DNA of 64,000 nt, from contig JAHDLB010000006.1 of the NCBI GenBank assembly GCA_018432315.1, positions 62,001 to 126,000 on the forward strand, read 5' to 3'. Within the stretch, counting starts at the first letter, position 1; each line of letters opens with the position of its first letter. Under the pieces are notes generated by a model that saw only the letters and a program-made list of their open reading frames with translations, ran no database searches and had not been told where the DNA came from. The stretch is from Anaerolineae bacterium. GTDB taxonomy: Bacteria; Chloroflexota; Anaerolineae; Aggregatilineales; Aggregatilineaceae. Shown piece by piece: positions 1-64,000 of the stretch. Both the position numbers and the translations under genes were made by a program.

Positions 1-2
1 CG

Positions 3-935
3 ATCCCCATCATCATGTTCACGGCCAAGACTATGGTCGACGACAAGGTGGCCGGGTTCGAGGCCGGCGCGGACGATTACCTTACCAAGCCGACCCACCC
101 CGCCGAGCTGGCCTCGCGCGTGAAAGCGGTTCTCGCGCGCAGCGCCGCCCAACGCCGCGGCAAGAACGATCGCGCCTTTGCGATGGGGTTGATCGGCACC
201 AAAGGCGGGATCGGGACCACGACGCTGGCCGTCAACGTGGCGACCGCCACCGCGCAGCAGGAGCCGACGATCCTGGCCGACTTTCGCCCTGGGCAGGGCA
301 CCATCGGCCTCGCGCTGGGCTTTGGGCGCTCGACCGGCATGCCGAATCTGCTCTCCCGCCCCACCAACGAGATCACGTCGCGTGCAGTCGAACACGAACT
401 CGTCACCCACAGCAGCGGCTTGCGCCTGCTGCTCTCGTCGAGCCGCCCCAAAGAGAGCCTCATGAACGTCTCGCCGGACAGCGCGGCGCTCATCGTCCAA
501 CATCTGCGCTCGCTCTGCCGCCACGTCATGCTGGACCTCGGCCCAGGGATCAACAAGGTGACCGCCCGCCTGCTCCAGGACCTCGATCAGGTGACCCTCA
601 CCGTCGAGCCGACCCGCCTGGCGCTGGCCCTCGCCCGCGACCTCTTGCTCGATCTCGAGCAGGTCGGTTTCGCCCAAGCCCGTGTGAACGTCGTGCTGAT
701 CAACCGCACGCAGTCCAGCCTGAGCGTGCCGTGGCAGGAAGCCGAGCACATCCTCAACCACGAAATGACGGCGATCATCTCCCCTGCCCCCGAACTGGCT
801 TTTCAGGCAACGGAAGCCGGTATGCCGATCGTCCTGTTCCAGCCGAGCGCCATCGTGGCCGACCAGTTCAACAAGCTCGCCGAAGAGATGAACTCGCGCG
901 TGCAGGCAATCGCCAGGGGAACGCTCACCACCTAG
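3..935 (+). CDS. Receiver domain / CpaE-like P-loop ATPase (5' partial)
   Basis: The reading frame is open to the window edge, so the N-terminus is missing; codons before the first ATG (15) continue a receiver fold. The first ~45 residues are the end of a response-regulator receiver, with the conserved Thr in IIMFTAKT and the switch Lys in YLTKP. From ~residue 58 a MinD/CpaE-type ATPase follows, with a deviant Walker A ([14 protein letters not shown]) and a Walker B-like VMLDLGPG. CpaE/TadZ proteins localise Flp/Tad pilus machinery, and a receiver fused to the ATPase is the usual CpaE design. No other tad genes are visible here, so a pilus role depends on genes to the left of the window. It could instead be a generic receiver-ParA regulator. 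Confidence 0.8.
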
Positions 936-1043
936 CCTTGCCCCGCCGCCTCGTTTCCCCCGGTTGCGAAAGCTCACACACCACCGCCGCCTTACCCGGC
1001 ATCACGTTGACCCCTCTTCACGGCAAGTTAGCGCCGTCTGGTG

Positions 1044-1049
1044 TATAGT
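1044..1049 (+). promoter_or_regulatory. -10 element of the Sir2 gene, leaderless arrangement
   Basis: TATAGT ends six bases before the ATG at 1056, so transcription would begin at or next to the start codon. No ribosome-binding site could fit in an mRNA starting there. No convincing -35 box is seen at 16-18 bp spacing. Leaderless start is inferred. Confidence 0.4.
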
Positions 1050-1055
1050 TGCTCT

Positions 1056-1814
1056 ATGGACACCGATTCGTTTTCCACCGCCGTCCGGCTGCTCCGGGGC
1101 GCGCAGCACATCGTCGCACTCACCGGCGCGGGAATCAGCACCGGATCGGGCATCCCCGATTTTCGAAGCCCGTCATCCGGCCTGTGGGAGCGGTACAACC
1201 CGGCAGAGGTGGCGAGCCTGTATGGGTTCCGGCACCACCCCGAGCGTTTCTACGATTGGATTCGCCCGCTCGCCCGCACCATCCTCGATGCCAGGCCGAA
1301 CGCCGCGCACCTGGCTCTTGCCCGGCTGGAAGCCGCGGGCTGGCTGAAGGCGATCATCACCCAGAACATCGATATGCTTCACGCCCGCGCGGGCTCGCAG
1401 GTCGTGTACGAGGTGCACGGCCAACTGCGCGAGATGACGTGCATTTACTGCTTCCGGACGTTCCCTGCCGACCATCACATCAACCTGTTCCTGGAAACCA
1501 ATGCGATGCCCCGTTGCCCCGATTGCGGAAATGCGTTAAAACCAAACGTCATTCTATTCGGAGAGCAGTTACCGGCGCTCGCGCTCAGCGCGGCCCGGCG
1601 CGAGGCCCGGCGCTGTGACGTCATGCTGGTCGTCGGTTCGTCCCTGGAAGTTTTTCCGGCTGCAGAACTTCCCATGATCGCGCTGCGATCGGGCGCGTCG
1701 GTCATCCTGGTCAACCTGGTTCGCACACCCATCGACGACGCGGCCCACGTGACCATTCACGCGAACGCCGTCGACGTCCTTCCCAGGCTCGCAAACGTAT
1801 TGCTAGATGAGTGA
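1056..1814 (+). CDS. Sir2-family NAD-dependent protein deacylase
   Basis: A 252-residue class III deacetylase/deacylase that would remove acyl groups from lysines using NAD+. Motifs visible in order: NAD-binding GAGISTGSGIPDFR, TQNID, the catalytic His in VHGQL, a CxxC...CxxC zinc ribbon (TCIYC...RCPDC), and GSSLEVFPAAELP closing the Rossmann fold. Length is normal for bacterial sirtuins. A GTG at 1041 is in frame, but ATG 1056 directly follows a -10-like box and gives the normal sirtuin N-terminus. The stop overlaps the start of the histidine kinase by 8 bp, so the two are likely co-translated. Substrate class (acetyl, succinyl, lipoamide) cannot be told from what I see. Confidence 0.92.
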   Translation: MDTDSFSTAVRLLRGAQHIVALTGAGISTGSGIPDFRSPSSGLWERYNPAEVASLYGFRHHPERFYDWIRPLARTILDARPNAAHLALARLEAAGWLKAIITQNIDMLHARAGSQVVYEVHGQLREMTCIYCFRTFPADHHINLFLETNAMPRCPDCGNALKPNVILFGEQLPALALSAARREARRCDVMLVVGSSLEVFPAAELPMIALRSGASVILVNLVRTPIDDAAHVTIHANAVDVLPRLANVLLDE

Positions 1815-3126
1815 AAACATGCCCGCTTCCGAATCTCACCCGGCTGATGACAAAATCACCGTCGAAAACTACCAGCGTCTGCTCGCGCGCTACGAGCGCC
1901 TGATGGAAGTGATCCGCCAGCTCAACTCGACGCTGGACCTGGGCACCTTGCTCAACCGGATCATCGACGCGGCTGCCGAGCTGACCGACGCCGAAGAAGC
2001 CTCCATTCTCCTCCTCGACCCGGTCACCGGCGAACTGCGGTTCGAGGCAACGACCAACATGTCCGGGAGCGCCATGGAAGCGATCCCGGTCCCGTTGGAG
2101 GGCAGCCTGGCGGGCTGGGTCGCCACTCACGGCCAGCCCGGCCTGGTCGAAGATGCGCGCAGCGACGAGCGCTGGTATGGCAAAGTGGACAAGACCATGC
2201 AGTTCATCACCCGCAACCTGCTGGCCGTGCCGATGAAGGTACACAACCAGGTGATCGGCGTGGTCGAGGCGATCAACAAGCGCGAAGACACGCGCTGGAC
2301 TGATGATGACGTCAGCACACTGACCGCCCTGGCCGATCAGGCGGCCATTGCCGTCCAGAACGCGCGGCTGTTCCAGCAGAGCGATTTCGTGGCCGAGATG
2401 GTCCACGAGCTTCGCACGCCGCTCGCCGCGCTCAAAGCCAGCACGTCCCTGCTCCTGCGCCCCTCCATGTCAGACGAGTTGCGGCAGGAAATCGTGCGCA
2501 CCATGCACGTCGAAACCGAGCGCCTCACCCGCATGACGACCGAATTCCTCGATCTGGCGCGGCTCGAGTCCGGGCGTGCTCGCCTCGACGCGCAGATCTT
2601 TGACATCCGGCAGTTGGCTGAAGAATGCGCGGATCTGGTACGGCAGCAGGCCCAGGAGCGCGATATCGACATCCGGGTCAGCGGCGACGCGCTCAAGGCT
2701 GAAGCCGATCGCGAGAAGATCAAGCAGGTGCTGCTGAACCTGTTGACCAACGCGATCAAGTACAACCGCGAGGGGGGTACCATCCTCTGCGAGATCGCCC
2801 AGGCCGCACCGGGCCGCCGCCGCGATCCCGAGCATCTCCTCGTGCGGGTGCGCGACTCCGGCTACGGGATCAGCAGCGAAGACCAGCAGCACGTCTTCGA
2901 CAAGTTCTTCCGGATTGCCAGCACCGCCGATAAGGCGGTCGGCACCGGCCTGGGCCTGTCGATTGCCCGGCGGATCATCGAGGCGCACGGCTGCATGCTC
3001 GACCTCGAAAGCGAGCCCGGCGTCGGCACGACGTTCTACTTCACGCTCCCGTTGGCTGCCGGTGGGCCGCGCCGCGAGAAACGCCTGCCGGGCAGCGCCG
3101 AGCTCAGCTCCAGCGGCGCCGGCTGA
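1807..3126 (+). CDS. GAF-domain sensor histidine kinase (cytoplasmic)
   Basis: A 439-residue histidine kinase without transmembrane segments. A short helical N-terminus leads into a GAF sensor domain (~25-180), then a HisKA dimerisation domain with the phospho-acceptor in VHELRTPL (His200), and a HATPase_c domain with N box (NLLTNAIKYN), G1 (VRDSGYGIS) and G2 (GTGLGLSIARRI). The GAF domain implies sensing of a soluble ligand or redox state. No response regulator is adjacent except the receiver-ATPase upstream, which lies on the same strand before the sirtuin gene and could be the partner; that pairing is an inference. It overlaps the sirtuin gene and is convergent with the dehydrogenase that ends 13 bp away. 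Confidence 0.93.
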   Translation: MSENMPASESHPADDKITVENYQRLLARYERLMEVIRQLNSTLDLGTLLNRIIDAAAELTDAEEASILLLDPVTGELRFEATTNMSGSAMEAIPVPLEGSLAGWVATHGQPGLVEDARSDERWYGKVDKTMQFITRNLLAVPMKVHNQVIGVVEAINKREDTRWTDDDVSTLTALADQAAIAVQNARLFQQSDFVAEMVHELRTPLAALKASTSLLLRPSMSDELRQEIVRTMHVETERLTRMTTEFLDLARLESGRARLDAQIFDIRQLAEECADLVRQQAQERDIDIRVSGDALKAEADREKIKQVLLNLLTNAIKYNREGGTILCEIAQAAPGRRRDPEHLLVRVRDSGYGISSEDQQHVFDKFFRIASTADKAVGTGLGLSIARRIIEAHGCMLDLESEPGVGTTFYFTLPLAAGGPRREKRLPGSAELSSSGAG

Positions 3127-3139
3127 CGCGCCGCGCGGG

Positions 3140-4096
3140 CTAGGGTTGCAGCACGATCTTCAGCGCACCGGGGCGCGCAGCGTGTTCCACAGCCTGGGCC
3201 GCTTCGTCCAACGGATAGCGCCCATCGATCAGCGGGAGGGGGTCTACCAGCCCCTGTCCCAGCAGCGCCAGCGCCGGGGCAAACGGGCCGCAGCGGCTGC
3301 CTGTTACCCGGAACTCATCCACGACCACCCGTGTCAGGTCCGCTTCGGGCAGCCCGGTGTAGGTGCTCTTGAGTATGATTGCGCCGCGTGGCCGGACCAG
3401 TTCGAGCGCGTCCGCAAAGCCGGACGCGTTGCCGGTGCAGTCCACGACGACATCCGCCTGCCCTGCGGGCAGTTCGTCGCGCGCCACAGCGGGGATTCCC
3501 CACCCCTCCAGCAGCGCGGCCTGGCGTTCGCGCCGCACCACGACCGCGAGAGCCACGCCGAGCAGACGGACGACCTGCGCCGCCAGCATCCCCAGTTTCC
3601 CCGCGCCGAGCACGACGACCCGATCGGAGGGACGGATCACGCCCGCCTCCAGGATCTGGCACGCGGCGGCCAGGGGCTCGGTGAAAACCGCCGCCTCGTC
3701 CGGCACCGATTCCGGGACTGCGACCAGGTTCCGAACTGGCAGCCGAAAATAGTCGGCCCACGCCCCGTCATAGTTCAGGATGCCCAACACGCGCCGCGCC
3801 CGGCAGTGAGTCGGCATTCCGCGCCGGCACATATCACACGCGCCGCAGCTCACGTTGATCTCGCCGGCGACGCGCCGCCCCAACCACTCGGACGGTCCCT
3901 CGACCACCTCCCCGACGAATTCATGCCCAAGCGTTCCCGCAAACTGCTTGTACCCCTGCATCAACTCCAGGTCGGTATTGCAGACGCCTGCCAGCCGCAA
4001 GCGGATCACGACCTCGTCGTCAGCCGGGCGCGGCGGCGAGCGTCGCACCACGCGCAGGGCGCCGTCGAACACGACGGCCCGTGTTAGCTCGTCCAC
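3140..4096 (-). CDS. Zinc-dependent MDR-family alcohol/sorbitol dehydrogenase
   Basis: A 318-residue medium-chain dehydrogenase. An N-terminal GroES-like domain carries the catalytic zinc Cys in GVCNTDLELM and GHEFVGEV. The structural-zinc loop CGACDMCRRGMPTHC has all four cysteines. The Rossmann fold has VVVLGAGKLGMLAAQ. The start was set at GTG 4096 because a strong ribosome-binding site (AAAGGAGG, minus strand, ~4102-4110) lies 5 bases upstream; a longer frame to 4171 would overlap the promoter of the divergent lipoprotein. It is shorter than classical alcohol dehydrogenases (~340-350) but typical of the threonine/sorbitol dehydrogenase-like branch. Substrate unknown. Confidence 0.88.
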   Translation of the reverse strand: MDELTRAVVFDGALRVVRRSPPRPADDEVVIRLRLAGVCNTDLELMQGYKQFAGTLGHEFVGEVVEGPSEWLGRRVAGEINVSCGACDMCRRGMPTHCRARRVLGILNYDGAWADYFRLPVRNLVAVPESVPDEAAVFTEPLAAACQILEAGVIRPSDRVVVLGAGKLGMLAAQVVRLLGVALAVVVRRERQAALLEGWGIPAVARDELPAGQADVVVDCTGNASGFADALELVRPRGAIILKSTYTGLPEADLTRVVVDEFRVTGSRCGPFAPALALLGQGLVDPLPLIDGRYPLDEAAQAVEHAARPGALKIVLQP

Positions 4097-4121
4097 CGAA
4101 CCACCTCCTTTGAAACCAGGC

Positions 4122-4150
4122 TTGTCATTTTGTGGGCGCATCTTTATAAT
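4122..4150 (+). promoter_or_regulatory. Sigma-70-type promoter for the small lipoprotein
   Basis: TTGTCA (4122-4127), a 17-bp spacer and TATAAT (4145-4150) make a near-consensus housekeeping promoter, 36 bp upstream of the lipoprotein ATG. Confidence 0.8.
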
Positions 4151-4186
4151 TCGGCGTCTGATACGCGACACGTGGGAGAAAACCGC

Positions 4187-4540
4187 ATGAAAACCCGCCG
4201 GACCCTGCTGGTTTGGCTCGTTCTACCCGTCATTCTGCTGGCCTGTTCCGGCAACAGCGACACCCGGCTGACGTTCGACAACCAGGCGCAGTGTGGAGTC
4301 GCCAGCATCAAGGTCACCAACACCAACACGGGCAACATTCAAGAGCACAGCCTCGACGAGGGCGACGAGCTCGATGTCAAAGTGGACCACGGTGTCGTTT
4401 ACCGCTACGAGATCACCTACGCGGGCAATCCGGACCGGGACATCAGGTGCGACCCCAAGAGTGGGACCGTGATGGTGCCACGCCGGGGACAGAGCGCGAA
4501 TTTCACCCTTCAGAGCGCCACGCCCACGCCCGAACCGTAA
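4187..4540 (+). CDS. Small secreted lipoprotein of unknown function
   Basis: A 117-residue protein with a basic N-terminus, a hydrophobic stretch and a lipobox (LLAC, Cys ~20), so it should be lipid-anchored on the outside of the cytoplasmic membrane. The mature part is mostly beta-forming with two further Cys that could form a disulphide, and ends in a short Thr/Pro tail (ATPTPEP). ATG 4187 is preceded by GGGAG (4174-4178). No family was recognised. It is transcribed alone from a strong promoter and is convergent with the LysM operon. Confidence 0.8.
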   Translation: MKTRRTLLVWLVLPVILLACSGNSDTRLTFDNQAQCGVASIKVTNTNTGNIQEHSLDEGDELDVKVDHGVVYRYEITYAGNPDRDIRCDPKSGTVMVPRRGQSANFTLQSATPTPEP

Positions 4541-4552
4541 CCCTCCTGAGCC

Positions 4553-4600
4553 AAAAAACCGCGAGCCAACACCCACCCGAGTCAGGCCGGTGTTGGCTCG
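4553..4600 (-). terminator. Rho-independent terminator of the LysM operon
   Basis: A perfect 12-bp stem (4562-4573 pairing with 4589-4600, 15-nt loop) is followed on the minus strand by CGG and a run of six T. It sits just after the stop of the LysM lipoprotein gene. Confidence 0.85.
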
Positions 4601-4613
4601 GCGCATCGCTCGT

Positions 4614-5735
4614 CTACTCCCATCCCCGCCAGATGAAATGGCGCTCCGGCATGGCGCCGCCCGTTGGGTAGAACAGGCCATCCTCCCCCACACGCCCCAC
4701 CGTGACCTGCCAGGTGAACGTGCGGGCCTCCCCATCTGACGGCAGGAAGTCCTGCGGCACGTCCACCGAGAGGCGGCGCGTCGTGGTGGAAAACACCTCG
4801 CCCGCTGTGTCGTCCCGCAGCGTGACGAGATACGTCTCTTCGTCGGCCAGCTTGCCGGCGGTCAGCCACGCCAGCCGCACCGGACCGGCCACCGTGGCGC
4901 CATCCACCGGGAAGACAGCCTCCGGCGCGCGGTGAGTGGGCGTCAGGGTCGGGGTTTCGCTGCCGGTGAACGTCGGCGTCAGCGTGGGAGTCGGCGTTGG
5001 GGCAGGTACGTTGATCGACTGGCCGACCGACAACAGCGGCGGGCTGGGGCAGCAGCAGTGAGCCGACTCCCAGCGACACCCCCCGCAGTCGATCCCCTCC
5101 GGCAGCGGGTTCAGCTCGCACAACTGGCGCAGCGAGCTATCGTTCATGATGGCAATGCTGCTCAACGTGTCGCCATCCCGCACCACGTAGGATTGGACCG
5201 CGATGCTGGCCGGCGCGTCGAGCGTGATCATAGGCGGCGCGCTGGTTGCCACGATCGTCTGCGTCATGTCCATGCCGGCGGGCGTGGGCGTGAAGGTCGG
5301 GCGCGGCACCAGGATCGTCGTGCCGGGACCGGGCAGCATGTTGCACGACGCGAGATTGTTCAGCCGCGCCATGATATCCAGCACGCCCTGGTTGAACACG
5401 CGGTGCCCGTACTGGTAAGCGATCCCGATGCAGTCGTCGCCCGGCTGGATCACGTGCTCGAACGGCCCCGGCGTTTCGGTCGGGGGCGGCGGGTCGGTCG
5501 GGGGCGGTGCTGGTGCCGTGTCGGTCGGCGTGATGGTCGGCGGCACGGTGGGGAACGGCGTCCGGGTTGGTCCGCCGGGCGTCAATGTTGGCGCCGCCGC
5601 GATCACCGTCGGGCTGGCCGTTACCGGCGCGGTAGGCGATGGGTTCTCAGGCGGGCTGCTGTCGTCACCGCAGGCTGATACCACCAGCGCCAGCGCCCCC
5701 AACCCGGCGGCGAACAGGAACATACGACGCTTCAT
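4614..5735 (-). CDS. LysM-domain lipoprotein with Thr/Pro linkers
   Basis: A 373-residue protein with a lipoprotein signal peptide (lipobox VSAC) and a long Thr/Pro-rich linker. Two LysM-like modules follow (starting HVIQPGDDCIGIAYQYG and YVVRDGDTLSSIAIMND), then another Thr/Pro linker and a C-terminal beta domain of ~85 residues. That domain (start FPVDGATVAGPVRLAW) resembles the one ending the neighbouring gene. LysM binds peptidoglycan or chitin-like glycans, so this is probably wall-associated. ATG 5735 was chosen because GAGAGGAT precedes it and it gives a clean signal peptide. It is the second gene of an operon, 42 bp after the zinc-ribbon/LysM gene. Confidence 0.85.
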   Translation of the reverse strand: MKRRMFLFAAGLGALALVVSACGDDSSPPENPSPTAPVTASPTVIAAAPTLTPGGPTRTPFPTVPPTITPTDTAPAPPPTDPPPPTETPGPFEHVIQPGDDCIGIAYQYGHRVFNQGVLDIMARLNNLASCNMLPGPGTTILVPRPTFTPTPAGMDMTQTIVATSAPPMITLDAPASIAVQSYVVRDGDTLSSIAIMNDSSLRQLCELNPLPEGIDCGGCRWESAHCCCPSPPLLSVGQSINVPAPTPTPTLTPTFTGSETPTLTPTHRAPEAVFPVDGATVAGPVRLAWLTAGKLADEETYLVTLRDDTAGEVFSTTTRRLSVDVPQDFLPSDGEARTFTWQVTVGRVGEDGLFYPTGGAMPERHFIWRGWE

Positions 5736-5777
5736 TTTGTTATCCTCTCGTTCGTAACAACACCCCCCACTCACCTA

Positions 5778-7187
5778 CTACCGGCTGTCCCATGTAAATT
5801 CGCGAGCGTCCGTCACGTGATCTTCCGACACGACATTCTGCTGATCGTCCACCTGCGCGATCGACACCGTCCACTCGAACGTGTGCTGTTCCCGATCCGC
5901 CGGCTGCCATCCGCCGGGCACAACGTAGAGCGGTTCGGATACGAGCGCGGTGTATTCCGTTCCGGTGTCCATATCTCGCACGCGCACCCGGTACTTCTCG
6001 TTTTCGCCCAGCGTCCCGGTGCCGCCCCACCGCAGAGTCACGATCTGGTCGGCGTTGTAATGCGTCCCATCGTCCGGCATCACCGGGTACGGCGCGTTGA
6101 ACGTCGGCGTGTGGGTCGGCGTCGGGGTGAGCGTGCCCACCGGCGTCGGCGTGGGCGTCTCAGATGCAAGCGGCACCGGCACGCGGATGCGCTGCCCCTC
6201 GTACAACATCACAGAGCAGTTCTCGCCGCCGGTCGGCGATCCGAAATCGCACTGTAAGAACGGCACCTCAGGGTTGATCTGTGACAGCGTCTCCAGCCCG
6301 ACCCCGTATTCGAACGCAATCGCAACGATGGTCTCCCCGGTCTGCACGGTATGCCACGCCTGGCCGGGCCGCAGCGTCGGCTCCAGGTTCTGATAGTACG
6401 CCAGCGCGTCCGGCGTGCCGAATTCGTTGTAGTACGCCTCCGGAGTTCCTTCGCCCGCCCCTTCCCCATCATCCGGCGCGTCCCCTTCCGGCGCTGCCTC
6501 TTCGGTCGGTTCGCCGCCGGGGGTCGGCGTCGGCCACGGGATCTCCAGCACCTGGTTGATCTGCAGCTCGTTAGGGCTGTCCATATCGTTGATTTCGAGG
6601 ATCAAATCCACTATCGACAGGTCAACGTGCCCGCAGCGGGACGCCATGCCATACACGGTATCGCCCTCCTGAGCGGTCTGCATGCACGGCCCCGGCGTCG
6701 GTGTGTCCGTCGCCGTAGGCGGCGCCGGTGTGACCGTCGCCAGCGCCATCGTAGGGCGCCGGGTTGGCGTCTCGGTGGGCGTCTGAACCGCCGCCCGCGC
6801 GGTCGCTGTGGGCGGCACCGTCGGCCCGCCGGTCGGGATGTCCTCCACGCGCACCGAGTCCGCATCCTGCGGCTCGTCCCCCTGCGAACGAAACGCTATC
6901 ATGCCCACCCCCGCCACGACCAGGATCAGCGCGACGGCAACCCCCGCCACCACCAGGCGCCACATCTTGCCCGCGAGTTCGCCCACGTACAGGTCATCGT
7001 CGCCAGACGCCGGATCGTACCGGGGGCGTGGCGTGCCGTCCTTTGCCGGCGCGGCGTCTGGCTTGGGCACCGTCACCGGGACCTGCTCGCCGGACAGCGT
7101 CGCGCCACAGATCGGGCATACGCGCGCTGCCAGCGGCTGGACGGAGCCGCAAATGGGACACTGTTGGGAAGGTCGAATCTCGCTCAT
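5778..7187 (-). CDS. Zinc-ribbon / transmembrane / LysM protein
   Basis: A 469-residue protein with unusual order. A zinc ribbon (CPIC...CPIC, residues ~10-30) lies at the very N-terminus. Next come a charged linker and one transmembrane helix (~95-120, MWRLVVAGVAVALILVVAG). Outside there are a Thr/Pro linker, a divergent LysM-like module, a second LysM (HTVQTGETIVAIAFEYG), another Thr/Pro linker and a C-terminal beta domain shared with the downstream lipoprotein. This topology puts the zinc ribbon in the cytoplasm and the LysM modules in the wall. ATG 7187 is the first residue of the zinc-ribbon unit; it has no clear ribosome-binding site. Confidence 0.82.
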   Translation of the reverse strand: MSEIRPSQQCPICGSVQPLAARVCPICGATLSGEQVPVTVPKPDAAPAKDGTPRPRYDPASGDDDLYVGELAGKMWRLVVAGVAVALILVVAGVGMIAFRSQGDEPQDADSVRVEDIPTGGPTVPPTATARAAVQTPTETPTRRPTMALATVTPAPPTATDTPTPGPCMQTAQEGDTVYGMASRCGHVDLSIVDLILEINDMDSPNELQINQVLEIPWPTPTPGGEPTEEAAPEGDAPDDGEGAGEGTPEAYYNEFGTPDALAYYQNLEPTLRPGQAWHTVQTGETIVAIAFEYGVGLETLSQINPEVPFLQCDFGSPTGGENCSVMLYEGQRIRVPVPLASETPTPTPVGTLTPTPTHTPTFNAPYPVMPDDGTHYNADQIVTLRWGGTGTLGENEKYRVRVRDMDTGTEYTALVSEPLYVVPGGWQPADREQHTFEWTVSIAQVDDQQNVVSEDHVTDAREFTWDSR

Positions 7188-7239
7188 TGCCGTTCGTTTG
7201 CGCCGGGATCGCCACGATACCGGCTCCTCTGCGCAGCGA

Positions 7240-7248
7240 ATTATACCA
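7240..7248 (-). promoter_or_regulatory. Extended -10 promoter of the LysM operon
   Basis: Minus-strand TGGTATAAT (TATAAT at 7240-7245 in plus coordinates) is an extended -10 element about 52 bp upstream of the zinc-ribbon gene. A weak -35 (TGGTCA, 7262-7267) lies 16 bp upstream. Confidence 0.65.
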
Positions 7249-7401
7249 GGGTCGTGCCACTTGACCAGCTTCGCCCGCCCGCCGCCCGCCGCCGCGTCCA
7301 ACTCGCAATAGCGCGAAATGGCGGCAGATTTTCCCGCTTTCGACGCAAGATGTGTTACCATTCATGTGCGCTAACACCACATCTAGAAAGGTCCGATACC
7401 T

Positions 7402-8496
7402 ATGCGCGTTGTCATTAACGAGGCGCAAGTTGAACGCAACCGGAAAATCTCCCATATCCTGTTCTTCGTCAGCCTGGCCGGTATGGGAGCGGGGTTCTTC
7501 CTGACGTGGACCCGCCCGGCTGATTCAACGTCGATAAGCTGCTTCATCCTGCCAATTCTGCTCTTCATGACGTTGATGTCGGTTCGCATGGCGAATACCT
7601 GGATTCGCGAGCCGCGCCCGGTCAACGTCCTGGCCGATGCGCTCAAGGGCCTCGGGCAGAAGTACACGATCTTCCATTACCTCCTGCCCGCCCCCCACGT
7701 GCTGGTCGGCCCCGAGGGCGTTTTCACCATCACCACCGTCTGGCAGGATCGCTCCTACCGGGTGAAAGACAAGAAATGGCACGGCGACAGCGGGCTTCTC
7801 CGCCGGCTCAACGGCTTCATGCGCCAGGACCTGATCGGCAATCCGTTCCAGGATGCCCAGTTCCACGCCCAGCAGGTTCAGCGGCTGGTCGACAAGATCG
7901 CGCCCGACAGCGACGTGAAAGTGCAGCCGCTGGTCGTGATCATCCACCCGCGCGCCAGCGTGGAGCTTGAAGACCCCGTCTTCCCGGTGCTGTACGCCGA
8001 CCCCAAGAAAAGACCGTCGCTGCGCCACTACCTGCGCGAAATTCGGGACACCACCGCGCCGACCCTCACGCTGGAGCAGCTCGACGAGATCGATCGCATG
8101 TACGGGTTGGTCACCCGCCAGGAGCTGGAGCAACTGGGCGCAGAGGATGGCGACGAAGACGAGGCGTACGAAGACGATTTCGACGACGTGGCGGACAGCG
8201 ACGAAGACTCCGCCGAGCCCGATTCCGGCGAGTTGGGCACGGTCTACGTCCTCAAGGCCGGCCAGCTCTTCCACATCGCCAAGGCGACCGATCCGCTCGA
8301 GGACGTGATCGCCAGCCTGCAGGACGATGCCCCCGGCGAAATCGAGCTGGTCCACACCATCGAGACACCGAAACCGGACGCCGTCGAGGGGTACCTGCAC
8401 CGGCGCTACAATCGCAAACGCCAGAAAGGCGCCTGGTTCGGCCTCAGCAAGAAAGATGTGAGCTGGCTGAAATCGTATTCGGGTGAGTTGAAGTAG
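7402..8496 (+). CDS. Membrane-anchored NERD-like protein with GIY-YIG/MUG113-like C-terminus
   Basis: A 364-residue protein. Two hydrophobic helices (~17-35, ~45-62) are followed by a NERD-like domain (~75-165; HVLVGPEGVFTI... then NPFQDAQFHAQQ), an Asp/Glu-rich linker (~247-277) and a C-terminal domain beginning GTVYVLK. That domain matches the T5orf172/MUG113 branch of GIY-YIG nucleases (HIAKATDP, IELVHTIET, GYLHRRY, KGAWFGL). Both nuclease-like halves look degenerate: the NERD ExK-type motif is not seen, the expected YKIGRT reads FHIAKAT, and the catalytic Arg position is not basic, while Glu329 is kept. A binding rather than cutting role is possible. GAAAGG (7386-7391) precedes ATG 7402. 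The GT39 gene follows 8 bp downstream. Confidence 0.7.
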   Translation: MRVVINEAQVERNRKISHILFFVSLAGMGAGFFLTWTRPADSTSISCFILPILLFMTLMSVRMANTWIREPRPVNVLADALKGLGQKYTIFHYLLPAPHVLVGPEGVFTITTVWQDRSYRVKDKKWHGDSGLLRRLNGFMRQDLIGNPFQDAQFHAQQVQRLVDKIAPDSDVKVQPLVVIIHPRASVELEDPVFPVLYADPKKRPSLRHYLREIRDTTAPTLTLEQLDEIDRMYGLVTRQELEQLGAEDGDEDEAYEDDFDDVADSDEDSAEPDSGELGTVYVLKAGQLFHIAKATDPLEDVIASLQDDAPGEIELVHTIETPKPDAVEGYLHRRYNRKRQKGAWFGLSKKDVSWLKSYSGELK

Positions 8497-8504
8497 CCTC
8501 GCGC

Positions 8505-10358
8505 ATGACCACGCCACGCAGCCGCCTTCTCGCCGGGTTCGTCCTGATCCTGGGGGTAGCTTTTGCCCTGCGGATTTTCCGGCTCGACAGCGTTCCCCTG
8601 CGCGGCGATGAGGCTTACGCCGTCCAGTACTGGGCCGGATCGCCCATGGACGTCATTCCCGAGCTAGCCGACGAAGAACCTCACCCGCTGGGGACGTTCG
8701 TCTCGTTCTGGGCGTGGAAACAGGTCGCGGGCCCCAGCGAGTTCGCCATGCGCTATTTCCCGCTGCTGGGGAGCCTGCTGGGCGTTGCGGCGGTCGCAGC
8801 CCTGGCCCAGCGCTTGTTCCGCAGCCACGCGATCGGTCTGCTGAGTGCCGCGTTGTGGACCGCCAACCCGTTTCTCATCTGGCACGCCCAGGACGTGCGC
8901 AACTATGCGCTGTGGGCCGCCCTCAGCCCGTTAGCCATGTGGTTTTTCGTGCGTGCCGCCGACCGTAGCCGCCCGCGTGACTGGGCATGGTACGTCGTCG
9001 CCGAGGCCGCCGCCCTGTACATATTCTTCCTCGAGGGCCTGCTGCTCGCCGTGCAGGCCGCCTACCTGCTCATGTTCCGGCGATCGCGCCGCGTCATCGT
9101 CCGCGCCCTCGTCGCCTGGACCGTCCTCGGCCTGCTGCTGGTCCCCTGGTTGGTCCAGCTCTGGTATCTCTCCAACAGCGGCTACGAGGGCACACTAGGC
9201 CGCGGCAGCGCCGATCAGCTCCTGACGTGGTTCTTTCCCATGCTGCTCGTGGGTGATGCGCTGTCGTCGCCGTGGGACGCGGTCTTGCCGCTGGCGTGGT
9301 GCGCCGTCGTCGCCCTGACGATCTGGCGCGGGGCGGCGCGAAAAACCGCGATCTGGCTGGCCCTGTATGCCACCATCCCGATGGGCGCTATCCTCGCCGC
9401 CTCGATCGATATGAGCGTGTTCCACCCGCGCTATGCCATCGCGGTGACGCCCGCGCTGCTCTTATTGACGGCGCGCGCGGCGTTGCTGCGCCCCCGGGCT
9501 GGCGTCCCGGTCCGGCTCGTCACGGGCGCGCTCGTGGCAGTTCTGCTTGCCATCAGCGCCACTACGCTCGTCCCGTACTACCGTGGCGACGATCCCAAGG
9601 CACCGACCTGGCCCCAGGCCGCTGCCTACGTGAGCCAGCGCGCCCAGCCGCCCGATCTGGTCCTCAAGCCGTGGAACGACCCGGCGTTCAACTACTACTA
9701 CACCGGCACCGCCGTCGAGAAAAGCCTCATGCCCAACGTCACGTTGAGCGCCCAACTGGCCGCGGACCTGAATTTCTTCGACACGATCTGGTTCGTCGGC
9801 AGCGATCCCGCCGCGGAAGCGTTTCTCGGCGAGCGCATGCAGCAGCTCAGCCGGGCCACGCTCGGCTCGTTCCCGGTGACCCAGTACCGCGCCTGGGAGC
9901 CAGACCGGGACGAAATCGAGACGCCAGCGAGTGCCACCTTCGGCGATTTCGCCCGGCTGGAGGGCTTCACCCTCACCGGCCCGGACAACACCGCCCCGTT
10001 CATCTCGCTGCTCTTGTTCTGGGAGCCGCTCGCGCAGACGGCGCCCGATTACACGGTCTTCGTGCATCTCCGCGGGCCGCTGGACTCCGCCACCCGGCAG
10101 GGGCCGATCCGTGACCAGGACGACCACCGCCCCCGCGACGGGTTCGCCAGTACCCGCCTGTGGGAGGTTGGCTCGCTGGTGCGCGATCCGTACAGCCTGC
10201 TCAGCGATCCCGCCGCCGCCCTGGCCCCAGGCGAATACGCCATCGAGATCGGATTCTACGATCCCGAAACGGACACGCGCGCGCCGGTCCTGCTCGAATC
10301 GGGGTCGCAGCCGTCCGACAGCTACCGGCTGACCACCTTCACCTGGCCGCGCCCATGA
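8505..10358 (+). CDS. GT39-like membrane glycosyltransferase
   Basis: A 617-residue polytopic membrane protein of the PMT/ArnT type, which transfers sugars from polyprenyl-phosphate donors to extracytoplasmic acceptors. The first loop carries the acidic catalytic motif (RGDEAYAVQYW), followed by about ten hydrophobic helices to ~residue 350. The C-terminal ~250 residues form a soluble region ending in a beta-rich domain (GDFARLEGFTL...YAIEIGFYDPETD). The ATG lies 8 bp after the stop of the NERD-like gene, so the two are likely co-transcribed. Acceptor and sugar cannot be told from sequence. Confidence 0.85.
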   Translation: MTTPRSRLLAGFVLILGVAFALRIFRLDSVPLRGDEAYAVQYWAGSPMDVIPELADEEPHPLGTFVSFWAWKQVAGPSEFAMRYFPLLGSLLGVAAVAALAQRLFRSHAIGLLSAALWTANPFLIWHAQDVRNYALWAALSPLAMWFFVRAADRSRPRDWAWYVVAEAAALYIFFLEGLLLAVQAAYLLMFRRSRRVIVRALVAWTVLGLLLVPWLVQLWYLSNSGYEGTLGRGSADQLLTWFFPMLLVGDALSSPWDAVLPLAWCAVVALTIWRGAARKTAIWLALYATIPMGAILAASIDMSVFHPRYAIAVTPALLLLTARAALLRPRAGVPVRLVTGALVAVLLAISATTLVPYYRGDDPKAPTWPQAAAYVSQRAQPPDLVLKPWNDPAFNYYYTGTAVEKSLMPNVTLSAQLAADLNFFDTIWFVGSDPAAEAFLGERMQQLSRATLGSFPVTQYRAWEPDRDEIETPASATFGDFARLEGFTLTGPDNTAPFISLLLFWEPLAQTAPDYTVFVHLRGPLDSATRQGPIRDQDDHRPRDGFASTRLWEVGSLVRDPYSLLSDPAAALAPGEYAIEIGFYDPETDTRAPVLLESGSQPSDSYRLTTFTWPRP

Positions 10359-10385
10359 AAAAAAACCCCGCCGGTGTGGCGGGGT
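10358..10385 (-). terminator. Rho-independent terminator of the SPFH operon
   Basis: The stem ACCCCGCC/GGCGGGGT (10365-10372 with 10378-10385, 5-nt loop) is followed on the minus strand by a run of T. It terminates the SPFH gene ending at 10419 and abuts the GT39 stop codon. Confidence 0.9.
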
Positions 10386-10418
10386 CGGTCGCTTTCATGC
10401 GGATGTGCGCGAGCGGGA

Positions 10419-11504
10419 TCAGCCTTCAAGCTCCTTGAGGCGCGTCTCCCATTTCTCGTACAGCTTCTCGTAGATCTTCTCGGAGACTTCGCCATTCATC
10501 AGTTTCGCATCGAGTTGGTCCAGGTAAGCGCGAATCTCCTCGGCGGTCTGCGGCGCGGCAGCCTCCCCGGCGGGCGTCGCCGGGGCCGCGGGCTGTCCCC
10601 CGCCTCCCTGATTCTGCATCATCTGCTGCATCATCTGCATCATCATCATTTGCTGCTGCTGTTGGAGCGCCGCCGCGTCCGGATTGAGCGCCGAGCCGAT
10701 CTGCTGCCCGACGCCCAGGCCAACACCGGCCCCCGCCAGGCCGCCGCCCATGCCCTCGTTGCTCGCCGCGTGGTCGGCCACTTCCAGCCGGCGAATCCGC
10801 TCGTAGGTCTCGAAATCGACGTAGTTGCGCAGCTCCTCCGTGCTCACGTCCTTGGCCGTGAACGGCTTAGCCTCGAACGCTTTGATCCGCATCCCGATCT
10901 GGGCGAACTGCTCGTTGAGCCGGGCCAGTGCGGCGCCTTCCAGGTCCGACAGCAGGCGGTTGGCATCCATGATGCTCGCCGCGCCCGACGAGGAAATCAG
11001 CGTTGCGATGTCGCTGAGCAGCATCGACTGAATACGATCGCGAATGTCGCCCAGGCGAGTGATGGGCTTCCCCACGCCGTACTGCTTGACGAACCGGACC
11101 GGGTCCTCGATGCCGATATCGATGACGCCGTGCGTGATCAACAGCACGACTCCCACGCCTTTGCCCGGTGTCTCCAACACAATCGGCGGATTGGTGCCCC
11201 AGCCCACCTGCGGCAGGTCCTTCAAGTTCACGAAATACAGGTCTGCGGTGAAAGGCGTCCGGCCACCGGTCGCCAGGCCGATCAGGCCCGACAGCAGCGG
11301 CAGGTTGGCCGTGCTGAGCGTGTGCGTCCCTGGGCCGAGCGCGTCCAGCACCTGCCCGCCGCGCACGAATACCGCCGCCTGGCTTTCCTGCACGATCACC
11401 TGCGAACCCATCCGAAAGTCACCGCTGCCGCCCTGTGGTTCGCGGTAGACGAGCTCGTCATCCATTACATTGACGTGATCAACTACATCGATAATACGTG
11501 GCAT
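10419..11504 (-). CDS. SPFH/Band-7 domain protein (YdjI/virion-core-like)
   Basis: A 361-residue protein without a signal peptide or clear transmembrane helix. The N-terminal ~250 residues fit the SPFH-type family annotated as virion-core/YdjI-like (QVIVQESQAAVFVRGGQ, GPGTHTLSTANLP, then coiled AALARLNEQFAQIGMRI). A Gly-rich turn, a Gln/Met-rich stretch (~290-310), an Ala/Pro linker and a short C-terminal helical hairpin (RAYLDQLDAKLMNGEVS) follow. SPFH proteins form oligomeric membrane-associated scaffolds. ATG 11504 has a good ribosome-binding site (AAGGAGA). It lies 22 bp after the small coiled protein below. Confidence 0.85.
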   Translation of the reverse strand: MPRIIDVVDHVNVMDDELVYREPQGGSGDFRMGSQVIVQESQAAVFVRGGQVLDALGPGTHTLSTANLPLLSGLIGLATGGRTPFTADLYFVNLKDLPQVGWGTNPPIVLETPGKGVGVVLLITHGVIDIGIEDPVRFVKQYGVGKPITRLGDIRDRIQSMLLSDIATLISSSGAASIMDANRLLSDLEGAALARLNEQFAQIGMRIKAFEAKPFTAKDVSTEELRNYVDFETYERIRRLEVADHAASNEGMGGGLAGAGVGLGVGQQIGSALNPDAAALQQQQQMMMMQMMQQMMQNQGGGGQPAAPATPAGEAAAPQTAEEIRAYLDQLDAKLMNGEVSEKIYEKLYEKWETRLKELEG

Positions 11505-11526
11505 TGCAGAATCTCCTTGATGTGCC

Positions 11527-12048
11527 CTACTCGATACCCTTAAGCACGTTTTCACGCAGGTTATACGCCTCGTTGGCCTCAATGGTCAGGGCGTCCAGCT
11601 CGCGGATCGCCTCGTCGACGCCTTCGTTGTTCGCTGCCGCGTCCTGCAGGGCGTCCAGCTTTTCTTTGAACTTGTCGGCGTAATCTAGCAGCGCCTGGTC
11701 GAACGAATAGACCACCGCCAGGTCGTCCGGCCCGATCTTGACCGCGTCGAAGAACCCGGAATAGCCGGGCGTGTCGGTTGCCACGCGGTCCACGAACGTC
11801 TGGAATTTCGACTTGGCGCTGCGCGTCTTGCTCATATAGGCCAGACCGCCGCCGTCAAGCAGCATAGTCTCGATAGAGGGCAGGCGGTTGAGCTGCGTTT
11901 TCAACTGGCCGGCCACATACTCGCGGATCAGTCGATCCGCCTGTCGCCGCGCGTTCATCTCCATGTAACCCCGGAAGCCGGGAATGCGCGCCAATAAGCC
12001 TTCCACCGATCCCCGCTCACGAACAATCCGGCTGTACAGATCGTCCAT
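11527..12048 (-). CDS. Helical protein of unknown function, operon partner of SPFH protein
   Basis: A 173-residue, largely alpha-helical, charged protein without signal peptide or membrane segment. No family was recognised. ATG 12048 (MDDLYSRIV) was preferred to the upstream in-frame start at 12090 because GGGAG lies upstream and the extra residues look like untranslated leader. Its close spacing to the SPFH gene and shared terminator suggest the two act together, perhaps as scaffold and accessory. Confidence 0.75.
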   Translation of the reverse strand: MDDLYSRIVRERGSVEGLLARIPGFRGYMEMNARRQADRLIREYVAGQLKTQLNRLPSIETMLLDGGGLAYMSKTRSAKSKFQTFVDRVATDTPGYSGFFDAVKIGPDDLAVVYSFDQALLDYADKFKEKLDALQDAAANNEGVDEAIRELDALTIEANEAYNLRENVLKGIE

Positions 12049-12134
12049 CGTCTGTTTTCTCCCTTGTTGGAAACCCAGTAACTCAAGCATACATCAGAGC
12101 CCCAGGCAGCACAAACCTCATTCTTGGGGGAATG

Positions 12135-12143
12135 TGATATAAT
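12135..12143 (+). promoter_or_regulatory. Extended -10 promoter of the NUDIX gene
   Basis: TGATATAAT (TATAAT at 12138-12143) is a consensus extended -10, 43 bp upstream of the NUDIX start codon. No clear -35 is present, which such promoters tolerate. Confidence 0.75.
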
Positions 12144-12186
12144 CGCGTTGATTTATGGTCACTTCTACCACGGAAAGCAAGACGAT

Positions 12187-12720
12187 ATGGGCGCAAAGGA
12201 TCAGGGTGCAGACGCCACCGCGGGCCGCTGGTTGACGATTCCCCGCACGCTGTGCTTCGTCACGCACGGCGACGACGTCCTGCTGCTCAAGCGGGCAGCG
12301 CACAAGCGAGTGTATCCGGGCCGCTACAACGGATTGGGCGGCCACCTGGAACGGGACGAAGACCCGCTGACGGGCGCCATCCGCGAAGTCCGCGAAGAAA
12401 CGGGCCTCGCCGTGACGCAGGCGCAGTTTTGCGGCGTCATTCACGTCGATGCCGGGGAACAAACGGGCATCCTGGTGTTTGTGTTCCGGGCCGAGGCCGC
12501 CAACCGCCAGTTCACCGACTCCGACGAGGGCACGTTGGAATGGGTCCCGCGCGCTCGTGTCGACTCGCTGCCGGTCGTCGAAGACCTGCCGATCATGCTG
12601 GCGCGCATCTTCGACGATTCGCGGCCACTTCCGTTTTTTGCACATTCAAGCTACGATAGTAACGATGAGTTGCTTCTCCGGTTCGCGCAGCCGGACGAAG
12701 GACATTCGATCAACGAATAA
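12187..12720 (+). CDS. NUDIX hydrolase (MutT/8-oxo-dGTP diphosphatase-like)
   Basis: A 177-residue hydrolase of nucleoside diphosphates linked to another moiety. The NUDIX box is complete: G-x5-E-x7-REVREETGL around residues 55-77, binding the catalytic metal. The preceding residues (LLLKRAAHKRVYPGRYNGLGGH) fit the MutT/MTH1 branch that cleans oxidised nucleotides, though other substrates are possible. ATG 12187 follows GGAAAG and lies downstream of the predicted transcription start; the in-frame extension back to 12124 would run into the promoter. It precedes the DUF5060-type gene by 38 bp, but a functional link is unlikely. Confidence 0.9.
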   Translation: MGAKDQGADATAGRWLTIPRTLCFVTHGDDVLLLKRAAHKRVYPGRYNGLGGHLERDEDPLTGAIREVREETGLAVTQAQFCGVIHVDAGEQTGILVFVFRAEAANRQFTDSDEGTLEWVPRARVDSLPVVEDLPIMLARIFDDSRPLPFFAHSSYDSNDELLLRFAQPDEGHSINE

Positions 12721-12758
12721 ACTTTTCGCGTTCATAGACAAAGAACTAGACTTCTGCC

Positions 12759-15494
12759 ATGCTGGGACGACATACCACCACACACCTTTCGTTTGTTTTG
12801 ATCATCGGGCTGCTGCTCGCTGGCGTCTTCGTCATTCCGACGCTGGCCCAACAGGCGACGCCCACCCCCACCACCACCGGCGAGCCGGTCGACACGGACA
12901 CGCCATCGCCATCACCCTCCCCCACCATCACACCGATCCCTGAGGTGAACTTCGTCGATCCCATCGCGCTTTACAGCCTGCTCGAAATCGACCTCCACCT
13001 GCCGTTCACCGTAGACAACCCGTACGATCCCGAGCAGATCGACGTGGCCGGCAGCTTCACGTCGCCGGATGGCAGTACGCTGGCCGTCCCGGCGTTCTAC
13101 ATGCAGCCCTTCCGCCAGATCTGCACCGCCAACTGCACGTCCGAGGTCCTGCGCGCCGCGGGTAGTTTCCGCTGGCGCATCCGCTTCACGCCCACCGAGG
13201 TCGGCACCTGGACCTACACGGTCACGGCGCGCAGCGCGGAGAGAGTCGCCGCCGTTCAGGAAGGCTCGTTCGACGTGGAGCCGTCCGACAGCCGGGGATT
13301 CGTTCGCGTGGGCGAGAACCCGCGCTATTTTGCCTTCGACAGCGGCGCGCCGTACTTCCCGGTTGGCGAGAATCTGGCGTGGTCCGCCGAGGACGAAGGC
13401 GGCATTTTCGCCTACGAGGAATGGCTGGACCGCCTCAGCGCCGCCGGGGCGAACTACGCCCGCGTGAACGTCGATATTCCCTGGTTCATTGGCCTGGACT
13501 GGCCTGGCCCAGCCGGTGACTACACCGCCAGCCAGGACGCGGCATGGCGCATGGACACGCTGCTGCAGATGGCCGAGGAACGCGGCATTTACCTCCAGGT
13601 CGCGCTGGTCTGGCACCAGGCATACCTCACCGCCGGCACACCCGGCACCGGCAGCGCGCTCGAATCGATGAATGCTACATCCTGGGCCGACAACCCGCTC
13701 AATGCCGCGAACGGCGGCCCGCTGGATGGCCCTTCGGCCATGTTCTTCGATGCCACTGCCCGCAAGCTGCTCCAGCACCGGATGCGCTACGCGGTCGCGC
13801 GGTGGGGGTACAGCCCGCACATTTTCGCCTGGGAGATCGTCGATCAGATCGACCAGATGTTGGGCTATACGCCGGCCCGCGCCAGGCCGTGGCTCCAGCA
13901 AGCAGCCGGTTACCTGCGCAACGTCGACGCCTACGAGCACCTGGTCACCGCGGGCGCCAGCGAGCCGGACCCCACGCTGTGGGAGCTTTCCGCGCTGGAT
14001 TTCGCCCAGATCCGCTATCACCAGCCGCCCGCCACCCGGACATCGACCGACCAGGTTTCGACCCTTCTCGGCATCGTGGGGCAGGCGCTCTCGCAGACGT
14101 CCGGCCCGGTGTTGATCTCTGAGTACGCGCTCGACTCGGATACGCCGCCGGTCGAACAGGACCCCGCCGGCGTTCACCTCCGCAACGTGCTGTGGGCTAC
14201 GGCCTTTTCCGGCGCGGCGGGGAGCGCCATGCCCTGGTGGTGGGATTCGTACATCGACGCCCAGGAGCTTTACCGCGTCTTCACCCCCCTCGCCCTGTTC
14301 AAGCAGGGGATTTCGTGGAACGCGCCCGGCCTGGTATCCATTCAGCCGCAGCTCGTCGCAAACGACCCGGTCGAGTATGCGCCGCTGCGCATCGACGACT
14401 TCAACCGCGACTTCCCCGGTGAGTCGCCGCTCGACACGATCTACCGCCTGACGTCCGATGGCGCGGTGCCGCCGTCCGCGCAGCTTTCGAGCTACCTGTA
14501 CGGCGAATTCAACGTCGAGCGCAGCCGCCCGCAGACTTTCCAGATCACCCCGCCCCAGGACACGGAGCTGACGATCGCCATCCGCGACGTGTCGGGAACG
14601 GCCCCCGCCATCCTGGTGATCAACGTCGACGGTGTCGAGGTCGCCCGCGTCGATTTCAGCCCCGGCAGCCAGGACATCCTGGTCACCGTGCCGATCAGCG
14701 CCGGGGAGCATACGCTCGTGCTAGACAATCTGGGGCAGGACTGGCTCCAGCTCGACTACATCGAAATCGCGGCCTACCGGGCGCCGCTGCGCGTCCTGGC
14801 CCTGGCCGATCGCGATCGCGGTGTCGCCGTGGCCTGGGCGCACCATCGCGGCTATACGTGGCAGGCCGCCAACGGGGGCGCCGCGCGGGAGCCGCTCGAC
14901 TACAGCCTGCTGTTCCCCAACATGCCCGAGGGCACCTACCGCGTCACGTTCTGGGACACCTCCAGCGGCGCGGTCATCGGTGAGGACAGCATCACGCTCA
15001 GCGAGGACGAGGCGACCGGCACCCTGCGGCTGGCGCTGCTGCCCGTCACCTCTCAGATTGCCGTGAGCGCGGCGCGCATAGCCGGGCCCGACACCGAGGC
15101 GACGCGTGCCAGCACCCAGATCGCAACCCGCACACCCCAGGTCAGCCTGACACCGACGGCGACCGATACGCCCACCGCGACCGACACGGCGACGCCCACG
15201 CCTTCCGCAACCCCGACGGCGACCGACACACCGACCCTCACGCCCACGCCGACGGCAACCGACACGGCAACCAGCACGCCGACTGACACGCCTACGCCCA
15301 CGGAGACCAACACGCCGCGCCCGACGCGCACCCCGCGTCCGACCAACACGCCGACTGATACCCCAACGCCCACCGACACGGCGACGCCCAGGCCGACGAA
15401 CACGCCCACGGTATCGCCGACGCGCACCAACACACCGACTCCGACAGCGAGCAACACCCGCAGCCCGCTGGACGACATCGTCCCGCCGAACTAG
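12759..15494 (+). CDS. Secreted DUF5060-type glycoside-hydrolase-like protein, acid/base Glu replaced
   Basis: A 911-residue secreted protein: signal peptide (cut near LAQQA), Thr/Pro linker, DUF5060-like beta domain (~65-185, [19 protein letters not shown]), a clan-A-type (beta/alpha)8 barrel (~190-520; [24 protein letters not shown]), a beta carbohydrate-binding-like domain, and a ~110-residue Thr/Pro C-terminal tail. In clan A the acid/base Glu follows Asn after a WE motif; here the site reads AWEIVDQID, with Asp362-Gln363 where Asn-Glu is expected. The putative nucleophile Glu is kept (LISEYAL). Activity may be lost or altered. The start lacks a clear ribosome-binding site. A shared terminator separates it from a convergent LysM/GH-like gene. 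Confidence 0.8.
15148..15450 (+). repeat. Imperfect Thr/Pro-coding repeat tract
   Basis: Degenerate short repeats of ACGCC/ACxGA type encode a Thr-Pro-Thr tail of the upstream secreted protein. They have no constant spacer and no palindromic unit. Such tails are wall-spanning or glycosylated linkers in related bacteria. Confidence 0.8.
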
Positions 15495-15524
15495 CGGCGC
15501 GCTGCCACCGCAACGCAACTCGAA

Positions 15525-15566
15525 TCAAAAAGCCCGGCAGGCCAACACTCACCGGGCTTGTTTTTC
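15525..15566. terminator. Bidirectional terminator between convergent GH-like genes
   Basis: The stem AAGCCCGG/CCGGGCTT (15530-15537 with 15552-15559) is flanked by a T-run after it on the plus strand and by an A-run before it, so it can stop transcription both ways. Confidence 0.9.
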
Positions 15567-15584
15567 GAACGTTCGGCGCTGGTA

Positions 15585-17222
15585 CTACTTCGCCAGCGCT
15601 TCGACCGCCAGGTAGGCCGGTCGCGGGTTCCCGGCAGGATCGAGCAGGCTCCACATACACTGCTCGCCGGTCACGCCCACCACCATGCAGAAGTTGAGAT
15701 TCCATAGGAACATCGGGCCCACGTACCCCAGCTCGCGCCCCAACTGGTACCCGCGCACGATGTACTGGGCCTGTTCGTCCAGGCTCGTGTACGACACGAA
15801 CGCGAAGTCCGCCGGGAAGTCCACACCTGGATCGACGTTCAGGCCGTCGTTCGACCCCCAGCCAAACTGGGTCGGCCAGATGTACGTGCCGCTGTCGCCA
15901 TTCTGGACCATGATCTCGCGGTAGTCTTGCAGCGTGTCCTTGAAGAAGAAGCTCGGGTGATCGTCGTAGGCGGGCACCGCCGGACGGTTGGTACGGCAGC
16001 ATGTGCTGTCCGGAGGGTTGCCCCACCCGTTGGGATGCGCCCCGATCGCGTCGGCCCAGTCTGCGACACCAGCCGCGTACATCTGGCGCAGATACACCCG
16101 GTCGTCGATGGCGTTCACGCCGTCGTTGAAGCCGGTTGGCGCCAGCCCGCCGGTCACGACGATGATCGTCGGATCGACCGTCTTGATCGCCGTGTAGGCC
16201 AGCCGGAGCATCTCGACGTAACTGGCAGCGCTGATACCGCGCGGCGTGTTCCACTCGCGGCGCAGGTTCTGCTCGTTCCAGATTTCGTACGCGGTCACGC
16301 GGTCCTGGTACCGTTCCGCCAGCGCGCCCACGAAATCCGCGTAGGTCTGGTAATCGGTCGGTGGGCCTTTCTCCTGGTCGGAATCGCGCGCCCAGCTCGG
16401 CGCCGATGTCACGCTCAGCAGGATCGACAGGTCCTGCGCTTCCAGCGCGTCGACCATCTCGTCGATCGGAGCCCAGTTGATCGTCCCTTGAACCGGCTCG
16501 TAGAGCGCCCATTCGACCTGCTGTTTGGCCCAGGCGGCCCCCAGGCTCTTCGCGGAGGCGGCGATCATCCCCATGTCCTGGTTGGGCAAATGAACCTGAA
16601 CGCCATACGCGAAGCCGATGTTCGCCGCAGCATTCGGAGGCGGTGTTGCAGCCGCGTCGGCGGGCGCCGGTTGGGCCGCCGCCTCAGCACCTGGTGCCGA
16701 TTCGGTCGGGAGCGACACGGCCTGGGCATCCGCTGCGCCGGTCACCGGAATGCGCAGCGACTGGCCGACGGTGATCAGGTTCGGGTTGGTGATCCCATTG
16801 TGAGCGGCCAATGCCGCCGCGGTCGTGTTGTACCGCAGCGCGATGCGATTCAGATTCTCGCCCGCCTGGACCACGTGAACGATCTCGCCGCCATCCGCAG
16901 GCGGCGCGGTTGTGGGCGCGGGAGTCACCGTTGGAGTGCCGGGCAGCGTGGTCGGAAGAGGAGTCGCCGCCGTTGGGACTGCCGTCGTGGGGATGATCAG
17001 GACCTGTCCCACGTAAACCATATTCGGATTCGTAATGCCGTTCGCCTGGGAAATCGCCGTGACGGTGGTGCCGTATCGCAAGGAAATCCGATAAAGGTTC
17101 TCGCCGGCCTGCACCGTATGCGTCATTTGCCCACCGCTGTCCTGCGCGCTCACGATCCCCGGGACCAGGACCAGGCAGGTCACCAACAGGACAAGCGTCA
17201 ACAGTCTTCGCACATGCTGCAT
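15585..17222 (-). CDS. Secreted LysM glycoside-hydrolase-like protein, nucleophile Glu replaced by Gln
   Basis: A 545-residue secreted protein: signal peptide (cut near VSAQD), two LysM modules (HTVQAGENLYRISLRYG and HVVQAGENLNRIALRYN), linkers, then a (beta/alpha)8 glycoside-hydrolase-like domain (~195-545). The acid/base motif YEIWNEQN is intact. At the second catalytic strand the sequence is WPTQFGWG with Gln452, where the paralogue at 45393-46796 has FTEIGY with Glu. The double start ATG-ATG was resolved to 17222, seven bases after GGAGG. The LysM modules should hold it on the cell wall. It may bind rather than hydrolyse glycan. Confidence 0.83.
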   Translation of the reverse strand: MQHVRRLLTLVLLVTCLVLVPGIVSAQDSGGQMTHTVQAGENLYRISLRYGTTVTAISQANGITNPNMVYVGQVLIIPTTAVPTAATPLPTTLPGTPTVTPAPTTAPPADGGEIVHVVQAGENLNRIALRYNTTAAALAAHNGITNPNLITVGQSLRIPVTGAADAQAVSLPTESAPGAEAAAQPAPADAAATPPPNAAANIGFAYGVQVHLPNQDMGMIAASAKSLGAAWAKQQVEWALYEPVQGTINWAPIDEMVDALEAQDLSILLSVTSAPSWARDSDQEKGPPTDYQTYADFVGALAERYQDRVTAYEIWNEQNLRREWNTPRGISAASYVEMLRLAYTAIKTVDPTIIVVTGGLAPTGFNDGVNAIDDRVYLRQMYAAGVADWADAIGAHPNGWGNPPDSTCCRTNRPAVPAYDDHPSFFFKDTLQDYREIMVQNGDSGTYIWPTQFGWGSNDGLNVDPGVDFPADFAFVSYTSLDEQAQYIVRGYQLGRELGYVGPMFLWNLNFCMVVGVTGEQCMWSLLDPAGNPRPAYLAVEALAK

Positions 17223-17337
17223 CATTATGCCTCCTTTGGGTGGTGACATCTTGTCGCTCTCATCATAGTACAATTCGTTACCACGCGCCATTCATTATTT
17301 CAGGCGAATCCGCCGCGCATCGATCATGGTCCATCAT

Positions 17338-17362
17338 GGCCCCGCCACGCCAGGGCGGGGCC
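17338..17362. other. Strong GC hairpin between divergent genes
   Basis: GGCCCCGCC/GGCGGGGCC (17338-17346 with 17354-17362) forms a 9-bp stem with a 7-nt loop and no T-run. It lies upstream of both divergent genes. Role unknown; it could be a regulatory or residual terminator structure. Confidence 0.4.
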
Positions 17363-17479
17363 GGGAATCACTGCCCACCGGCGTTCGCATCATCGGCCAA
17401 ACGCAGGTAGAATTTTCCGCGTCACTTGGTTGCCCCACGATGCCATTCCATCACGGATTTCAGGAGGACACAGACATCG

Positions 17480-18814
17480 ATGGCCGTAGTCAAACCGTTT
17501 CGCGCTGTCCGGTACAACCCGGACCGCATCCCCGATATGCAGCGTGTCGTCAGCCAGCCGTATGACCGGATCGGCGATGAACTCCAGGAGCGTTATTACC
17601 AGCTCAGCCCCTACAACGTCGTGCGGATCATCCAGGGGAAGGCCGAGCCCGGCGACGCGCCCGATGGACCCAACCCGTACACGCGGGCGCGCGATCACTA
17701 CGCGGCATGGCAGCAGAGCGGCGTCCTCGTCCGCGAAGCGCAGCCGGCCTACTATGCCTACGAACAGGCGTTCACCGTCGGCGGCGCGGAATACCGGCGC
17801 CTGGGGCTGATGGCTGCCGTGCAGCTCGCCGGCTTCGACGAGGGGATCGTGCTGCCCCACGAGCGCACCCACAGTGGGCCAAAAGAAGATCGCCTGCGCC
17901 TGCTGACCACCCTCCAGGCGCACACCGAGCAGATCTTCCTGCTGTATCCGGACTCGGAAAACAAGGTCAACGCGTTCATCCGGCAGGCGATCGACGGGCG
18001 AGCGCCCGACATCGATGTCGTCGAGATATTCGAGAGCGGCGTGCGCCAGCGCGTCTGGGTCATCACCCAGCCGGAAATTCTCGGCGCCATCCAGCACGAG
18101 ATGGAACCCAAGCGAAATCTGATCATTGCCGACGGGCACCATCGCTATGAAACCGCGCTGACGTATCGCGACCTCCAGCGCCGGGCGCACCCCGACGCCC
18201 CGCCCGATGCCGCGTTCAATTTCGTCGCCGCCACGCTGGTGAGCATGGACGATCCGGGCCTCGTCGTCCTGCCGACCCACCGCGAAATCTGCAATTTCGA
18301 CGCGATCACACCACAGGAGCTGCTCGCGCGCGCCGGAGAGCATTTTGCGATCGAACAGGTGCCGGACCTGCCGGCCTGCCTGTCGGCGATCAACGCGCAC
18401 CCCACCGACCACGCCTTCGGCTTTTACGGCGGTCCGCCCACCGGCTATCACGTGCTCGCGATTCGCGACGAAGATCTGCCCTTCCGCCTGATCGACCGGC
18501 CTGTCTCGCGCGAGTGGAAGTCGCTCGCCGTCAGTATCCTGCACGACATCCTGCTCTATCGCGTCGCCGGGGTGCCCGAAAGCGGCATCGAGGATAAGTC
18601 AATGATTCGCTACCACCGCGATCCGCAAGAGGCTATCGATAACGTCGACAGCGGGCAGGGCAATTTCGTGTTCTTCGTCAGCCCTACCCCCATCGAGCAG
18701 ATCAAGGCCGTTGCGGCCCATGGCGAAAAGATGCCGCAGAAAAGCACCGATTTCTACCCCAAAATCATATCTGGGCTCAGCCTGTTGCCCGTTGGAGAAA
18801 ACGAGCGGCTATGA
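17480..18814 (+). CDS. DUF1015 family protein
   Basis: A 444-residue soluble protein of the conserved DUF1015 family, seen with AVVKPFRAVRYNP at the start, VVSQPYDRI, NVVRIIQGK, ADGHHRYETAL (Asp218-Arg222) and RYHRDPQEAI near the end. Family function is not established to my knowledge. The DGHHR motif resembles the active-site motif of ParB/SerK-type folds, which suggests a nucleotide- or phosphate-handling role, but this is inference. AGGAGG (17462-17467) precedes ATG 17480 by 12 nt; the frame could extend to 17426 without support. The stop overlaps the ATG of the ACT-domain gene by 4 bp, so the two are translationally coupled. Confidence 0.85.
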   Translation: MAVVKPFRAVRYNPDRIPDMQRVVSQPYDRIGDELQERYYQLSPYNVVRIIQGKAEPGDAPDGPNPYTRARDHYAAWQQSGVLVREAQPAYYAYEQAFTVGGAEYRRLGLMAAVQLAGFDEGIVLPHERTHSGPKEDRLRLLTTLQAHTEQIFLLYPDSENKVNAFIRQAIDGRAPDIDVVEIFESGVRQRVWVITQPEILGAIQHEMEPKRNLIIADGHHRYETALTYRDLQRRAHPDAPPDAAFNFVAATLVSMDDPGLVVLPTHREICNFDAITPQELLARAGEHFAIEQVPDLPACLSAINAHPTDHAFGFYGGPPTGYHVLAIRDEDLPFRLIDRPVSREWKSLAVSILHDILLYRVAGVPESGIEDKSMIRYHRDPQEAIDNVDSGQGNFVFFVSPTPIEQIKAVAAHGEKMPQKSTDFYPKIISGLSLLPVGENERL

Positions 18815-19242
18815 CCACCTCGCGCGATGCGCTGCGAAGCGCGCAGCTCTACACCGACGATATCCTGTACTGCCTCGTCCACCTGCCGCCGGGCGCCATC
18901 ACGGCGGCGGCGGGAGTCCTGGCCGAGATCGGCACGCCATTCAGCGCCCTCATCGCGGACAAGGACGAGGTAACGCTGCTGGTTCCCCAGGAAGCATGGG
19001 ATGATTTCGCCCGCCGCCTCCCCGATCACGAGGTCCAGGCCGGCTATCGCCTCATCACTTTCGACTTGGTGCTGGACATGAACCTGGTCGGATTCCTGGC
19101 GCTCGTCAGCCAGATTCTCGCCGGCGCCGGCGTGCCCCTGCTGGCCCTGAGCGCCTACCAACGCGATCACATCCTGGTCCAGGCTGCTCACTTCGACGCC
19201 GCCTGGGCTGCGCTGCGCCAGGCACAATCGAGCGAAGATTAG
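18811..19242 (+). CDS. ACT-like domain protein (tandem, CASTOR-type)
   Basis: A 143-residue protein resembling the ACT_7/CASTOR-like group: two roughly 65-residue beta-alpha-beta units (YCLVHLPPGAI...FSALIADKDEVTLLV and YRLITFDLVLDMN...LLALSAYQRDHILV). The second has the typical LSAYQRDHIL ending. ACT domains bind amino acids or similar small ligands and usually regulate metabolism. Its start overlaps the DUF1015 stop (ATGA), so it is likely a ligand-sensing partner of DUF1015. Confidence 0.8.
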   Translation: MTTSRDALRSAQLYTDDILYCLVHLPPGAITAAAGVLAEIGTPFSALIADKDEVTLLVPQEAWDDFARRLPDHEVQAGYRLITFDLVLDMNLVGFLALVSQILAGAGVPLLALSAYQRDHILVQAAHFDAAWAALRQAQSSED

Positions 19243-19269
19243 CGATTGGGTCTAGGATAGAGATCGGGT

Positions 19270-19275
19270 TAAAAT
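19270..19275 (+). promoter_or_regulatory. -10 element, leaderless arrangement
   Basis: TAAAAT ends six bases before ATG 19282; a weak -35 (TTGGGT, 19246-19251) lies 18 bp upstream. The spacing equals that of the sirtuin gene and implies a leaderless mRNA. Confidence 0.45.
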
Positions 19276-19281
19276 CGGGGC

Positions 19282-19647
19282 ATGGACCTGATCATTCAAA
19301 ACAATGCAAACCTGTTCCCGCGCGACCAGATTCGTATCGAGCGGCTGGAGGTCGCGCCCTACCCGGATGGGCGGCGCGTCAAGGTGACCACTCAGATCAC
19401 ACCGTTTCGAGAGCGGCCCAATCTGGACATTGCTATCTTCGATGCGGACGGCGCGCGAGTGGCGTCATCCAGCGTGATTGGCGCGATGACGTTCAAGCTG
19501 GAATTGAATCTGCACTTGCGGGGGGATACTGCGCCCGAAGGAACGTTTTCGGTGCGGGTAAAGCTCTATTTCGACGACATCGACGCGCCTCAGGACGCCA
19601 AGCAGGCTCAATTCCACATTGAGCCATCCGCATCTGGCGACGAGTAG
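19282..19647 (+). CDS. Small beta-rich protein of unknown function
   Basis: A 121-residue protein without signal peptide or membrane segment. Alternating hydrophobic strands (KVTTQITPF, LDIAIFDADGARVASSS, FKLELNLHLRG, FSVRVKLYF) suggest a small beta-sandwich. No family was recognised. It appears to have its own promoter and precedes the kinase gene by 80 bp; the kinase has a separate -10 (TATACT, 19673-19678). Confidence 0.7.
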   Translation: MDLIIQNNANLFPRDQIRIERLEVAPYPDGRRVKVTTQITPFRERPNLDIAIFDADGARVASSSVIGAMTFKLELNLHLRGDTAPEGTFSVRVKLYFDDIDAPQDAKQAQFHIEPSASGDE

Positions 19648-19727
19648 GCTTGGGTAGCGGGTCAATATCAGCTATACTACCAACCATCTTGCACAGGCCT
19701 GCCCGCAGTTAAAGGCATTGCAAATCC

Positions 19728-21608
19728 GTGTCACGAAAAAGACTCGGCAAGTACGAAATTATTGAGCGCATTGGTCGCGGTGGGATGGCCGAGGTGTATC
19801 GCGGCTATCACGCGGCCCTCGACCGCTACGTTGCGATCAAACTGCTGCATCCCTTCCTGGCCGACGACCCCGAGTTCAAGGATCGCTTCGAGAACGAAGC
19901 TCGCAACGTCGCCAAGCTCAAACACCCCAACATCGTCCAGGTGTACGACTTCGAGTACGATGCCGAAGGCGACAGCTATTACATGGTCATGGAGATGATC
20001 AACGGCCCCACCCTCAAAGACCGGCTGTTTGATCTCGGCAACGTAGGCGAGCGCTTCACCATCCCCGAGGCGATCCGCATCATCAAAGCGGCTGCCGAAG
20101 CCCTGGCCTATGCCCACCACCGCAACATGATCCACCGCGACGTGAAGCCTGCCAACCTCATGCTCGATGAGGATCACCGGGTCGTGCTCACCGACTTCGG
20201 CATCGCCAAAATCGTGACCGGCGCGCAGTTCACCGCCAGCGGGGGCATGGTGGGCACCCCGGCGTACATGGCCCCCGAACAGGGCCTCGGCGAAGCGGGC
20301 GACGAGCGATCCGACATTTACTCCCTCGGCGTCATTTTGTTTCAACTGGTGACCGGTCGCCTGCCCTACGACGCGGACACGCCCCTGGCGATCATCCTGA
20401 AACACGTCAACGACCCGCTGCCGCCGCCCAGTGAATTCGCCCGGGACATCCCCGCCGACCTGGAGCGCATCATCTGCAAGGCGATGGCGAAAGAACCGGA
20501 TGACCGCTATCAGACCGCCGCCGAACTCGCCCGCGAGCTGAGCTATCTCGACGATTACGGAGTGCGCCAGGCCATCTTCGACACGCCTTCACGGGCGAAC
20601 CTCGACGGGTCGCGCTCGCCGTGGGAAACCGAGCCAGCCGCACCCTCGCCCGCCGATCGCGCCCGCCTCGCCGCCAACTCGCCGGACCAGACGCGCCGTT
20701 TGCCCGAGGCGTACCCGGCCCGCGGCATCGCCCGCTCGGCCTCGTCGCGGCTCGATGTGACTGGGGTTTTGGGGCTGCTCGTGGGGATCGTATTGGTGTC
20801 CACCCTTGCCTTCATCGGCTTCGGTAACGACGACCTCCCGCTGGTGGGCCTCGTCAGACCCGGCAGCACGGACACGCCAGCCACCACGACTGCCATCGCC
20901 CAGGTTGCGCCGCCCACCACGCCCGTGCACACATCGACGCCCGAGCCGACCGAGATCCCGGCCCGGCAGGTCACCGCCACGACCCCGGCTGCTGAGACGG
21001 CGACGGTCACGCCAACGCCCACGCCCACCCAAACCGCGACCCCGACCCTGACGCCATCGCCCAACCTGACCGTCACCGCTCTGTTCCATCTGGTCGAAAC
21101 ACAGTCCGCCGCGACCCCTACCCCGGATATGACCCAAACCATCGAGGCGTGCGATTTCGAGTACATCGTCGTTCAGCCAGAGCGGCACAACGAGCCCCCC
21201 TCCTACAATAACTCGTCGAGCCCGCGCCTCGTGCGCTTCAACTCAGACTTCACAATCGAGATCGTGCTGCGCAACACGGGCAGTTGTGCCTGGCCCAAAG
21301 GCGTCCGGCTCACGTACAACCGGGCACTCACGCTCAATCCGGATGACTCCGTCAACATGGAACCCTTGCGCGAAGCGTGTGAGGATGATCTGCGACCTGG
21401 GCTCAATTTCGCCGCGCAAGAGCAGTCGAATTTCTACTTCACGCGGGCCGTCGACGTGACGGGCGAGACGGACGTCCTGGAGTTCACCGGCAAAGCGCCC
21501 CGGCTCTACGGCTGCTATTACAGCGTGTGGGACCTGCTCTACCCGGACAGCAGCGTCAAAATTGGCCGCCCGCTCGTGTTGACCATTCGCGTCTGGGGCA
21601 GCGGGTAG
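19728..21608 (+). CDS. Membrane Ser/Thr kinase with extracellular NBR1-type Ig-like domain
   Basis: A 626-residue PknB-type kinase. The kinase domain spans ~1-275: Gly loop (IGRGGMAEVYRG), VAIK Lys, HRDVKPAN with catalytic Asp138, DFG, and the MAPEQ activation-loop end. A linker, one transmembrane helix (~345-367), a Thr/Pro-rich spacer and a C-terminal beta domain (~490-626) follow. That domain carries FTIEIVLRNTGSCAWPKGVRL, the signature of the NBR1 central Ig-like domain. The kinase is cytoplasmic and the Ig-like domain faces outward, probably as a sensor. The GTG start fits the MSRKRLGKYEI opening common to such kinases; AAAGG lies 12 nt upstream. Confidence 0.92.
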   Translation: MSRKRLGKYEIIERIGRGGMAEVYRGYHAALDRYVAIKLLHPFLADDPEFKDRFENEARNVAKLKHPNIVQVYDFEYDAEGDSYYMVMEMINGPTLKDRLFDLGNVGERFTIPEAIRIIKAAAEALAYAHHRNMIHRDVKPANLMLDEDHRVVLTDFGIAKIVTGAQFTASGGMVGTPAYMAPEQGLGEAGDERSDIYSLGVILFQLVTGRLPYDADTPLAIILKHVNDPLPPPSEFARDIPADLERIICKAMAKEPDDRYQTAAELARELSYLDDYGVRQAIFDTPSRANLDGSRSPWETEPAAPSPADRARLAANSPDQTRRLPEAYPARGIARSASSRLDVTGVLGLLVGIVLVSTLAFIGFGNDDLPLVGLVRPGSTDTPATTTAIAQVAPPTTPVHTSTPEPTEIPARQVTATTPAAETATVTPTPTPTQTATPTLTPSPNLTVTALFHLVETQSAATPTPDMTQTIEACDFEYIVVQPERHNEPPSYNNSSSPRLVRFNSDFTIEIVLRNTGSCAWPKGVRLTYNRALTLNPDDSVNMEPLREACEDDLRPGLNFAAQEQSNFYFTRAVDVTGETDVLEFTGKAPRLYGCYYSVWDLLYPDSSVKIGRPLVLTIRVWGSG

Positions 21609-21628
21609 CCACGCGCCCCGCGAAAACG

Positions 21629-21665
21629 AACGCGCCCCAACCAACGTGGCCGGGGCGCGTTTTTC
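21629..21665. terminator. Bidirectional terminator between kinase and giant surface gene
   Basis: CGCGCCCC (21631-21638) pairs with GGGGCGCG (21652-21659), followed by TTTTTT on the plus strand and preceded by A-rich sequence, so it can serve both convergent genes. Confidence 0.88.
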
Positions 21666-21685
21666 GTTCTGCGAACGTTGTGTGA

Positions 21686-24600
21686 TTAGCTCTGCGCGGG
21701 CACGGCCTGCACCACCAGCCGCTGTGCGAAGACGCCGCGCGCATTGTTCCAGTCGGTGCACGTGATCAGGGTGAGAGTCTGCCCGTCGGTCGGAGCCGTG
21801 ACCGTCCAGTCCCCTGGCTCGACCTTGCGGGTGTTCGTCACCAGAAACGTATGCTCCGCCTCGCCCTCGACCACGATGATCTCGTCACCCGATTCCAGCT
21901 CGCCCAACCCCCAGAAGGGGCCCGGATTCTCCGCGCCGAGCTGGACGTGCGCCGCCAGGACGGTGTTGCCCCATCCCGGCGCGAGCCACGTCGTGCCCTC
22001 CAGCCAGCCGATGTAGTTCCCCAGCCCGCTGACGTCCCACTGCCGGTTCTCGAAGGGAATCTCGACAATCGGGATCGGCCCGCGAAACTGCCCGGCCAGC
22101 TTGGGGATCATCAGCGCGCGGATACCGGCAGGCTCCGGCGGCACGTACGGCGTAGCCGTCGGTGGGAACTCGAACACCAGCCCACCATCGCCAGCGGGGG
22201 CGGTCTCATTGGGCGCCACCGTCGGGCCCGGCACCGCGCCGCTCGTCGACTCCGGCTTATCGTCGTCGCGAGTCACCAGCAGCGCCACGCCCGCCGCGAC
22301 GATGATCAGGACGAGCAGCACGAACATCACCGCGACCAGCATCCGGCGGTTCGACACCTGGGCGCTCAACACCAGCATCAGCCCTCCGGCGAGCAGAACG
22401 CCGAGCAGGCCACCCAACCGCCCCCCTTCCTGGAGCGACGAGGAACGAATGCCGGTCGCCGGGAGCGTTATCGCCTCTGGGCCGACGTTGACGCTGGCCG
22501 TGCTGCACACTTGCTCGCTACCATCACGCGCCGCGCAGGCCGTATTCGAGATGGTCGCGGGCGTCTGGACCGTATCGCTGACCAGCGTGTACAACGTCAG
22601 CGTGACGGTCGCCCCGGCCTCCAACGTCCCGGTCGACACCGTGATGGTCTGCCCGTCCACGAAGGACGTGCCGCGATCGACGGTGGCCGAAGACAGCGTC
22701 AGCGAGCCGGGCACCTGATCCTGGATGGTGACGTTCGTCATCGGCACCGTGCCGCCGTTCCGAACCGTGACGGTCCAGGTGATCGGCTCGCCGGGCTGGG
22801 CCGTGGACGCGCTGGCCGCCTTGCTCACGATCGGCTCAGTCGCGTTGGGATCGAGCCCCGGCGCCGGCGTCGGCGTCGGTGTCGCGCCGGCCAGTGGGGT
22901 GATGGTCACGTCGACCGACGCGGTGACCACGTTCTCGCCCAGGTCGGTCCCGGTGACGTCTACCTGGAAGACGTACGGCTGCGTCTGGTCCTCGACTTTC
23001 ACGAGAATGCCCGAGGCGATCATGCCGGGGTCCAAATCGGGCCGGGAGAGCGTCAGCGAGCCGGTGATCTCCTGCGCGGATCGATCGGTGTGCCCGCTGA
23101 CCAGCATGAGGCCACGCGTGCTCCCCACCGGCGTGATCGTGTACGTCGCCTGCAGGTTATTGAGCGGTATCGTCCCGATGTTCTCGACGAAGACATCAAA
23201 CCGGACCGTCTCGCCATACGCCGGGTTCACCGGCGTCACCGAGGCGCTGACCTCCAGCTCGGCCTGCTCGATCTCGAACACGACCGTGAAGTCATCCGAT
23301 GTTGTGAATTCATCCGCGCTTGCGCGCAGCCCATCGTCATCGGGGAACGCCGGATCGCTGGGGCTGTACCCGCCTTCGACGGATACCGGGTACGCCGTCG
23401 TGACTTCGCCTTCACCCACCTCACGGGTTCGACTCGCGATGAACGTCTGACTCTCGCCCGGCTGCAAGACCGTATTCCTGATGATCTTCATATCGTCGTC
23501 GGTGGGGTCACCGGAACCATCTGTGAAGAGACCGTGCAGCCCGAGGTCGCCTAGCGATGGAGTGAAGTGACATGCAGCAGTTTCGTCAACCGTCTCGTCA
23601 CAGCCGATCGGCGACGCGCCCTCGTTCGTCAGGATCAGGCTGTAAGTCAGCTCGTCGCCCGGCTGGGCAGGATTCGGCTCGATGACGAACTCCACGTCTA
23701 GCACGAGGTCCACCAGTTGCACCGTCATCGCGTCCGTACCGCTGACCGGCGCTGCTCCGCGGGTGCCGCCCGCTGTCACTGAGATTTCCGGAGTCAGGTT
23801 CGCGTTGCTGTCCGCGCCAACCGGCGGAAGGTACTGGCAGCTAAGCGTCAGGTTGACCCCCGCTCCCAGCGTCGTGGGCTCGGGGACCGGATCCAGGTGC
23901 GTGCAGCTCACGACGTCGCCATCGATGCGGACGACGTAATCGAAGGCCGTGATCGGGACGTCGCCATCGTTGCGCACGCTGAACACGATTTCGACGTATT
24001 CGCCGGTCTGCAGCAGCGTCAGGTTGCCCGGCTGCTGCGTGATACTGAGCAGATCGACCTCGAAGTCCGAAACCTCGATGCTCGCCGTCGATTCGTCCAC
24101 CACCTCGCCCTCGATCAACAGCTCGGCGGTATTCTCGAACGTCTCGCCGTCATAGTCCGCGGGGATCACCAGGCTGCCCGTCGCGGTCGCCCCGGTGGAC
24201 GGTACCTCCTCCGGCAGCGCCGCGGTCCACGTCGTGATCGCCGGGTCGCTGAGCGTCACGCCGGTGACGGTACCGGTGGTCAGGCTCGTCACCTCGAACT
24301 GGTAGTTCACCAGGTCGCCCGGCCCGACCGGACTGGGCGTGATCACCGTCTTGGTCAGCTCCAGCAGGTCGACCAGGATCGTCGCGCTCGCCGAGTCGCG
24401 CACCTCGCCACCCACCAACACGCGGGCGGTGTTCGTGTGCTCGGTCGTCACGATATCTCCCGGCACCGTCGCGGTGTAGGTCACCGTTGCCATGTTCCCC
24501 GGCACCAGCGGCGGGATCGTCACCGCCAGCGGCGCGCCCGGCGGGTCCTCGATGGTCACGCTCACCGGGTCGGGGTCCGAGCCAACGTTTTGCACCCGCA

Positions 24601-27600
24601 GCGTGTACGTCACCGTGTCCCCTGGTTGGGCGCGTTGGGTGCTCGCCTCTTTCGTCAGCACCACGGTCGCCGCCGCCGGGTCATCGACGATCGTCACCGA
24701 AACGGAATCGGAGTCCTCGACCGGCCCGTTGCTGCTGGCCGCCGTCACCGTGACCGTGTTCGACATCGACGGCGGGTACGCGCTCGCCGGCACGGTGTAC
24801 GTCCCGCTCATCAGGAAGCTTTGCCCCGGCAGCAGTGGCTGGGCCGGCGGCGGGCTGAGCACGATCATCGGATCGTCCACGTCGAAGTCGGACAGCGGCA
24901 CCGTGCCGACGTTCGTCACTTCGACCATGTACGTGATCGTCTCGCCCGGCCCGGCGATCAACCTGTCCGCCGACTTGGTGACGAGGATGCCGCCCTCGGT
25001 CACCGGCACTTCCGCCGTCGCCGTGTCATAGACCGTGCCATCCGGGCTGGTTGCCTGCGCGTAGACCGTGCTGACGACCGGGCCGGGCAGTTCGGCGGTC
25101 ACCGTGCGATAGACGGTCACGCTTTCGCCGGGGTCGAGCGTCTGCTGTTCTGCCGTCAGCGCCAGGCTGCCTACGCTGTCGGACAGCGTCAGGCCGGTGA
25201 GCTGCTCGTCGCCAACGTTCATCGCCGTGTAGGCAAAGATGACGCTGCCTCCCGGCTCGGCATACGCGACGTTAGGCACGTTCGTCACCACCAGCCCGCT
25301 GTTAGAGATGTAAACCGCCTCGGTCGCCTGGACGATACGCGTCTGCGAGCCCGCCTTCGCCGAGACGGTCACCGTATTCCGGTAGGGGTCCGAGTCCTGG
25401 CTGGTGATCGTATGCTCACCCGTGCGCACCTCGATCTGCCCCGGTGCGAGATAGGACGGCCAGGCTGCGGGCGCGCCCGCCCGCATGAACACGACACCCG
25501 GATCGCTGTCCTGCACGTGCAGATCGTTGAGCGTGACGGTCCCGGTGTTTTCGATGCGGTAGGTGAACGTCACGGTGTCCCCGATGGCGGCCACGGTGGT
25601 GTTGGCCGTCTTGGTCACCGACAGCCCCATCTCGACGATCTCGACGGTGTTGGTGGCGGTATCCGTCACCAGCACCCCGCCCTGCGTGCCGGTCGCGACC
25701 GCCGTGTTGACCAGCGGCGCGCCGTCGGCCAGCGACACCACGTGATCGAACGTGCAGCTTGCCGGCGTGCTCCCCAGCGAGGCGACGGTGCAGTCGGGGA
25801 TGGCGCTCGTGCCATGCGGGCTCATCGTGTCCACCACGCTGACGTTGGTGATCGGATTGTTGTCGGGATCGGCGTTGAGGTTGGTCAGCGTCAGCGTGTA
25901 CTGGATCGTCTGGCCCAGGGACGCCCGGCCATTGGCCGCGTTGGACGTCTTCGTTAGTTGCAGGTCGCTGGTCACCAGGTTGAGCGTCGCCGTGTCGGTG
26001 TCCTGCACCGTGACGACCGGCTCCGCCGACTCAGCAGTGACCGTCACCAGGTTCACGATCGGATCGGGATCGCCCTGCTGCACCGTGTACGTGTACTTGA
26101 AGGTGACCTCGTCCTCTCCGCCGGGCAGGCCGTCATCCGGCGCCAGCACGCCTGGGCGCCCCGCGATCGGCCACGCGATGGCGTCGAAAACGCTATCGTC
26201 GACCAGCGTATCCGTGATCGAGATGTTCTGAACCTCAATCACGCTCGGGTTGAAGATGCGCAGATAGTACGTCACCGTGTCACCCACCTGCGCCACGTTC
26301 GTGCAAACCGGCGGCATGGTTGGGGCATCCTCGCGGCAGACGTCCTTCTCGACGCCGACGTCCACGCCCTGCACGTCGACCACCGCCTGCGCCGTGTTCA
26401 GCACGGCGGTGCTGCCGGCATATCCGGTCACCGTCACCCGGTTCACGTAAGGATCGGGATCGTCGACTTGCAGCGTGTACGCGTAGACGTACTCGAACTC
26501 CTCGCCGGCATCGAGCGTGCCGGAGTCGTCAACCGGATCGCCGTCCTCGTCGCTGTCCGGGAACCCGTCCTCGATCGTCACGTAGCCGCCCGGCAGTCCC
26601 CGATCGGTGATCACCAGTTTGTTGAGCGCGGTGTTGCCCACGTTGGTCACGCGCACCGTGTAGCTGACCGGCGTGCCGACTGGCGCCGATGTCGGTGACG
26701 CGAGCTTCTCGACATTGATCCCCGCCTCGCGGATGTCGACCGTCGCCGAGGTACGGTCGCGCACCGTGGTGTCCGGCGCCACTGTCAGCCGCGCCTCGGC
26801 CTCGGCCACGTTGGTGAACTCGCTCAGCTCCCAGTCTTCGGGCACGGTCACCCTGATCGTGCCCACGACCTGCTCGCGCGACTCCAGGCCACGCGCCGGA
26901 TCATACGGATTCCCGTCTTGCGGATTCGGCACGCCACTCTCGTCATACGGTTGGGCCGTGTACCTGAATGTGCAGGTTCCCGACGTCGGGACCTCACACA
27001 GCTCGTCGAGCCGGTATTCGCTGTTGTCGGTCACGTCGCGGATGACGATCTGGTCGAGCGTGTCGCCCTCGCCGCCGCGATTGGTCACTGTGATCGTGTA
27101 TTCGACTTCCTGGCCCTGGGTGGCCGCCTGCGTTTCGGGCACCTTCACGATCCGGATGTTCGGATTCAGGATGTCCACCGACGCGGTTGCATCCGCCTCG
27201 ACCGTGATGGTCGCGCCGTGCTCGTCGGTGAAGTCACCGTATGCCGTGATCGTGTTGATGAATGGGTCTTTCTCCGGCTGCGCCGCGAGTTCTTCGACAG
27301 TCGGCATTTGCATGGTATAGAAGATGTACGCGGTTTCGAGCGGGTTCAGATCGACGGCCGACACGTCGTCGCCCTCGAACGTCATCGTCGCGCCATAGTG
27401 AGAGTCGACCGCGCGCACGTTGTGGACCGGGATCGTCCCGATGTTCGTGATGCTGATCTGGTAGCGAACCGTGTCGCCGGGGTTCGCGACAGTCGGCATC
27501 GCCGCCTTGCGCACCAGCAACTGGCTCTCGGTCACGGCCACGGTCGCCCGCGTGCTGTCCTCCACCGGGATCGGCTCAGTCTCGTTGAGCGTGCCCGTCA

Positions 27601-30600
27601 CGCGCGCGATGTTGGGCAGCGGGTCGGGATCGGTATTTTTGATCGTGTACGGGTAGTTGTAGGTTGCGAACCCGCCCGGTCCCAGCGTTTGCGGGGTGCC
27701 GCCATTGTTGTTCGTGGACCAGTCGAACACATCCGGGTCGATCGGCCCCGGCGCGCTGCCCGCGAAGGCATCTTCGACCACGATGTTATCGATAGTGGCC
27801 GAGCCGTGCTTGTTCTCGATCCGGATCTGGTAGTAAATCTCCTCGCCGACGAACGCCAGCGGCTGCGAGGGCAGCTTGGTGATCAACAGCGTCGAGCCGA
27901 TGATATCGATCGCTAGCTCGTCCTCGTTGTAGACTGCTGCCCCGCCGGACGAGGTCCCTTTGAGCGTCACCGTGTTGATCACCGGGTCGCCATGGGTCGC
28001 CGGGTTCAGCGACATCGAATCGAGACAGAACTCCACCGACTCGCCGCCGTACAACCGGTCGGACTGCCCCGGCTCGCGATCCGGCGACGGGTTTTGGAGC
28101 ACCGCCGGGTCCAGCACGGCTTCTGTGAACTTGGGCTGCAGCGCTCCCGGCTCAATGCCTGGGCCGATGTCCTCGACTATGATGCCATCGACGAACGTCG
28201 AGGTTGACGTGCTGGTGTTCTCGAGCGTGAAGCAGTAGAACATGGGAACGCCCACTTCCACCTCGGGCATGCCGTCACCGCCCAGCGCCGCCGGGAACAA
28301 GTCCGGCAGGGGCTCGCCCGGCTCGCCGCCGTCGTCGAACCGCGCCGTTTTCGTGATCGTCACGTCAGGATCGATCAGGTCGATCGTCGCCATCCCATCG
28401 CTGCTGATTTCGCGCCTGATATCCCCGTCGAGCACGATCGTGCCCTTCGCTGTGGCGATGTTCACCAGCGGGTCCGGATCATCGATCTCGATCACGTAGG
28501 TCTCGGTCACCGATACCGACTCATTCGGCTGGAGCGTCACCTCGCCGTCCGTCAGGCGCGGGATGATATCGCCCAGTACGTCGTCGGTGAGCGTGATGGA
28601 CTCCACGAGGTACGGGCTGACATTCGTGATCGTGTAGTCGTAGGTGACTTCATTGCCGGGCGTCGCCTGTTTGACGCTGGCCTTCTTCACCACCTTGAGC
28701 GGGCGGCCCGTATAGACGAGCGCCTCGGCCCACGTGTAGAACGTCACGCCGGGATCGCCCGGATCGGGAAAATCGGCGATGACCGTGTTCATCAGCTCTT
28801 CGGGATCGTCGGGCTGCACTTCGCGCACGACCTCCGTCAGCACCCATTCCCGGTCCGGATCACTCTCGCTCGGCGGCAGCAGCCACCCGGAGGTTTCTCC
28901 CGGGTCGATCGTGCCATCGTGGTTGAAGTCGAACGCGATCGGGCTGGGCAGCAGGGAGTCCGTCACCTGCTCGATGTAGAACTTGTCGTAAGGCGCGTCA
29001 TCCTCTTCAGCGACGTTTTCCATGTAGATGTAATAGGTGACTTCTTCGCCCGTGAACGCGACGAACGGGTCGGGGATTTTCAGCAGTGCAACCGGGCTGT
29101 AGACCGGGTAGTTGAACACCTGCTGGCAGGACGGTGTCCCGGCTATCGGCGAGAACGTCGCCGTCACCGTTTCGTTGATCTTGCCCTCGCCCTCGCTGTA
29201 GTATTCGTTCGTGATCAGGACATCGAACGCCGGGAGCGTCACGCTCTCGCCCGCTCCCAACACGCCCACCGTGGACGGCCAGCTCGATTCGGGGATCGGC
29301 ACTTCACCGCCCCAGCCCAACGTGTCGCTAATCACGATGTCGGTGATCGTGTCCAGGCTGTTGTTCGTCGCGGTGATCTCCCACCGCAGCGTTTCGCCCA
29401 GGATATCGTCCGGATCATCGTCCTGGTTCAGCGGCTGCTTGACGGTGAACCCGATCGGACACTCGATGTTTACCGCGTGCGAGCCGAACCCGGTCACGAG
29501 CGCGCCGTCAAACGACCGCGTGCCGGTCACCGTGAAGATGTTGGTGAGCGGGTTCGGGGCGGCCCCGACACTGTCGATGGTGAAGGTGGCGCTCACCGAT
29601 TCGCCCGGTGGAATCTGCCCCTTGATGCCGCCCGGCCAGTCCGCGCCGGTCGCGCCGAAGTCGTCATGGCTCACCGGGATGTCGTATTCCGTCATCGCGA
29701 ACACCGTGTCCGCATACCCGTCGATCGTCAGCGTTTGCTCGGTGGAGTAGTTGGTGATCGTCACCTGGTAATGCACGGGTTGGCCGGCCACGCGGCCCGT
29801 CTCGGCGGTTTTGAGCACACCCACCATCGGGATCAACATGATATCAAGCGTGTCGGACGTCAGCACCGGGCCGGTTTCATTCTGCCCCACCCCGCGGACG
29901 ATCATGGTCAGGATATCGCCTGAAATGCCTGCTCCCGGTTGAATCGTGTAGGGGAACGATCCGGCGACGGTCTGCCCCGGTAGGACGCTGTTGACCAGCC
30001 CGACCTGCAGATAGCCATACGGGTCGCCCGCGTCGGGCACCAGCATGTTGTACAGGCGCACGTTCGTAACTGTCGTCTGGCTTGAATTCGTCAGCGTGTA
30101 CGAGATCGTGACGGTATCGCCCTCGACGGCTTCTTGCGGGCCGGAGAGTTCGAGCTGTAGATCGCTCGACGCAACCGGGATCGTCTTGGCCGTCTTGATG
30201 GAAACCTGCTTGCCTTCATTGTCCAGCCCGTACAGCGTCACCTGAACCGTAAACCGGTCCACTTCGGCATCACCGCCGGTCACCTCGTACCCCGAAGGTG
30301 GGAAGTACGCGCTTGCCGTTTCGAAGGATCCGATCGACGTTGGCGTCAGCGTCGTGATCGTCACCGCGCCATCCTCGCAGTTCAGCGGATCGGGCGCGGT
30401 CCGGTGCAGAAAACAGTATTCCGCCGTCAGGTTTTCGAGCGTCACCGAGCCCACGTTCGTCGCGCCGTAATCGAACGTCAGCATGTCGCCGACCTTCGCC
30501 ACACCGTCCTCTCCCAGGTCGACCAGGATCTCGGCGTTCACCTGGGCGTTGGAGAGATCGAGCACGCTGGACGTGCGGTCGGTCAGGAAGTCGTCGCCAG

Positions 30601-32701
30601 GGCACCCATTGCGCGACGTCACTTCGAAGATCATGTGCAGCGGGTCTTTGTCCGAGCCGGTCACCAGGTAGGTCACCGTGCCCGACACCGTGGCTCCGCC
30701 TGCTATCTGGTTGAGCACATCCCACGCCATCGGTACGTTGGTCACGACCGGCATCTCGAACCCGGTATCGGGGTCGCGCCGGTACTGGTTGACCACCACG
30801 TTACACACCGGCTCAGCCGAATGGTTCGTGACGGAAACGCGGTAATTCACTTCGCCGCCGCGCAGCACCGTGTCCGTTTCGAGGCCCTCGACCAGCGCCG
30901 CGATCGAAATGTTCGGGTTGGAGATGTCGAGCGTCACCTGGTCTTGCCCATACACCAGGCGGTTGGTCGAATCGGTCCCCCTGAGCCTGATCGTGCTGGT
31001 CAGCGGGTCGTCCTCCGTGCCGGTGACAGGGTATTCCCAGGAAAACGCCTCTTGCGCGCCCGGCGCGAGTGAAATCCCCAGGTCCGGTTTTGGCCCCACC
31101 GTTTGGAGCGGCGGCAGCACGTTCACGTAGTCGATCCCGGAGATCGTCCCCTGGCCCGTGTTGCGGATCACCATCTCGTATCGCACGGTCTTGGGCGGAA
31201 TCACGTAGTCGATCGGCGAGCCATCGTCCGGATCGACCACTGACAGCTCGACCTCCAGCGCGGAGTCCGCAATGTCGACCGACACTGCCGTCGACGCGCT
31301 CACCGTGCTACCGGTGCCCACCCCGCGGGCCGTCACCGACACCGTATTGGTGAGCGGGTCCGGGCTGTTGGCTGGCACGACGTAAGTCACCGGCGCGAAC
31401 GGATAGTCCTCGCCGGGGCTCAACGCCATGCTCTGGTCCACGAACAACGGCCCGATCAGGCTGTCCATCACCCAGATGTGATCCAACGGCACCTGACCGG
31501 TGTTCCTGACCGTGATCTGGTACGTGATCCGGTCACCGGGCGCGGCGGGCGGTTCGATCGACTGCGTCCCGCGCTTGATATCGACGACCGACTTGGACAC
31601 GGCGACAGCCGGCAGGGTGATCGTCACTCGCTCACTCTGTACATCCTCGTCCACCGACAGGCCGGCTGTATCCGTGACCTGCACGTTCCCCGCTAGCCGG
31701 AAGGTCTGCGGGGGCGGATTGTTGGGTATGAACACATCGTTGACGGTACAGGATGCCGTCTCGCCGGTCGAAAAGTCCGGCGGAGAAGCCAGCGTCCAGT
31801 TCGCGATGCCGTTACAGGCCGCGATGAACGCTGAGATCGAAGGCGACAAGTCGCCCTCCAACGTGGACGGAGGCGACACGGTAATGTCCGAAATGACGTT
31901 GCCGGGCCGGATATTCTCGATCACGATCGTGAAATCGACCGAGTCCCCTGGCGAAGCGGTGAACGGCTCGGGCAGGTCGGGCTCGAACGAGCGCACCTTG
32001 AAGCCCGGCCCCTGGATATAGACGAAATCATCATCGGCGTCGTTGATGTACACACCACCGCTCGGCAGGCCATCGTATGCCGCCCCGCGCGTCCGTAGGT
32101 CCAGACGGTTCGCATTGATATTTCCCGGCACCTGAAAATCCAGCACCGCATAGGCCAGTTGACCCGGCTCCAACACGCCGTGTGGACCAGAGGCGGGGAA
32201 AATCAGCGGGATCCCAAACGTCCCCAGGTGCTGCCCGGTCGAACTCTCGAATACCAGCTCCGCAGCAACCTCGTTCAACTGCGCGCTGCCCGAGCTCTCG
32301 ATCACGACCAGCCAGGACAGCGTGTCCCCGGTTTGGTGAGTCACGGCAGAGCCTTGGGGCCACGTTGTTTCAACGTCTGCCCCGTAAGGCGTGGTGGGAT
32401 GATTAGCGGGAAAGGATGGATCGGGTACGCCAGGGCCAAGCGGGCTCGCCAGCAGAAACGCGCTGACGCCGATCTTGCCGTCGGGGTCGTGCGGCTCGGG
32501 TGGCAGCCGCAGCCCTTCCACCGGGGCCGTCGGGGCCACATTGGCGGGGCCCCCGGCCTCGCCATGATCGGGCGCGCTCACGGCAGCGGACACGTCGCGC
32601 GCCGGGGCGAGATCGAACGCGGCAACCAGTTGAGCCTGGCTCACCACCAGGGCCAAAATCACGAGTGTGGCACGCAGCCAGGGCGTGAGTTTTTTCGACA
32701 T
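21686..32701 (-). CDS. Giant DUF11-repeat surface protein with LPATG signal and C-terminal sortase domain
   Basis: One uninterrupted frame of 3671 residues. A signal peptide (~1-28) is followed by a ~90-residue region and about 27 DUF11-like repeats of ~110-130 residues (each with a PGDTVTYTLRVxNVG-like core) from ~118 to ~3400. An LPATG motif follows (residues 3413-3417, 22451-22465), then a hydrophobic helix (~3424-3445), a basic SNRR turn, a second helix (~3452-3475), an Asp/Thr/Pro linker, and a sortase domain (~3525-3671). The sortase has His3585 (VLAAHV), Cys3648 (TLITCTDW) and Arg3661 (AQRLVV). Positive-inside topology places both repeats and sortase outside, with the sorting signal beside the enzyme. 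ATG 32701 has GAGGAG six bases upstream. Likely a wall-anchored stalk or adhesin; self-sorting is inferred. Confidence 0.88.
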   Translation of the reverse strand: MSKKLTPWLRATLVILALVVSQAQLVAAFDLAPARDVSAAVSAPDHGEAGGPANVAPTAPVEGLRLPPEPHDPDGKIGVSAFLLASPLGPGVPDPSFPANHPTTPYGADVETTWPQGSAVTHQTGDTLSWLVVIESSGSAQLNEVAAELVFESSTGQHLGTFGIPLIFPASGPHGVLEPGQLAYAVLDFQVPGNINANRLDLRTRGAAYDGLPSGGVYINDADDDFVYIQGPGFKVRSFEPDLPEPFTASPGDSVDFTIVIENIRPGNVISDITVSPPSTLEGDLSPSISAFIAACNGIANWTLASPPDFSTGETASCTVNDVFIPNNPPPQTFRLAGNVQVTDTAGLSVDEDVQSERVTITLPAVAVSKSVVDIKRGTQSIEPPAAPGDRITYQITVRNTGQVPLDHIWVMDSLIGPLFVDQSMALSPGEDYPFAPVTYVVPANSPDPLTNTVSVTARGVGTGSTVSASTAVSVDIADSALEVELSVVDPDDGSPIDYVIPPKTVRYEMVIRNTGQGTISGIDYVNVLPPLQTVGPKPDLGISLAPGAQEAFSWEYPVTGTEDDPLTSTIRLRGTDSTNRLVYGQDQVTLDISNPNISIAALVEGLETDTVLRGGEVNYRVSVTNHSAEPVCNVVVNQYRRDPDTGFEMPVVTNVPMAWDVLNQIAGGATVSGTVTYLVTGSDKDPLHMIFEVTSRNGCPGDDFLTDRTSSVLDLSNAQVNAEILVDLGEDGVAKVGDMLTFDYGATNVGSVTLENLTAEYCFLHRTAPDPLNCEDGAVTITTLTPTSIGSFETASAYFPPSGYEVTGGDAEVDRFTVQVTLYGLDNEGKQVSIKTAKTIPVASSDLQLELSGPQEAVEGDTVTISYTLTNSSQTTVTNVRLYNMLVPDAGDPYGYLQVGLVNSVLPGQTVAGSFPYTIQPGAGISGDILTMIVRGVGQNETGPVLTSDTLDIMLIPMVGVLKTAETGRVAGQPVHYQVTITNYSTEQTLTIDGYADTVFAMTEYDIPVSHDDFGATGADWPGGIKGQIPPGESVSATFTIDSVGAAPNPLTNIFTVTGTRSFDGALVTGFGSHAVNIECPIGFTVKQPLNQDDDPDDILGETLRWEITATNNSLDTITDIVISDTLGWGGEVPIPESSWPSTVGVLGAGESVTLPAFDVLITNEYYSEGEGKINETVTATFSPIAGTPSCQQVFNYPVYSPVALLKIPDPFVAFTGEEVTYYIYMENVAEEDDAPYDKFYIEQVTDSLLPSPIAFDFNHDGTIDPGETSGWLLPPSESDPDREWVLTEVVREVQPDDPEELMNTVIADFPDPGDPGVTFYTWAEALVYTGRPLKVVKKASVKQATPGNEVTYDYTITNVSPYLVESITLTDDVLGDIIPRLTDGEVTLQPNESVSVTETYVIEIDDPDPLVNIATAKGTIVLDGDIRREISSDGMATIDLIDPDVTITKTARFDDGGEPGEPLPDLFPAALGGDGMPEVEVGVPMFYCFTLENTSTSTSTFVDGIIVEDIGPGIEPGALQPKFTEAVLDPAVLQNPSPDREPGQSDRLYGGESVEFCLDSMSLNPATHGDPVINTVTLKGTSSGGAAVYNEDELAIDIIGSTLLITKLPSQPLAFVGEEIYYQIRIENKHGSATIDNIVVEDAFAGSAPGPIDPDVFDWSTNNNGGTPQTLGPGGFATYNYPYTIKNTDPDPLPNIARVTGTLNETEPIPVEDSTRATVAVTESQLLVRKAAMPTVANPGDTVRYQISITNIGTIPVHNVRAVDSHYGATMTFEGDDVSAVDLNPLETAYIFYTMQMPTVEELAAQPEKDPFINTITAYGDFTDEHGATITVEADATASVDILNPNIRIVKVPETQAATQGQEVEYTITVTNRGGEGDTLDQIVIRDVTDNSEYRLDELCEVPTSGTCTFRYTAQPYDESGVPNPQDGNPYDPARGLESREQVVGTIRVTVPEDWELSEFTNVAEAEARLTVAPDTTVRDRTSATVDIREAGINVEKLASPTSAPVGTPVSYTVRVTNVGNTALNKLVITDRGLPGGYVTIEDGFPDSDEDGDPVDDSGTLDAGEEFEYVYAYTLQVDDPDPYVNRVTVTGYAGSTAVLNTAQAVVDVQGVDVGVEKDVCREDAPTMPPVCTNVAQVGDTVTYYLRIFNPSVIEVQNISITDTLVDDSVFDAIAWPIAGRPGVLAPDDGLPGGEDEVTFKYTYTVQQGDPDPIVNLVTVTAESAEPVVTVQDTDTATLNLVTSDLQLTKTSNAANGRASLGQTIQYTLTLTNLNADPDNNPITNVSVVDTMSPHGTSAIPDCTVASLGSTPASCTFDHVVSLADGAPLVNTAVATGTQGGVLVTDTATNTVEIVEMGLSVTKTANTTVAAIGDTVTFTYRIENTGTVTLNDLHVQDSDPGVVFMRAGAPAAWPSYLAPGQIEVRTGEHTITSQDSDPYRNTVTVSAKAGSQTRIVQATEAVYISNSGLVVTNVPNVAYAEPGGSVIFAYTAMNVGDEQLTGLTLSDSVGSLALTAEQQTLDPGESVTVYRTVTAELPGPVVSTVYAQATSPDGTVYDTATAEVPVTEGGILVTKSADRLIAGPGETITYMVEVTNVGTVPLSDFDVDDPMIVLSPPPAQPLLPGQSFLMSGTYTVPASAYPPSMSNTVTVTAASSNGPVEDSDSVSVTIVDDPAAATVVLTKEASTQRAQPGDTVTYTLRVQNVGSDPDPVSVTIEDPPGAPLAVTIPPLVPGNMATVTYTATVPGDIVTTEHTNTARVLVGGEVRDSASATILVDLLELTKTVITPSPVGPGDLVNYQFEVTSLTTGTVTGVTLSDPAITTWTAALPEEVPSTGATATGSLVIPADYDGETFENTAELLIEGEVVDESTASIEVSDFEVDLLSITQQPGNLTLLQTGEYVEIVFSVRNDGDVPITAFDYVVRIDGDVVSCTHLDPVPEPTTLGAGVNLTLSCQYLPPVGADSNANLTPEISVTAGGTRGAAPVSGTDAMTVQLVDLVLDVEFVIEPNPAQPGDELTYSLILTNEGASPIGCDETVDETAACHFTPSLGDLGLHGLFTDGSGDPTDDDMKIIRNTVLQPGESQTFIASRTREVGEGEVTTAYPVSVEGGYSPSDPAFPDDDGLRASADEFTTSDDFTVVFEIEQAELEVSASVTPVNPAYGETVRFDVFVENIGTIPLNNLQATYTITPVGSTRGLMLVSGHTDRSAQEITGSLTLSRPDLDPGMIASGILVKVEDQTQPYVFQVDVTGTDLGENVVTASVDVTITPLAGATPTPTPAPGLDPNATEPIVSKAASASTAQPGEPITWTVTVRNGGTVPMTNVTIQDQVPGSLTLSSATVDRGTSFVDGQTITVSTGTLEAGATVTLTLYTLVSDTVQTPATISNTACAARDGSEQVCSTASVNVGPEAITLPATGIRSSSLQEGGRLGGLLGVLLAGGLMLVLSAQVSNRRMLVAVMFVLLVLIIVAAGVALLVTRDDDKPESTSGAVPGPTVAPNETAPAGDGGLVFEFPPTATPYVPPEPAGIRALMIPKLAGQFRGPIPIVEIPFENRQWDVSGLGNYIGWLEGTTWLAPGWGNTVLAAHVQLGAENPGPFWGLGELESGDEIIVVEGEAEHTFLVTNTRKVEPGDWTVTAPTDGQTLTLITCTDWNNARGVFAQRLVVQAVPAQS

Positions 32702-32802
32702 GGGGGACTCCTCACCGGAATCAATAAATGATGAAGAATAAGTGCAGACTCACTCTTGTATCAGAGTACCACACATACCATGAACTATTTATGAATTTTG
32801 TC

Positions 32803-32832
32803 CAAAAACTGCACAATCATATACAGTTTTTG
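32803..32832 (-). terminator. AT-rich hairpin downstream of GT4 gene
   Basis: CAAAAACTG/CAGTTTTTG (32803-32811 with 32824-32832) is a perfect 9-bp stem with a 12-nt loop, starting 4 bp after the GT4 stop. It may be a weak terminator or a regulatory hairpin ahead of the giant gene. Confidence 0.45.
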
Positions 32833-32836
32833 ACAT

Positions 32837-34042
32837 TCAACTGATCGCCTCGTACACACGCAACAGATCCGCTGCCGTCCGAGCCCAGTTGTAGCGTGCT
32901 TCTCCGAGCGCCCGCGCGCACCGGGCCAGCTCGACGCGGGCCTGACTGTCGAGCAGCCGCCGCAGCGCATCGACCGCCGCCGCGCCCGTCGCGGAGTCCA
33001 GCACGATCCCGCAGCGTTCCCGCTGCACGAACTCGGCGATCTCGCCCACGGGCGTCACCATCAGCGGGCGGCCCACTGCCAGCGCGAAAAACGCCAGATT
33101 GGGCATGAAATAGAAGCTGTTCGGATCGTTCGCGTTCAGCCCGTAATACACCACATCGCTCGCCGCCACGAGCGCCGCCACCCGGTTGAGCGCCACCTGC
33201 CCCAGCGGCAGAATCCGCGGGCACGCCTCCGCCGCGCGCCGGACCTCCCCTTCCCGCGGCCCTGTCCCGCCCACGGCCATCCACACACCCGGCAGAGCGG
33301 CGACCGCCTTCAGCGCCGGGGCCAGCACGCGGTCCGGCGCCAGCTGCCCGACATACCCGACCAGCAGCGCGCCGTCCGGCACTCCCAGCGCCCGACGGAC
33401 TCGTCGCCGCTGGTCGTCGGCCCAGCGCGGATCGGACAGCCCCTGAGTATTCGGGATGATGGTCACCGCCGCCCCCATCGCGCTCAGGCGAGTCGCCAGC
33501 CGGGAACCAACCGTCAGGACGGCAGCGGCCCGCGGAGCGAGTGTACGCTCCAGCGCTTCGAGGACCTCACTCACGGTTCGGCCCACGTTGGCCCGCACCA
33601 TGCCGGGATAGTATTCACGCGCATCGTAGATCACCGGCACGCCGGCCCGTCTCCCGTACCACCACGCCAGCGGCAGGGTATCGAGATCGTGGGCATGCAC
33701 GACGCCGGGCCTCGCCCGCCGCAGCTCGCCAAATGCCGCCCACCAGTAGCGCGGAATCCGGAGCGCGAGGCGTCGCCCGGTGCGGTAGCCCGCCGGCACC
33801 CCCACGCGGTAGACCGCTGCCGGTCGCGGACCGGGCCCGATCCGATTCGTCCACGGCGTGAGAGCAGCCGCCAGCGCATCCGGCGCGCGCTCAAGTTCGT
33901 GCGCGGGAAAGCGTCCCTCGCGATCCCACGCAACGATGGTCGCGCGGTATCCCGCAGCGGCCAGCGTGTGCGCCTCTTTTTGAACGCGGACGTCTGGGCC
34001 GTACCCGTTCGAGATCAGAAACGCGACGTGACGCTCGCTCAC
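32837..34042 (-). CDS. Family 4 (GT-B) glycosyltransferase
   Basis: A 401-residue retaining GT-B glycosyltransferase. The N-terminal acceptor domain has ISNGYGPDVRVQKEA and VHAHDLDTLPLAWW; the C-terminal donor domain has GYVGQLAPDRVLAPAL, VGGTGPREGEV and the DPNSFYFMPNLAFFALAVGRP/E region. GT4 enzymes use NDP-sugars to extend polysaccharide or glycolipid chains at the cytoplasmic face. The GTG start overlaps the stop of the upstream GT4 gene (GTGA). Sugar specificity cannot be read. Confidence 0.87.
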   Translation of the reverse strand: MSERHVAFLISNGYGPDVRVQKEAHTLAAAGYRATIVAWDREGRFPAHELERAPDALAAALTPWTNRIGPGPRPAAVYRVGVPAGYRTGRRLALRIPRYWWAAFGELRRARPGVVHAHDLDTLPLAWWYGRRAGVPVIYDAREYYPGMVRANVGRTVSEVLEALERTLAPRAAAVLTVGSRLATRLSAMGAAVTIIPNTQGLSDPRWADDQRRRVRRALGVPDGALLVGYVGQLAPDRVLAPALKAVAALPGVWMAVGGTGPREGEVRRAAEACPRILPLGQVALNRVAALVAASDVVYYGLNANDPNSFYFMPNLAFFALAVGRPLMVTPVGEIAEFVQRERCGIVLDSATGAAAVDALRRLLDSQARVELARCARALGEARYNWARTAADLLRVYEAIS

Positions 34043-35193
34043 GGCAGCAGCTCGCGGTACAGCGCGGCGAGGCGCTCCGCCTCGGCTCGCCAGTTCAGGC
34101 GATGTTGTGCCGCTTTGATCGCCTGCCGGTGTTCCGCCTGCCGTTCGGGTTCGAGAATACGCCGGATCGCGCCGGCGATCGCGGCGGGATCGGTCGCGTC
34201 ACACACGATCCCCAGGCGATAGCTTTCGACCATACGCCGCACGGCGAACTTGTCGGAGGCCACTACCGGCAGCCCGGCAGCAACCGCCTCGAACAGCTTG
34301 TTCGGCAGCGTTGCGCGGCTGTGCCACGAATCGGGCCGGAGCAGCACCAGCGCCGCCTGGGCATCGCTGATCGTCTCCGCGACCGCCTCCGGCTTGACCG
34401 GCGAGACGAAGCGCACGCGGTTTTCCACGCCCAACGTTTGCGCCCGCACCTCGAGCGCCGCCCGCGCTTCGCCATTCCCCAAGAAGACGAGGTCGACCCC
34501 CTCCGGCACAGCAGCGAATGCCTCGACCAGTTCATCCAGGCAGCGCCCGCGATTGGTCAGGTCCCCGGTATGGACCAGGTAGGGGTTCTGGGCGGGCGCT
34601 GGCGGGACCGGATCGATACAGTTGCTAATCACCACCGGGCGCGGGATGCCGTACCACCACGCCAGGCACCGGGCGATCGGTTCGCTCACGGTGATCACCG
34701 CGTCTGCCCCCCGCGCCAATCTGCGCTCCATGGCAAACCAGATCGGGCGCGCCAGCCTGTACAGCCGATCCCCATGCCGCGAGCGGTCGCGCGGCAAGTG
34801 CAGGTACAGCTCGTGCGAATCGTAGACCAGCCGCGTCTCTGAGCGGCGCCCCCACCGCGCCGCCGCCACGAGTAGCAGCGCGGGCAGGTCATGGGCGTGA
34901 TAAACGCGTGCCCGGATCCGCGACAGCGCGCGCACGATCTGCACGGCCTGCAAGATGTGGCGCGCCCAGCGCCACGGGCGGCGCAGGCTGTGGCCGAATC
35001 GCCCGTAACGCACGCGGCGAATCCGGAAGCCCAGGACGTGCTCGTCGTCCGGCAGAGTCCCACCGGCGCGCTGCGTCCCGATCACGAGCACCCGCCAGCC
35101 GTGGCCCGCCAGCGCCGCGGCTTCGCGCCGCACCCGCCCATCGAAGGACAGGTCGTTGAGAACCAGCATCACGATGTCGTATTCGGGTTCCAC
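34039..35193 (-). CDS. Family 4 (GT-B) glycosyltransferase
   Basis: A 384-residue GT-B glycosyltransferase: MLVLNDLSFDGRVRREA near the N-terminus, VYHAHDLPALLL, then the C-terminal HTGDLTNRGRCLDELVEAF, VFLGNGEARAAL and LPNKLFEAVAAGLPVVAS (nucleotide-sugar site with the conserved Glu). GTG 35193 was chosen: AAGGAGG lies 14 nt upstream and the start falls downstream of the minus-strand -10. A longer frame to 35460 would overlap the divergent GT39 gene. First gene of a two-gene operon divergent from GT39/flippase. Confidence 0.85.
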   Translation of the reverse strand: MEPEYDIVMLVLNDLSFDGRVRREAAALAGHGWRVLVIGTQRAGGTLPDDEHVLGFRIRRVRYGRFGHSLRRPWRWARHILQAVQIVRALSRIRARVYHAHDLPALLLVAAARWGRRSETRLVYDSHELYLHLPRDRSRHGDRLYRLARPIWFAMERRLARGADAVITVSEPIARCLAWWYGIPRPVVISNCIDPVPPAPAQNPYLVHTGDLTNRGRCLDELVEAFAAVPEGVDLVFLGNGEARAALEVRAQTLGVENRVRFVSPVKPEAVAETISDAQAALVLLRPDSWHSRATLPNKLFEAVAAGLPVVASDKFAVRRMVESYRLGIVCDATDPAAIAGAIRRILEPERQAEHRQAIKAAQHRLNWRAEAERLAALYRELLP

Positions 35194-35206
35194 AGGTGCC
35201 GGTTCT

Positions 35207-35232
35207 TCCTCCTTCGCATATTCGAGTATAGT
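35207..35232. promoter_or_regulatory. Overlapping divergent -10 elements
   Basis: Plus-strand TATAGT (35227-35232) and minus-strand TATACT (35225-35230) share four base pairs of a near-palindromic site. Each faces its own operon: GT39/flippase on plus, two GT4 genes on minus. The minus transcript has AAGGAGG at 35208-35214. -35 boxes are weak on both sides. Confidence 0.5.
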
Positions 35233-35275
35233 AGGGATCGGCTCGTATTCTGACCGTTCACGGTGTCCGCATACC

Positions 35276-36790
35276 ATGCCCCACACAGCCCGATCGTCTG
35301 CCCGGCCCGGATGGGCGCCGGTCTTCATTGTACTCGCGAGCTTCGCCCTGCGCCTATTCGACCTGGGCGGCGCCAGCCTGTGGATCGACGAAAAGCTGGT
35401 GGAGATGTGGCGCCACCAGTCCCCGGCGGACGCGTTCTCCTCGATCCTCAGCTTCGGCACGGAGATGCCGCTCTACACGCTCGTGATGCAGCTCGCCCCG
35501 GTCGAGGACGAACTCACGCTGCGCCTGCCGTCCGCCTTGCTGGGCATGGTGGGCGTCGCGCTGACCATGTCGGTCGCCTTCCGGATATCCCGTAACCGGT
35601 CGCTGGCGCTGTGGAGCGGCGCGCTGATCGCTACCAACCCGCTGCACGTATGGTTGTCGCGCACGGCGCGCGCCTATGCGCTCGTGTTCGTGCTCGCGCT
35701 GCTGGCAACATTCTATTTCCTCCAGCTCCTGAGCGAGCCCCGCTCGCGACCGGCACGGATCGCGTTCGTGGTGAGCAGCGCCGCCGCCTACCTCACCCAC
35801 TTTTTCTGCCTCCTTTTACCGCTCGTCCAATTGATCACGATCCTGCGCCACCGATCGCGCGCCATCACACGGCGCTGGCTCGCAGCGCAGAGTCTCGCCG
35901 GGCTGCCGGTCGCGCTGTGGTCCGCCCAGATCGTAATCTTGAATGTCCTGTCGGACGGGCGATTTCTTGGCTCTCACGGAGAATGGCTGCACGCGCCCAG
36001 CCTGCTCGACCTGCCTCTGAGCCTCGCCAACCTGGCGACCGGTTACGATGGCCGGTTCGCCGCGTGGCTGTGGATGCCCGCGTTTGTCGCCGCCGGGGTC
36101 GGCCTGTGGCGCGGAGTCTCCGGCGCAGCGAGGAAAGTGCTGCCGCCCGGCGTCGCGAACCACCTGATCCTGCTGGCGTTTCTGCCCGTCGCGTTGGCTT
36201 TCGCAGCGGCGCAGTTCAGGCCCCTCTACCTCGACCGCTATTTCGTGGTGGGGATGCCGACCCTCATCATCCTCATGGCGGCTGGCTGGCAGTCCCTGCG
36301 ATCGCGTCTGCTGCGCTTCACGCTGCCGGCACTGGTCATCGCCACCGGAGTCGCCAGCATTGCGGCAGATTTGCAGGCAGGGACGCACGAAAGAATCGCG
36401 TGGCGCCAGGTCGGGACGTATCTCGCCGGAGCCGTGCAGCCGGGGGATGGCATTCTGCTCGATCGCCACGTGGCGCTTGATCCGTTCCTGCACTATTTCC
36501 CGCGCACCACGGACGATCTGACCCTCTGGTTATCGTCCGCAAGTGACGACACCTCCCTGCAGGACGTTCCGGCTGGCGTCTCTGTGGCGCGCCTGTGGGT
36601 CATTTACCCCAATCCCCACAGCGATCTGCACCGGCAGGGCGCTCCCCCGGATTTCGACCCGCTCGAGCCCGGCCTGACACCGATCGGCGACTGGCTGGCG
36701 CGGCAGCCCGGCGCCATCGAAGCAGCGTCGTTCAGAGGAGTCAAAGTCCTCCTGGTCGCAGATGACGGCGAAAGCGTGCGAGTAGAATGA
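35276..36790 (+). CDS. GT39-like membrane glycosyltransferase
   Basis: A 504-residue polytopic membrane enzyme of the PMT type. The first extracytoplasmic loop has the acidic WIDEKLVEM motif, and about ten helices run to ~residue 370, including the NPLHVWLSRTARAYAL segment typical of the family. A soluble C-terminal tail of ~130 residues follows. It would move a sugar from a polyprenyl-phosphate donor outside the membrane. ATG 35276 gives a normal N-terminus; extension to 35156 would run through the divergent promoter. Its stop overlaps the flippase start (ATGA). Confidence 0.82.
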   Translation: MPHTARSSARPGWAPVFIVLASFALRLFDLGGASLWIDEKLVEMWRHQSPADAFSSILSFGTEMPLYTLVMQLAPVEDELTLRLPSALLGMVGVALTMSVAFRISRNRSLALWSGALIATNPLHVWLSRTARAYALVFVLALLATFYFLQLLSEPRSRPARIAFVVSSAAAYLTHFFCLLLPLVQLITILRHRSRAITRRWLAAQSLAGLPVALWSAQIVILNVLSDGRFLGSHGEWLHAPSLLDLPLSLANLATGYDGRFAAWLWMPAFVAAGVGLWRGVSGAARKVLPPGVANHLILLAFLPVALAFAAAQFRPLYLDRYFVVGMPTLIILMAAGWQSLRSRLLRFTLPALVIATGVASIAADLQAGTHERIAWRQVGTYLAGAVQPGDGILLDRHVALDPFLHYFPRTTDDLTLWLSSASDDTSLQDVPAGVSVARLWVIYPNPHSDLHRQGAPPDFDPLEPGLTPIGDWLARQPGAIEAASFRGVKVLLVADDGESVRVE

Positions 36791-38292
36791 ACGGCGGAGC
36801 CACTCCAGCGGACGCCAGCCCGCTGACGGCGTCGCGAATCAGCCGGGGCGCTGCGTGGGCGGCCCTGGGGGCGGCGCTCCGCTACGCCATCGCCGGGATC
36901 ACCACCCTCATCCTCGCCCACCTGCTGACGCCGCGTGAGGTCGGCCTAGTCGCCATCACGTTGGTTGCGGGCGAGCTGGTGTCGTACATCGCCATCACAG
37001 GCTTCCACGATGCGATCATCCAGCGCGACCGCCTGCTCGACGATGCTTACCTGAACGCGGCATTTTGGAGCGCGACTCTGGCCGCCGGAGTGTTGGCGCT
37101 GCTCGTGCTCGCGTTGGCCGGGCCGGTCGCTACGCTGTTCGAACAACCACCCCTCGCCCCACTGCTGAGCGCGATGGCGTTGGCCGGTCTTCTGCGCGCG
37201 ATCGGGACTGTGCCGCGCGCGCTCCTGGCGCAGCGGTTGGATTTCCGGACGTTGGCCCTCGCGCGAGCCGCCGGGATGGCGCTGGGAGGGTGCGCCGCCG
37301 TGCTCGCTGCTCTGCTGGGCGCCGGTGCCTGGAGTTGGATCGTTCATGCGGGGGTGGTGAACGGCGTGGGCACCCTGGTCGCATGGCGCGCTGCCGGTTG
37401 GCGGCCCGCGCCGCACGCGCCGCAGGTCGTCCGGGCGCATCTGCCCGGCCTGTGGTCGTTCGCCGCCAGCGTATCTTCGTTTGCCGTCCTGGCGTGGATC
37501 ATCAGCCATGCCGACGACCAGTTGATCGGGTACCGGCTGGGCCCGCGCGCGCTGGGATTCTACGCGATGGCCTACAGCATCATGGCCTGGCCCGTGCGCG
37601 ATGTCCTGGGTGGCATCGCCGTGGTGCTGTACCCCGTCCTGGCCCGCTGCCAGGCGGACCGGCCCCGGCTGCAAAGGGCCTATCTCGAAAGTACCCGGCT
37701 GATGACGATTTTCGCCTTCCCCGTCCTGGCCCAGATCATCGTCTCCGGCCCCGCGATCGTCCCCTGGCTGCTCGACGATCGCTGGGCTCCAATTGCCCTC
37801 GCGATGCAAATCCTCGCCTTCAACGGTCTGCGCGAAGCCCTCGTGATGTTGAACGGTCCGCTGTTTCGAGCCGTTGGCGCCCCTCACCTGCACACCCTGT
37901 TCGGCGCGTGCAGCGCGGCGTGCTATGTCGTGGCGTTCGTCGTTGGGCTAGATTTCGGCATCGAAGGCGTCGCCTTCTTCTTCACCCTGACCGGCCTCGT
38001 CTTGCTGCCGCTTTCGCTGTGGCTGGTCGTGCGCACCCTCTACGTTTCGATGCGCCGCTGGCTGGCCGCTGTGCTCCCTGCCCCGCTTGCCGCGAGTGTC
38101 ATGGCGATCGTGAGCTTCGCGCTCCGGCATGTCGCACGGGGCGCCGTTGGGAATCTCGCCGCGGTGCTGCTGTCGATTGCCCTTGGGCTGGTCGTCTACA
38201 TCGCGGTGATTGTCGCGTTGGCACCGGGAACGGTGCGCATGGCGGAGCGCGAAATTCGCGGGCTGGGTCTGCATTGGCGACAGGGGGGTTGA
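36787..38292 (+). CDS. Wzx-type polysaccharide flippase (MOP/PST family)
   Basis: A 501-residue protein with about 12-14 hydrophobic helices, matching WzxC/polysaccharide-synthesis transporters of the MOP superfamily (GAAWAALGAALRYAIAGITTLILAHLLTP is cut here to its idea: an N-terminal amphipathic first helix and conserved LTPREVGLVAI). It would flip lipid-linked glycan units to the outer face. Translationally coupled to the GT39 gene upstream, so the cluster reads as: two GT4 enzymes build, the flippase exports, and the GT39 enzyme modifies outside. The exact glycan is unknown. Confidence 0.87.
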   Translation: MNGGATPADASPLTASRISRGAAWAALGAALRYAIAGITTLILAHLLTPREVGLVAITLVAGELVSYIAITGFHDAIIQRDRLLDDAYLNAAFWSATLAAGVLALLVLALAGPVATLFEQPPLAPLLSAMALAGLLRAIGTVPRALLAQRLDFRTLALARAAGMALGGCAAVLAALLGAGAWSWIVHAGVVNGVGTLVAWRAAGWRPAPHAPQVVRAHLPGLWSFAASVSSFAVLAWIISHADDQLIGYRLGPRALGFYAMAYSIMAWPVRDVLGGIAVVLYPVLARCQADRPRLQRAYLESTRLMTIFAFPVLAQIIVSGPAIVPWLLDDRWAPIALAMQILAFNGLREALVMLNGPLFRAVGAPHLHTLFGACSAACYVVAFVVGLDFGIEGVAFFFTLTGLVLLPLSLWLVVRTLYVSMRRWLAAVLPAPLAASVMAIVSFALRHVARGAVGNLAAVLLSIALGLVVYIAVIVALAPGTVRMAEREIRGLGLHWRQGG

Positions 38293-38330
38293 CTATGCGA
38301 AACCGCTGGGAATAACCGCCCGCCCGACCA

Positions 38331-38359
38331 TTGCCATCCGCGCAAAATCCTTGTACACT
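38331..38359 (+). promoter_or_regulatory. Promoter of the LysM/L,D-transpeptidase gene
   Basis: TTGCCA (38331-38336), a 17-bp spacer and TACACT (38354-38359) form a good sigma-70-type promoter, 72 bp upstream of the ATG. Confidence 0.75.
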
Positions 38360-38431
38360 GCAAGGGGAGGGTGTACCAAATCGCGTAATACTTCTATCTC
38401 GGACTTATTTCAGCCTTATAGGGGAGTCATC

Positions 38432-39592
38432 ATGTCAACATGGGCCGCCACACACCTTAAATGGCTGCGTCTGGCCGTGTTCCTGGTCGCTGTCTCGCTC
38501 GGCCTGACGGGACCGCTCGCGCACACCGCCGCCCAGGGTGGCAGCACCCACACCGTTCAGAGCGGTGAAAACCTGTTCCGCATCGCGCTGCGCTACAACA
38601 CGACGGTCGAATCGCTGAGCATCGCCAACGGCATCTCCGACCCCACGCGCATCTACGCCGGGCAGGTATTGGTCATTCCTGGCGCCGAAGCCGCCGTCCC
38701 CGCCCCCGCCGAGCCTGCCCCCGCCCCGGCAGCGGTCGAGCCCGCGCCCGCCCCTGAGGCCAACCGGGCCGCGGTGTACCACACCGTGCAGGCGGGCGAG
38801 ACACTCGCCAGCATCGGGCGCACCTACGGCCTGGGCTGGACGGAAATCGCCGCCGCGAACGGGCTGGCGAATCCGAACCACATTTACGGCGGCCAGCAAT
38901 TGCTGATCCCCGGCACCAACGCACCCGGCACCGCCGCCGTCGCGCCGCCGGTGGAACAGGCACCCGCCGAACCGGCCCCCGCCCCGGCAGCAGTCGAACC
39001 GGCCCCGGCCAGCACCGGGGCGCAGCGCACGCACGTCGTCCAGCGCGGCGAGCGGCTGGCCTCGATCGCCTCGATCTATGGGGTGAGCTGGCCCGCCATC
39101 GCCCGCGCGAACAACCTCACCGATCCGAATCACATTTTCGCCGGGCAGACGTTGGTCATTCCGGCGATCGACGACGGACAGGGCGCGTACGTCCAGCCGA
39201 ACACCTGGGCGCCCGCTGCCGCGCCGCCCACGATCAGCACCGGCAAACAAATTGTGGTGGACCTCAGCGACCAGCGGGTGTACGCCTACGAGAACGGCCA
39301 GCTTCTGCGGAACGTGCTCGTATCGACCGGCCTCCCTGGGACGCCGACCGTCCAGGGGGATTACCGGATCTACGTCAAATACGACTCCCAGTTGATGTCC
39401 GGGCCGGGATACTACCTCCCCGGCGTGCCCTACGTCATGTACTTCTACAAGGGCTACGGGCTGCATGGCACCTACTGGCACAACAACTTCGGCCAGCCGA
39501 TGAGTCACGGCTGCGTGAACATGCCCACCCCCGAAGCCCAGTGGTTCTACAACTGGGCCGAAATCGGGACGCCCGTGCACGTGCAGTGGTGA
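38432..39592 (+). CDS. Triple-LysM L,D-transpeptidase (YkuD family)
   Basis: A 386-residue secreted enzyme: signal peptide (cut near TAAQG), three LysM modules (HTVQSGENLFRIALRYN, HTVQAGETLASIGRTYG, HVVQRGERLASIASIYG) separated by Ala/Pro linkers, then a C-terminal YkuD catalytic domain (~270-386). The catalytic motif SHGCVN is complete (His359, Cys361) with an upstream HGTYWHNN. Such enzymes make 3-3 peptidoglycan cross-links or attach proteins to the wall. ATG 38432 is preceded by GGGGAG (38421-38426). It supports the view that this organism has a peptidoglycan wall. Confidence 0.93.
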   Translation: MSTWAATHLKWLRLAVFLVAVSLGLTGPLAHTAAQGGSTHTVQSGENLFRIALRYNTTVESLSIANGISDPTRIYAGQVLVIPGAEAAVPAPAEPAPAPAAVEPAPAPEANRAAVYHTVQAGETLASIGRTYGLGWTEIAAANGLANPNHIYGGQQLLIPGTNAPGTAAVAPPVEQAPAEPAPAPAAVEPAPASTGAQRTHVVQRGERLASIASIYGVSWPAIARANNLTDPNHIFAGQTLVIPAIDDGQGAYVQPNTWAPAAAPPTISTGKQIVVDLSDQRVYAYENGQLLRNVLVSTGLPGTPTVQGDYRIYVKYDSQLMSGPGYYLPGVPYVMYFYKGYGLHGTYWHNNFGQPMSHGCVNMPTPEAQWFYNWAEIGTPVHVQW

Positions 39593-39655
39593 TCCCGCAA
39601 AATCATGTGCCGCAGCCCATCCCGCGCTGCGACACATTTCGAACATTCGTCAACC

Positions 39656-39681
39656 CCGCCCAGGTTATCCCGCCTGGGCGG
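39656..39681. terminator. Possible terminator hairpin at convergent ends
   Basis: CCGCCCAGG/CCTGGGCGG (39656-39664 with 39673-39681) is a 9-bp stem that overlaps the iorB stop codon. T-runs are poor on both strands, so termination is only suggested. Confidence 0.4.
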
Positions 39682-40252
39682 TTGTCGTGAGCCCTCGCCC
39701 CTGCCGGAACGCCTCGACGTTCTGCGCGACGACGGCCCCGCCTTTTCGCCCGAATATCTTGCTGATTGCCGCTTCGAAGTCCGCTGCTGGCAGCGGCAAA
39801 AACGCCGACGCTGCGCCCAGCAGCACCATGTTCGAGGATCGCGTCGCGCGCAGCGCCCTGGCGATCCCCTGCCCATCGACCAGCGTCGCTTGCGGATACG
39901 CCCGCAGCGCCACCAGCACGTCCTCGAGCGCGGGATAGTTCGGGATGTTCACCAGCGGGTTCTGCTCGGCGACGATGACGCCATCCGGCGACAGGTGCGG
40001 CAGGTAGCGCAGCGCCTCGAGTGGTTCCATCGAGAGGAGCATATCCGCACTACCCGCCGGGATCAGGTCCGAGAAAATTCGCCGGTCGGCAATGCGCAGG
40101 TGGCTCTGCACCTCCCCGCCCCGCTGGGACATGCCATGCACTTCGGACTGTTTCATGCGCAGGCCCGCGTCGACCGCCGCCATGCCGATGATCGCGGCAA
40201 TCGACAGCACGCCCTGCCCACCGACGCCCGCGAGGATGATGTCATATTTCAT
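39665..40252 (-). CDS. iorB: Indolepyruvate:ferredoxin oxidoreductase beta subunit
   Basis: A 195-residue subunit (MKYDIILAGVGGQGVLSIAAIIG is the typical opening, here residues 1-23 in idea) with GMSQRGGEVQSHLRI, the POR gamma-type signature. With IorA it oxidatively decarboxylates aryl pyruvates from aromatic amino acid breakdown to aryl-CoA, passing electrons to ferredoxin. ATG 40252 has AGGAGG upstream and overlaps the iorA stop by 4 bp, giving tight coupling. Length is normal for the family. Confidence 0.9.
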   Translation of the reverse strand: MKYDIILAGVGGQGVLSIAAIIGMAAVDAGLRMKQSEVHGMSQRGGEVQSHLRIADRRIFSDLIPAGSADMLLSMEPLEALRYLPHLSPDGVIVAEQNPLVNIPNYPALEDVLVALRAYPQATLVDGQGIARALRATRSSNMVLLGAASAFLPLPAADFEAAISKIFGRKGGAVVAQNVEAFRQGRGLTTTAQAG

Positions 40253-41841
40253 GAGCTTTTCCTCCTGCGTTTTGCCGTTTCGATACATTCGCGGCGGGCA
40301 ATGATCACCGACACGCCCTCATAGCCAAGCTCCTCGCGGATCACGGCCACATTCGCTTCGTGCTGGCGCGGCAGCGGCGTGATCACGCGCACGTGCTCCT
40401 CCGGCACGCCCAGTCCCATCGCGATCTGCTCGATCTGGCCGGTGGCGGGCGAATCCTGGCCGCCGGTCATGGCCGTCGTCTGGTTGTCGACGATCACGAC
40501 CTTCACCGGCGCGTTGGCGTTCACGACGTCCAGCAGCCCGGTCATGCCCGAATGGCTGAACGTCGAGTCGCCGATCACCGCCACCGCAGGCGCCAGTCCC
40601 GCGTCCGTCGCGCCTTTCGCCATCGTGATCGAAGCGCCCATGTCCACGCACGAGTTGATCGCGTTATACGGTGGCAGCGCGCCCAGCGTGTAGCACCCGA
40701 TGTCTGAAAACACGCGGCCCTTCGAGTATGCCTCGAGCGCCTCGTTCAGGGCCCGGTAAGTGTCACCATGCGGGCAGCCGTCGCACAACTGCGGCGGCCT
40801 GCCAACCAGAATATCGGGCGTGGTATAGCCGGGCTCCGGGACGTCGCGCCCCAGCCCTTTGGCGACTAGGTTCGGGTTCAGCTCCCCGGCGCGCGGCAGC
40901 GTCCCGTCCAGACGGCCACGCACCTTGCCGGAATCGAACGGGTACCCGCGCAGCATCTCTTCGACCAGCGGCGCCCCCTCTTCGAGCACCAGGATCGACT
41001 CACACGCCTCGACCAACTGCGCCACCAGCCGCGTGGGCACCGGGTACTGCCCGATCTTCAACACCGGGTGCGGGCAGCCGTCCGGGTAGTTCTCCATCAG
41101 GTAGTTGTAGGCAATGCCGCACGCGACGATCCCCAGGCTTTTGTCGGGACCGTCTTCGTACCGGGTGAGGAACGACTGCTCCGCCTCTCGCTCGAAGTCG
41201 CGCTGCTTTTCCAGCAGGTGCGCGTAGTTCCGCCGCGACACCGCCGGCAGCAGCACGAACTGGCGCAGGTTGGCCGGGATCGCCAGCGCGTTTTCGGGCA
41301 GGGCCTCGCCCCGTACGATGTCCGCGCGCGAATGCGACAGCCGCGTCGTCAGGCGCACCAGCACCGGGATCGCGTGCTTCTCCGACAGCTCGAACGCGTA
41401 CTTCGGCAGGTCGTAGGCTTCCTGCTGGTCGGCAGGCTCCAGGATGGGCACCATCGCGTACCGGCCATAATAGCGCGAGTCCTGCTCGTTCTGGGACGAG
41501 TGCATCGACGGATCGTCGGCCACGGTGACGATCAGCCCGCCGTTTGCCCCGGTGATCGCCGCGTTCATGAACGGGTCGGCGGCCACGTTCAACCCGACGT
41601 GCTTCATGCACACCATGGCGCGTTTGCCGGCGTAGGACATCCCTAACGCCGCCTCCAACGCCGTCTTTTCGTTGGCGGACCACTGCCGGTGGATCCCGCG
41701 CGCGGCTGCCTCCTTCGAGCGCTGGACGTACTCCATGATCTCGGTCGAGGGCGTGCCGGGATACGCGTAAATGCCGGACATACCGGCATCGAGCGCGCCC
41801 TGTGCCAGGGCTTCATTGCCAAGCGGGACGAATTTCTCCAT
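40249..41841 (-). CDS. iorA: Indolepyruvate:ferredoxin oxidoreductase alpha subunit lacking the C-terminal ferredoxin domain
   Basis: A 530-residue thiamine-diphosphate enzyme subunit. The N-terminal pyrimidine-binding half has YPGTPSTEIMEYV and GANGGLIVTVADDPSMHSSQNEQD; the C-terminal half has CDGCPHGD, the TPP/Mg motif GDSTFSHSGMTGLLDV...NQTTAMTGGQ. Classical IorA is longer and ends with a two-[4Fe-4S] ferredoxin-like domain rich in Cys. This protein stops just after the ARREC strand with a basic tail, so that domain is absent and electrons must leave by another route. The normal coupling to iorB argues against a recent frameshift. ATG 41841 follows AAAGGAT. Confidence 0.88.
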   Translation of the reverse strand: MEKFVPLGNEALAQGALDAGMSGIYAYPGTPSTEIMEYVQRSKEAAARGIHRQWSANEKTALEAALGMSYAGKRAMVCMKHVGLNVAADPFMNAAITGANGGLIVTVADDPSMHSSQNEQDSRYYGRYAMVPILEPADQQEAYDLPKYAFELSEKHAIPVLVRLTTRLSHSRADIVRGEALPENALAIPANLRQFVLLPAVSRRNYAHLLEKQRDFEREAEQSFLTRYEDGPDKSLGIVACGIAYNYLMENYPDGCPHPVLKIGQYPVPTRLVAQLVEACESILVLEEGAPLVEEMLRGYPFDSGKVRGRLDGTLPRAGELNPNLVAKGLGRDVPEPGYTTPDILVGRPPQLCDGCPHGDTYRALNEALEAYSKGRVFSDIGCYTLGALPPYNAINSCVDMGASITMAKGATDAGLAPAVAVIGDSTFSHSGMTGLLDVVNANAPVKVVIVDNQTTAMTGGQDSPATGQIEQIAMGLGVPEEHVRVITPLPRQHEANVAVIREELGYEGVSVIIARRECIETAKRRRKSS

Positions 41842-41983
41842 ACGGTATCCTTTCAAAACTCAAATATTGTTATCCTTTTTGCCACAAAGCTGCACTCAGT
41901 ATACGCCGCCGCAAGCCCTGCCGCGCATGGCATTCCACCCATTTCGGTCCTGCAAATCGTTACTTCCAACGGCATTTGTGCGG

Positions 41984-41989
41984 TATAAT
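41984..41989 (+). promoter_or_regulatory. -10 element of the yjbQ-histidine phosphatase operon
   Basis: A consensus TATAAT, 39 bp upstream of the yjbQ ATG. A weak -35 (TTACTT, 41960-41965) lies 18 bp upstream. Confidence 0.65.
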
Positions 41990-42028
41990 CGCCGCTTCAT
42001 GCAGCTAGCGCCTCAGGAGGGAATCACC

Positions 42029-42427
42029 ATGGAGACCATCACGGTCGAGACCCACCACACGACCGAGTTGGTAGATATCACGGGCACGGTCCAATCCGCG
42101 ATCGACGAGCTGAACGTCACGGACGGCATCGTTTACCTCTTCTGCCCGCACACCACCGCCGGGCTGACGCTCAACGAGAACTGGGACCCTGACGTCAAAC
42201 GCGACGTCCTGCTCACCGTCGACGGCCACATCGCGCCCCCCGATTCCAGGCATCGCCACGGCGAGGGCAACTCTCCGGCGCACATCAAAGCCTCCCTCTT
42301 CGGGGCCCATTCAGCGGTTTTCGTCGAGCAGGGCCGCCTCCAGCTTGGCCGCTGGCAGGGCATCTACCTGGCCGAATTCGACGGTCCCCGCCGCCGCCAG
42401 GTGTGGATGAAGTTCCTCGGTAGTTAG
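42029..42427 (+). CDS. YjbQ/UPF0047 family protein
   Basis: A 132-residue protein of the UPF0047 family: CPHTTAGLTLNENWDPDV and the C-terminal RHGEGNSPAHIKASLFG with conserved His and Asn residues, then QGIYLAEFDGPRRR. Members form trimers, and some show thiamine-phosphate-synthase activity in vitro; the in vivo role is unsettled. ATG 42029 lies 8 nt after a perfect AGGAGG (42015-42020), which overrules longer in-frame starts. The histidine phosphatase gene follows at 24 bp. Confidence 0.93.
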   Translation: METITVETHHTTELVDITGTVQSAIDELNVTDGIVYLFCPHTTAGLTLNENWDPDVKRDVLLTVDGHIAPPDSRHRHGEGNSPAHIKASLFGAHSAVFVEQGRLQLGRWQGIYLAEFDGPRRRQVWMKFLGS

Positions 42428-42451
42428 CCGCGCATCACGGAGGAGACAGTA

Positions 42452-43180
42452 GTGCATCTGTTATTGATCAGGCACGGACAGAGCTTCGTCAATCTTGAAG
42501 ACTGGACCGGCGGGTTTGTCGACACGGGCCTCACCGATCTGGGGAAGAACCAGGCCCGGAGCCTGGCCGGATGGATCGCCGAAAACGTCCAAATCGACGC
42601 GCTTTACACCAGCACGATGGCCCGCACGCTCGAGACAGCCGCCTTCCTGACGAAAACGACCGGGCTCGTCGCGCAGCCAGACGACCGCCTGCGGGAGTTC
42701 GGGAACTGCTACGCCAACGGCGCGGCAGTCCCCCCGGAGTCGATGCCCATCGAATACGCGGATTTCTGGGGCACGGAGCGCCCGCACTCGCGCATCAATA
42801 CCGACGGCGAGAGCTGGATGCTGTTCCGCGTGCGCGTCGGCTCGTTCCTCGACGATCTGCTGGTCCGCCATGCGCACGTCGAGCCCCAGCAGACGATCGC
42901 CGTTGTCTGCCACGGCGGCGTGATCGACGCGACCTTCGATTACGTCTTCAACGTGGGGCCGCAGCGCCGGGTCGAGATCTGGACGCACAACACCGGCATC
43001 GTTCACTGGGAATACTGCCCCGATTCCGGGCGCGAGCCGTGGCGGCTCCACGCGCACGATCTGGTGCATCACTTCATGAACTGCGACGAGGCGTGGCTCG
43101 GTTCGGCGCCCGTCATGCGCGCCGCCAACCGGCGGACGGTAACCGCCGCCCGCCACCAGAAGGACGGCGACAGCGCCTGA
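42452..43180 (+). CDS. Histidine phosphatase superfamily protein (phosphoglycerate-mutase-like)
   Basis: A 242-residue phosphatase/mutase. The N-terminal LLIRHGQS carries the phospho-accepting His, the central LREFGNC the acid/base region, and VVCHGGVID the second catalytic His. Length fits small-molecule phosphatases such as GpmB/CobC-like enzymes; the substrate is not readable. The GTG start is supported by GGAGGAG (42439-42445) six bases upstream. Likely co-transcribed with yjbQ. Confidence 0.88.
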   Translation: MHLLLIRHGQSFVNLEDWTGGFVDTGLTDLGKNQARSLAGWIAENVQIDALYTSTMARTLETAAFLTKTTGLVAQPDDRLREFGNCYANGAAVPPESMPIEYADFWGTERPHSRINTDGESWMLFRVRVGSFLDDLLVRHAHVEPQQTIAVVCHGGVIDATFDYVFNVGPQRRVEIWTHNTGIVHWEYCPDSGREPWRLHAHDLVHHFMNCDEAWLGSAPVMRAANRRTVTAARHQKDGDSA

Positions 43181-43216
43181 TCGGCTGCCAGCCGGTTGCA
43201 GCACGTAGATCGCGCC

Positions 43217-45172
43217 TCACGCGTCCCTCGGTGACGCGGCTCGGCGCAGATCGAGCAGGCTGGCCGCGAGCCAGTCCTGCGCGTCATCCCACTGGCGGCT
43301 GCGCCGGAACTCCTGGCCGACAGCCTGTTCGGTGACTTCCAGCAGCGAGAATATCCGCACGTCGGCCCACCGCGCCGCCAACGGGATCAGTTGGTTGAGC
43401 AGTTTATACGCCCGCAGGTGCCGACCGGATTCGATCCAGTCCTCGACGGCATCCACGTAAATATCCAGCAAATCGCCCGCGTCTTCTTCGAGTTCCGCCG
43501 GGGCCAGGTCGAGCACCGTGCACGCGGCGACCGCGCTGTTCTCCAACTGCCCGGCCTGGGCATACGCCAGCGCCAGCGCGAGATACGCGTGCGGGAGCTG
43601 GTACACGGTCTTCGCCTTGTACCAGTCAAAGCGCGGCACCTGGGGAAATGCGCAATACGGCGCGTGCTCCAGGTACGGCAAAGCCTCGGCCAGCCGGCCC
43701 ATTTCGATCAACAGGCTGCCCATGCCCACCAGCGCCGGCCCGTATTCCGGATCGCGCGCGATCGCGCTGTGGAACGCCTCCAGGGCCACGCCCATCTGCT
43801 CCTCGTTCAGGGCCAGCACCAACCCCAGGTTGTGAAATATCGCCGGTGTGGGATGCTTCGCCGCCGCCTGTCGAAACAGCGCCACCACAGCCTCGTAAAC
43901 CTCAGCCGTATCGGCAGAGCCCGCCAATTCCTCGTAAAGAACGGCATAGGTCAGGTCCGGATCGGCGTACAACGCCTGGAGCACCGCGGCCCGCGCCGCC
44001 CGGTGATCCCCATCCAGATCGCGGTAAATGCCCGCCAGGGCAAGCTGTGCAAACGGCAGGTCGGGCTGCTGCCCCACCGCTCGCTCCAGCCACTCGCGCC
44101 CCTGGTCGGTGTAGCCGAGATCGAGCAGCGTTTCGCCCCACTCCGCCGCTACTTCCGGCACGTCCGGGTGCCTGTCCGCCAGCGCAGCGAGACGTGCCTG
44201 CGCTTCTTCGGGGCGGCGCTCCACCTCGCGCAGCCTGCGAATGGCGTACAGCTCGCGGGACAGGTCGGCCCCCGGTGCCACGTCGCGCCCGGCGCGCGAC
44301 CGGCGGCGCTGGCCTTGCGCAGACTTCCCCCGCCCCAAGAGCGCCCTGATCTCACTGTGAAACTCGCGGGCTGTAGCCGGGCGCTGCGCCGGGTCTTTGC
44401 TGAGCGCGCGCAGCAGCGGGCCATCGATCCCCTCCGGGATCGATTCGTGCCGCCTGCCGGAAAGCACCGGCTCCCCCTCGACAATCGCCTCGAGCAGCAC
44501 CTCGTCGTCCGCCGCTTCGGGATCGATGTCGAGATAGTACGCCCCGGTCATCGCCTCGACCAGCACCGCCGCCAGTGAATACAGGTCCGATCGCGCCGTG
44601 ACCTTCTGACCCAATGCCTGCTCCGGCGACATATACAACAGCGTGCCCGGCTGCGGGCCGGAGGCGCTGTTCAGCCCATCGTGGCGCGCCTGCCGCACGT
44701 GCGCCAGCCCAAAATCGGCCAGCTTGAAATGCCCTTCCTGCGCGATCAGGATGTTCTCCGGCTTGATATCGCGGTGGATGACGTTGCGGGCGTGCAGCGT
44801 TTCGAGCGCGTGACACACGTTCGCGGCGACCCGGAGCAGCGTCGCGCGGTCGAGCGGGCCGCGTTCGCTCACCAGGCTGTGCAGGTCCCCGCCGGAGAGG
44901 TACTCCATCACCAGGAAAATCGATTCGCCCTGCTCGCGCAGCGCGAATGTCGCCACGATGTTCGGGTGGTTGAGGCTGGCCGCCAGCCGCGCCTCGCGGA
45001 TGAACCAATCGCGCGTGCCCGCCTCCGAAAAGGCTTCCGGACTCAACTGCTTGATCGCCACCGGGCGCAGCAGGTTTGTGTCTTCGGCCCGGTAAACGAC
45101 GCTGAATCCGCCGTTACCGATCACGTCCCGGATCTTGTATTCTCCGATGGTTTCGCCGGGTTTTAGCTTCAT
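43217..45172 (-). CDS. Soluble Ser/Thr kinase with C-terminal TPR-like repeats
   Basis: A 651-residue protein. The PknB-type kinase domain spans ~10-275: Gly loop IGNGGFSVVYRA, VAIKQL, HRDIKPEN with catalytic Asp135, DFGLAHV, and MSPEQA. A charged basic linker follows (RRRSRAGRD), then ~330 residues of TPR-like helical repeats (for example WGETLLDLGYTDQGREWLERA). No membrane helix is seen, so it acts in the cytoplasm, with the repeats recruiting partners. ATG 45172 follows AGAGGAT. A repeat-containing promoter region lies upstream. Confidence 0.9.
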   Translation of the reverse strand: MKLKPGETIGEYKIRDVIGNGGFSVVYRAEDTNLLRPVAIKQLSPEAFSEAGTRDWFIREARLAASLNHPNIVATFALREQGESIFLVMEYLSGGDLHSLVSERGPLDRATLLRVAANVCHALETLHARNVIHRDIKPENILIAQEGHFKLADFGLAHVRQARHDGLNSASGPQPGTLLYMSPEQALGQKVTARSDLYSLAAVLVEAMTGAYYLDIDPEAADDEVLLEAIVEGEPVLSGRRHESIPEGIDGPLLRALSKDPAQRPATAREFHSEIRALLGRGKSAQGQRRRSRAGRDVAPGADLSRELYAIRRLREVERRPEEAQARLAALADRHPDVPEVAAEWGETLLDLGYTDQGREWLERAVGQQPDLPFAQLALAGIYRDLDGDHRAARAAVLQALYADPDLTYAVLYEELAGSADTAEVYEAVVALFRQAAAKHPTPAIFHNLGLVLALNEEQMGVALEAFHSAIARDPEYGPALVGMGSLLIEMGRLAEALPYLEHAPYCAFPQVPRFDWYKAKTVYQLPHAYLALALAYAQAGQLENSAVAACTVLDLAPAELEEDAGDLLDIYVDAVEDWIESGRHLRAYKLLNQLIPLAARWADVRIFSLLEVTEQAVGQEFRRSRQWDDAQDWLAASLLDLRRAASPRDA

Positions 45173-45216
45173 GGATCCTCTACGTGAAGGCGCACGTCTC
45201 CGACAATCTGTGATCT

Positions 45217-45259
45217 AGTATACGGTAAACTAACGGTAAACAAATTGATTCCTAATCAA
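45217..45259 (-). promoter_or_regulatory. Promoter with operator-like repeats upstream of kinase-TPR gene
   Basis: Minus-strand TATACT (45217-45222) lies downstream of two direct copies of ACGGTAAAC (45222-45230 and 45233-45241, an 11-bp period). Next to them is an inverted repeat TTGATT-CCT-AATCAA (45245-45250 with 45254-45259). The repeats fall in the -10/-35 spacer, where a repressor or activator would bind. Confidence 0.5.
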
Positions 45260-45327
45260 CGGATTGTCAACAAACTGTCTGGAGAGCCGCCGGGATAGCC
45301 GCCCCATGTGCACGCCTACCTGGATCA

Positions 45328-45367
45328 TAATAGAAAGACGTCCCGGCGCAACCGGCCAGGACGTCTT
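45328..45367 (-). terminator. Terminator of the GH-like gene
   Basis: AAGACGTCC/GGACGTCTT (45335-45343 with 45359-45367) forms a 9-bp stem. On the minus strand it is followed by T-rich TTCTATTAT, 25 bp after the stop codon. Confidence 0.75.
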
Positions 45368-45392
45368 GTATTCCCTTAAATCCGCGATCAGG

Positions 45393-46796
45393 CTACTGGA
45401 GCACGCCCGCCAGCGCGGTGCACGCCGGGCACGAGCCGTCCTTGCGGATGATAGCGTACCCCGCCTGCGGATCGGACGTCCACACCTGGAAGTCCACGTT
45501 GAAGACGATCATCAGGCGAACGCGCCCGCTGCTGGCAGCCTGCACAGCCGCTTCGGCCAGCCAGGTCGCCTGTTCGGCAATACTCGTCTCGGACGCCCAG
45601 GCAAACCCACCCGGCAGCTCACCGTAGCCTTCCGGCGTGAGGTAGCCGATTTCGGTGAAGCACGCCTTCTTGCCGCCGAACGGTCCGATCGCGCGGTTCA
45701 GCATGGTCCCGAAGTAGCGGGTCGGGTAGTTGTCGCGCGGGTCTCCGCTGCCCTGGCGCGGGCTCACGATGCCCTCGTTATAGTGCACGCCGATGCAGTC
45801 CGCATACTGACCGGCGCCCGCCGCCGCCATCTGCTGCGTGTAGACATCGTCGTTGCAGCCCTGATCCGTGCACCCGGCCACGCCGAAGAACCCGGTCGGA
45901 GCCAGCGCGCCCGTGATCACCAGGGTGTTCGGGTTGGCCGTCTTGATGGCGTTGTAGGACTTCGCCAGCAGCGGCACATAATTCGCGCCGTTGATCTGGC
46001 CCGCGGGCCATTCGCGATCGATGTTCATCTCGTTCCAGATCTCGATCCCGTCGGCGCCCGCCGCGGCCAGCCCCGCCACGTACTGCGCGTACGTATCCTG
46101 ATAGGCCGGGCTCATCACCTGGTTCACGTCACCGATGACCGAGAACAGGATCTTGTACCCGTAGCTGTGCGCCTCCGCGATGAACCCCGAGCCGTCCATG
46201 CCGACCTGGAGCTGCATCTTGGCCCACTTCATCTTGGCCGCGTTCAGCGCCTCGCGGGTGCGCGGATAGAACCCGGTGATCTGGCCGCCGATCTCGAAGC
46301 CTTGGCTGACCGCCGATCCGGCTACCGGCGCGGGCAGGTTCGGGTCCGCGTTGGTCTGTTCCGGCGCGGACGTGCCGCTCACCGTCACCTCGTCGCAGAT
46401 CGCGACGATCTGGTAGTTGAAGCTGGTGCGCACTTCATACTGGGCGCTGCTGTACAGCGGGGCAATGACGAAACGCCACCCGAAATAAATCTGGCGCGGT
46501 TCCTCCCCTTCCGGGAGAGTCACGCAGTCGTCGATGCCGCCTTCCCATTCGGTTTCTTCATACGTCCAACTGCGGACGAAGGTCAGGTCCTGGCCGATTT
46601 CCTCTTCCAACGCGTCACGCGCCGCAGAAAACGCGAGCCAGGCAGGGTCTTCCGGCGTGGCAGTCGGCCCGCCGTCCTGCCGCACGCCCTGGGCATCCCC
46701 TGGGAGCGTGGAGCCGGCGCTGGCGGCCAGCGGAGTCAGCCCGACGATCACGATTAGAACGGCGAACAGGGTCAAAGTTAGAGACTTACGAGTCAT
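45393..46796 (-). CDS. Secreted glycoside-hydrolase-like protein with both catalytic Glu kept
   Basis: A 467-residue secreted protein: signal peptide (cut near ASAGS), a ~110-residue N-terminal region, then a (beta/alpha)8 clan-A glycoside-hydrolase-like domain (~155-467). The acid/base motif IEIWNEMNIDREW and the nucleophile strand KACFTEIGYLTPEG both carry Glu. It is a paralogue of the LysM-GH protein at 15585-17222: FAWASETSIAEQATW aligns with FAFVSYTSLDEQAQY, and MIVFNVDF with MFLWNLNF. It lacks LysM modules. ATG 46796 was chosen; a GTG directly before it is an equal alternative. Substrate unknown. Confidence 0.83.
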   Translation of the reverse strand: MTRKSLTLTLFAVLIVIVGLTPLAASAGSTLPGDAQGVRQDGGPTATPEDPAWLAFSAARDALEEEIGQDLTFVRSWTYEETEWEGGIDDCVTLPEGEEPRQIYFGWRFVIAPLYSSAQYEVRTSFNYQIVAICDEVTVSGTSAPEQTNADPNLPAPVAGSAVSQGFEIGGQITGFYPRTREALNAAKMKWAKMQLQVGMDGSGFIAEAHSYGYKILFSVIGDVNQVMSPAYQDTYAQYVAGLAAAGADGIEIWNEMNIDREWPAGQINGANYVPLLAKSYNAIKTANPNTLVITGALAPTGFFGVAGCTDQGCNDDVYTQQMAAAGAGQYADCIGVHYNEGIVSPRQGSGDPRDNYPTRYFGTMLNRAIGPFGGKKACFTEIGYLTPEGYGELPGGFAWASETSIAEQATWLAEAAVQAASSGRVRLMIVFNVDFQVWTSDPQAGYAIIRKDGSCPACTALAGVLQ

Positions 46797-47029
46797 CACG
46801 ACAAAGTGTCCTTTCACATAGGTTGTTGCTGGTTGGTCCGGACGAGCAAATTCCAGGCAAACCACATGCCGGATGAACGCATCATCCGACAATCGGCTCG
46901 CTATTGTGATCGAAAAACAATGTTTTGTCTATAATGATTTGCCTACTGTAACCTGACACGTGCCTTACGCAGTGGGCCATTTTGCCCATTCGCCCCCGCC
47001 TCATCTCGCGCCGCTCGCCTGCGAGATAA

Positions 47030-48916
47030 CTACTCGTCGAGGTGGCCCTGAAGCTGAGTCGTGTACAGGTGGTAGTAGTGTCCCTCTGCCGCCAGAAGGT
47101 CCTCGTGGGTGCCGCGCTCGATGATCCGCCCATGGTCCATCACGACGACCTGGTCGGCGCGCACGATCGTGCTCAGCCTGTGCGCGATCACGAACGAAGT
47201 CCGCCCGCGCAGCAGCTTGCCCAGCGCGGCCTGCATCTGCAGCTCGGTCACCGTGTCGACACTGCTGGTCGCCTCGTCGAGAATGATCATCACCGGATCG
47301 GCCAGCAGCGCCCGCGTGAACGAGATCAACTGCCGCTGTCCCGTGCTCAGCCGCGATCCGCCCTCCTCGACGTCCGTATCATACCCCTTCGGCAGCGCCG
47401 CGATGAACTCGTGCACGCCGGTCTCTTTGGCCGCCGCCTCGATCTCGTCATCGGTCGCGTCCAGCCGCCCATAGCGCAGGTTCTCGCGAATCGTCGTGGC
47501 GAACAGCCCGGTATCCTGCGGCACCCACGCCATCTGGTCGCGCAGCGACTGCATCGTCACCGTCGTGATGTCCGTGCCATCGAGCAAAATCTGACCAACC
47601 TGCGGCTCGTAGAAACGGCCCAGCAGCCGGACCAACGTGCTCTTACCCGCGCCTGTGTGTCCAACGAGCGCCACCATCTGCCCCGGCTCGACCACCAAGT
47701 CGACATCCTGGAGCACGTCCTCCGGCTCGACCACCAAGTCGACATCCTGGAGCACGTCCTCCGGCTCGCCCACTTCGCTGACGTCGTCGCCCGCGCCGTC
47801 GCTGGCGCCGGACTGCCCGCTGCCGTTGCCCCCCGCCCCGGTCGACTCGTAACGGAAGGTCACGTTTCGCATTTCGACCGCGCCGCGCGCCCGCGTCATT
47901 TCCACTGCGTCGGGCCGGTCGACGATGCTCGGCTGCGTGTCGAGCACGTTCAAGATGCGTTCGCCCGCCGCCGCCGCTTCCTGAAACTGGTCCAGCCGCA
48001 TCGCCAGATCGCGGATCGGGTCGAAGAACATGTTGAGGTACATCAGAAACGCGACCAGCGTCCCGGTCGTCAGGTCGCCATTGAGAACGCGCAGCCCGCC
48101 CACCCCGATCACGATCGCGATTCCGATCTGCGAGATCAGGTCGATGCCGGGCAGGAAGATCGACGCCAGTTTGTCCGCCCGCAGGCTGGCGGTGATTTCG
48201 TTGGTCGTCACGTCCCGAAAGCGCGCCTGTTCGCGGAACTCGCGCACGAATGCCTGAACGATACGCATCCCGGCCAGGCTCTCCTGCAGCGTGGCGGACA
48301 CCACCCCGACCGCCTCGCGCACCGCCCGGTACCGGACGGCGGACTGACGGCGCCACCACCACGTCAGCACGATCATTGGCGGCAGGATGGTGAACGTTAG
48401 CAGCGCGAGCGACCAGTCGAACACGAGCATCAGGATGATGATCCCGACCAGCGTGAACGAGTTGCTGATCGTGTTGACCACCGCCCACGTGATGAAGTTC
48501 TGCAGCGAGTTGCTGTCCTCGGTCACGCGCGCCATCAAATCGCCCACGCGGTTCCGGTCATAGTACGCCAGGTCCAGGTCCAGGTACTTGTGAAACAACT
48601 GCTCGCGCACCGACATGATCGCGTTCTGCCCGATCCAGATCATGTTGAACAACTGGATGCGCAGCCCGACCACCTCGACGATCGTCACGCCCAGAAACAG
48701 GCCGCTGTACAGCATCAAAGCCGACGAATCGCGCTGCTCCATGCCGCGATTGATCGCCTGCCGGACGAGCGTCGGCGCCAGCAACTGCGCGGAAGACGTG
48801 ATCAGCATCAGGAACACGACGCCGCTCACCCGCCGCCGGTACGGCTTGATGAAATCCAGCAAGCGAGTGAGCGTTTCGAAAATCGGCCGTTCGAGCTTCG
48901 GTTTGTCGTCGCTCAT
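47030..48916 (-). CDS. ABC exporter half-transporter (canonical Walker B, altered signature)
   Basis: A 628-residue half-transporter: six transmembrane helices (~20-310) and a nucleotide-binding domain (~365-615). Walker A is GHTGAGKST (~418-426), Walker B/Glu is MIILDEATSS, but the signature reads LSTGQ instead of LSGGQ. Between the first NBD strand (VTFRYES) and the next lies a Gly/Ser/Asp-rich insertion and a perfect 13-residue duplication (EDVLQDVDLVVEP twice). ATG 48916 overlaps the stop of the partner gene by 4 bp, so the two make a heterodimer. Function is export of lipids, drugs or peptides; substrate unknown. Confidence 0.9.
   Translation of the reverse strand: MSDDKPKLERPIFETLTRLLDFIKPYRRRVSGVVFLMLITSSAQLLAPTLVRQAINRGMEQRDSSALMLYSGLFLGVTIVEVVGLRIQLFNMIWIGQNAIMSVREQLFHKYLDLDLAYYDRNRVGDLMARVTEDSNSLQNFITWAVVNTISNSFTLVGIIILMLVFDWSLALLTFTILPPMIVLTWWWRRQSAVRYRAVREAVGVVSATLQESLAGMRIVQAFVREFREQARFRDVTTNEITASLRADKLASIFLPGIDLISQIGIAIVIGVGGLRVLNGDLTTGTLVAFLMYLNMFFDPIRDLAMRLDQFQEAAAAGERILNVLDTQPSIVDRPDAVEMTRARGAVEMRNVTFRYESTGAGGNGSGQSGASDGAGDDVSEVGEPEDVLQDVDLVVEPEDVLQDVDLVVEPGQMVALVGHTGAGKSTLVRLLGRFYEPQVGQILLDGTDITTVTMQSLRDQMAWVPQDTGLFATTIRENLRYGRLDATDDEIEAAAKETGVHEFIAALPKGYDTDVEEGGSRLSTGQRQLISFTRALLADPVMIILDEATSSVDTVTELQMQAALGKLLRGRTSFVIAHRLSTIVRADQVVVMDHGRIIERGTHEDLLAAEGHYYHLYTTQLQGHLDE
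47685..47762. repeat. 39-bp perfect tandem duplication within ABC transporter gene
   Basis: Two identical 39-bp copies (47685-47723 and 47724-47762), in frame, add 13 residues just before the Walker A strand. The first 6 bases recur a third time at 47763. Perfect identity points to a recent event or an assembly error. Confidence 0.9.
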
Positions 48917-50847
48917 GACTCGTCCTCTTTTCGCATATTGCGGCTGGACACGGCAGAGGCAAACTCGGCGGTCGTTCGCTTTTCGGGCGACCGGTCCTCA
49001 ACCGGCGCAGGCTCCACCTTCGCCGGTCGCATCGTATCGTCCTCCAGGCCGATTCCGCGAATATCCTCTTCGGGCGCTTCCTGGTCGGTCTGGAGCCGCC
49101 ACAGGTTCGCGTATCGCCCGCCCCGGCGCACAAGCTCGTCGTGCGTCCCCTGCTCGACGATGCGGCCCTGTTCCAGCATGATGATCTGGTCGGCGTGCAT
49201 CACCGTGCTCAGGCGCTGCGCCACAATCAACGTCGTGCGCCCCTTCATCAGGCTTTGTAGCGCCGCGCGGATCTGGTACTCCGTGCGGCTGTCGACGCTG
49301 GCCGTCGCGTCGTCGAGGATCAGGATGCGCGGGTTCACCAGCAGCGCGCGCGCAATCGCGATTCGCTGGCGCTGCCCGCCGGACAGCGTCACGCCGCGTT
49401 CGCCCACCAGCGTATCGTAGCCATCCGGGAACTCGAGGATGAAGTCGTGCGCGCGTGCGGCGCGGGCCGCCTCTTCGATTTCTTCGCGCGTGGCATCGGG
49501 CCGGCCAAACGCGATGTTCTCGGCGATCGTCGCGTTGAACAAGAACGTGTTCTGCATCACGTACCCGACCTGCGCCCGCAAAAGCTTGACCGGCCACTCG
49601 CGGACGTCCAGCCCGTCGATACGGATGCTCCCGCTCGTCACGTCGTAGAAGCGCGGTATCAGGTCGATCAGCGTCGTCTTGCCGCTGCCGGTCGTGCCCA
49701 CAATCGCGGTCACCGTGTCCGGCCCGGCCTCGAACGATACGTCGTCCAGCACCTCGACTTCCGGCTCGTCCTCACCCCCGGCATAAACGAACGACACGGA
49801 GTCGAATTCCACCCGCCCGGCGATCTCGCCCGGATTGGTCGCGCCAAGCGGCGTTTTGATTTCGGGGACCGTATCCATGATGGCGAAGATCCGCTTGCCG
49901 TTGGCAATCGCCCGCGCCGTCACGTCGATCATGAAGGCGAGCCGGTGCGTCGGCAGCGCCAGCAGCGCCACATACGTATTGAAGGCCACCAGGGTTCCGA
50001 TCGAGATGTCGCCGTCTATGACCCGCCTGCCCCCGAAGAACAGCAGCAGGAACGTGAGGAATCCGACGAAGAACCACACCGACGGCAGCGCCAGCGTGAA
50101 CAGGTTCGCCAGCCGCAGCCACGCCGTCAGCACGCGGCTGTTGTCTTCGTCGAACCGCTCGCGGGCGTAGCCTTCGCGCGCGAACGCCTTCACCACGACG
50201 ATCTGCGACAGGTTCTCCTGAATGCGCGCGTACATCTCGCCGCGCGCGCTGCGGATCGTGCCGAAGAACGGCTCGATACGAATGCCAAACAGATAGGCGA
50301 CCACGAACAAAAACGGCATGGGCACCAGGAAGATCAACGCCAGCCCCACGTCGATGCTGAGCATGATCGCGTAAATCCCCACCAGGAGGATGACCAGGTT
50401 GATCGCATCACCAATGACCACGCCAGCGAAAAACCGGATCTCGTCCACATCGCCAATTGCCCGGCTCATGAGCTGGCCGATCCGCGCCCGATCGTAGAAC
50501 GCGAACGGCAGCCGCTGGAGGTGGACGTACAGGTCCATGCGCAGATCGTAGGCGACCCTGCGCCCCAGCCATTGCGTGCCGTACCGCTGGCCGAAATTCC
50601 CGATTCCCCGAACGATCCCCAGCCCGACGATCAGCATGGCCGTGGAAATGAGCGTTTTCCGGCTGGACCAGTCCGCCGGAAAGAGCGGGAATTCCTCCAC
50701 GCTGCCCAGCGCTGCATCGACCGCATTCCCGATCAGCCACGGGCTGACCAGCGTCAGCAGGGTCACGGCGATCAAACAGGTATAGGTGAGCGCGGCAATA
50801 CGCCAATAGGGACGCATGTAACAGAGGATTCGCAGCAGGATCGTCAT
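48913..50847 (-). CDS. ABC exporter half-transporter (degenerate Walker B, canonical signature)
   Basis: A 644-residue half-transporter with six transmembrane helices and a C-terminal NBD. Walker A is GTTGSGKTT (~385-393) and the signature is a normal LSGGQRQR, but Walker B ends ILDDATAS, with Asp where the catalytic Glu is expected. Together with the partner's LSTGQ signature this gives one canonical and one degenerate ATP site, as in heterodimeric exporters such as BmrCD or TM287/288. AAGGGAG precedes ATG 50847. First gene of the pair; a charged 45-residue C-terminal tail is extra. Confidence 0.9.
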   Translation of the reverse strand: MTILLRILCYMRPYWRIAALTYTCLIAVTLLTLVSPWLIGNAVDAALGSVEEFPLFPADWSSRKTLISTAMLIVGLGIVRGIGNFGQRYGTQWLGRRVAYDLRMDLYVHLQRLPFAFYDRARIGQLMSRAIGDVDEIRFFAGVVIGDAINLVILLVGIYAIMLSIDVGLALIFLVPMPFLFVVAYLFGIRIEPFFGTIRSARGEMYARIQENLSQIVVVKAFAREGYARERFDEDNSRVLTAWLRLANLFTLALPSVWFFVGFLTFLLLFFGGRRVIDGDISIGTLVAFNTYVALLALPTHRLAFMIDVTARAIANGKRIFAIMDTVPEIKTPLGATNPGEIAGRVEFDSVSFVYAGGEDEPEVEVLDDVSFEAGPDTVTAIVGTTGSGKTTLIDLIPRFYDVTSGSIRIDGLDVREWPVKLLRAQVGYVMQNTFLFNATIAENIAFGRPDATREEIEEAARAARAHDFILEFPDGYDTLVGERGVTLSGGQRQRIAIARALLVNPRILILDDATASVDSRTEYQIRAALQSLMKGRTTLIVAQRLSTVMHADQIIMLEQGRIVEQGTHDELVRRGGRYANLWRLQTDQEAPEEDIRGIGLEDDTMRPAKVEPAPVEDRSPEKRTTAEFASAVSSRNMRKEDES

Positions 50848-51413
50848 GTCGGCGCTTCTCCCTTTATTGCGCAGACGCCGGCGCTTTGCGGGCTGGCAGC
50901 CGTGCGCGTGGTGGCCTGGGCTGAGGCGTACGAAACGAAGAAAACCAACCGTCCCCGGGCGGCATTCACAAGGCGGTCATTATACCGGAGGTAACGCGGG
51001 ATCGTCCACCGCGCACCTGCGCTACCAGATCAATCTGCCGCTTCTCAGGGCAGGGTTCTGGCGGCCCTTCCCGTCAAAACGCGGTAGCATTAACGAAAAG
51101 TTGATTTGTTCATATGTTACCTTAAGGCGGTCAGAGGGGTTGACTTTCAAAAAAAAACAGTCCATAATGGGACTAAAGTTTATAACAGGTTAGGAATCGG
51201 ATTTATACCGATTTATTTCCGCAACACCGGGGACGCACGAAGGGGTGGGGGGCCATTCCTGAGCATCCCGACATCGCAATAACTGAAGCCCTGATCTCGT
51301 GATGGATCTCCTCGTCATGGATTCAGTTAGGTGTCTCTACATCACGCCCACCCGCTCAAGCCTGTACACGCAGTGTATCGCGCAGCATGGCGCCTCAACA
51401 GAAAGAGTCGGGT
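50848..51413. other. 566-bp intergenic region with promoter and long leader
   Basis: No coding region is convincing here. It holds the upstream region of the ABC operon, a strong plus-strand promoter (51140-51168) and ~245 bp of transcribed leader. The leader has an inverted repeat AATCGG/CCGATT (51195-51200 with 51208-51213) and a G-rich stretch (51240-51252). No known riboswitch class was recognised. Confidence 0.6.
51140..51168 (+). promoter_or_regulatory. Sigma-70-type promoter for the tail-anchored gene pair
   Basis: TTGACT (51140-51145), a 17-bp A-rich spacer and CATAAT (51163-51168). It is far upstream of the next start codon (51414), implying a long 5' leader or a separate short RNA. 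Confidence 0.75.
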
Positions 51414-51899
51414 ATGATCAATTCTCACCGTATCACAGTATCTCGCAGTCCTGCTGCAGCGGCACGTGAGCGCCTTCTCCAGGACAGGGCCATGCGGCGC
51501 AACGGGACAAATCCCAACTTCGGCGCGCTGGACCCGGCTCTGCTGGCGTGGCAGGATAACATCCCGCCCTTCAAGCCGGTGCGCCCCGTTTCCGGCGGGC
51601 TCACCCCCGCTCAGCAGCGCCAGCAAGCCATCCTCATCGCCCGCAGCTTCAAGGGGCAGTACCTGTCGGGGATTGCGTATCTCGAAGACTACGAGACGAC
51701 CATCGCCATCGTAAGGCCGATTCACCGCGACAAAGCGAACAGTCCACACCAGATCAGTGTGGATCCAGCGGGCAACATCAGCGTAACCCGCCTCGCGCCA
51801 CCACCGCCAGCCGAGGCGCGGCGTGTCGCTCGCCGGCTGCTGTTGGCAGCCGGGGCCTGCATCCCCCTCCTCATCCTGATGCTGATCGCCATCTCATAA
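51414..51899 (+). CDS. Small tail-anchored membrane protein, unknown function
   Basis: A 161-residue protein with a soluble N-terminal part and one C-terminal hydrophobic helix (~140-160, LLLAAGACIPLLILML), giving a tail-anchored topology. The soluble part has a conserved-looking NPNFGALDPALLAWQDNIPPF segment and two short strands. No family was recognised. ATG 51414 (GAAAGAG upstream) was preferred to 51387, which lacks a ribosome-binding site; either is possible. It shares orientation and topology with the next gene. Confidence 0.65.
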   Translation: MINSHRITVSRSPAAAARERLLQDRAMRRNGTNPNFGALDPALLAWQDNIPPFKPVRPVSGGLTPAQQRQQAILIARSFKGQYLSGIAYLEDYETTIAIVRPIHRDKANSPHQISVDPAGNISVTRLAPPPPAEARRVARRLLLAAGACIPLLILMLIAIS

Positions 51900-51923
51900 C
51901 GTAGCGTAGCGAGGAGCCTTGCC

Positions 51924-52427
51924 ATGTCCACTTCACAGCCCCGAATCCCGGCTTTCGCCTCTCGTTCCACCCCGGAGGGCGACGTATACGACACGGATGA
52001 CTATTATGAAACCGGTCACATGTCGTATGACGAACAGTTCCTGCACGCCTTCCTCCATGAGATCACTGCCCAGGGAGGCACACCCACCTCCCAGAGCCGT
52101 TTCGTGGCGCCGCCGCCCAACGATGTTCCGGCCCGTCCGGGGTATGGCACCCCCGGCAACTACAGTAACTTTAGCCATTCGGGGCATGACGTGATACCGC
52201 CGATTCTCAAGCGTCCGGGTGACTCTTTCGGTGCCGGGAATGACCACCGCGAATCGAGGCCGCGCACCTTCGTCGTGATCTTCGAGGATGCCTCGGGCCG
52301 GCTGTTCATTGGCGCGCGCGTCACGCTCAGGCTGGTCATCATTTTCCTGATCGCCGTCATGCTCATGCTGCTGGGGCTGAAGAGTATCAACGGTGCGCTG
52401 GACCTGTTGTTTAATGTCTTATTCTGA
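51924..52427 (+). CDS. Second small tail-anchored membrane protein, unknown function
   Basis: A 167-residue protein: an acidic, Tyr-rich N-terminal segment (DVYDTDDYYET), a Pro/Gly/Ser-rich middle, a short beta hairpin (TFVVIFEDASGRLFIGA) and one C-terminal hydrophobic helix (~140-160). No family was recognised. ATG 51924 has GAGGAG (51911-51916) seven bases upstream. It lies 24 bp after the first tail-anchored gene, so they are probably one operon. Confidence 0.7.
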   Translation: MSTSQPRIPAFASRSTPEGDVYDTDDYYETGHMSYDEQFLHAFLHEITAQGGTPTSQSRFVAPPPNDVPARPGYGTPGNYSNFSHSGHDVIPPILKRPGDSFGAGNDHRESRPRTFVVIFEDASGRLFIGARVTLRLVIIFLIAVMLMLLGLKSINGALDLLFNVLF

Positions 52428-52428
52428 G

Positions 52429-52457
52429 TTGCGTCATCAGCGGGTCTCTCATATTAT
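52429..52457 (+). promoter_or_regulatory. Candidate promoter of the TIR-TPR gene
   Basis: TTGCGT (52429-52434), a 17-bp spacer and TATTAT (52452-52457) lie right after the preceding stop. A 7-bp inverted repeat (TCCGTTT 52493-52499 with AAACGGA 52534-52540) sits in the 5' leader. Confidence 0.5.
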
Positions 52458-52588
52458 TTGGAATCATGAAGTTCTGACCGGCACGAATTCTGTCCGTTTA
52501 CTGCATGGTTGAGGCATCGTGTCATCACAGGACAAACGGATGATAAGCGCAGACTAGGTCCTTGCTCTCAGAAAGTTGACAGATCGGC

Positions 52589-54262
52589 ATGGAGTCTCAA
52601 CTGGTACCCGCATATTTATTCCTGAATTACGCCAACGCTGACGAAGCCTTCGCCCTGCGGCTGTATGACGACTTGATCGATCGCGGACAGGCTGCCTGGA
52701 TCGACCAGCGTGACGTCGGTCGGGACGAAGACTGGCACAATGCCGTCAACCGGGCGCTTCAAGCGTGCACGCACATGCTCTTGATCTGGTCGAAAGAAGC
52801 CGAAGCATCGCGCGAAGTCGAGAGCGAGTGGGTCTACTACATCACCCACGACAAGCCCATCATCATCGTCCTGCGCGATCGCACGCCGGTTCACTACAGC
52901 CTCCAGCGCTTCCCGGCGATCCCGTTCACCAGCGATCACGAGGGCTCCGTGCGCAAGCTCCTCGCGCTGCTGAACTCGGCCAAGCGCGACCCGGACGCGG
53001 CCAAGCTCGCCCTGGAGAAGGGCAACGCCGCCTACCGCAGCTTCGATTACACTAACGCCATCAAGGCGTATAACTACGCTATCAGCCTGGACCCGTCCAA
53101 CGCCCTCGCCTATCACAGCCGGGGTATGGCCTACTACCAGCTTGGGCACAACGAGCGCGCGCTCGAGGACTTCCAGGAAGCGATTCGCCTGGACGCGACG
53201 CTCGCCGAAGCGCACTATCACCAGGGCTACCTGCTGCGGATCCAGGGGGAGCATTTCCGCGCGCTGTCCAGCTTCACCGAGGCGCTGCGCCACGCACCCA
53301 ACCACGCCAACGCCCACTACCAGCGCGGCCTGACCTTTGACCTGGTCGGCGATTCGGAGCGCGCCCTGGCCGACTACACCGAGGCTATCCGGTTGGAGCC
53401 GGGCAACACCCCCGCCTACGGGATGCGCGGGTCGATCTATTTCCACCAGGAAGAATACGACCTCGCCATCGAGGACCTCACGCACGCCATCCAGCTCGAC
53501 CCGGCGGACGCGACCAACTACCTTGTGCGGGGCAAGACTCACGAGGCGATGGGCAACGAGCAGGAAGCGCTCAAGGACTTCATCCAGGCCATCAAGCTCA
53601 ACGATTCGATGGCCGAGGCGTACCGGGGACGCGGCATGATCTACAGCGCCCTGGGCAATTACGAGGCCGCCCTGGATGATCTCAACCAGGCCATTCGTCT
53701 GAATCCGGCTGACGGGCAGGCCCACCTCGCGCGTGGCGACATCCATTACGCGATGGGCAATCACGAGCGCGCGCTCAACGATTACAACGAGGCGATCCGC
53801 CTCATGCCGGACGATGCCTCCGCGCTGCACAACCGGGGCGTCACCCAACACGCGCTCGGCAACCTCCAGGAGGCCATCGACGACTACAACCGGGCCATCC
53901 AGATCAACGCCCGCTTCAGCTCGGCCTTTTTCAACCGGGGCAATGCGCATTACGAGTTGGGACAGCTCAACCCGGCGCTGGCCGACTTCGACATGGCGAT
54001 CGAGATCGATGAGAACGACACAGCCGCGTATCACAACCGGGGCATCACCTACAAACAGCTTGGGCTGTTCGACGAGGCGCTCGCCGATTTCACGGAGGCC
54101 ATCACCATCGATCCGAACTATGCCGAGGCGTATTACAACCGCCATCTCACCTATCTCCAACGCGGCCACGCGGGCGACGATCGCGCCGCCAAAGCCGACA
54201 TGGATCGCTACCGGCACCTGACTCAGTCGATGGGACAGGTCCGGCCCGTCTCAAATTCCTGA
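52589..54262 (+). CDS. TIR-domain protein with about twelve TPR repeats
   Basis: A 557-residue cytoplasmic protein. Residues ~6-130 form a TIR domain: YLFLNYANADEAFALRLYDDL (box 1 region), a strand-loop with WIDQRDVGRDEDW, and S-x-x-V-x-x-E at SREVESEW, placing the putative NADase Glu at residue 80, then DKPIIIVL. Residues ~140-550 are about twelve 34-residue TPR units (NxAxYxxRGxxYxxLGxxExALxDxxxAIxLxP pattern), the last one degenerate. TIR domains act as NAD+-consuming effectors or as adaptors; TPR units would sense or recruit a partner. No ribosome-binding site is seen at ATG 52589. Defence function is possible but unproved. Confidence 0.88.
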   Translation: MESQLVPAYLFLNYANADEAFALRLYDDLIDRGQAAWIDQRDVGRDEDWHNAVNRALQACTHMLLIWSKEAEASREVESEWVYYITHDKPIIIVLRDRTPVHYSLQRFPAIPFTSDHEGSVRKLLALLNSAKRDPDAAKLALEKGNAAYRSFDYTNAIKAYNYAISLDPSNALAYHSRGMAYYQLGHNERALEDFQEAIRLDATLAEAHYHQGYLLRIQGEHFRALSSFTEALRHAPNHANAHYQRGLTFDLVGDSERALADYTEAIRLEPGNTPAYGMRGSIYFHQEEYDLAIEDLTHAIQLDPADATNYLVRGKTHEAMGNEQEALKDFIQAIKLNDSMAEAYRGRGMIYSALGNYEAALDDLNQAIRLNPADGQAHLARGDIHYAMGNHERALNDYNEAIRLMPDDASALHNRGVTQHALGNLQEAIDDYNRAIQINARFSSAFFNRGNAHYELGQLNPALADFDMAIEIDENDTAAYHNRGITYKQLGLFDEALADFTEAITIDPNYAEAYYNRHLTYLQRGHAGDDRAAKADMDRYRHLTQSMGQVRPVSNS

Positions 54263-54352
54263 CCATCGCCATCTGACTATCCCGCGACACCATGTGTGGC
54301 TCGACGCGAGTCTGCCCCACGCGGTCTTCGAGTCGCGGACCCGGAGCACCCC

Positions 54353-55531
54353 ATGACCAACAGCGCCGACAACCCCATCGCCCCCATCCTGCAAGCCTTC
54401 GTCCAGCCCTGGCACGATGCCCTGGCCGATCCCCCCGCCGCTCAGGAACGCGTCCTGGCCGACCTGCTGAAGATCTACGCTCGCACCGAATACGGGCGCG
54501 ATCACGGCGCCGAGCAGGTCGGGTCGATCGACGACTATCGCGCCGCCTTCCCGGTGAAAACGTATGCCGATTACGAGCCGATCCTGCGCCGCGTGATGGG
54601 CGGTGACACGGGCGCGCTCCTCGAAGCGGAGCCGCTCGGCTGGGCGATGACACGCGGCACCACGGGCGCCAGCAAATATATCCCCATGACGCCCCGCGAT
54701 CTCGAGCAGCGCCACAACGCCGCCCGCGCCGTGATCCAGTACGTGCTGCACAGCCGCCGCTTCGACATCCTGCTGGGCGCCAACCTGAACCTGAGCTTTC
54801 CCAGCATCGTCGGCAGCCTGGACGTGAACGACAGGCAGATCGAATACGGCTACGCCACCGGCATCTACGTCAAGCACGTCGCGGCCCGCACCCCGATCCG
54901 CACGATCCCCTCGCAGGAAGCCATCGATGAGCTGGGCGGCGATGCCGGTCGCGATGCCTGGAACGCCCGCTTCGAGCTGGCATATCAAACGGCCAGGGAC
55001 GAGAACATTACGATTCTGGGGGGCGCGGCGCAGGTCATGCTCAAGTTTGGGCGCTGGCTGCACAAGACGCACGGGGTCTATCCGAAAGACGTCTGGAACT
55101 TCGGCGTGCTGTCGCTGGGCAGCACCGCCGGGATCAACTCGACTCATCGCCCGCGCCTGCTGGCGCTCTATGGCGAGAACGCCGGGCTGGTCGAGATCTA
55201 CGGCGCAACCGAGGGCATGTTCGGGCAGCAGCGCGACGACCGGCGCTTTTGGGTGCCCAACTATGACCTGTATGTCTTCGAAGTCGAGACGAAGAACGGG
55301 ATCAAAATGTTGCACGAGATGAAACCGGGCGAAACAGGCAGCCTCATCGTCAGCACGCCGGTCCTGCCCCGCTACAAGATCCTGGACCTCGTGCGCGCCT
55401 TCGAGCCGCCTCATTTCCTGTGCATCGGGCGGGACCGCCAGTGGACGCGCAGCGTCTACTGGCTGCGGCGCGTCATGGAGCTGGATGTCCTCCCACGACG
55501 CCGTTCGGAGATCACCCGAAGAGGTGATTGA
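54353..55531 (+). CDS. GH3-family acyl-adenylating enzyme, short at the C-terminus
   Basis: A 392-residue member of the GH3 (auxin-responsive promoter) family of adenylate-forming acyl-acid amido synthetases. The ATP-binding loop is at residues 99-112 (MTRGTTGASKYIPM; usually TSGTTG), and EIYGATEGMFG and LPRYKILDLV are present. Family members are usually ~500-600 residues; this one ends just after the IGRDRQWTR region, so the mobile C-terminal lid appears to be missing. Its end overlaps the convergent kinase gene by 20 bp, which may mark a truncation. GGAG precedes ATG 54353 by 6 nt. Acid substrate unknown. Confidence 0.8.
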   Translation: MTNSADNPIAPILQAFVQPWHDALADPPAAQERVLADLLKIYARTEYGRDHGAEQVGSIDDYRAAFPVKTYADYEPILRRVMGGDTGALLEAEPLGWAMTRGTTGASKYIPMTPRDLEQRHNAARAVIQYVLHSRRFDILLGANLNLSFPSIVGSLDVNDRQIEYGYATGIYVKHVAARTPIRTIPSQEAIDELGGDAGRDAWNARFELAYQTARDENITILGGAAQVMLKFGRWLHKTHGVYPKDVWNFGVLSLGSTAGINSTHRPRLLALYGENAGLVEIYGATEGMFGQQRDDRRFWVPNYDLYVFEVETKNGIKMLHEMKPGETGSLIVSTPVLPRYKILDLVRAFEPPHFLCIGRDRQWTRSVYWLRRVMELDVLPRRRSEITRRGD

Positions 55532-57122
55532 ACAGGATGCTCAGGCCGATTGCGATGATGATCAACGGCCAGATTGTCGCGAACGAGATGCCCACTCCCA
55601 GCCCGAGCATCAGCAGGATCACGCCCAGCATCAGCCGCAAACCGGGCCGCGCCCGGTATTCCGGGATCGCGATGCGCGCCGCCACTTCGAGCAGCAGCAG
55701 GGCGCCCGACCCGGCGAGAATCCACGACCAGGGCTGCGCGAACAGGGACTGCGTCGCGTCGAAGCTGTTGCCCAGGAAGACGACACCCACCCACAGCACG
55801 ATTGCGCCCCAGGTGAGCTGGCTGAGGCGATCCGACGGCGTGAGATCGCCCCACATCTCGCCCTTTTCGATGTTGACATCCCAGCCCTTTTCCTGCTGTT
55901 TTTCTTCGCTCTTTTCTTCGCTGTCCTGCTGCTTTTCGCGCTCTTTCTCGCTCTGCGGAGCCGTGTCGCGTTCCGGCTTGGGCTTGCGCTTGGGCTTGTC
56001 CGCCCAGTCGTCCCACTCCTCGACGTCCGCTTCCCAATCGTCATAGATCTGCGACGCGCCCCCCACCCCGGTCGGCACCGGCTCGGCGACCGGCCCCTGC
56101 TCGCGGGCGGGCACCCCCGCGGACAGGTCGGCGGCATCCGGCGGGGCGGATGGCGTGCCCACCGCCGCGCTCAGCGCTTCGTAGACTTCCGCCACGCTGC
56201 TGTACCGCTGGCCGGGATCTTTCTCCAGGCAGCGCAGCACGACGTCTTCGGTGGCCTGGCTCAGCGCCGGGTTCAGGCTGGTGGGCGGGGCCGGCTTCAC
56301 GTGCAGGTGTTCGTACACGATCCGCACCGCCGCCGACGATCCCGACGCTTCGGCGCTGTCGCCCAGGAACGGCAGGCGCCCGGTGAGCATCTGGTACAAC
56401 GTGACGCCCAGCGCGTACACGTCCGTCGCGGGCGTCACCGCCGCCGACAGGACCTGTTCCGGCGCCATGAAATGCGGCGTCCCGACGGTGGTATCCACGG
56501 TGAGCGTGCTGGTGTCGCTCAGGATGCGCGCGATCCCGAAATCGGTGATGTAAAGCTGGTCGTTCGCGTCGATCAGAATATTGGCCGGTTTCAGGTCGCG
56601 GTGAACCACGCCTTCTTTGTGCGCGTAATGCAGCGCGGCAGCCAGGGGCGCCAGGTAGGCGAGCGTTTCCGCGGGCGTCAACGGCCCGTCGTGCTGGCGC
56701 AGGATGCTCTGCAGCGTCTGCCCTGCGATGAAGTCGGTCAGGATGAACACCAGCCCCCCGGCCTCGACGGTGTCGTAGTAGCGCACGATGTGCGGGTGTT
56801 GCAGCCGCTCCAGGACGTTCGCTTCGCGCCGGAACCGCTCCAGGAACGCCGGCTCCTGGGCGATGTCGCTGCGCAGCACTTTGGCCGCCAGCGACACGCG
56901 GCGGTCCGTGTCGTACACGCGGAACACGCGCGCAAACGTTCCCTCGCCGAGCAGTTCCTCGAAACGGTACCGGCCACCAACCGTCCGGCCAATCAGATCC
57001 CCCGACGTGACCGGCTGGGAGCCGGCGCTGCTCGCCGGTTCGCCTGGCTGAACCTGGTCCTCGCTGCCCTCATCCTCCGGCGGGTATTCGGGTTCGGGCT
57101 GTTGCCTGGGTTCGTATCCCAT
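55512..57122 (-). CDS. Ser/Thr kinase with C-terminal membrane helices
   Basis: A 536-residue protein. The kinase domain spans ~45-310: LLGEGTFARVFRVYD, AAKVL Lys, HRDLKPAN with catalytic Asp176, DFGIA and MAPEQ. A proline/acid-rich linker and a highly charged Glu/Lys/Gln stretch follow (~400-430). Three to four hydrophobic helices close the protein (~450-536; LTWGAIVLWVGVVFL, WILAGSGALLLLEVA, LMLGVILLMLGLGVG, LIIIAIGLSILF). The kinase is cytoplasmic and there is no large outside domain. ATG 57122 follows AGGAAGG. A promoter lies at 57164-57193. Confidence 0.9.
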   Translation of the reverse strand: MGYEPRQQPEPEYPPEDEGSEDQVQPGEPASSAGSQPVTSGDLIGRTVGGRYRFEELLGEGTFARVFRVYDTDRRVSLAAKVLRSDIAQEPAFLERFRREANVLERLQHPHIVRYYDTVEAGGLVFILTDFIAGQTLQSILRQHDGPLTPAETLAYLAPLAAALHYAHKEGVVHRDLKPANILIDANDQLYITDFGIARILSDTSTLTVDTTVGTPHFMAPEQVLSAAVTPATDVYALGVTLYQMLTGRLPFLGDSAEASGSSAAVRIVYEHLHVKPAPPTSLNPALSQATEDVVLRCLEKDPGQRYSSVAEVYEALSAAVGTPSAPPDAADLSAGVPAREQGPVAEPVPTGVGGASQIYDDWEADVEEWDDWADKPKRKPKPERDTAPQSEKEREKQQDSEEKSEEKQQEKGWDVNIEKGEMWGDLTPSDRLSQLTWGAIVLWVGVVFLGNSFDATQSLFAQPWSWILAGSGALLLLEVAARIAIPEYRARPGLRLMLGVILLMLGLGVGISFATIWPLIIIAIGLSILFNHLFG

Positions 57123-57163
57123 ACGTGCCTTCCTGACCGTCGCATGCATCCGCGCGTACTACC

Positions 57164-57193
57164 ATTATGGTCGGAAACGCCACATGCTGACAA
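57164..57193 (-). promoter_or_regulatory. Promoter of the membrane kinase gene
   Basis: On the minus strand TTGTCA (57188-57193), an 18-bp spacer and CATAAT (57164-57169) lie ~42 bp upstream of the kinase ATG. Confidence 0.65.
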
Positions 57194-57207
57194 ACAATCG
57201 CGCCGCA

Positions 57208-57242
57208 CAAAAAAGCGCGCCCCACACCAACCGGAGCGCGCT
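57208..57242 (-). terminator. Rho-independent terminator of the PD40-SH3 gene
   Basis: AGCGCGC (57214-57220) pairs with GCGCGCT (57236-57242), followed on the minus strand by a run of T, 22 bp after the stop codon. Confidence 0.85.
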
Positions 57243-57264
57243 CGCATGTCTTAGCGTGTGGTGG

Positions 57265-58494
57265 CTACGGGCACGCCCCCTTCGCCAGCACGTACTCGAT
57301 CGTGCGAACGTTGTCGCTCGCGTCCGTCTCCGGGATCGCGTCCTGGGGATCGATCGTCAGCGTGATGCGGTGGACCTCCTCGTACCACGTGCTGATCGTC
57401 AGCGGGATGTTGACCCGGTACGTCTGGCCCGGCGCGAGGACGGGGAAGCTGCCCACCGTCGACGCCTGCACGCTGCCATCTGCCGCGCGGGCATCGATCA
57501 ACGACACGGTGCCGCCGATGCTGGTGGCCTCCGACCCCAGGTTCGCCACATCGAAGCCGACATTGAACGTCTGCGCGCAGATCGGCCCCGCCGGCTCGAG
57601 CACCACGATACCCGCCACCAGGTTCACCCCCGTCGCGGGTACGGGCGTCGCCGGGATGGGCGTGATGGTCGGCGTGGCAGTCGGTGGCGGCGGGATGAAC
57701 TGCACGTTCACCACCGGCACCGTCGCCAGCGAGATGTTGATATCTAGCAGCGGCGCGTACACCCAGCCGGTGATCCCTTGGGGCGTTACGACCTGCACCC
57801 AGGTGTTGTCGTTCATCCGCCCGGTGATGTCGAGCGCGGCATCGCGCGACAGCGTCGTGATGATCGTCGCGCCTTCGCCCGGATTCTGGCGCAGGTTCAG
57901 CCGCGCAGCATTGACCGTCGCGTCCGGCAGGGACGGCTGTGTAGGAGTCGCCGTCGCAGCAGGCACGCCGGGCTGTTCCGTAGGTTCGGCTTCCGTCGGG
58001 GCTTCGGCTACCGGGCCGCGCTCGTCGAACTCGTCGTTCGTGAGCTGCCGCACCAGCGCGCCGTCTGCCGATGTCGCGAACAGGTCCCACTGCCCGTTGA
58101 GGTCGGACGAGAAGATGATGTATTCACCGTTCGGCTGCCAACGTGGCATCCGGTCCTCGGCGAAATTACGCGTGATCTGCAGCAGCTCGGAACCATCAGC
58201 GCGCATCACGTAGATTTCGAAATCGCCGTCACGATCAGAAGCAAAAACGATGGTTTCGCCGTCCGGCGACCACGAAGGCTCGATATCGGTGCCGGGATCA
58301 TCCGTCAACTGCGTTCGCTCCCCGGTCTCGGGATCGAGCGTGTAGATCTCGTAGTTTCCGGTGCGGTCCGATGCGTATACGATCAGCCCAGGACCATCGC
58401 CCTCCTGCGCCAGGAGCAGGCGGGCAGGCGCCAGGCCAACCACCATCAGAGCCACCACCAGAAGCACCACTCCGACAAACTTCCCGTTTTTCAT
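57265..58494 (-). CDS. Secreted PD40 / SH3b / CARDB-like protein
   Basis: A 409-residue secreted protein: signal peptide (cut near LLAQE), three TolB-type PD40 beta-propeller blades (IVYASDRTGNYEIYTLD, IVFASDRDGDFEIYVM, IIFSSDLNGQWDLFATS), a Thr/Pro linker, a bacterial SH3 domain (AARLNLRQNPGEGATII...GWVYAPLL), a second Thr/Pro linker and a C-terminal CARDB-like Ig domain (FNVGFDVANLGSEATS...DASDNVRTIEYVL). All parts are binding modules with no enzyme motif, so it is probably a wall-associated scaffold. GAGGAG sits 8 nt before ATG 58494. Confidence 0.87.
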   Translation of the reverse strand: MKNGKFVGVVLLVVALMVVGLAPARLLLAQEGDGPGLIVYASDRTGNYEIYTLDPETGERTQLTDDPGTDIEPSWSPDGETIVFASDRDGDFEIYVMRADGSELLQITRNFAEDRMPRWQPNGEYIIFSSDLNGQWDLFATSADGALVRQLTNDEFDERGPVAEAPTEAEPTEQPGVPAATATPTQPSLPDATVNAARLNLRQNPGEGATIITTLSRDAALDITGRMNDNTWVQVVTPQGITGWVYAPLLDINISLATVPVVNVQFIPPPPTATPTITPIPATPVPATGVNLVAGIVVLEPAGPICAQTFNVGFDVANLGSEATSIGGTVSLIDARAADGSVQASTVGSFPVLAPGQTYRVNIPLTISTWYEEVHRITLTIDPQDAIPETDASDNVRTIEYVLAKGACP

Positions 58495-58607
58495 CGACCA
58501 AACTCCTCTCGCCTATTCGAGCGCATGACACGTAAATCCCTCAGATTCTATTGTACCGGAGAACAACAGCAGACTCAGCACACGATCAACCTGTTATCAC
58601 ACAACGC

Positions 58608-59978
58608 TCAGATGATGTTACCGGCCTCGAACACGAAGACCGCCAACAGGTCGTTGACGTTCGTGTTCGTCGGCCCCGTCACCAGCAAATCGCCGACCGC
58701 GCTCAGAAACGGGTACGCGTCGTTGCCGTCCAGCGCCTCGCGGGCCACCACCCCCTGCTGTGCCCCACGCGCTACCGTCGTCCCATCGACCAACCCGCCG
58801 GCGGAATCGGTCGGCCCGTCGCTGCCATCCGTCGCCAGCGCCGCAATCGCAATCCGGTCCAGCCCTGCGATGCTCAGCGCGGCGGCCAGCGCCAGCTCCT
58901 GGTTGCGCCCGCCCTTCCCGTCCCCACGCACGGTCACCGTCGTTTCGCCGCCCAGGATCAGGCAGGCGGGCGGCGCGATCGGCTGCCCCGTCGCGCGGAC
59001 CTCCTTCGCCAACGCGGCGATCACCTGCGCCACTTCGCGCGCCTCCCCCTCCACGAACGTCGAGAGCAGCAGCGCGTTCATCCCCAGGGCGCGCGCCCGG
59101 CTCACTGCCGCGCCAGCCGCCTTCGCGTTGTCCGCCACGATCACCGTCTGGACGCGCTCGAAAACGTCTGCGCTCGCTTTGGGTGTCTCCGGTTGGCGCC
59201 CGGCAGCGCCCTCGTCCAGGTAGCGCCGGATGGCATCCGGCACGCGATCGGCCAGCCCGTACTGCCGGATCACCTCGCGCGCGTCCTCGAACGTCGTTGG
59301 GTCGGGCACGGTCGGGCCGGACGCGATCGCATCCAGCGGGCTGCCCACCACGTCCGACGCGATCAGCGCGACGACGGTCGCCGGGTGGGCCAGCCGCGCA
59401 AGCTGCCCCCCCTTCACTTGGGACAGGTGTTTGCGCACCGTGTTGATCGCCTGAATCGGCGCGCCGGACCGCAGCAGGTCGTTCGTCAGGTCCTGCACGT
59501 CTTCCAGCGACACGCCCTCGACCGGCAGCGTCATCAGCGCCGAGCCGCCGCCCGAAATCAGGCACACGACCAGGTCGTCCGCTCCGGCGTCGCGCAGCAT
59601 GGCCGCCATCCGCTGCGTTCCCACGACGCCCGCTTCGTCCGGCACAGGATGTCCCGCCTCGTGAATCGCGATGCGGCGCGTTGGACCCGTATAACCGTAT
59701 TTCACATTCACGATGCCGCCCGTGACCCGGTCGCCGAGCAACTCCTCGATCGCCGCGGCCATCGGCGCCCCAGCCTTTCCTCCACCGGCGACCAGCACGC
59801 GCGCGTACCGGCTCAGGTCATAGCGGCGTCCGGCGATTTGCAGGGTATCCCCTTCGAGTGCCACCGCCCGCCGGATCGCCGCCGCTGGATCGACCGCGTC
59901 CAGCGCCGCGCTCAACACGTCTAGCGCCACGTCGCGGCGTGGGTCCAGCCCGCCAGCCGGTTTGATGAATCGGCTCAT
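58608..59978 (-). CDS. Glycerate 2-kinase (MOFRL family)
   Basis: A 456-residue kinase that phosphorylates glycerate to 2-phosphoglycerate with ATP. The N-terminal domain has VLVAGGGKAGAPMAAAIEE, HPVPDEAG and CLISGGGSALM; the C-terminal MOFRL domain has ILGGETTVTVRGDGKGGRNQELAL and ATDGSDGPTDSAGG. Length is typical. ATG 59978 has AAAGG six bases upstream; a longer frame to 60458 would run through the divergent c-di-AMP receptor gene and is rejected. A minus-strand -10 lies at 60039-60044. Confidence 0.93.
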   Translation of the reverse strand: MSRFIKPAGGLDPRRDVALDVLSAALDAVDPAAAIRRAVALEGDTLQIAGRRYDLSRYARVLVAGGGKAGAPMAAAIEELLGDRVTGGIVNVKYGYTGPTRRIAIHEAGHPVPDEAGVVGTQRMAAMLRDAGADDLVVCLISGGGSALMTLPVEGVSLEDVQDLTNDLLRSGAPIQAINTVRKHLSQVKGGQLARLAHPATVVALIASDVVGSPLDAIASGPTVPDPTTFEDAREVIRQYGLADRVPDAIRRYLDEGAAGRQPETPKASADVFERVQTVIVADNAKAAGAAVSRARALGMNALLLSTFVEGEAREVAQVIAALAKEVRATGQPIAPPACLILGGETTVTVRGDGKGGRNQELALAAALSIAGLDRIAIAALATDGSDGPTDSAGGLVDGTTVARGAQQGVVAREALDGNDAYPFLSAVGDLLVTGPTNTNVNDLLAVFVFEAGNII

Positions 59979-60038
59979 GTCCAACCTTTTCTCGCACATT
60001 TCCCACAGACAGCACTGCCAGCGCGCGCTTCCCCGCCC

Positions 60039-60044
60039 ATTATA
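60039..60044 (-). promoter_or_regulatory. -10 element of the glycerate kinase gene
   Basis: Minus-strand TATAAT, 60 bp upstream of the ATG; the -35 (AACGGT) is weak. Confidence 0.55.
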
Positions 60045-60085
60045 CCCACCTTTGGCCGCTAACCGTTCTTCGCTTACCAGGAATA

Positions 60086-60115
60086 TTGTACTAATCATCT
60101 CAGTTGTGATACACT
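60086..60115 (+). promoter_or_regulatory. Promoter of the c-di-AMP receptor pair
   Basis: TTGTAC (60086-60091) and an extended -10 TGATACACT (hexamer 60110-60115), 18 bp apart and 31 bp upstream of the first ATG. Confidence 0.6.
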
Positions 60116-60146
60116 GCATGGCGACATCGGCAGCGCGGAGGAGCCA

Positions 60147-60473
60147 ATGAAACTTATTATTGCCGTCGTACAAGATCAAGACTCTGACCGGACTATCAAA
60201 GCCTTGAATGACGCCGGTCACCGTGTGACTCGCGTCGCCAGTACGGGCGGTTTTTTCAGCGTTGGCAACACCACCTTGCTCAGCGGAGTCGAAGACTCCC
60301 AGGTGCGTTCCGTCATCGACATTTTGAAGACCACCTGCGAGCGCCGGACCCGCCTCATCCCTGCCGGGCCAAACATTGTCGAATCGGCGGCGATGATGGG
60401 CGCATTCGTCGAGGTCGAGGTCGGCGGCGCCACTGTGTTCGTGTTGGACGTTGAGCATTTCGAGCAGGTATAG
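60147..60473 (+). CDS. Cyclic-di-AMP receptor (DarA/PstA family)
   Basis: A 108-residue PII-like protein. Its opening (MKLIIAVVQDQDSDR), TGGFFSVGNTTLLSGVED and closing VEVEVGGATVFVLDVEHFEQ match the Bacillus DarA/PstA family almost residue for residue, including the TGGF and GNTT loops that bind c-di-AMP. DarA forms trimers; the downstream target in other bacteria is not well defined. GGAGGAG (60137-60143) precedes the ATG. A second, shorter paralogue begins 2 bp after its stop. Confidence 0.93.
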   Translation: MKLIIAVVQDQDSDRTIKALNDAGHRVTRVASTGGFFSVGNTTLLSGVEDSQVRSVIDILKTTCERRTRLIPAGPNIVESAAMMGAFVEVEVGGATVFVLDVEHFEQV

Positions 60474-60475
60474 CG

Positions 60476-60742
60476 ATGAAACTAATCCTCGTCATCCTGC
60501 GCGGCGGAAACTGTGACAAACTCATCCACCAACTGTTGGATGCCGACTTTCGTGTCACCGAGTTCAGCAGTCACGGTACTTTCCTGCGGCGCAAGCACAT
60601 CACCTTGTTGATCGGCGTGCGGGACGAGCGGGTAGAAGAGGCGCTCCAGTTCATCCGCGAGGCCTGCCCTACCCCGCCGGATGCCGACGAGCACAACGCC
60701 ACCATGTTCGTGCTCAACGCCGAGCAGCTCGTGCAAGTCTGA
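60476..60742 (+). CDS. Short divergent paralogue of the c-di-AMP receptor
   Basis: An 88-residue protein homologous to its neighbour (MKLILVILRGGNCDKLIHQL; RVTEFSSHGTFLRRKHITLLIGVRDERV; NATMFVLNAEQLVQV). The loop between the middle and last strands is about 20 residues shorter, TGGF reads SHGTF and GNTT reads KHIT, so c-di-AMP binding may be changed or lost. It starts 2 bp after the first gene and shares its promoter and terminator. A mixed trimer or a different ligand is possible (inference). Confidence 0.85.
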   Translation: MKLILVILRGGNCDKLIHQLLDADFRVTEFSSHGTFLRRKHITLLIGVRDERVEEALQFIREACPTPPDADEHNATMFVLNAEQLVQV

Positions 60743-60780
60743 TTTCTTCCACCCATTCAGCCAGTTGCCGGTCGAACAAA

Positions 60781-60817
60781 ACAGCCCGGCTCCAATGCGA
60801 ACCGGGCTGTCCTTTTT
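60781..60817. terminator. Bidirectional terminator between c-di-AMP receptors and ParB-like gene
   Basis: ACAGCCCGG/CCGGGCTGT (60781-60789 with 60802-60810) is followed by CCTTTTT on plus, with AACAAA before it for the minus strand. Confidence 0.9.
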
Positions 60818-60830
60818 GAGGCCGCCGGGC

Positions 60831-62798
60831 CTATTCACGCGCGGCCCACAGCAGCACGCTCGTATCTTCTTCCTCGATGAGCCAGCGTGCGAACCAGTTG
60901 CGCGCCGCCACCATGTTACGGTCGCGGTCCTCTTCTTCCAGAAAGCGCGTGCGGTCCGGGCAGCTAAACGCCTCGTAGGTGGGCCGCATCTTGTCGAACA
61001 TGGCCCGCGCCGCGCGCGTCGATGGACGCCGCATCGGATAGACGAACATCACCGGGCGAGGCGCGATCAGCCGTGCCACATCGCTCAACTCGACATAACG
61101 CCGCAGGCTGGGCACGAAGTCGCAGCCGTGTCCCAGCACTTCGAGCGGGTCGATCCCGCCGCCCACGTAGTTGTCGATCACCGTGGCGCGGATGCGCTCG
61201 TCGAGGGCGGCGGAATACAGCGCCAGCCCGGCGCCCGCGCCATGCCCGATGACGCCCAGGTGTTCCGGCTTGACGTCCAGGCGCTCCTGGAGGTAATCCA
61301 GCCCGCGCAAACCGTCCCCGATAGCTGTCGCCAGCCACGTCCGACCGATCAGGCGCGCGATGTTGTCCAGCGCCACGTGATCCACCTTGCCCAGCTCGCC
61401 AAAACCGCGCTCTTCCAGCGCCAGGACCAGATACCCTGCCTGGGCCAGCACCAACCCATCCACCTGATTCCGGCCCGCCTCCAGCCCGGCAACCTGCCGG
61501 ATCGTCCCGTGGCCGGGATAGACCAGCAGCGCCGGCAGTCTTCCATCGACGTCGGCGGGGCGCAGCACGTAGCCGGGCAGGACCAGGCCATCCGCCGCCG
61601 TAAGCCGGATCGCGATGCGCTCGACTCCGCTCACCACGCTGGAATCCACCTGCTCCACGTGCACGTGGCCCGCCGGGACGTAATCCAGCCCGATCAGTTC
61701 CCGCAGGCGGTCACGCAAGCTCTGCCGCCACTGCCGCCACTCGTCACCGCGTTGGCCCCGGTAGGCCATCGACGGCACCCACCCGTTGACCTCGGCCAGC
61801 AGTTTTCCTAACGGCTCGTCGGGGTTGGGCTGCACGACGAGCTCTTCCGATTCGGCGCGATCGTGCGCCAGGCTCTGGAAGAAACCGGCCACCGAGCGCG
61901 CCGCGGACTGCATCACCCGCTCGACCGGGCCGGGCCGGTGCTGCGTCTCGGCGATCTGTGCCACCGCGTCGCGCAGCGAGATCTGCCCGCCATAGCGCTC
62001 GGCCAGTTCCTTGCGGTGGCGGCTGACCCACACGTACAGATCGGCTTCCGTCCGGCCCGGAAATTGATCCAACACCCCGGATTCCTTGATGATCTCGATC
62101 GCGGTAGTATAGATCATGTCGTACCAGGCCGACGCCGCATCTCGATACGAGCGAGGCTCGCCGTCGATCCGCTCCAGGTTTTCCCGGTACAGCTCGATCT
62201 CGAGTTCCAGTTCCGGATACATACCCGGCTCGGTCAGGATGATGTTCTGATCCGGCTGCGTAACGTCAAGCTCTGTGTGGTCCAGGAAGGCCCGGTACTC
62301 CGCCTTGACGATGAGCTCGCTGAGTTCCGCCTCCGCCGACACCCCGCCCACCGGCGTCTGGTACTCCCACACGTACGCCTCGATCGTCTGCATCCCGAAC
62401 TGGCGGGCCACCGAAACCCGGTGATTGCCGTCCTTCACGAAATAGGCTTCGCCCACCTTGTACAGCTCGATCGGGGGCAGGCCGGAATCGAACTGAAGCT
62501 CCGCGACCCGCCGCCAGCGCTGGCCGTCGCCCTCCACCAGCGGCAGAAACGTGCGCGTGAAGTCGTGATAGCGTCCCACACTGCCCACGATCTGGCTCAA
62601 CGGCACCTGCTGCAGCCCGCGATAAGCGCTCTGGGTCAGGCGGAGTTTCTGCTGCACGTCCTCGAACGACAGCAGGCTGACAGGCTGCCGCGTCAATCCG
62701 AGCGCGCTGGACAGCCGCTGGTAGAAGGCCTGCCGGCGCGCCTGATTCCATTTCTCGCGTGACTGGCTCTGCGCCGTCATGCTCGTATCTTCGCTCAT
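60831..62798 (-). CDS. ParB-like domain fused to an alpha/beta-hydrolase-like domain lacking its Ser nucleophile
   Basis: A 655-residue cytoplasmic protein. The N-terminal ~150 residues hold a ParB/sulfiredoxin-like fold with FVKDGNHRVSVARQFGM (Asp123-Arg127). A helical middle part (~160-330) follows, then an acetyl-xylan-esterase/dienelactone-hydrolase-like domain (~370-640; PALLVYPGHGTIRQ, LVLALEERGFGE, ALDERIRATVIDNYVGG). The nucleophile elbow, normally G-x-S-x-G, reads GHGAG (residues 518-522), with Gly520 where Ser belongs. No His is found in the C-terminal segment where the triad His should be. The hydrolase half is therefore probably a binding module. AAAAGGAT precedes ATG 62798. Confidence 0.78.
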   Translation of the reverse strand: MSEDTSMTAQSQSREKWNQARRQAFYQRLSSALGLTRQPVSLLSFEDVQQKLRLTQSAYRGLQQVPLSQIVGSVGRYHDFTRTFLPLVEGDGQRWRRVAELQFDSGLPPIELYKVGEAYFVKDGNHRVSVARQFGMQTIEAYVWEYQTPVGGVSAEAELSELIVKAEYRAFLDHTELDVTQPDQNIILTEPGMYPELELEIELYRENLERIDGEPRSYRDAASAWYDMIYTTAIEIIKESGVLDQFPGRTEADLYVWVSRHRKELAERYGGQISLRDAVAQIAETQHRPGPVERVMQSAARSVAGFFQSLAHDRAESEELVVQPNPDEPLGKLLAEVNGWVPSMAYRGQRGDEWRQWRQSLRDRLRELIGLDYVPAGHVHVEQVDSSVVSGVERIAIRLTAADGLVLPGYVLRPADVDGRLPALLVYPGHGTIRQVAGLEAGRNQVDGLVLAQAGYLVLALEERGFGELGKVDHVALDNIARLIGRTWLATAIGDGLRGLDYLQERLDVKPEHLGVIGHGAGAGLALYSAALDERIRATVIDNYVGGGIDPLEVLGHGCDFVPSLRRYVELSDVARLIAPRPVMFVYPMRRPSTRAARAMFDKMRPTYEAFSCPDRTRFLEEEDRDRNMVAARNWFARWLIEEEDTSVLLWAARE

Positions 62799-62983
62799 TG
62801 CGCGATCCTTTTCCGCAGCGACACCGTCCCATGCCCGGTCACCTGGGCAAAACGGTGCGCATCGATCGGAATGGCATATTTCACTGCCGCCTATTGTAGA
62901 CTCTTTTGCCGCCGATTACCGCAATGTCAGGACATGGCCTGGGCAGAAACGCGTCTTCTCCTGGTCGGGCACGGAGAAACAGG

Positions 62984-62989
62984 TATAAT
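62984..62989 (+). promoter_or_regulatory. -10 element of the acyl-AMP ligase gene
   Basis: A consensus TATAAT, 60 bp upstream of the ATG at 63050. No good -35 is seen. Confidence 0.55.
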
Positions 62990-63049
62990 CGCGGTCGATT
63001 TGCTCGTTTCGCTATCTCTATCGCCCAACAACGAAATGGCCGACTCATC

Positions 63050-64000
63050 ATGACACAGACGACCCAGACACAGCTAACCGTTCGCATGGACGACCGGCCC
63101 GCCACTCTGTTGGCCTGCGCCCAGGAACTGGCCGGCTCAGCGTCTAATCGTACCGCGCTGACGCTGTTCGCGCCCAACGAAAGCCATTCGATCACCTATC
63201 GCGAGTTTTTCGACCAGGCGGCCCGCTATGCCCGCGCGCTCGAGAAAGCGGGTGTGCAGTCCGGCGACCTGGTCGTGCTGGTGCTCCAGCATGGGCCGGA
63301 CGTGCTGTACGGGTTCTGGGGAGCGATGCTGGTCGGTGCCGTCCCGTCGATCTTCCCATTCCTGACCCCCAAGCTCGATCCGGACCGCTACTACGAAAGC
63401 GTGCGCGCCCTGGTCGAGCTGTCCGCCGTCAAGGCCGTCGTCACCTACCCGGACATGCAAGGCGCGCTCGAACACCATCTGGACGGCATTCCCACGCTGG
63501 GCGCCATCCTGAACGTGACCGATCTCGAGCCGGAAGGCACGCTCGACGACTACCTGGGCCGCGATCTGGCCCGGCCCGGCGACACGGCGTTTCTGCAGCA
63601 CTCGTCCGGCAGCACGGGGCTGCAAAAAGGCGTGATGCTGTCGCACGCCGCCGTGCTCAACCAGGTGGCGGCCTACAGCGCCGCCATCGACCTGTCGACC
63701 GACGACGTGATCGTGAGCTGGCTGCCGCTCTACCACGACATGGGGTTGATCGCGGGCTTCATCATGCCCATCATCCAGGGCATCCCCCTGGTGCTCATGT
63801 CGCCCTTCGACTGGGTGCGCGAGCCTCACATCCTGCTGCACGCCATCCAGCGCCACGGCGGGACGTTGTGCTGGCTGCCAAATTTCGCCTACAGCTTCCT
63901 GGCGACCCGCGTCCGCAAATCGATGCTCGACGGCCTGGACCTGTCCAGCCTGCGCGCGGTGATCAACTGCTCGGAGCCGGTGCGCGACGAGAGTCACGCG
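63050..64000 (+). CDS. Acyl-AMP ligase/synthetase, FAAL-like (3' partial)
   Basis: The frame is open to the window edge (317 codons seen). It is an AMP-binding (ANL) enzyme that activates a carboxylic acid with ATP. Visible: an N-terminal SITYREFFDQAARYARALEKAGV, the P-loop LQHSSGSTGLQKGVMLSH (residues ~183-200), and SWLPLYHDMGLIAGF, which is typical of fatty acyl-AMP ligases and long-chain acyl synthetases of polyketide/lipid clusters. ATG 63050 has no strong ribosome-binding site but gives the usual N-terminus. Downstream genes beyond the window would show whether a carrier protein or PKS follows. Confidence 0.88.
   Translation, partial: MTQTTQTQLTVRMDDRPATLLACAQELAGSASNRTALTLFAPNESHSITYREFFDQAARYARALEKAGVQSGDLVVLVLQHGPDVLYGFWGAMLVGAVPSIFPFLTPKLDPDRYYESVRALVELSAVKAVVTYPDMQGALEHHLDGIPTLGAILNVTDLEPEGTLDDYLGRDLARPGDTAFLQHSSGSTGLQKGVMLSHAAVLNQVAAYSAAIDLSTDDVIVSWLPLYHDMGLIAGFIMPIIQGIPLVLMSPFDWVREPHILLHAIQRHGGTLCWLPNFAYSFLATRVRKSMLDGLDLSSLRAVINCSEPVRDESHA

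Follow-up and report, generated by a model that had tools for sequence, protein, structure and literature searches.

In an uncultured Chloroflexota bacterium, a giant surface protein carries at its C-terminus a sortase cutting site, followed by the sortase itself. Sortases are known for acting on separate substrates. We consider it fairly probable that this protein is a surface stalk that sorts itself, in cis; neither the cleavage nor the acceptor is proven. The gene lies in the window, which here means the whole stretch of 64,000 nucleotides that was analyzed, and its features are as follows, in window coordinates.

21686–32701, (−): gene of 3671 aa with an ATG start; signal peptide, 27 DUF11-like repeats, LPATG, helical hairpin, sortase
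32606–32701, (−): N-terminal signal peptide region, aa 1–32 (hydrophobic at 9–32); from hydropathy only
22538–32353, (−): stalk of 27 DUF11-like repeats, aa 117–3388; from an iterated self-profile and Pfam DUF7507 and DUF11
22451–22465, (−): LPATG, aa 3413–3417, with a putative cut between T3416 and G3417; all 25 aligned relatives share its L, P, T, and G
22355–22423, (−): predicted transmembrane helix 1, about aa 3427–3449; from hydropathy and an AF2 helix at model residues 26–45
22343–22354, (−): basic turn SNRR, aa 3450–3453, the “charged tail” of the sorting signal; from sequence and alignment
22271–22342, (−): predicted transmembrane helix 2, about aa 3454–3477, the counterpart of the N-terminal helix of a free sortase; from hydropathy and an AF2 helix at model residues 51–76
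22172–22270, (−): predicted disordered linker, aa 3478–3510; AF2 pLDDT < 50 at model residues 78–110
21698–22120, (−): sortase beta-barrel, aa 3528–3668; from PF04203 at 3558–3668, AF2 strands, and PDB matches
21947–21949, (−): catalytic His3585 (role by analogy); from sequence and alignment
21758–21760, (−): catalytic Cys3648 (role by analogy); from sequence and alignment
21719–21721, (−): catalytic Arg3661 (role by analogy); from sequence and alignment

An earlier reading of this DNA, made without database searches (hereafter the sequence-only reading), had described the frame of 3671 codons, the signal peptide, approximately 27 repeats, the LPATG at 22451–22465, the SNRR hairpin, and His3585, Cys3648, and Arg3661, and it was right to the residue. 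A DUF11-type repeat array, which we took as the criterion for a stalk or fibrillar adhesin, is present: an iterated profile of the protein’s own repeats gave 27 copies, and Pfam gave PF01345 and DUF7507. The isopeptide-forming fimbrial domain model TIGR04226 also matched (39.4 bits, cut-off 30). Hydrophobic stretches, scored in segments of 19 residues, were found at aa 9–32, 3427–3450, and 3449–3480. In the classical sorting signal, LPXTG is followed by a hydrophobic stretch and a charged tail, which retain the protein at the membrane for sortase action (PMC12445088, text available in part). The window protein meets this composition with its LPATG, hydrophobic helix, and basic SNRR; the LPATG, which is the single match to LP.[TSA]G over all 3671 aa, starts 259 residues before the end of the protein, so that the signal is not at the very C-terminus. 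The GC content per codon position was coding-like throughout the gene (0.62/0.47/0.85) and in the section from the LPATG to the sortase (0.73/0.51/0.87). When the sortase part was compared with four orthologues, dN was 0.21–0.42 and dS 0.69–1.07, and dN was below dS for the LPATG, the hairpin, and the sortase alike.

The C-terminal domain meets what we required of a member of the sortase superfamily, by profile, by a predicted beta-barrel fold, and by the presence of His, Cys, and Arg; its transpeptidase activity is inferred, and the geometry of the triad was not seen. Pfam PF04203 scored 65.3 bits at residues 3558–3668 (cut-off 26.6). The general NCBIfam sortase model, TIGR01076 (cut-off 39.35), gave 34.2 for the window protein, just below the cut-off, and 57.1–63.0, above it, for a second form of the design that is described below. 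All of the class models scored the window protein below their cut-offs (class C, NF033745, 28.4/160; D, 27.6/165; E, 28.7/160; GN, 21.5/158.25), as they did the second form, whose best class C score was 61.6/160. The class F model NF033748 did not match the window protein up to an E value of 0.1 and gave 48.5–55.1/166 for the second form. No class A or B model occurred among the NCBIfam matches of either form, the library content for these two classes being unchecked. Because the class models remained far below their cut-offs, the enzyme is filed here as a sortase without a class. The nearest fold of the window domain was the class C pilin sortase 2xwg, at the top in both Foldseek and VIA (2xwg_D: Foldseek E 5.5e-11; VIA Z 18.4, rmsd 2.5, 147 aligned), and the expectation of the sequence-only reading that this domain folds as a sortase was borne out by these matches and by the AF2 model. 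By sequence, the top match for the second form was 24rr, a class C sortase of the Ebp pilus. TIGR04226 matched locus L223 strongly, at 174 bits. In the AF2 model of the window protein, helices were placed at model residues 26–45 and 51–76, and the motif region had low to modest confidence (block means of 37 and 52).

The sequence-only reading had called for a search for homologues with the order DUF11-LPXTG-TM-TM-sortase, and this single-frame arrangement recurs in many relatives. Among the 18 genomes of the window’s family, long frames ending in a sortase were found in G001, G002, G005, G007, G009, and G012 as well as in the window’s own genome, and G003, G006, and G010 had pieces located at contig ends. 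At the level of the order (154 genomes), at least 23 genomes had a frame of > 3400 aa running into a sortase; in one of these, G021, the contig ends inside the sortase. We fetched 30 order-level loci, 25 of which had LPXTG before the hairpin. Four others (L082, L083, L100, and L102) are short frames starting at or after the hairpin, in our reading truncated by contig ends. The remaining locus, L101, is unfused, a frame of 330 residues with LPGAG. The alignment kept only the LPXTG-bearing rows, i.e., 25 rows from 25 genomes and 17 genera, including several near copies from one genus. In all 25, the L, P, T, and G of the motif and the His, Cys, and Arg were invariant, as the sequence-only reading would have it for the motif, while the flanking columns 1–12 and 18–30 reached 5–14 of 25 and x was represented by seven kinds of residue. 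A fixed LPxTG between varying flanks, with a varying x, is the pattern of a sortase substrate, and the alignment thus indicates that the motif is under selection in the fused C-termini. A fused relative found later, L148, has LAGTG in place of LPXTG. The named records with the window’s form are Chloroflexota MAGs; when patterns of this form only were searched, the hits outside Chloroflexota (WS6, Saccharibacteria, Paceibacterota, Doudnabacteria, and one Bifidobacterium record) were plain short sortases of 193–261 residues.

Some of the relatives have features of their own. L123 and L124, from other Chloroflexota, are small LPXTG-helix-helix-sortase versions (530 and 427 aa) that would be handy experimentally. 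In two giant relatives, L065 and L093, the sortase is followed by one more C-terminal domain, about 130 residues long. Extra helix-basic-helix points were seen in the middle of L065 (about aa 3169–3191 of 5173) and L066 (aa 3565–3622 of 4874), where the second helix ends like a signal peptide (..FAQ and ..HAQ); from their sequences, L065 and L066 look like several surface proteins run together. A polyprotein reading was dropped for the window protein, which has no internal helix-basic-helix points, unlike these far relatives.

A class-wide search of 396 genomes, with five candidates scored per genome, revealed multiple large frames with a terminal sortase domain in some families, above all in f32. 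We chose 20 such C-termini for their long frames (families f32, f52, f55, f58, and f23), and in all 20 the pattern [LI]Px[TS]GF occurred 167–182 residues from the C-terminus, as LPATG, LPETG, IPVTG, LPHTG, and others. The sortase core starts 22–28 residues after the first residue of the motif, and His, Cys, and Arg are invariant in all 20 sequences. In none of the 20 proteins is the motif followed by a membrane helix; past the motif, the top 19-residue hydropathy was 0.62–1.31, below every helix threshold used. Only L182 and L185 had values > 1.7 anywhere, close to the beginning of the fetched frame; L186 reached 1.68 upstream. In 12 long genes of this form, the sole hydrophobic segment was N-terminal in 10, and the other two, cut at the contig start, had none. 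By its composition, the motif of the second form is not a classical sorting signal, and because it is without a helix and charged tail, the adjacent sortase is its obvious user. We propose that the second form is the same self-sorting, performed by a secreted enzyme; how a soluble enzyme keeps near the wall is unexplained.

The second form is often present in several copies. The 41 genomes of f32 that were ≥ 95% complete gave 69 strong matches (166–291 bits), in 33 genomes; 26 of these matches were read, and 22 had the motif. Among 16 odd copies of the second form that were read, 12 had the motif and four (L212, L219, L220, and L221) were broken or without it; in G326 and G487, the broken copy was the sole strong match. 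Some second-form matches had seemed to contain stops, which, where read, were mostly the terminal stop. Judged by length and aligned range, the weak f32 matches (≤ 66.6 bits) were mostly plain sortases of ∼260–390 residues that aligned only from after the motif, together with some short fragments. Copies are often clustered; every copy carries a sortase of its own, and the motifs of neighboring copies often differ, e.g., LPATG and IPVTG in G477, and LPETG and IPVTG in G466. The second form is also present in the single-contig genomes G177 and G421, which speaks against an assembly error. Another single-contig genome, G359 (2.9 Mb), had seven second-form matches, including four strong ones. Across 400 genomes of the phylum, with up to eight candidates scored in each, the strong matches among those listed were only in families of the same class. 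The recurrence of the design in two forms and in many relatives of the class suggests that these proteins cut and anchor themselves.

The predicted structures also bear on the use of the motif. In the AF2 model of the second form, the block LPATGFAPGQ had a mean pLDDT of 89 and no secondary structure; a block that is confident and yet unstructured agrees with a peptide lying on the barrel, as far as a model can tell. With VIA-align, the second-form model aligned to SrtE1 of Streptomyces coelicolor over residues 20..195 with 168..351 (Z 18.6, rmsd 2.4, 142 aligned), and the window model over 12..271 with 168..339 (Z 16.5, rmsd 2.2, 132 aligned). In both models, the first aligned residue is the one just before LPXTG, and it is paired with SrtE1 residue 168. 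In the SrtE1 crystal, residues 168–170 form a peptide bound next to the catalytic Cys and Arg, and residues 171–192 are invisible (PMC5148588, text available in part). Several class C sortases likewise align with both models from before or at the motif onward; other structural matches (class A) start after it. This placement rests on the first and last aligned residues only, without coordinates and without a control model of a free sortase, and a preference of AF2 for LP-rich peptides in sortase grooves may alone explain it. The sequence-only reading had left open whether the enzyme acts in cis or in trans; the helix-free form and the modeled placement of the motif favor cis without proving it.

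Under the cis model, the window protein would be exported by Sec (inferred), and the repeats would lie outside. Helix 1, SNRR, and helix 2 would form a hairpin with the basic turn inside, so that the LPATG and the sortase, connected by the flexible linker, would both come to lie on the outer face. This topology is inferred; the earlier suggestion that the hairpin returns the chain outside and sets the sortase beside its own motif is consistent with the sequence, the AF2 model, and the conservation in relatives. The sortase would then bind the LPATG of its own chain, Cys3648 would attack between Thr3416 and Gly3417, and the stalk would be held briefly as a thioester on its own enzyme. The stalk would be handed to a wall amine, most simply that of lipid II or peptidoglycan (inferred), and the freed sortase would remain in the membrane as a hairpin protein (inferred). 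MraY is present in the window’s genome, so lipid II is present; the acceptor may be lipid II, peptidoglycan, or another stalk. We also propose, with a little less than even confidence, that LPXTG plus sortase constitutes an autocatalytic C-terminal tag that fits behind any exported stalk, with one enzyme per substrate and loading in cis, of which the helix-free form has no membrane anchor, and that this tag has spread over many paralogous stalks of the class and has arisen or been lost several times.

Following the suggestion of the sequence-only reading that free sortase genes be sought in the full genome, we found three, among them the related L003; a free sortase frame like L003 (214–289 aa) was listed in 14 of the 18 family genomes. 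L003 itself (L071:9382–10077 (+), G000:C51) follows genes that, by eye, resemble subunits of CO dehydrogenase/acetyl-CoA synthase and a maturation ATPase. A scan of the window revealed no other LPXTG protein with a membrane tail, so the earlier statement to this effect holds within the window; it does not extend to the genome, which has at least one ordinary LPXTG protein, a small DUF11 protein with LPSTG, a helix, and an RR tail (L070:3912–4814 (+), G000:C15). This protein is a possible substrate of the free sortases. Its gene adjoins one that resembles, by eye, the redox repressor Rex. To count substrates, we tried the LPXTG_anchor HMM TIGR01167 (E up to 10), which rang in all 14 control genomes and was useless; the frames of its eight hits in the window’s genome held no LPXTG. 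The number of other LPXTG proteins in the genome can therefore be given only as at least one, found through DUF11. We then read the 18 loci that came next after the fused ones in the class-wide search (L149–L166), which were 17 free sortases and one fused protein (L156). An LPXTG-helix-basic gene lies immediately upstream of three of the 17 free sortases, L151, L154, and L157, whose frames open 8, 42, and 106 bases past the end of that gene, respectively. In the other 14, no adjacent LPXTG gene was seen within the approximately 1.5 kb available per side: L149 had one farther off, about 0.9 kb upstream of the sortase, and 13 had none. These 14, like the LAGTG of L148 and the four broken or motif-less second-form copies, count against our preferred reading. 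The split gene pairs of these related families look like textbook sortase operons.

Free sortases of the same genome, e.g., the related L003, could cut the LPATG in trans, and the fused sortase might then serve other LPXTG proteins, such as the DUF11-LPSTG protein at G000:C15. The three free sortases, the L003-like frame in 14 of the 18 family genomes, and the existence of another LPXTG protein in the genome would all suit this explanation, which accounts neither for the joining of LPXTG and sortase in several distinct groups of the sortase tree nor for the helix-free form, whose motif has no sorting signal around it; we therefore regard it as unlikely. Another possibility, to which we give little weight, is a self-loading polymerase, in which the enzyme takes its own LPXT in cis and passes it to a lysine of a neighboring stalk, giving a covalent, pilus-like fiber or bundle without a wall anchor. 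Several matches point that way, namely the class C pilin sortases nearest in fold to the window domain (2xwg), the Ebp pilus sortase 24rr at the top by sequence for the second form, and TIGR04226, which matches the window protein (39.4 bits) and L223 (174 bits), as do the three-stranded hook filaments reported for the giant Litorilinea DUF11 protein GhlA (PMC13319060, text available in part). The class C model NF033745, however, is far below its cut-off (28.4/160), the stalk is already thousands of residues long, and no acceptor lysine motif is in evidence, none having been sought.

The LPXTG might instead remain uncut, as a pseudo-substrate lying over the active site like the lid of a class C sortase, with the hairpin tying the stalk to the membrane. 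The authors of the SrtE1 study discuss a lid role for the peptide segment (PMC5148588, text available in part), and several class C alignments of both models start before or at the motif. A perfect LPxTG with a free x is not needed for a lid, however, and the helix-free form would be without an anchor at that end. To our knowledge, the known sortase lids are not LPXTG, and on these grounds we consider the lid very unlikely. That two neighboring genes were joined by a sequencing or assembly error can be regarded as refuted for practical purposes: the genome is a draft of 66 contigs and separate adjacent genes are real in other families, but at least 23 of the 154 genomes of the order have frames of > 3400 aa running into a sortase (the contig of G021 ending inside it), the single-contig G177 and G421 carry the second form, and dN is below dS for the LPATG, hairpin, and sortase against four orthologues. 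Self-sorting in cis thus remains our preferred reading of the window protein.

The window’s form is probably an in-frame fusion of neighboring genes for an LPXTG protein and a sortase. If the stop were lost between such a pair of genes, the hairpin of the window protein would result, with helix 1 and SNRR from the substrate and helix 2 from the sortase. We constructed a sortase tree of 95 rows and 143 columns, whose root is unknown, from 95 of 133 extracted cores; the 38 dropped were copies, fragments, contig-edge rows, and outside hits. The second form makes up a single clade (98/97). The first form is divided among three groups that stand apart from one another: the 12 rows of the window’s giants (95/95), another group (99/91) in which L148 and the unfused L101 are included, and L123 with L124 (100/96). 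The starred branches imply at least three changes, and the fusion of LPXTG with sortase is thus inferred from the tree to have been gained or lost several times; gains and losses are indistinguishable because the root is unknown. Co-evolution of motif and enzyme was considered and rejected as evidence: the IPVTG rows are not one clade (L168 and L171 are together, L174 elsewhere), and since motif and enzyme are inherited together, co-evolution is uninformative on cis versus trans.

On one side of the giant gene are two glycosyltransferase genes (window 32837–35460 (−)), and on the other is a convergent Ser/Thr kinase gene with an Ig-like end (window 19728–21608 (+)). Similar genes flank the giant gene in G002, G009, and G012, and the kinase side is also found in G005, so the gene order seems to be kept in relatives; the likeness was judged by eye from the sequences, and Pfam was run on the window’s genes only. 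The flanking glycosyltransferases and kinase are candidates for glycosylation and control of the stalk. Farther away, the gene at window 15585–17291 (−) encodes LysM repeats with a weak glycosyl hydrolase match and is likely a wall-bound enzyme.

Compared with known systems, the window protein shares with S. aureus SrtA/protein A and with class C pilus systems the sortase fold, the His-Cys-Arg set, and an LPXTG followed by a helix and basic residues. It differs from them in having motif and enzyme in one chain, an internal sorting signal, and one enzyme per substrate, and the second form differs further in having no sorting helix at all. A self-cleaving sortase fusion was reportedly engineered by Mao in 2004. 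Engineered fusions of this kind link the cargo to a sortase that acts as a self-cleaving module of the same chain, as is proposed here; they are man-made and have the sortase before the cargo, whereas the natural window protein has cargo, motif, and sortase last (PMC3614425, text available in part). In Streptomyces coelicolor SrtE1 and the lidded class C sortases, the active site holds a stretch that precedes the barrel, as the alignments suggest for both of our models; the stretch of SrtE1 is AQA, not LPXTG, and SrtE1 is a separate membrane protein (PMC5148588, text available in part). Litorilinea aerophila, also of Chloroflexota, has the protein GhlA of 6596 aa with 49 DUF11 domains, which forms grappling-hook-like filaments (PMC13319060, text available in part). 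GhlA and the window protein both have a giant DUF11 stalk, a likeness in size and repeat type only, as no sequences were compared; the text of the GhlA paper contains neither “sortase” nor “LPXTG” (PMC13319060). A 2006 paper noted one Chloroflexus protein that has a sortase-like region but for which evidence of sortase action is lacking (PMC1586193, text available in part). In the open PMC literature, as far as its partly available texts go, we found no description of a natural LPXTG-sortase fusion; subscription papers and bioRxiv were not covered. Two large surveys of surface proteins, according to the available parts of their texts, sought LPXTG in the last 50 residues only (PMC9210967, PMC12617251). 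Both forms would be missed under this limit, and the design is thus easily overlooked.

A natural, recurrent, and often multi-copy design in which the motif stands before the enzyme would be a third logic beside those of the housekeeping and pilus sortases. The pairing of sortase and substrate, which is usually hard to tell, would here be written into the gene. If our reading is true, these C-termini would be ready-made self-ligating tags, and the finding would show how a large class of Chloroflexota displays giant stalks on its surface.
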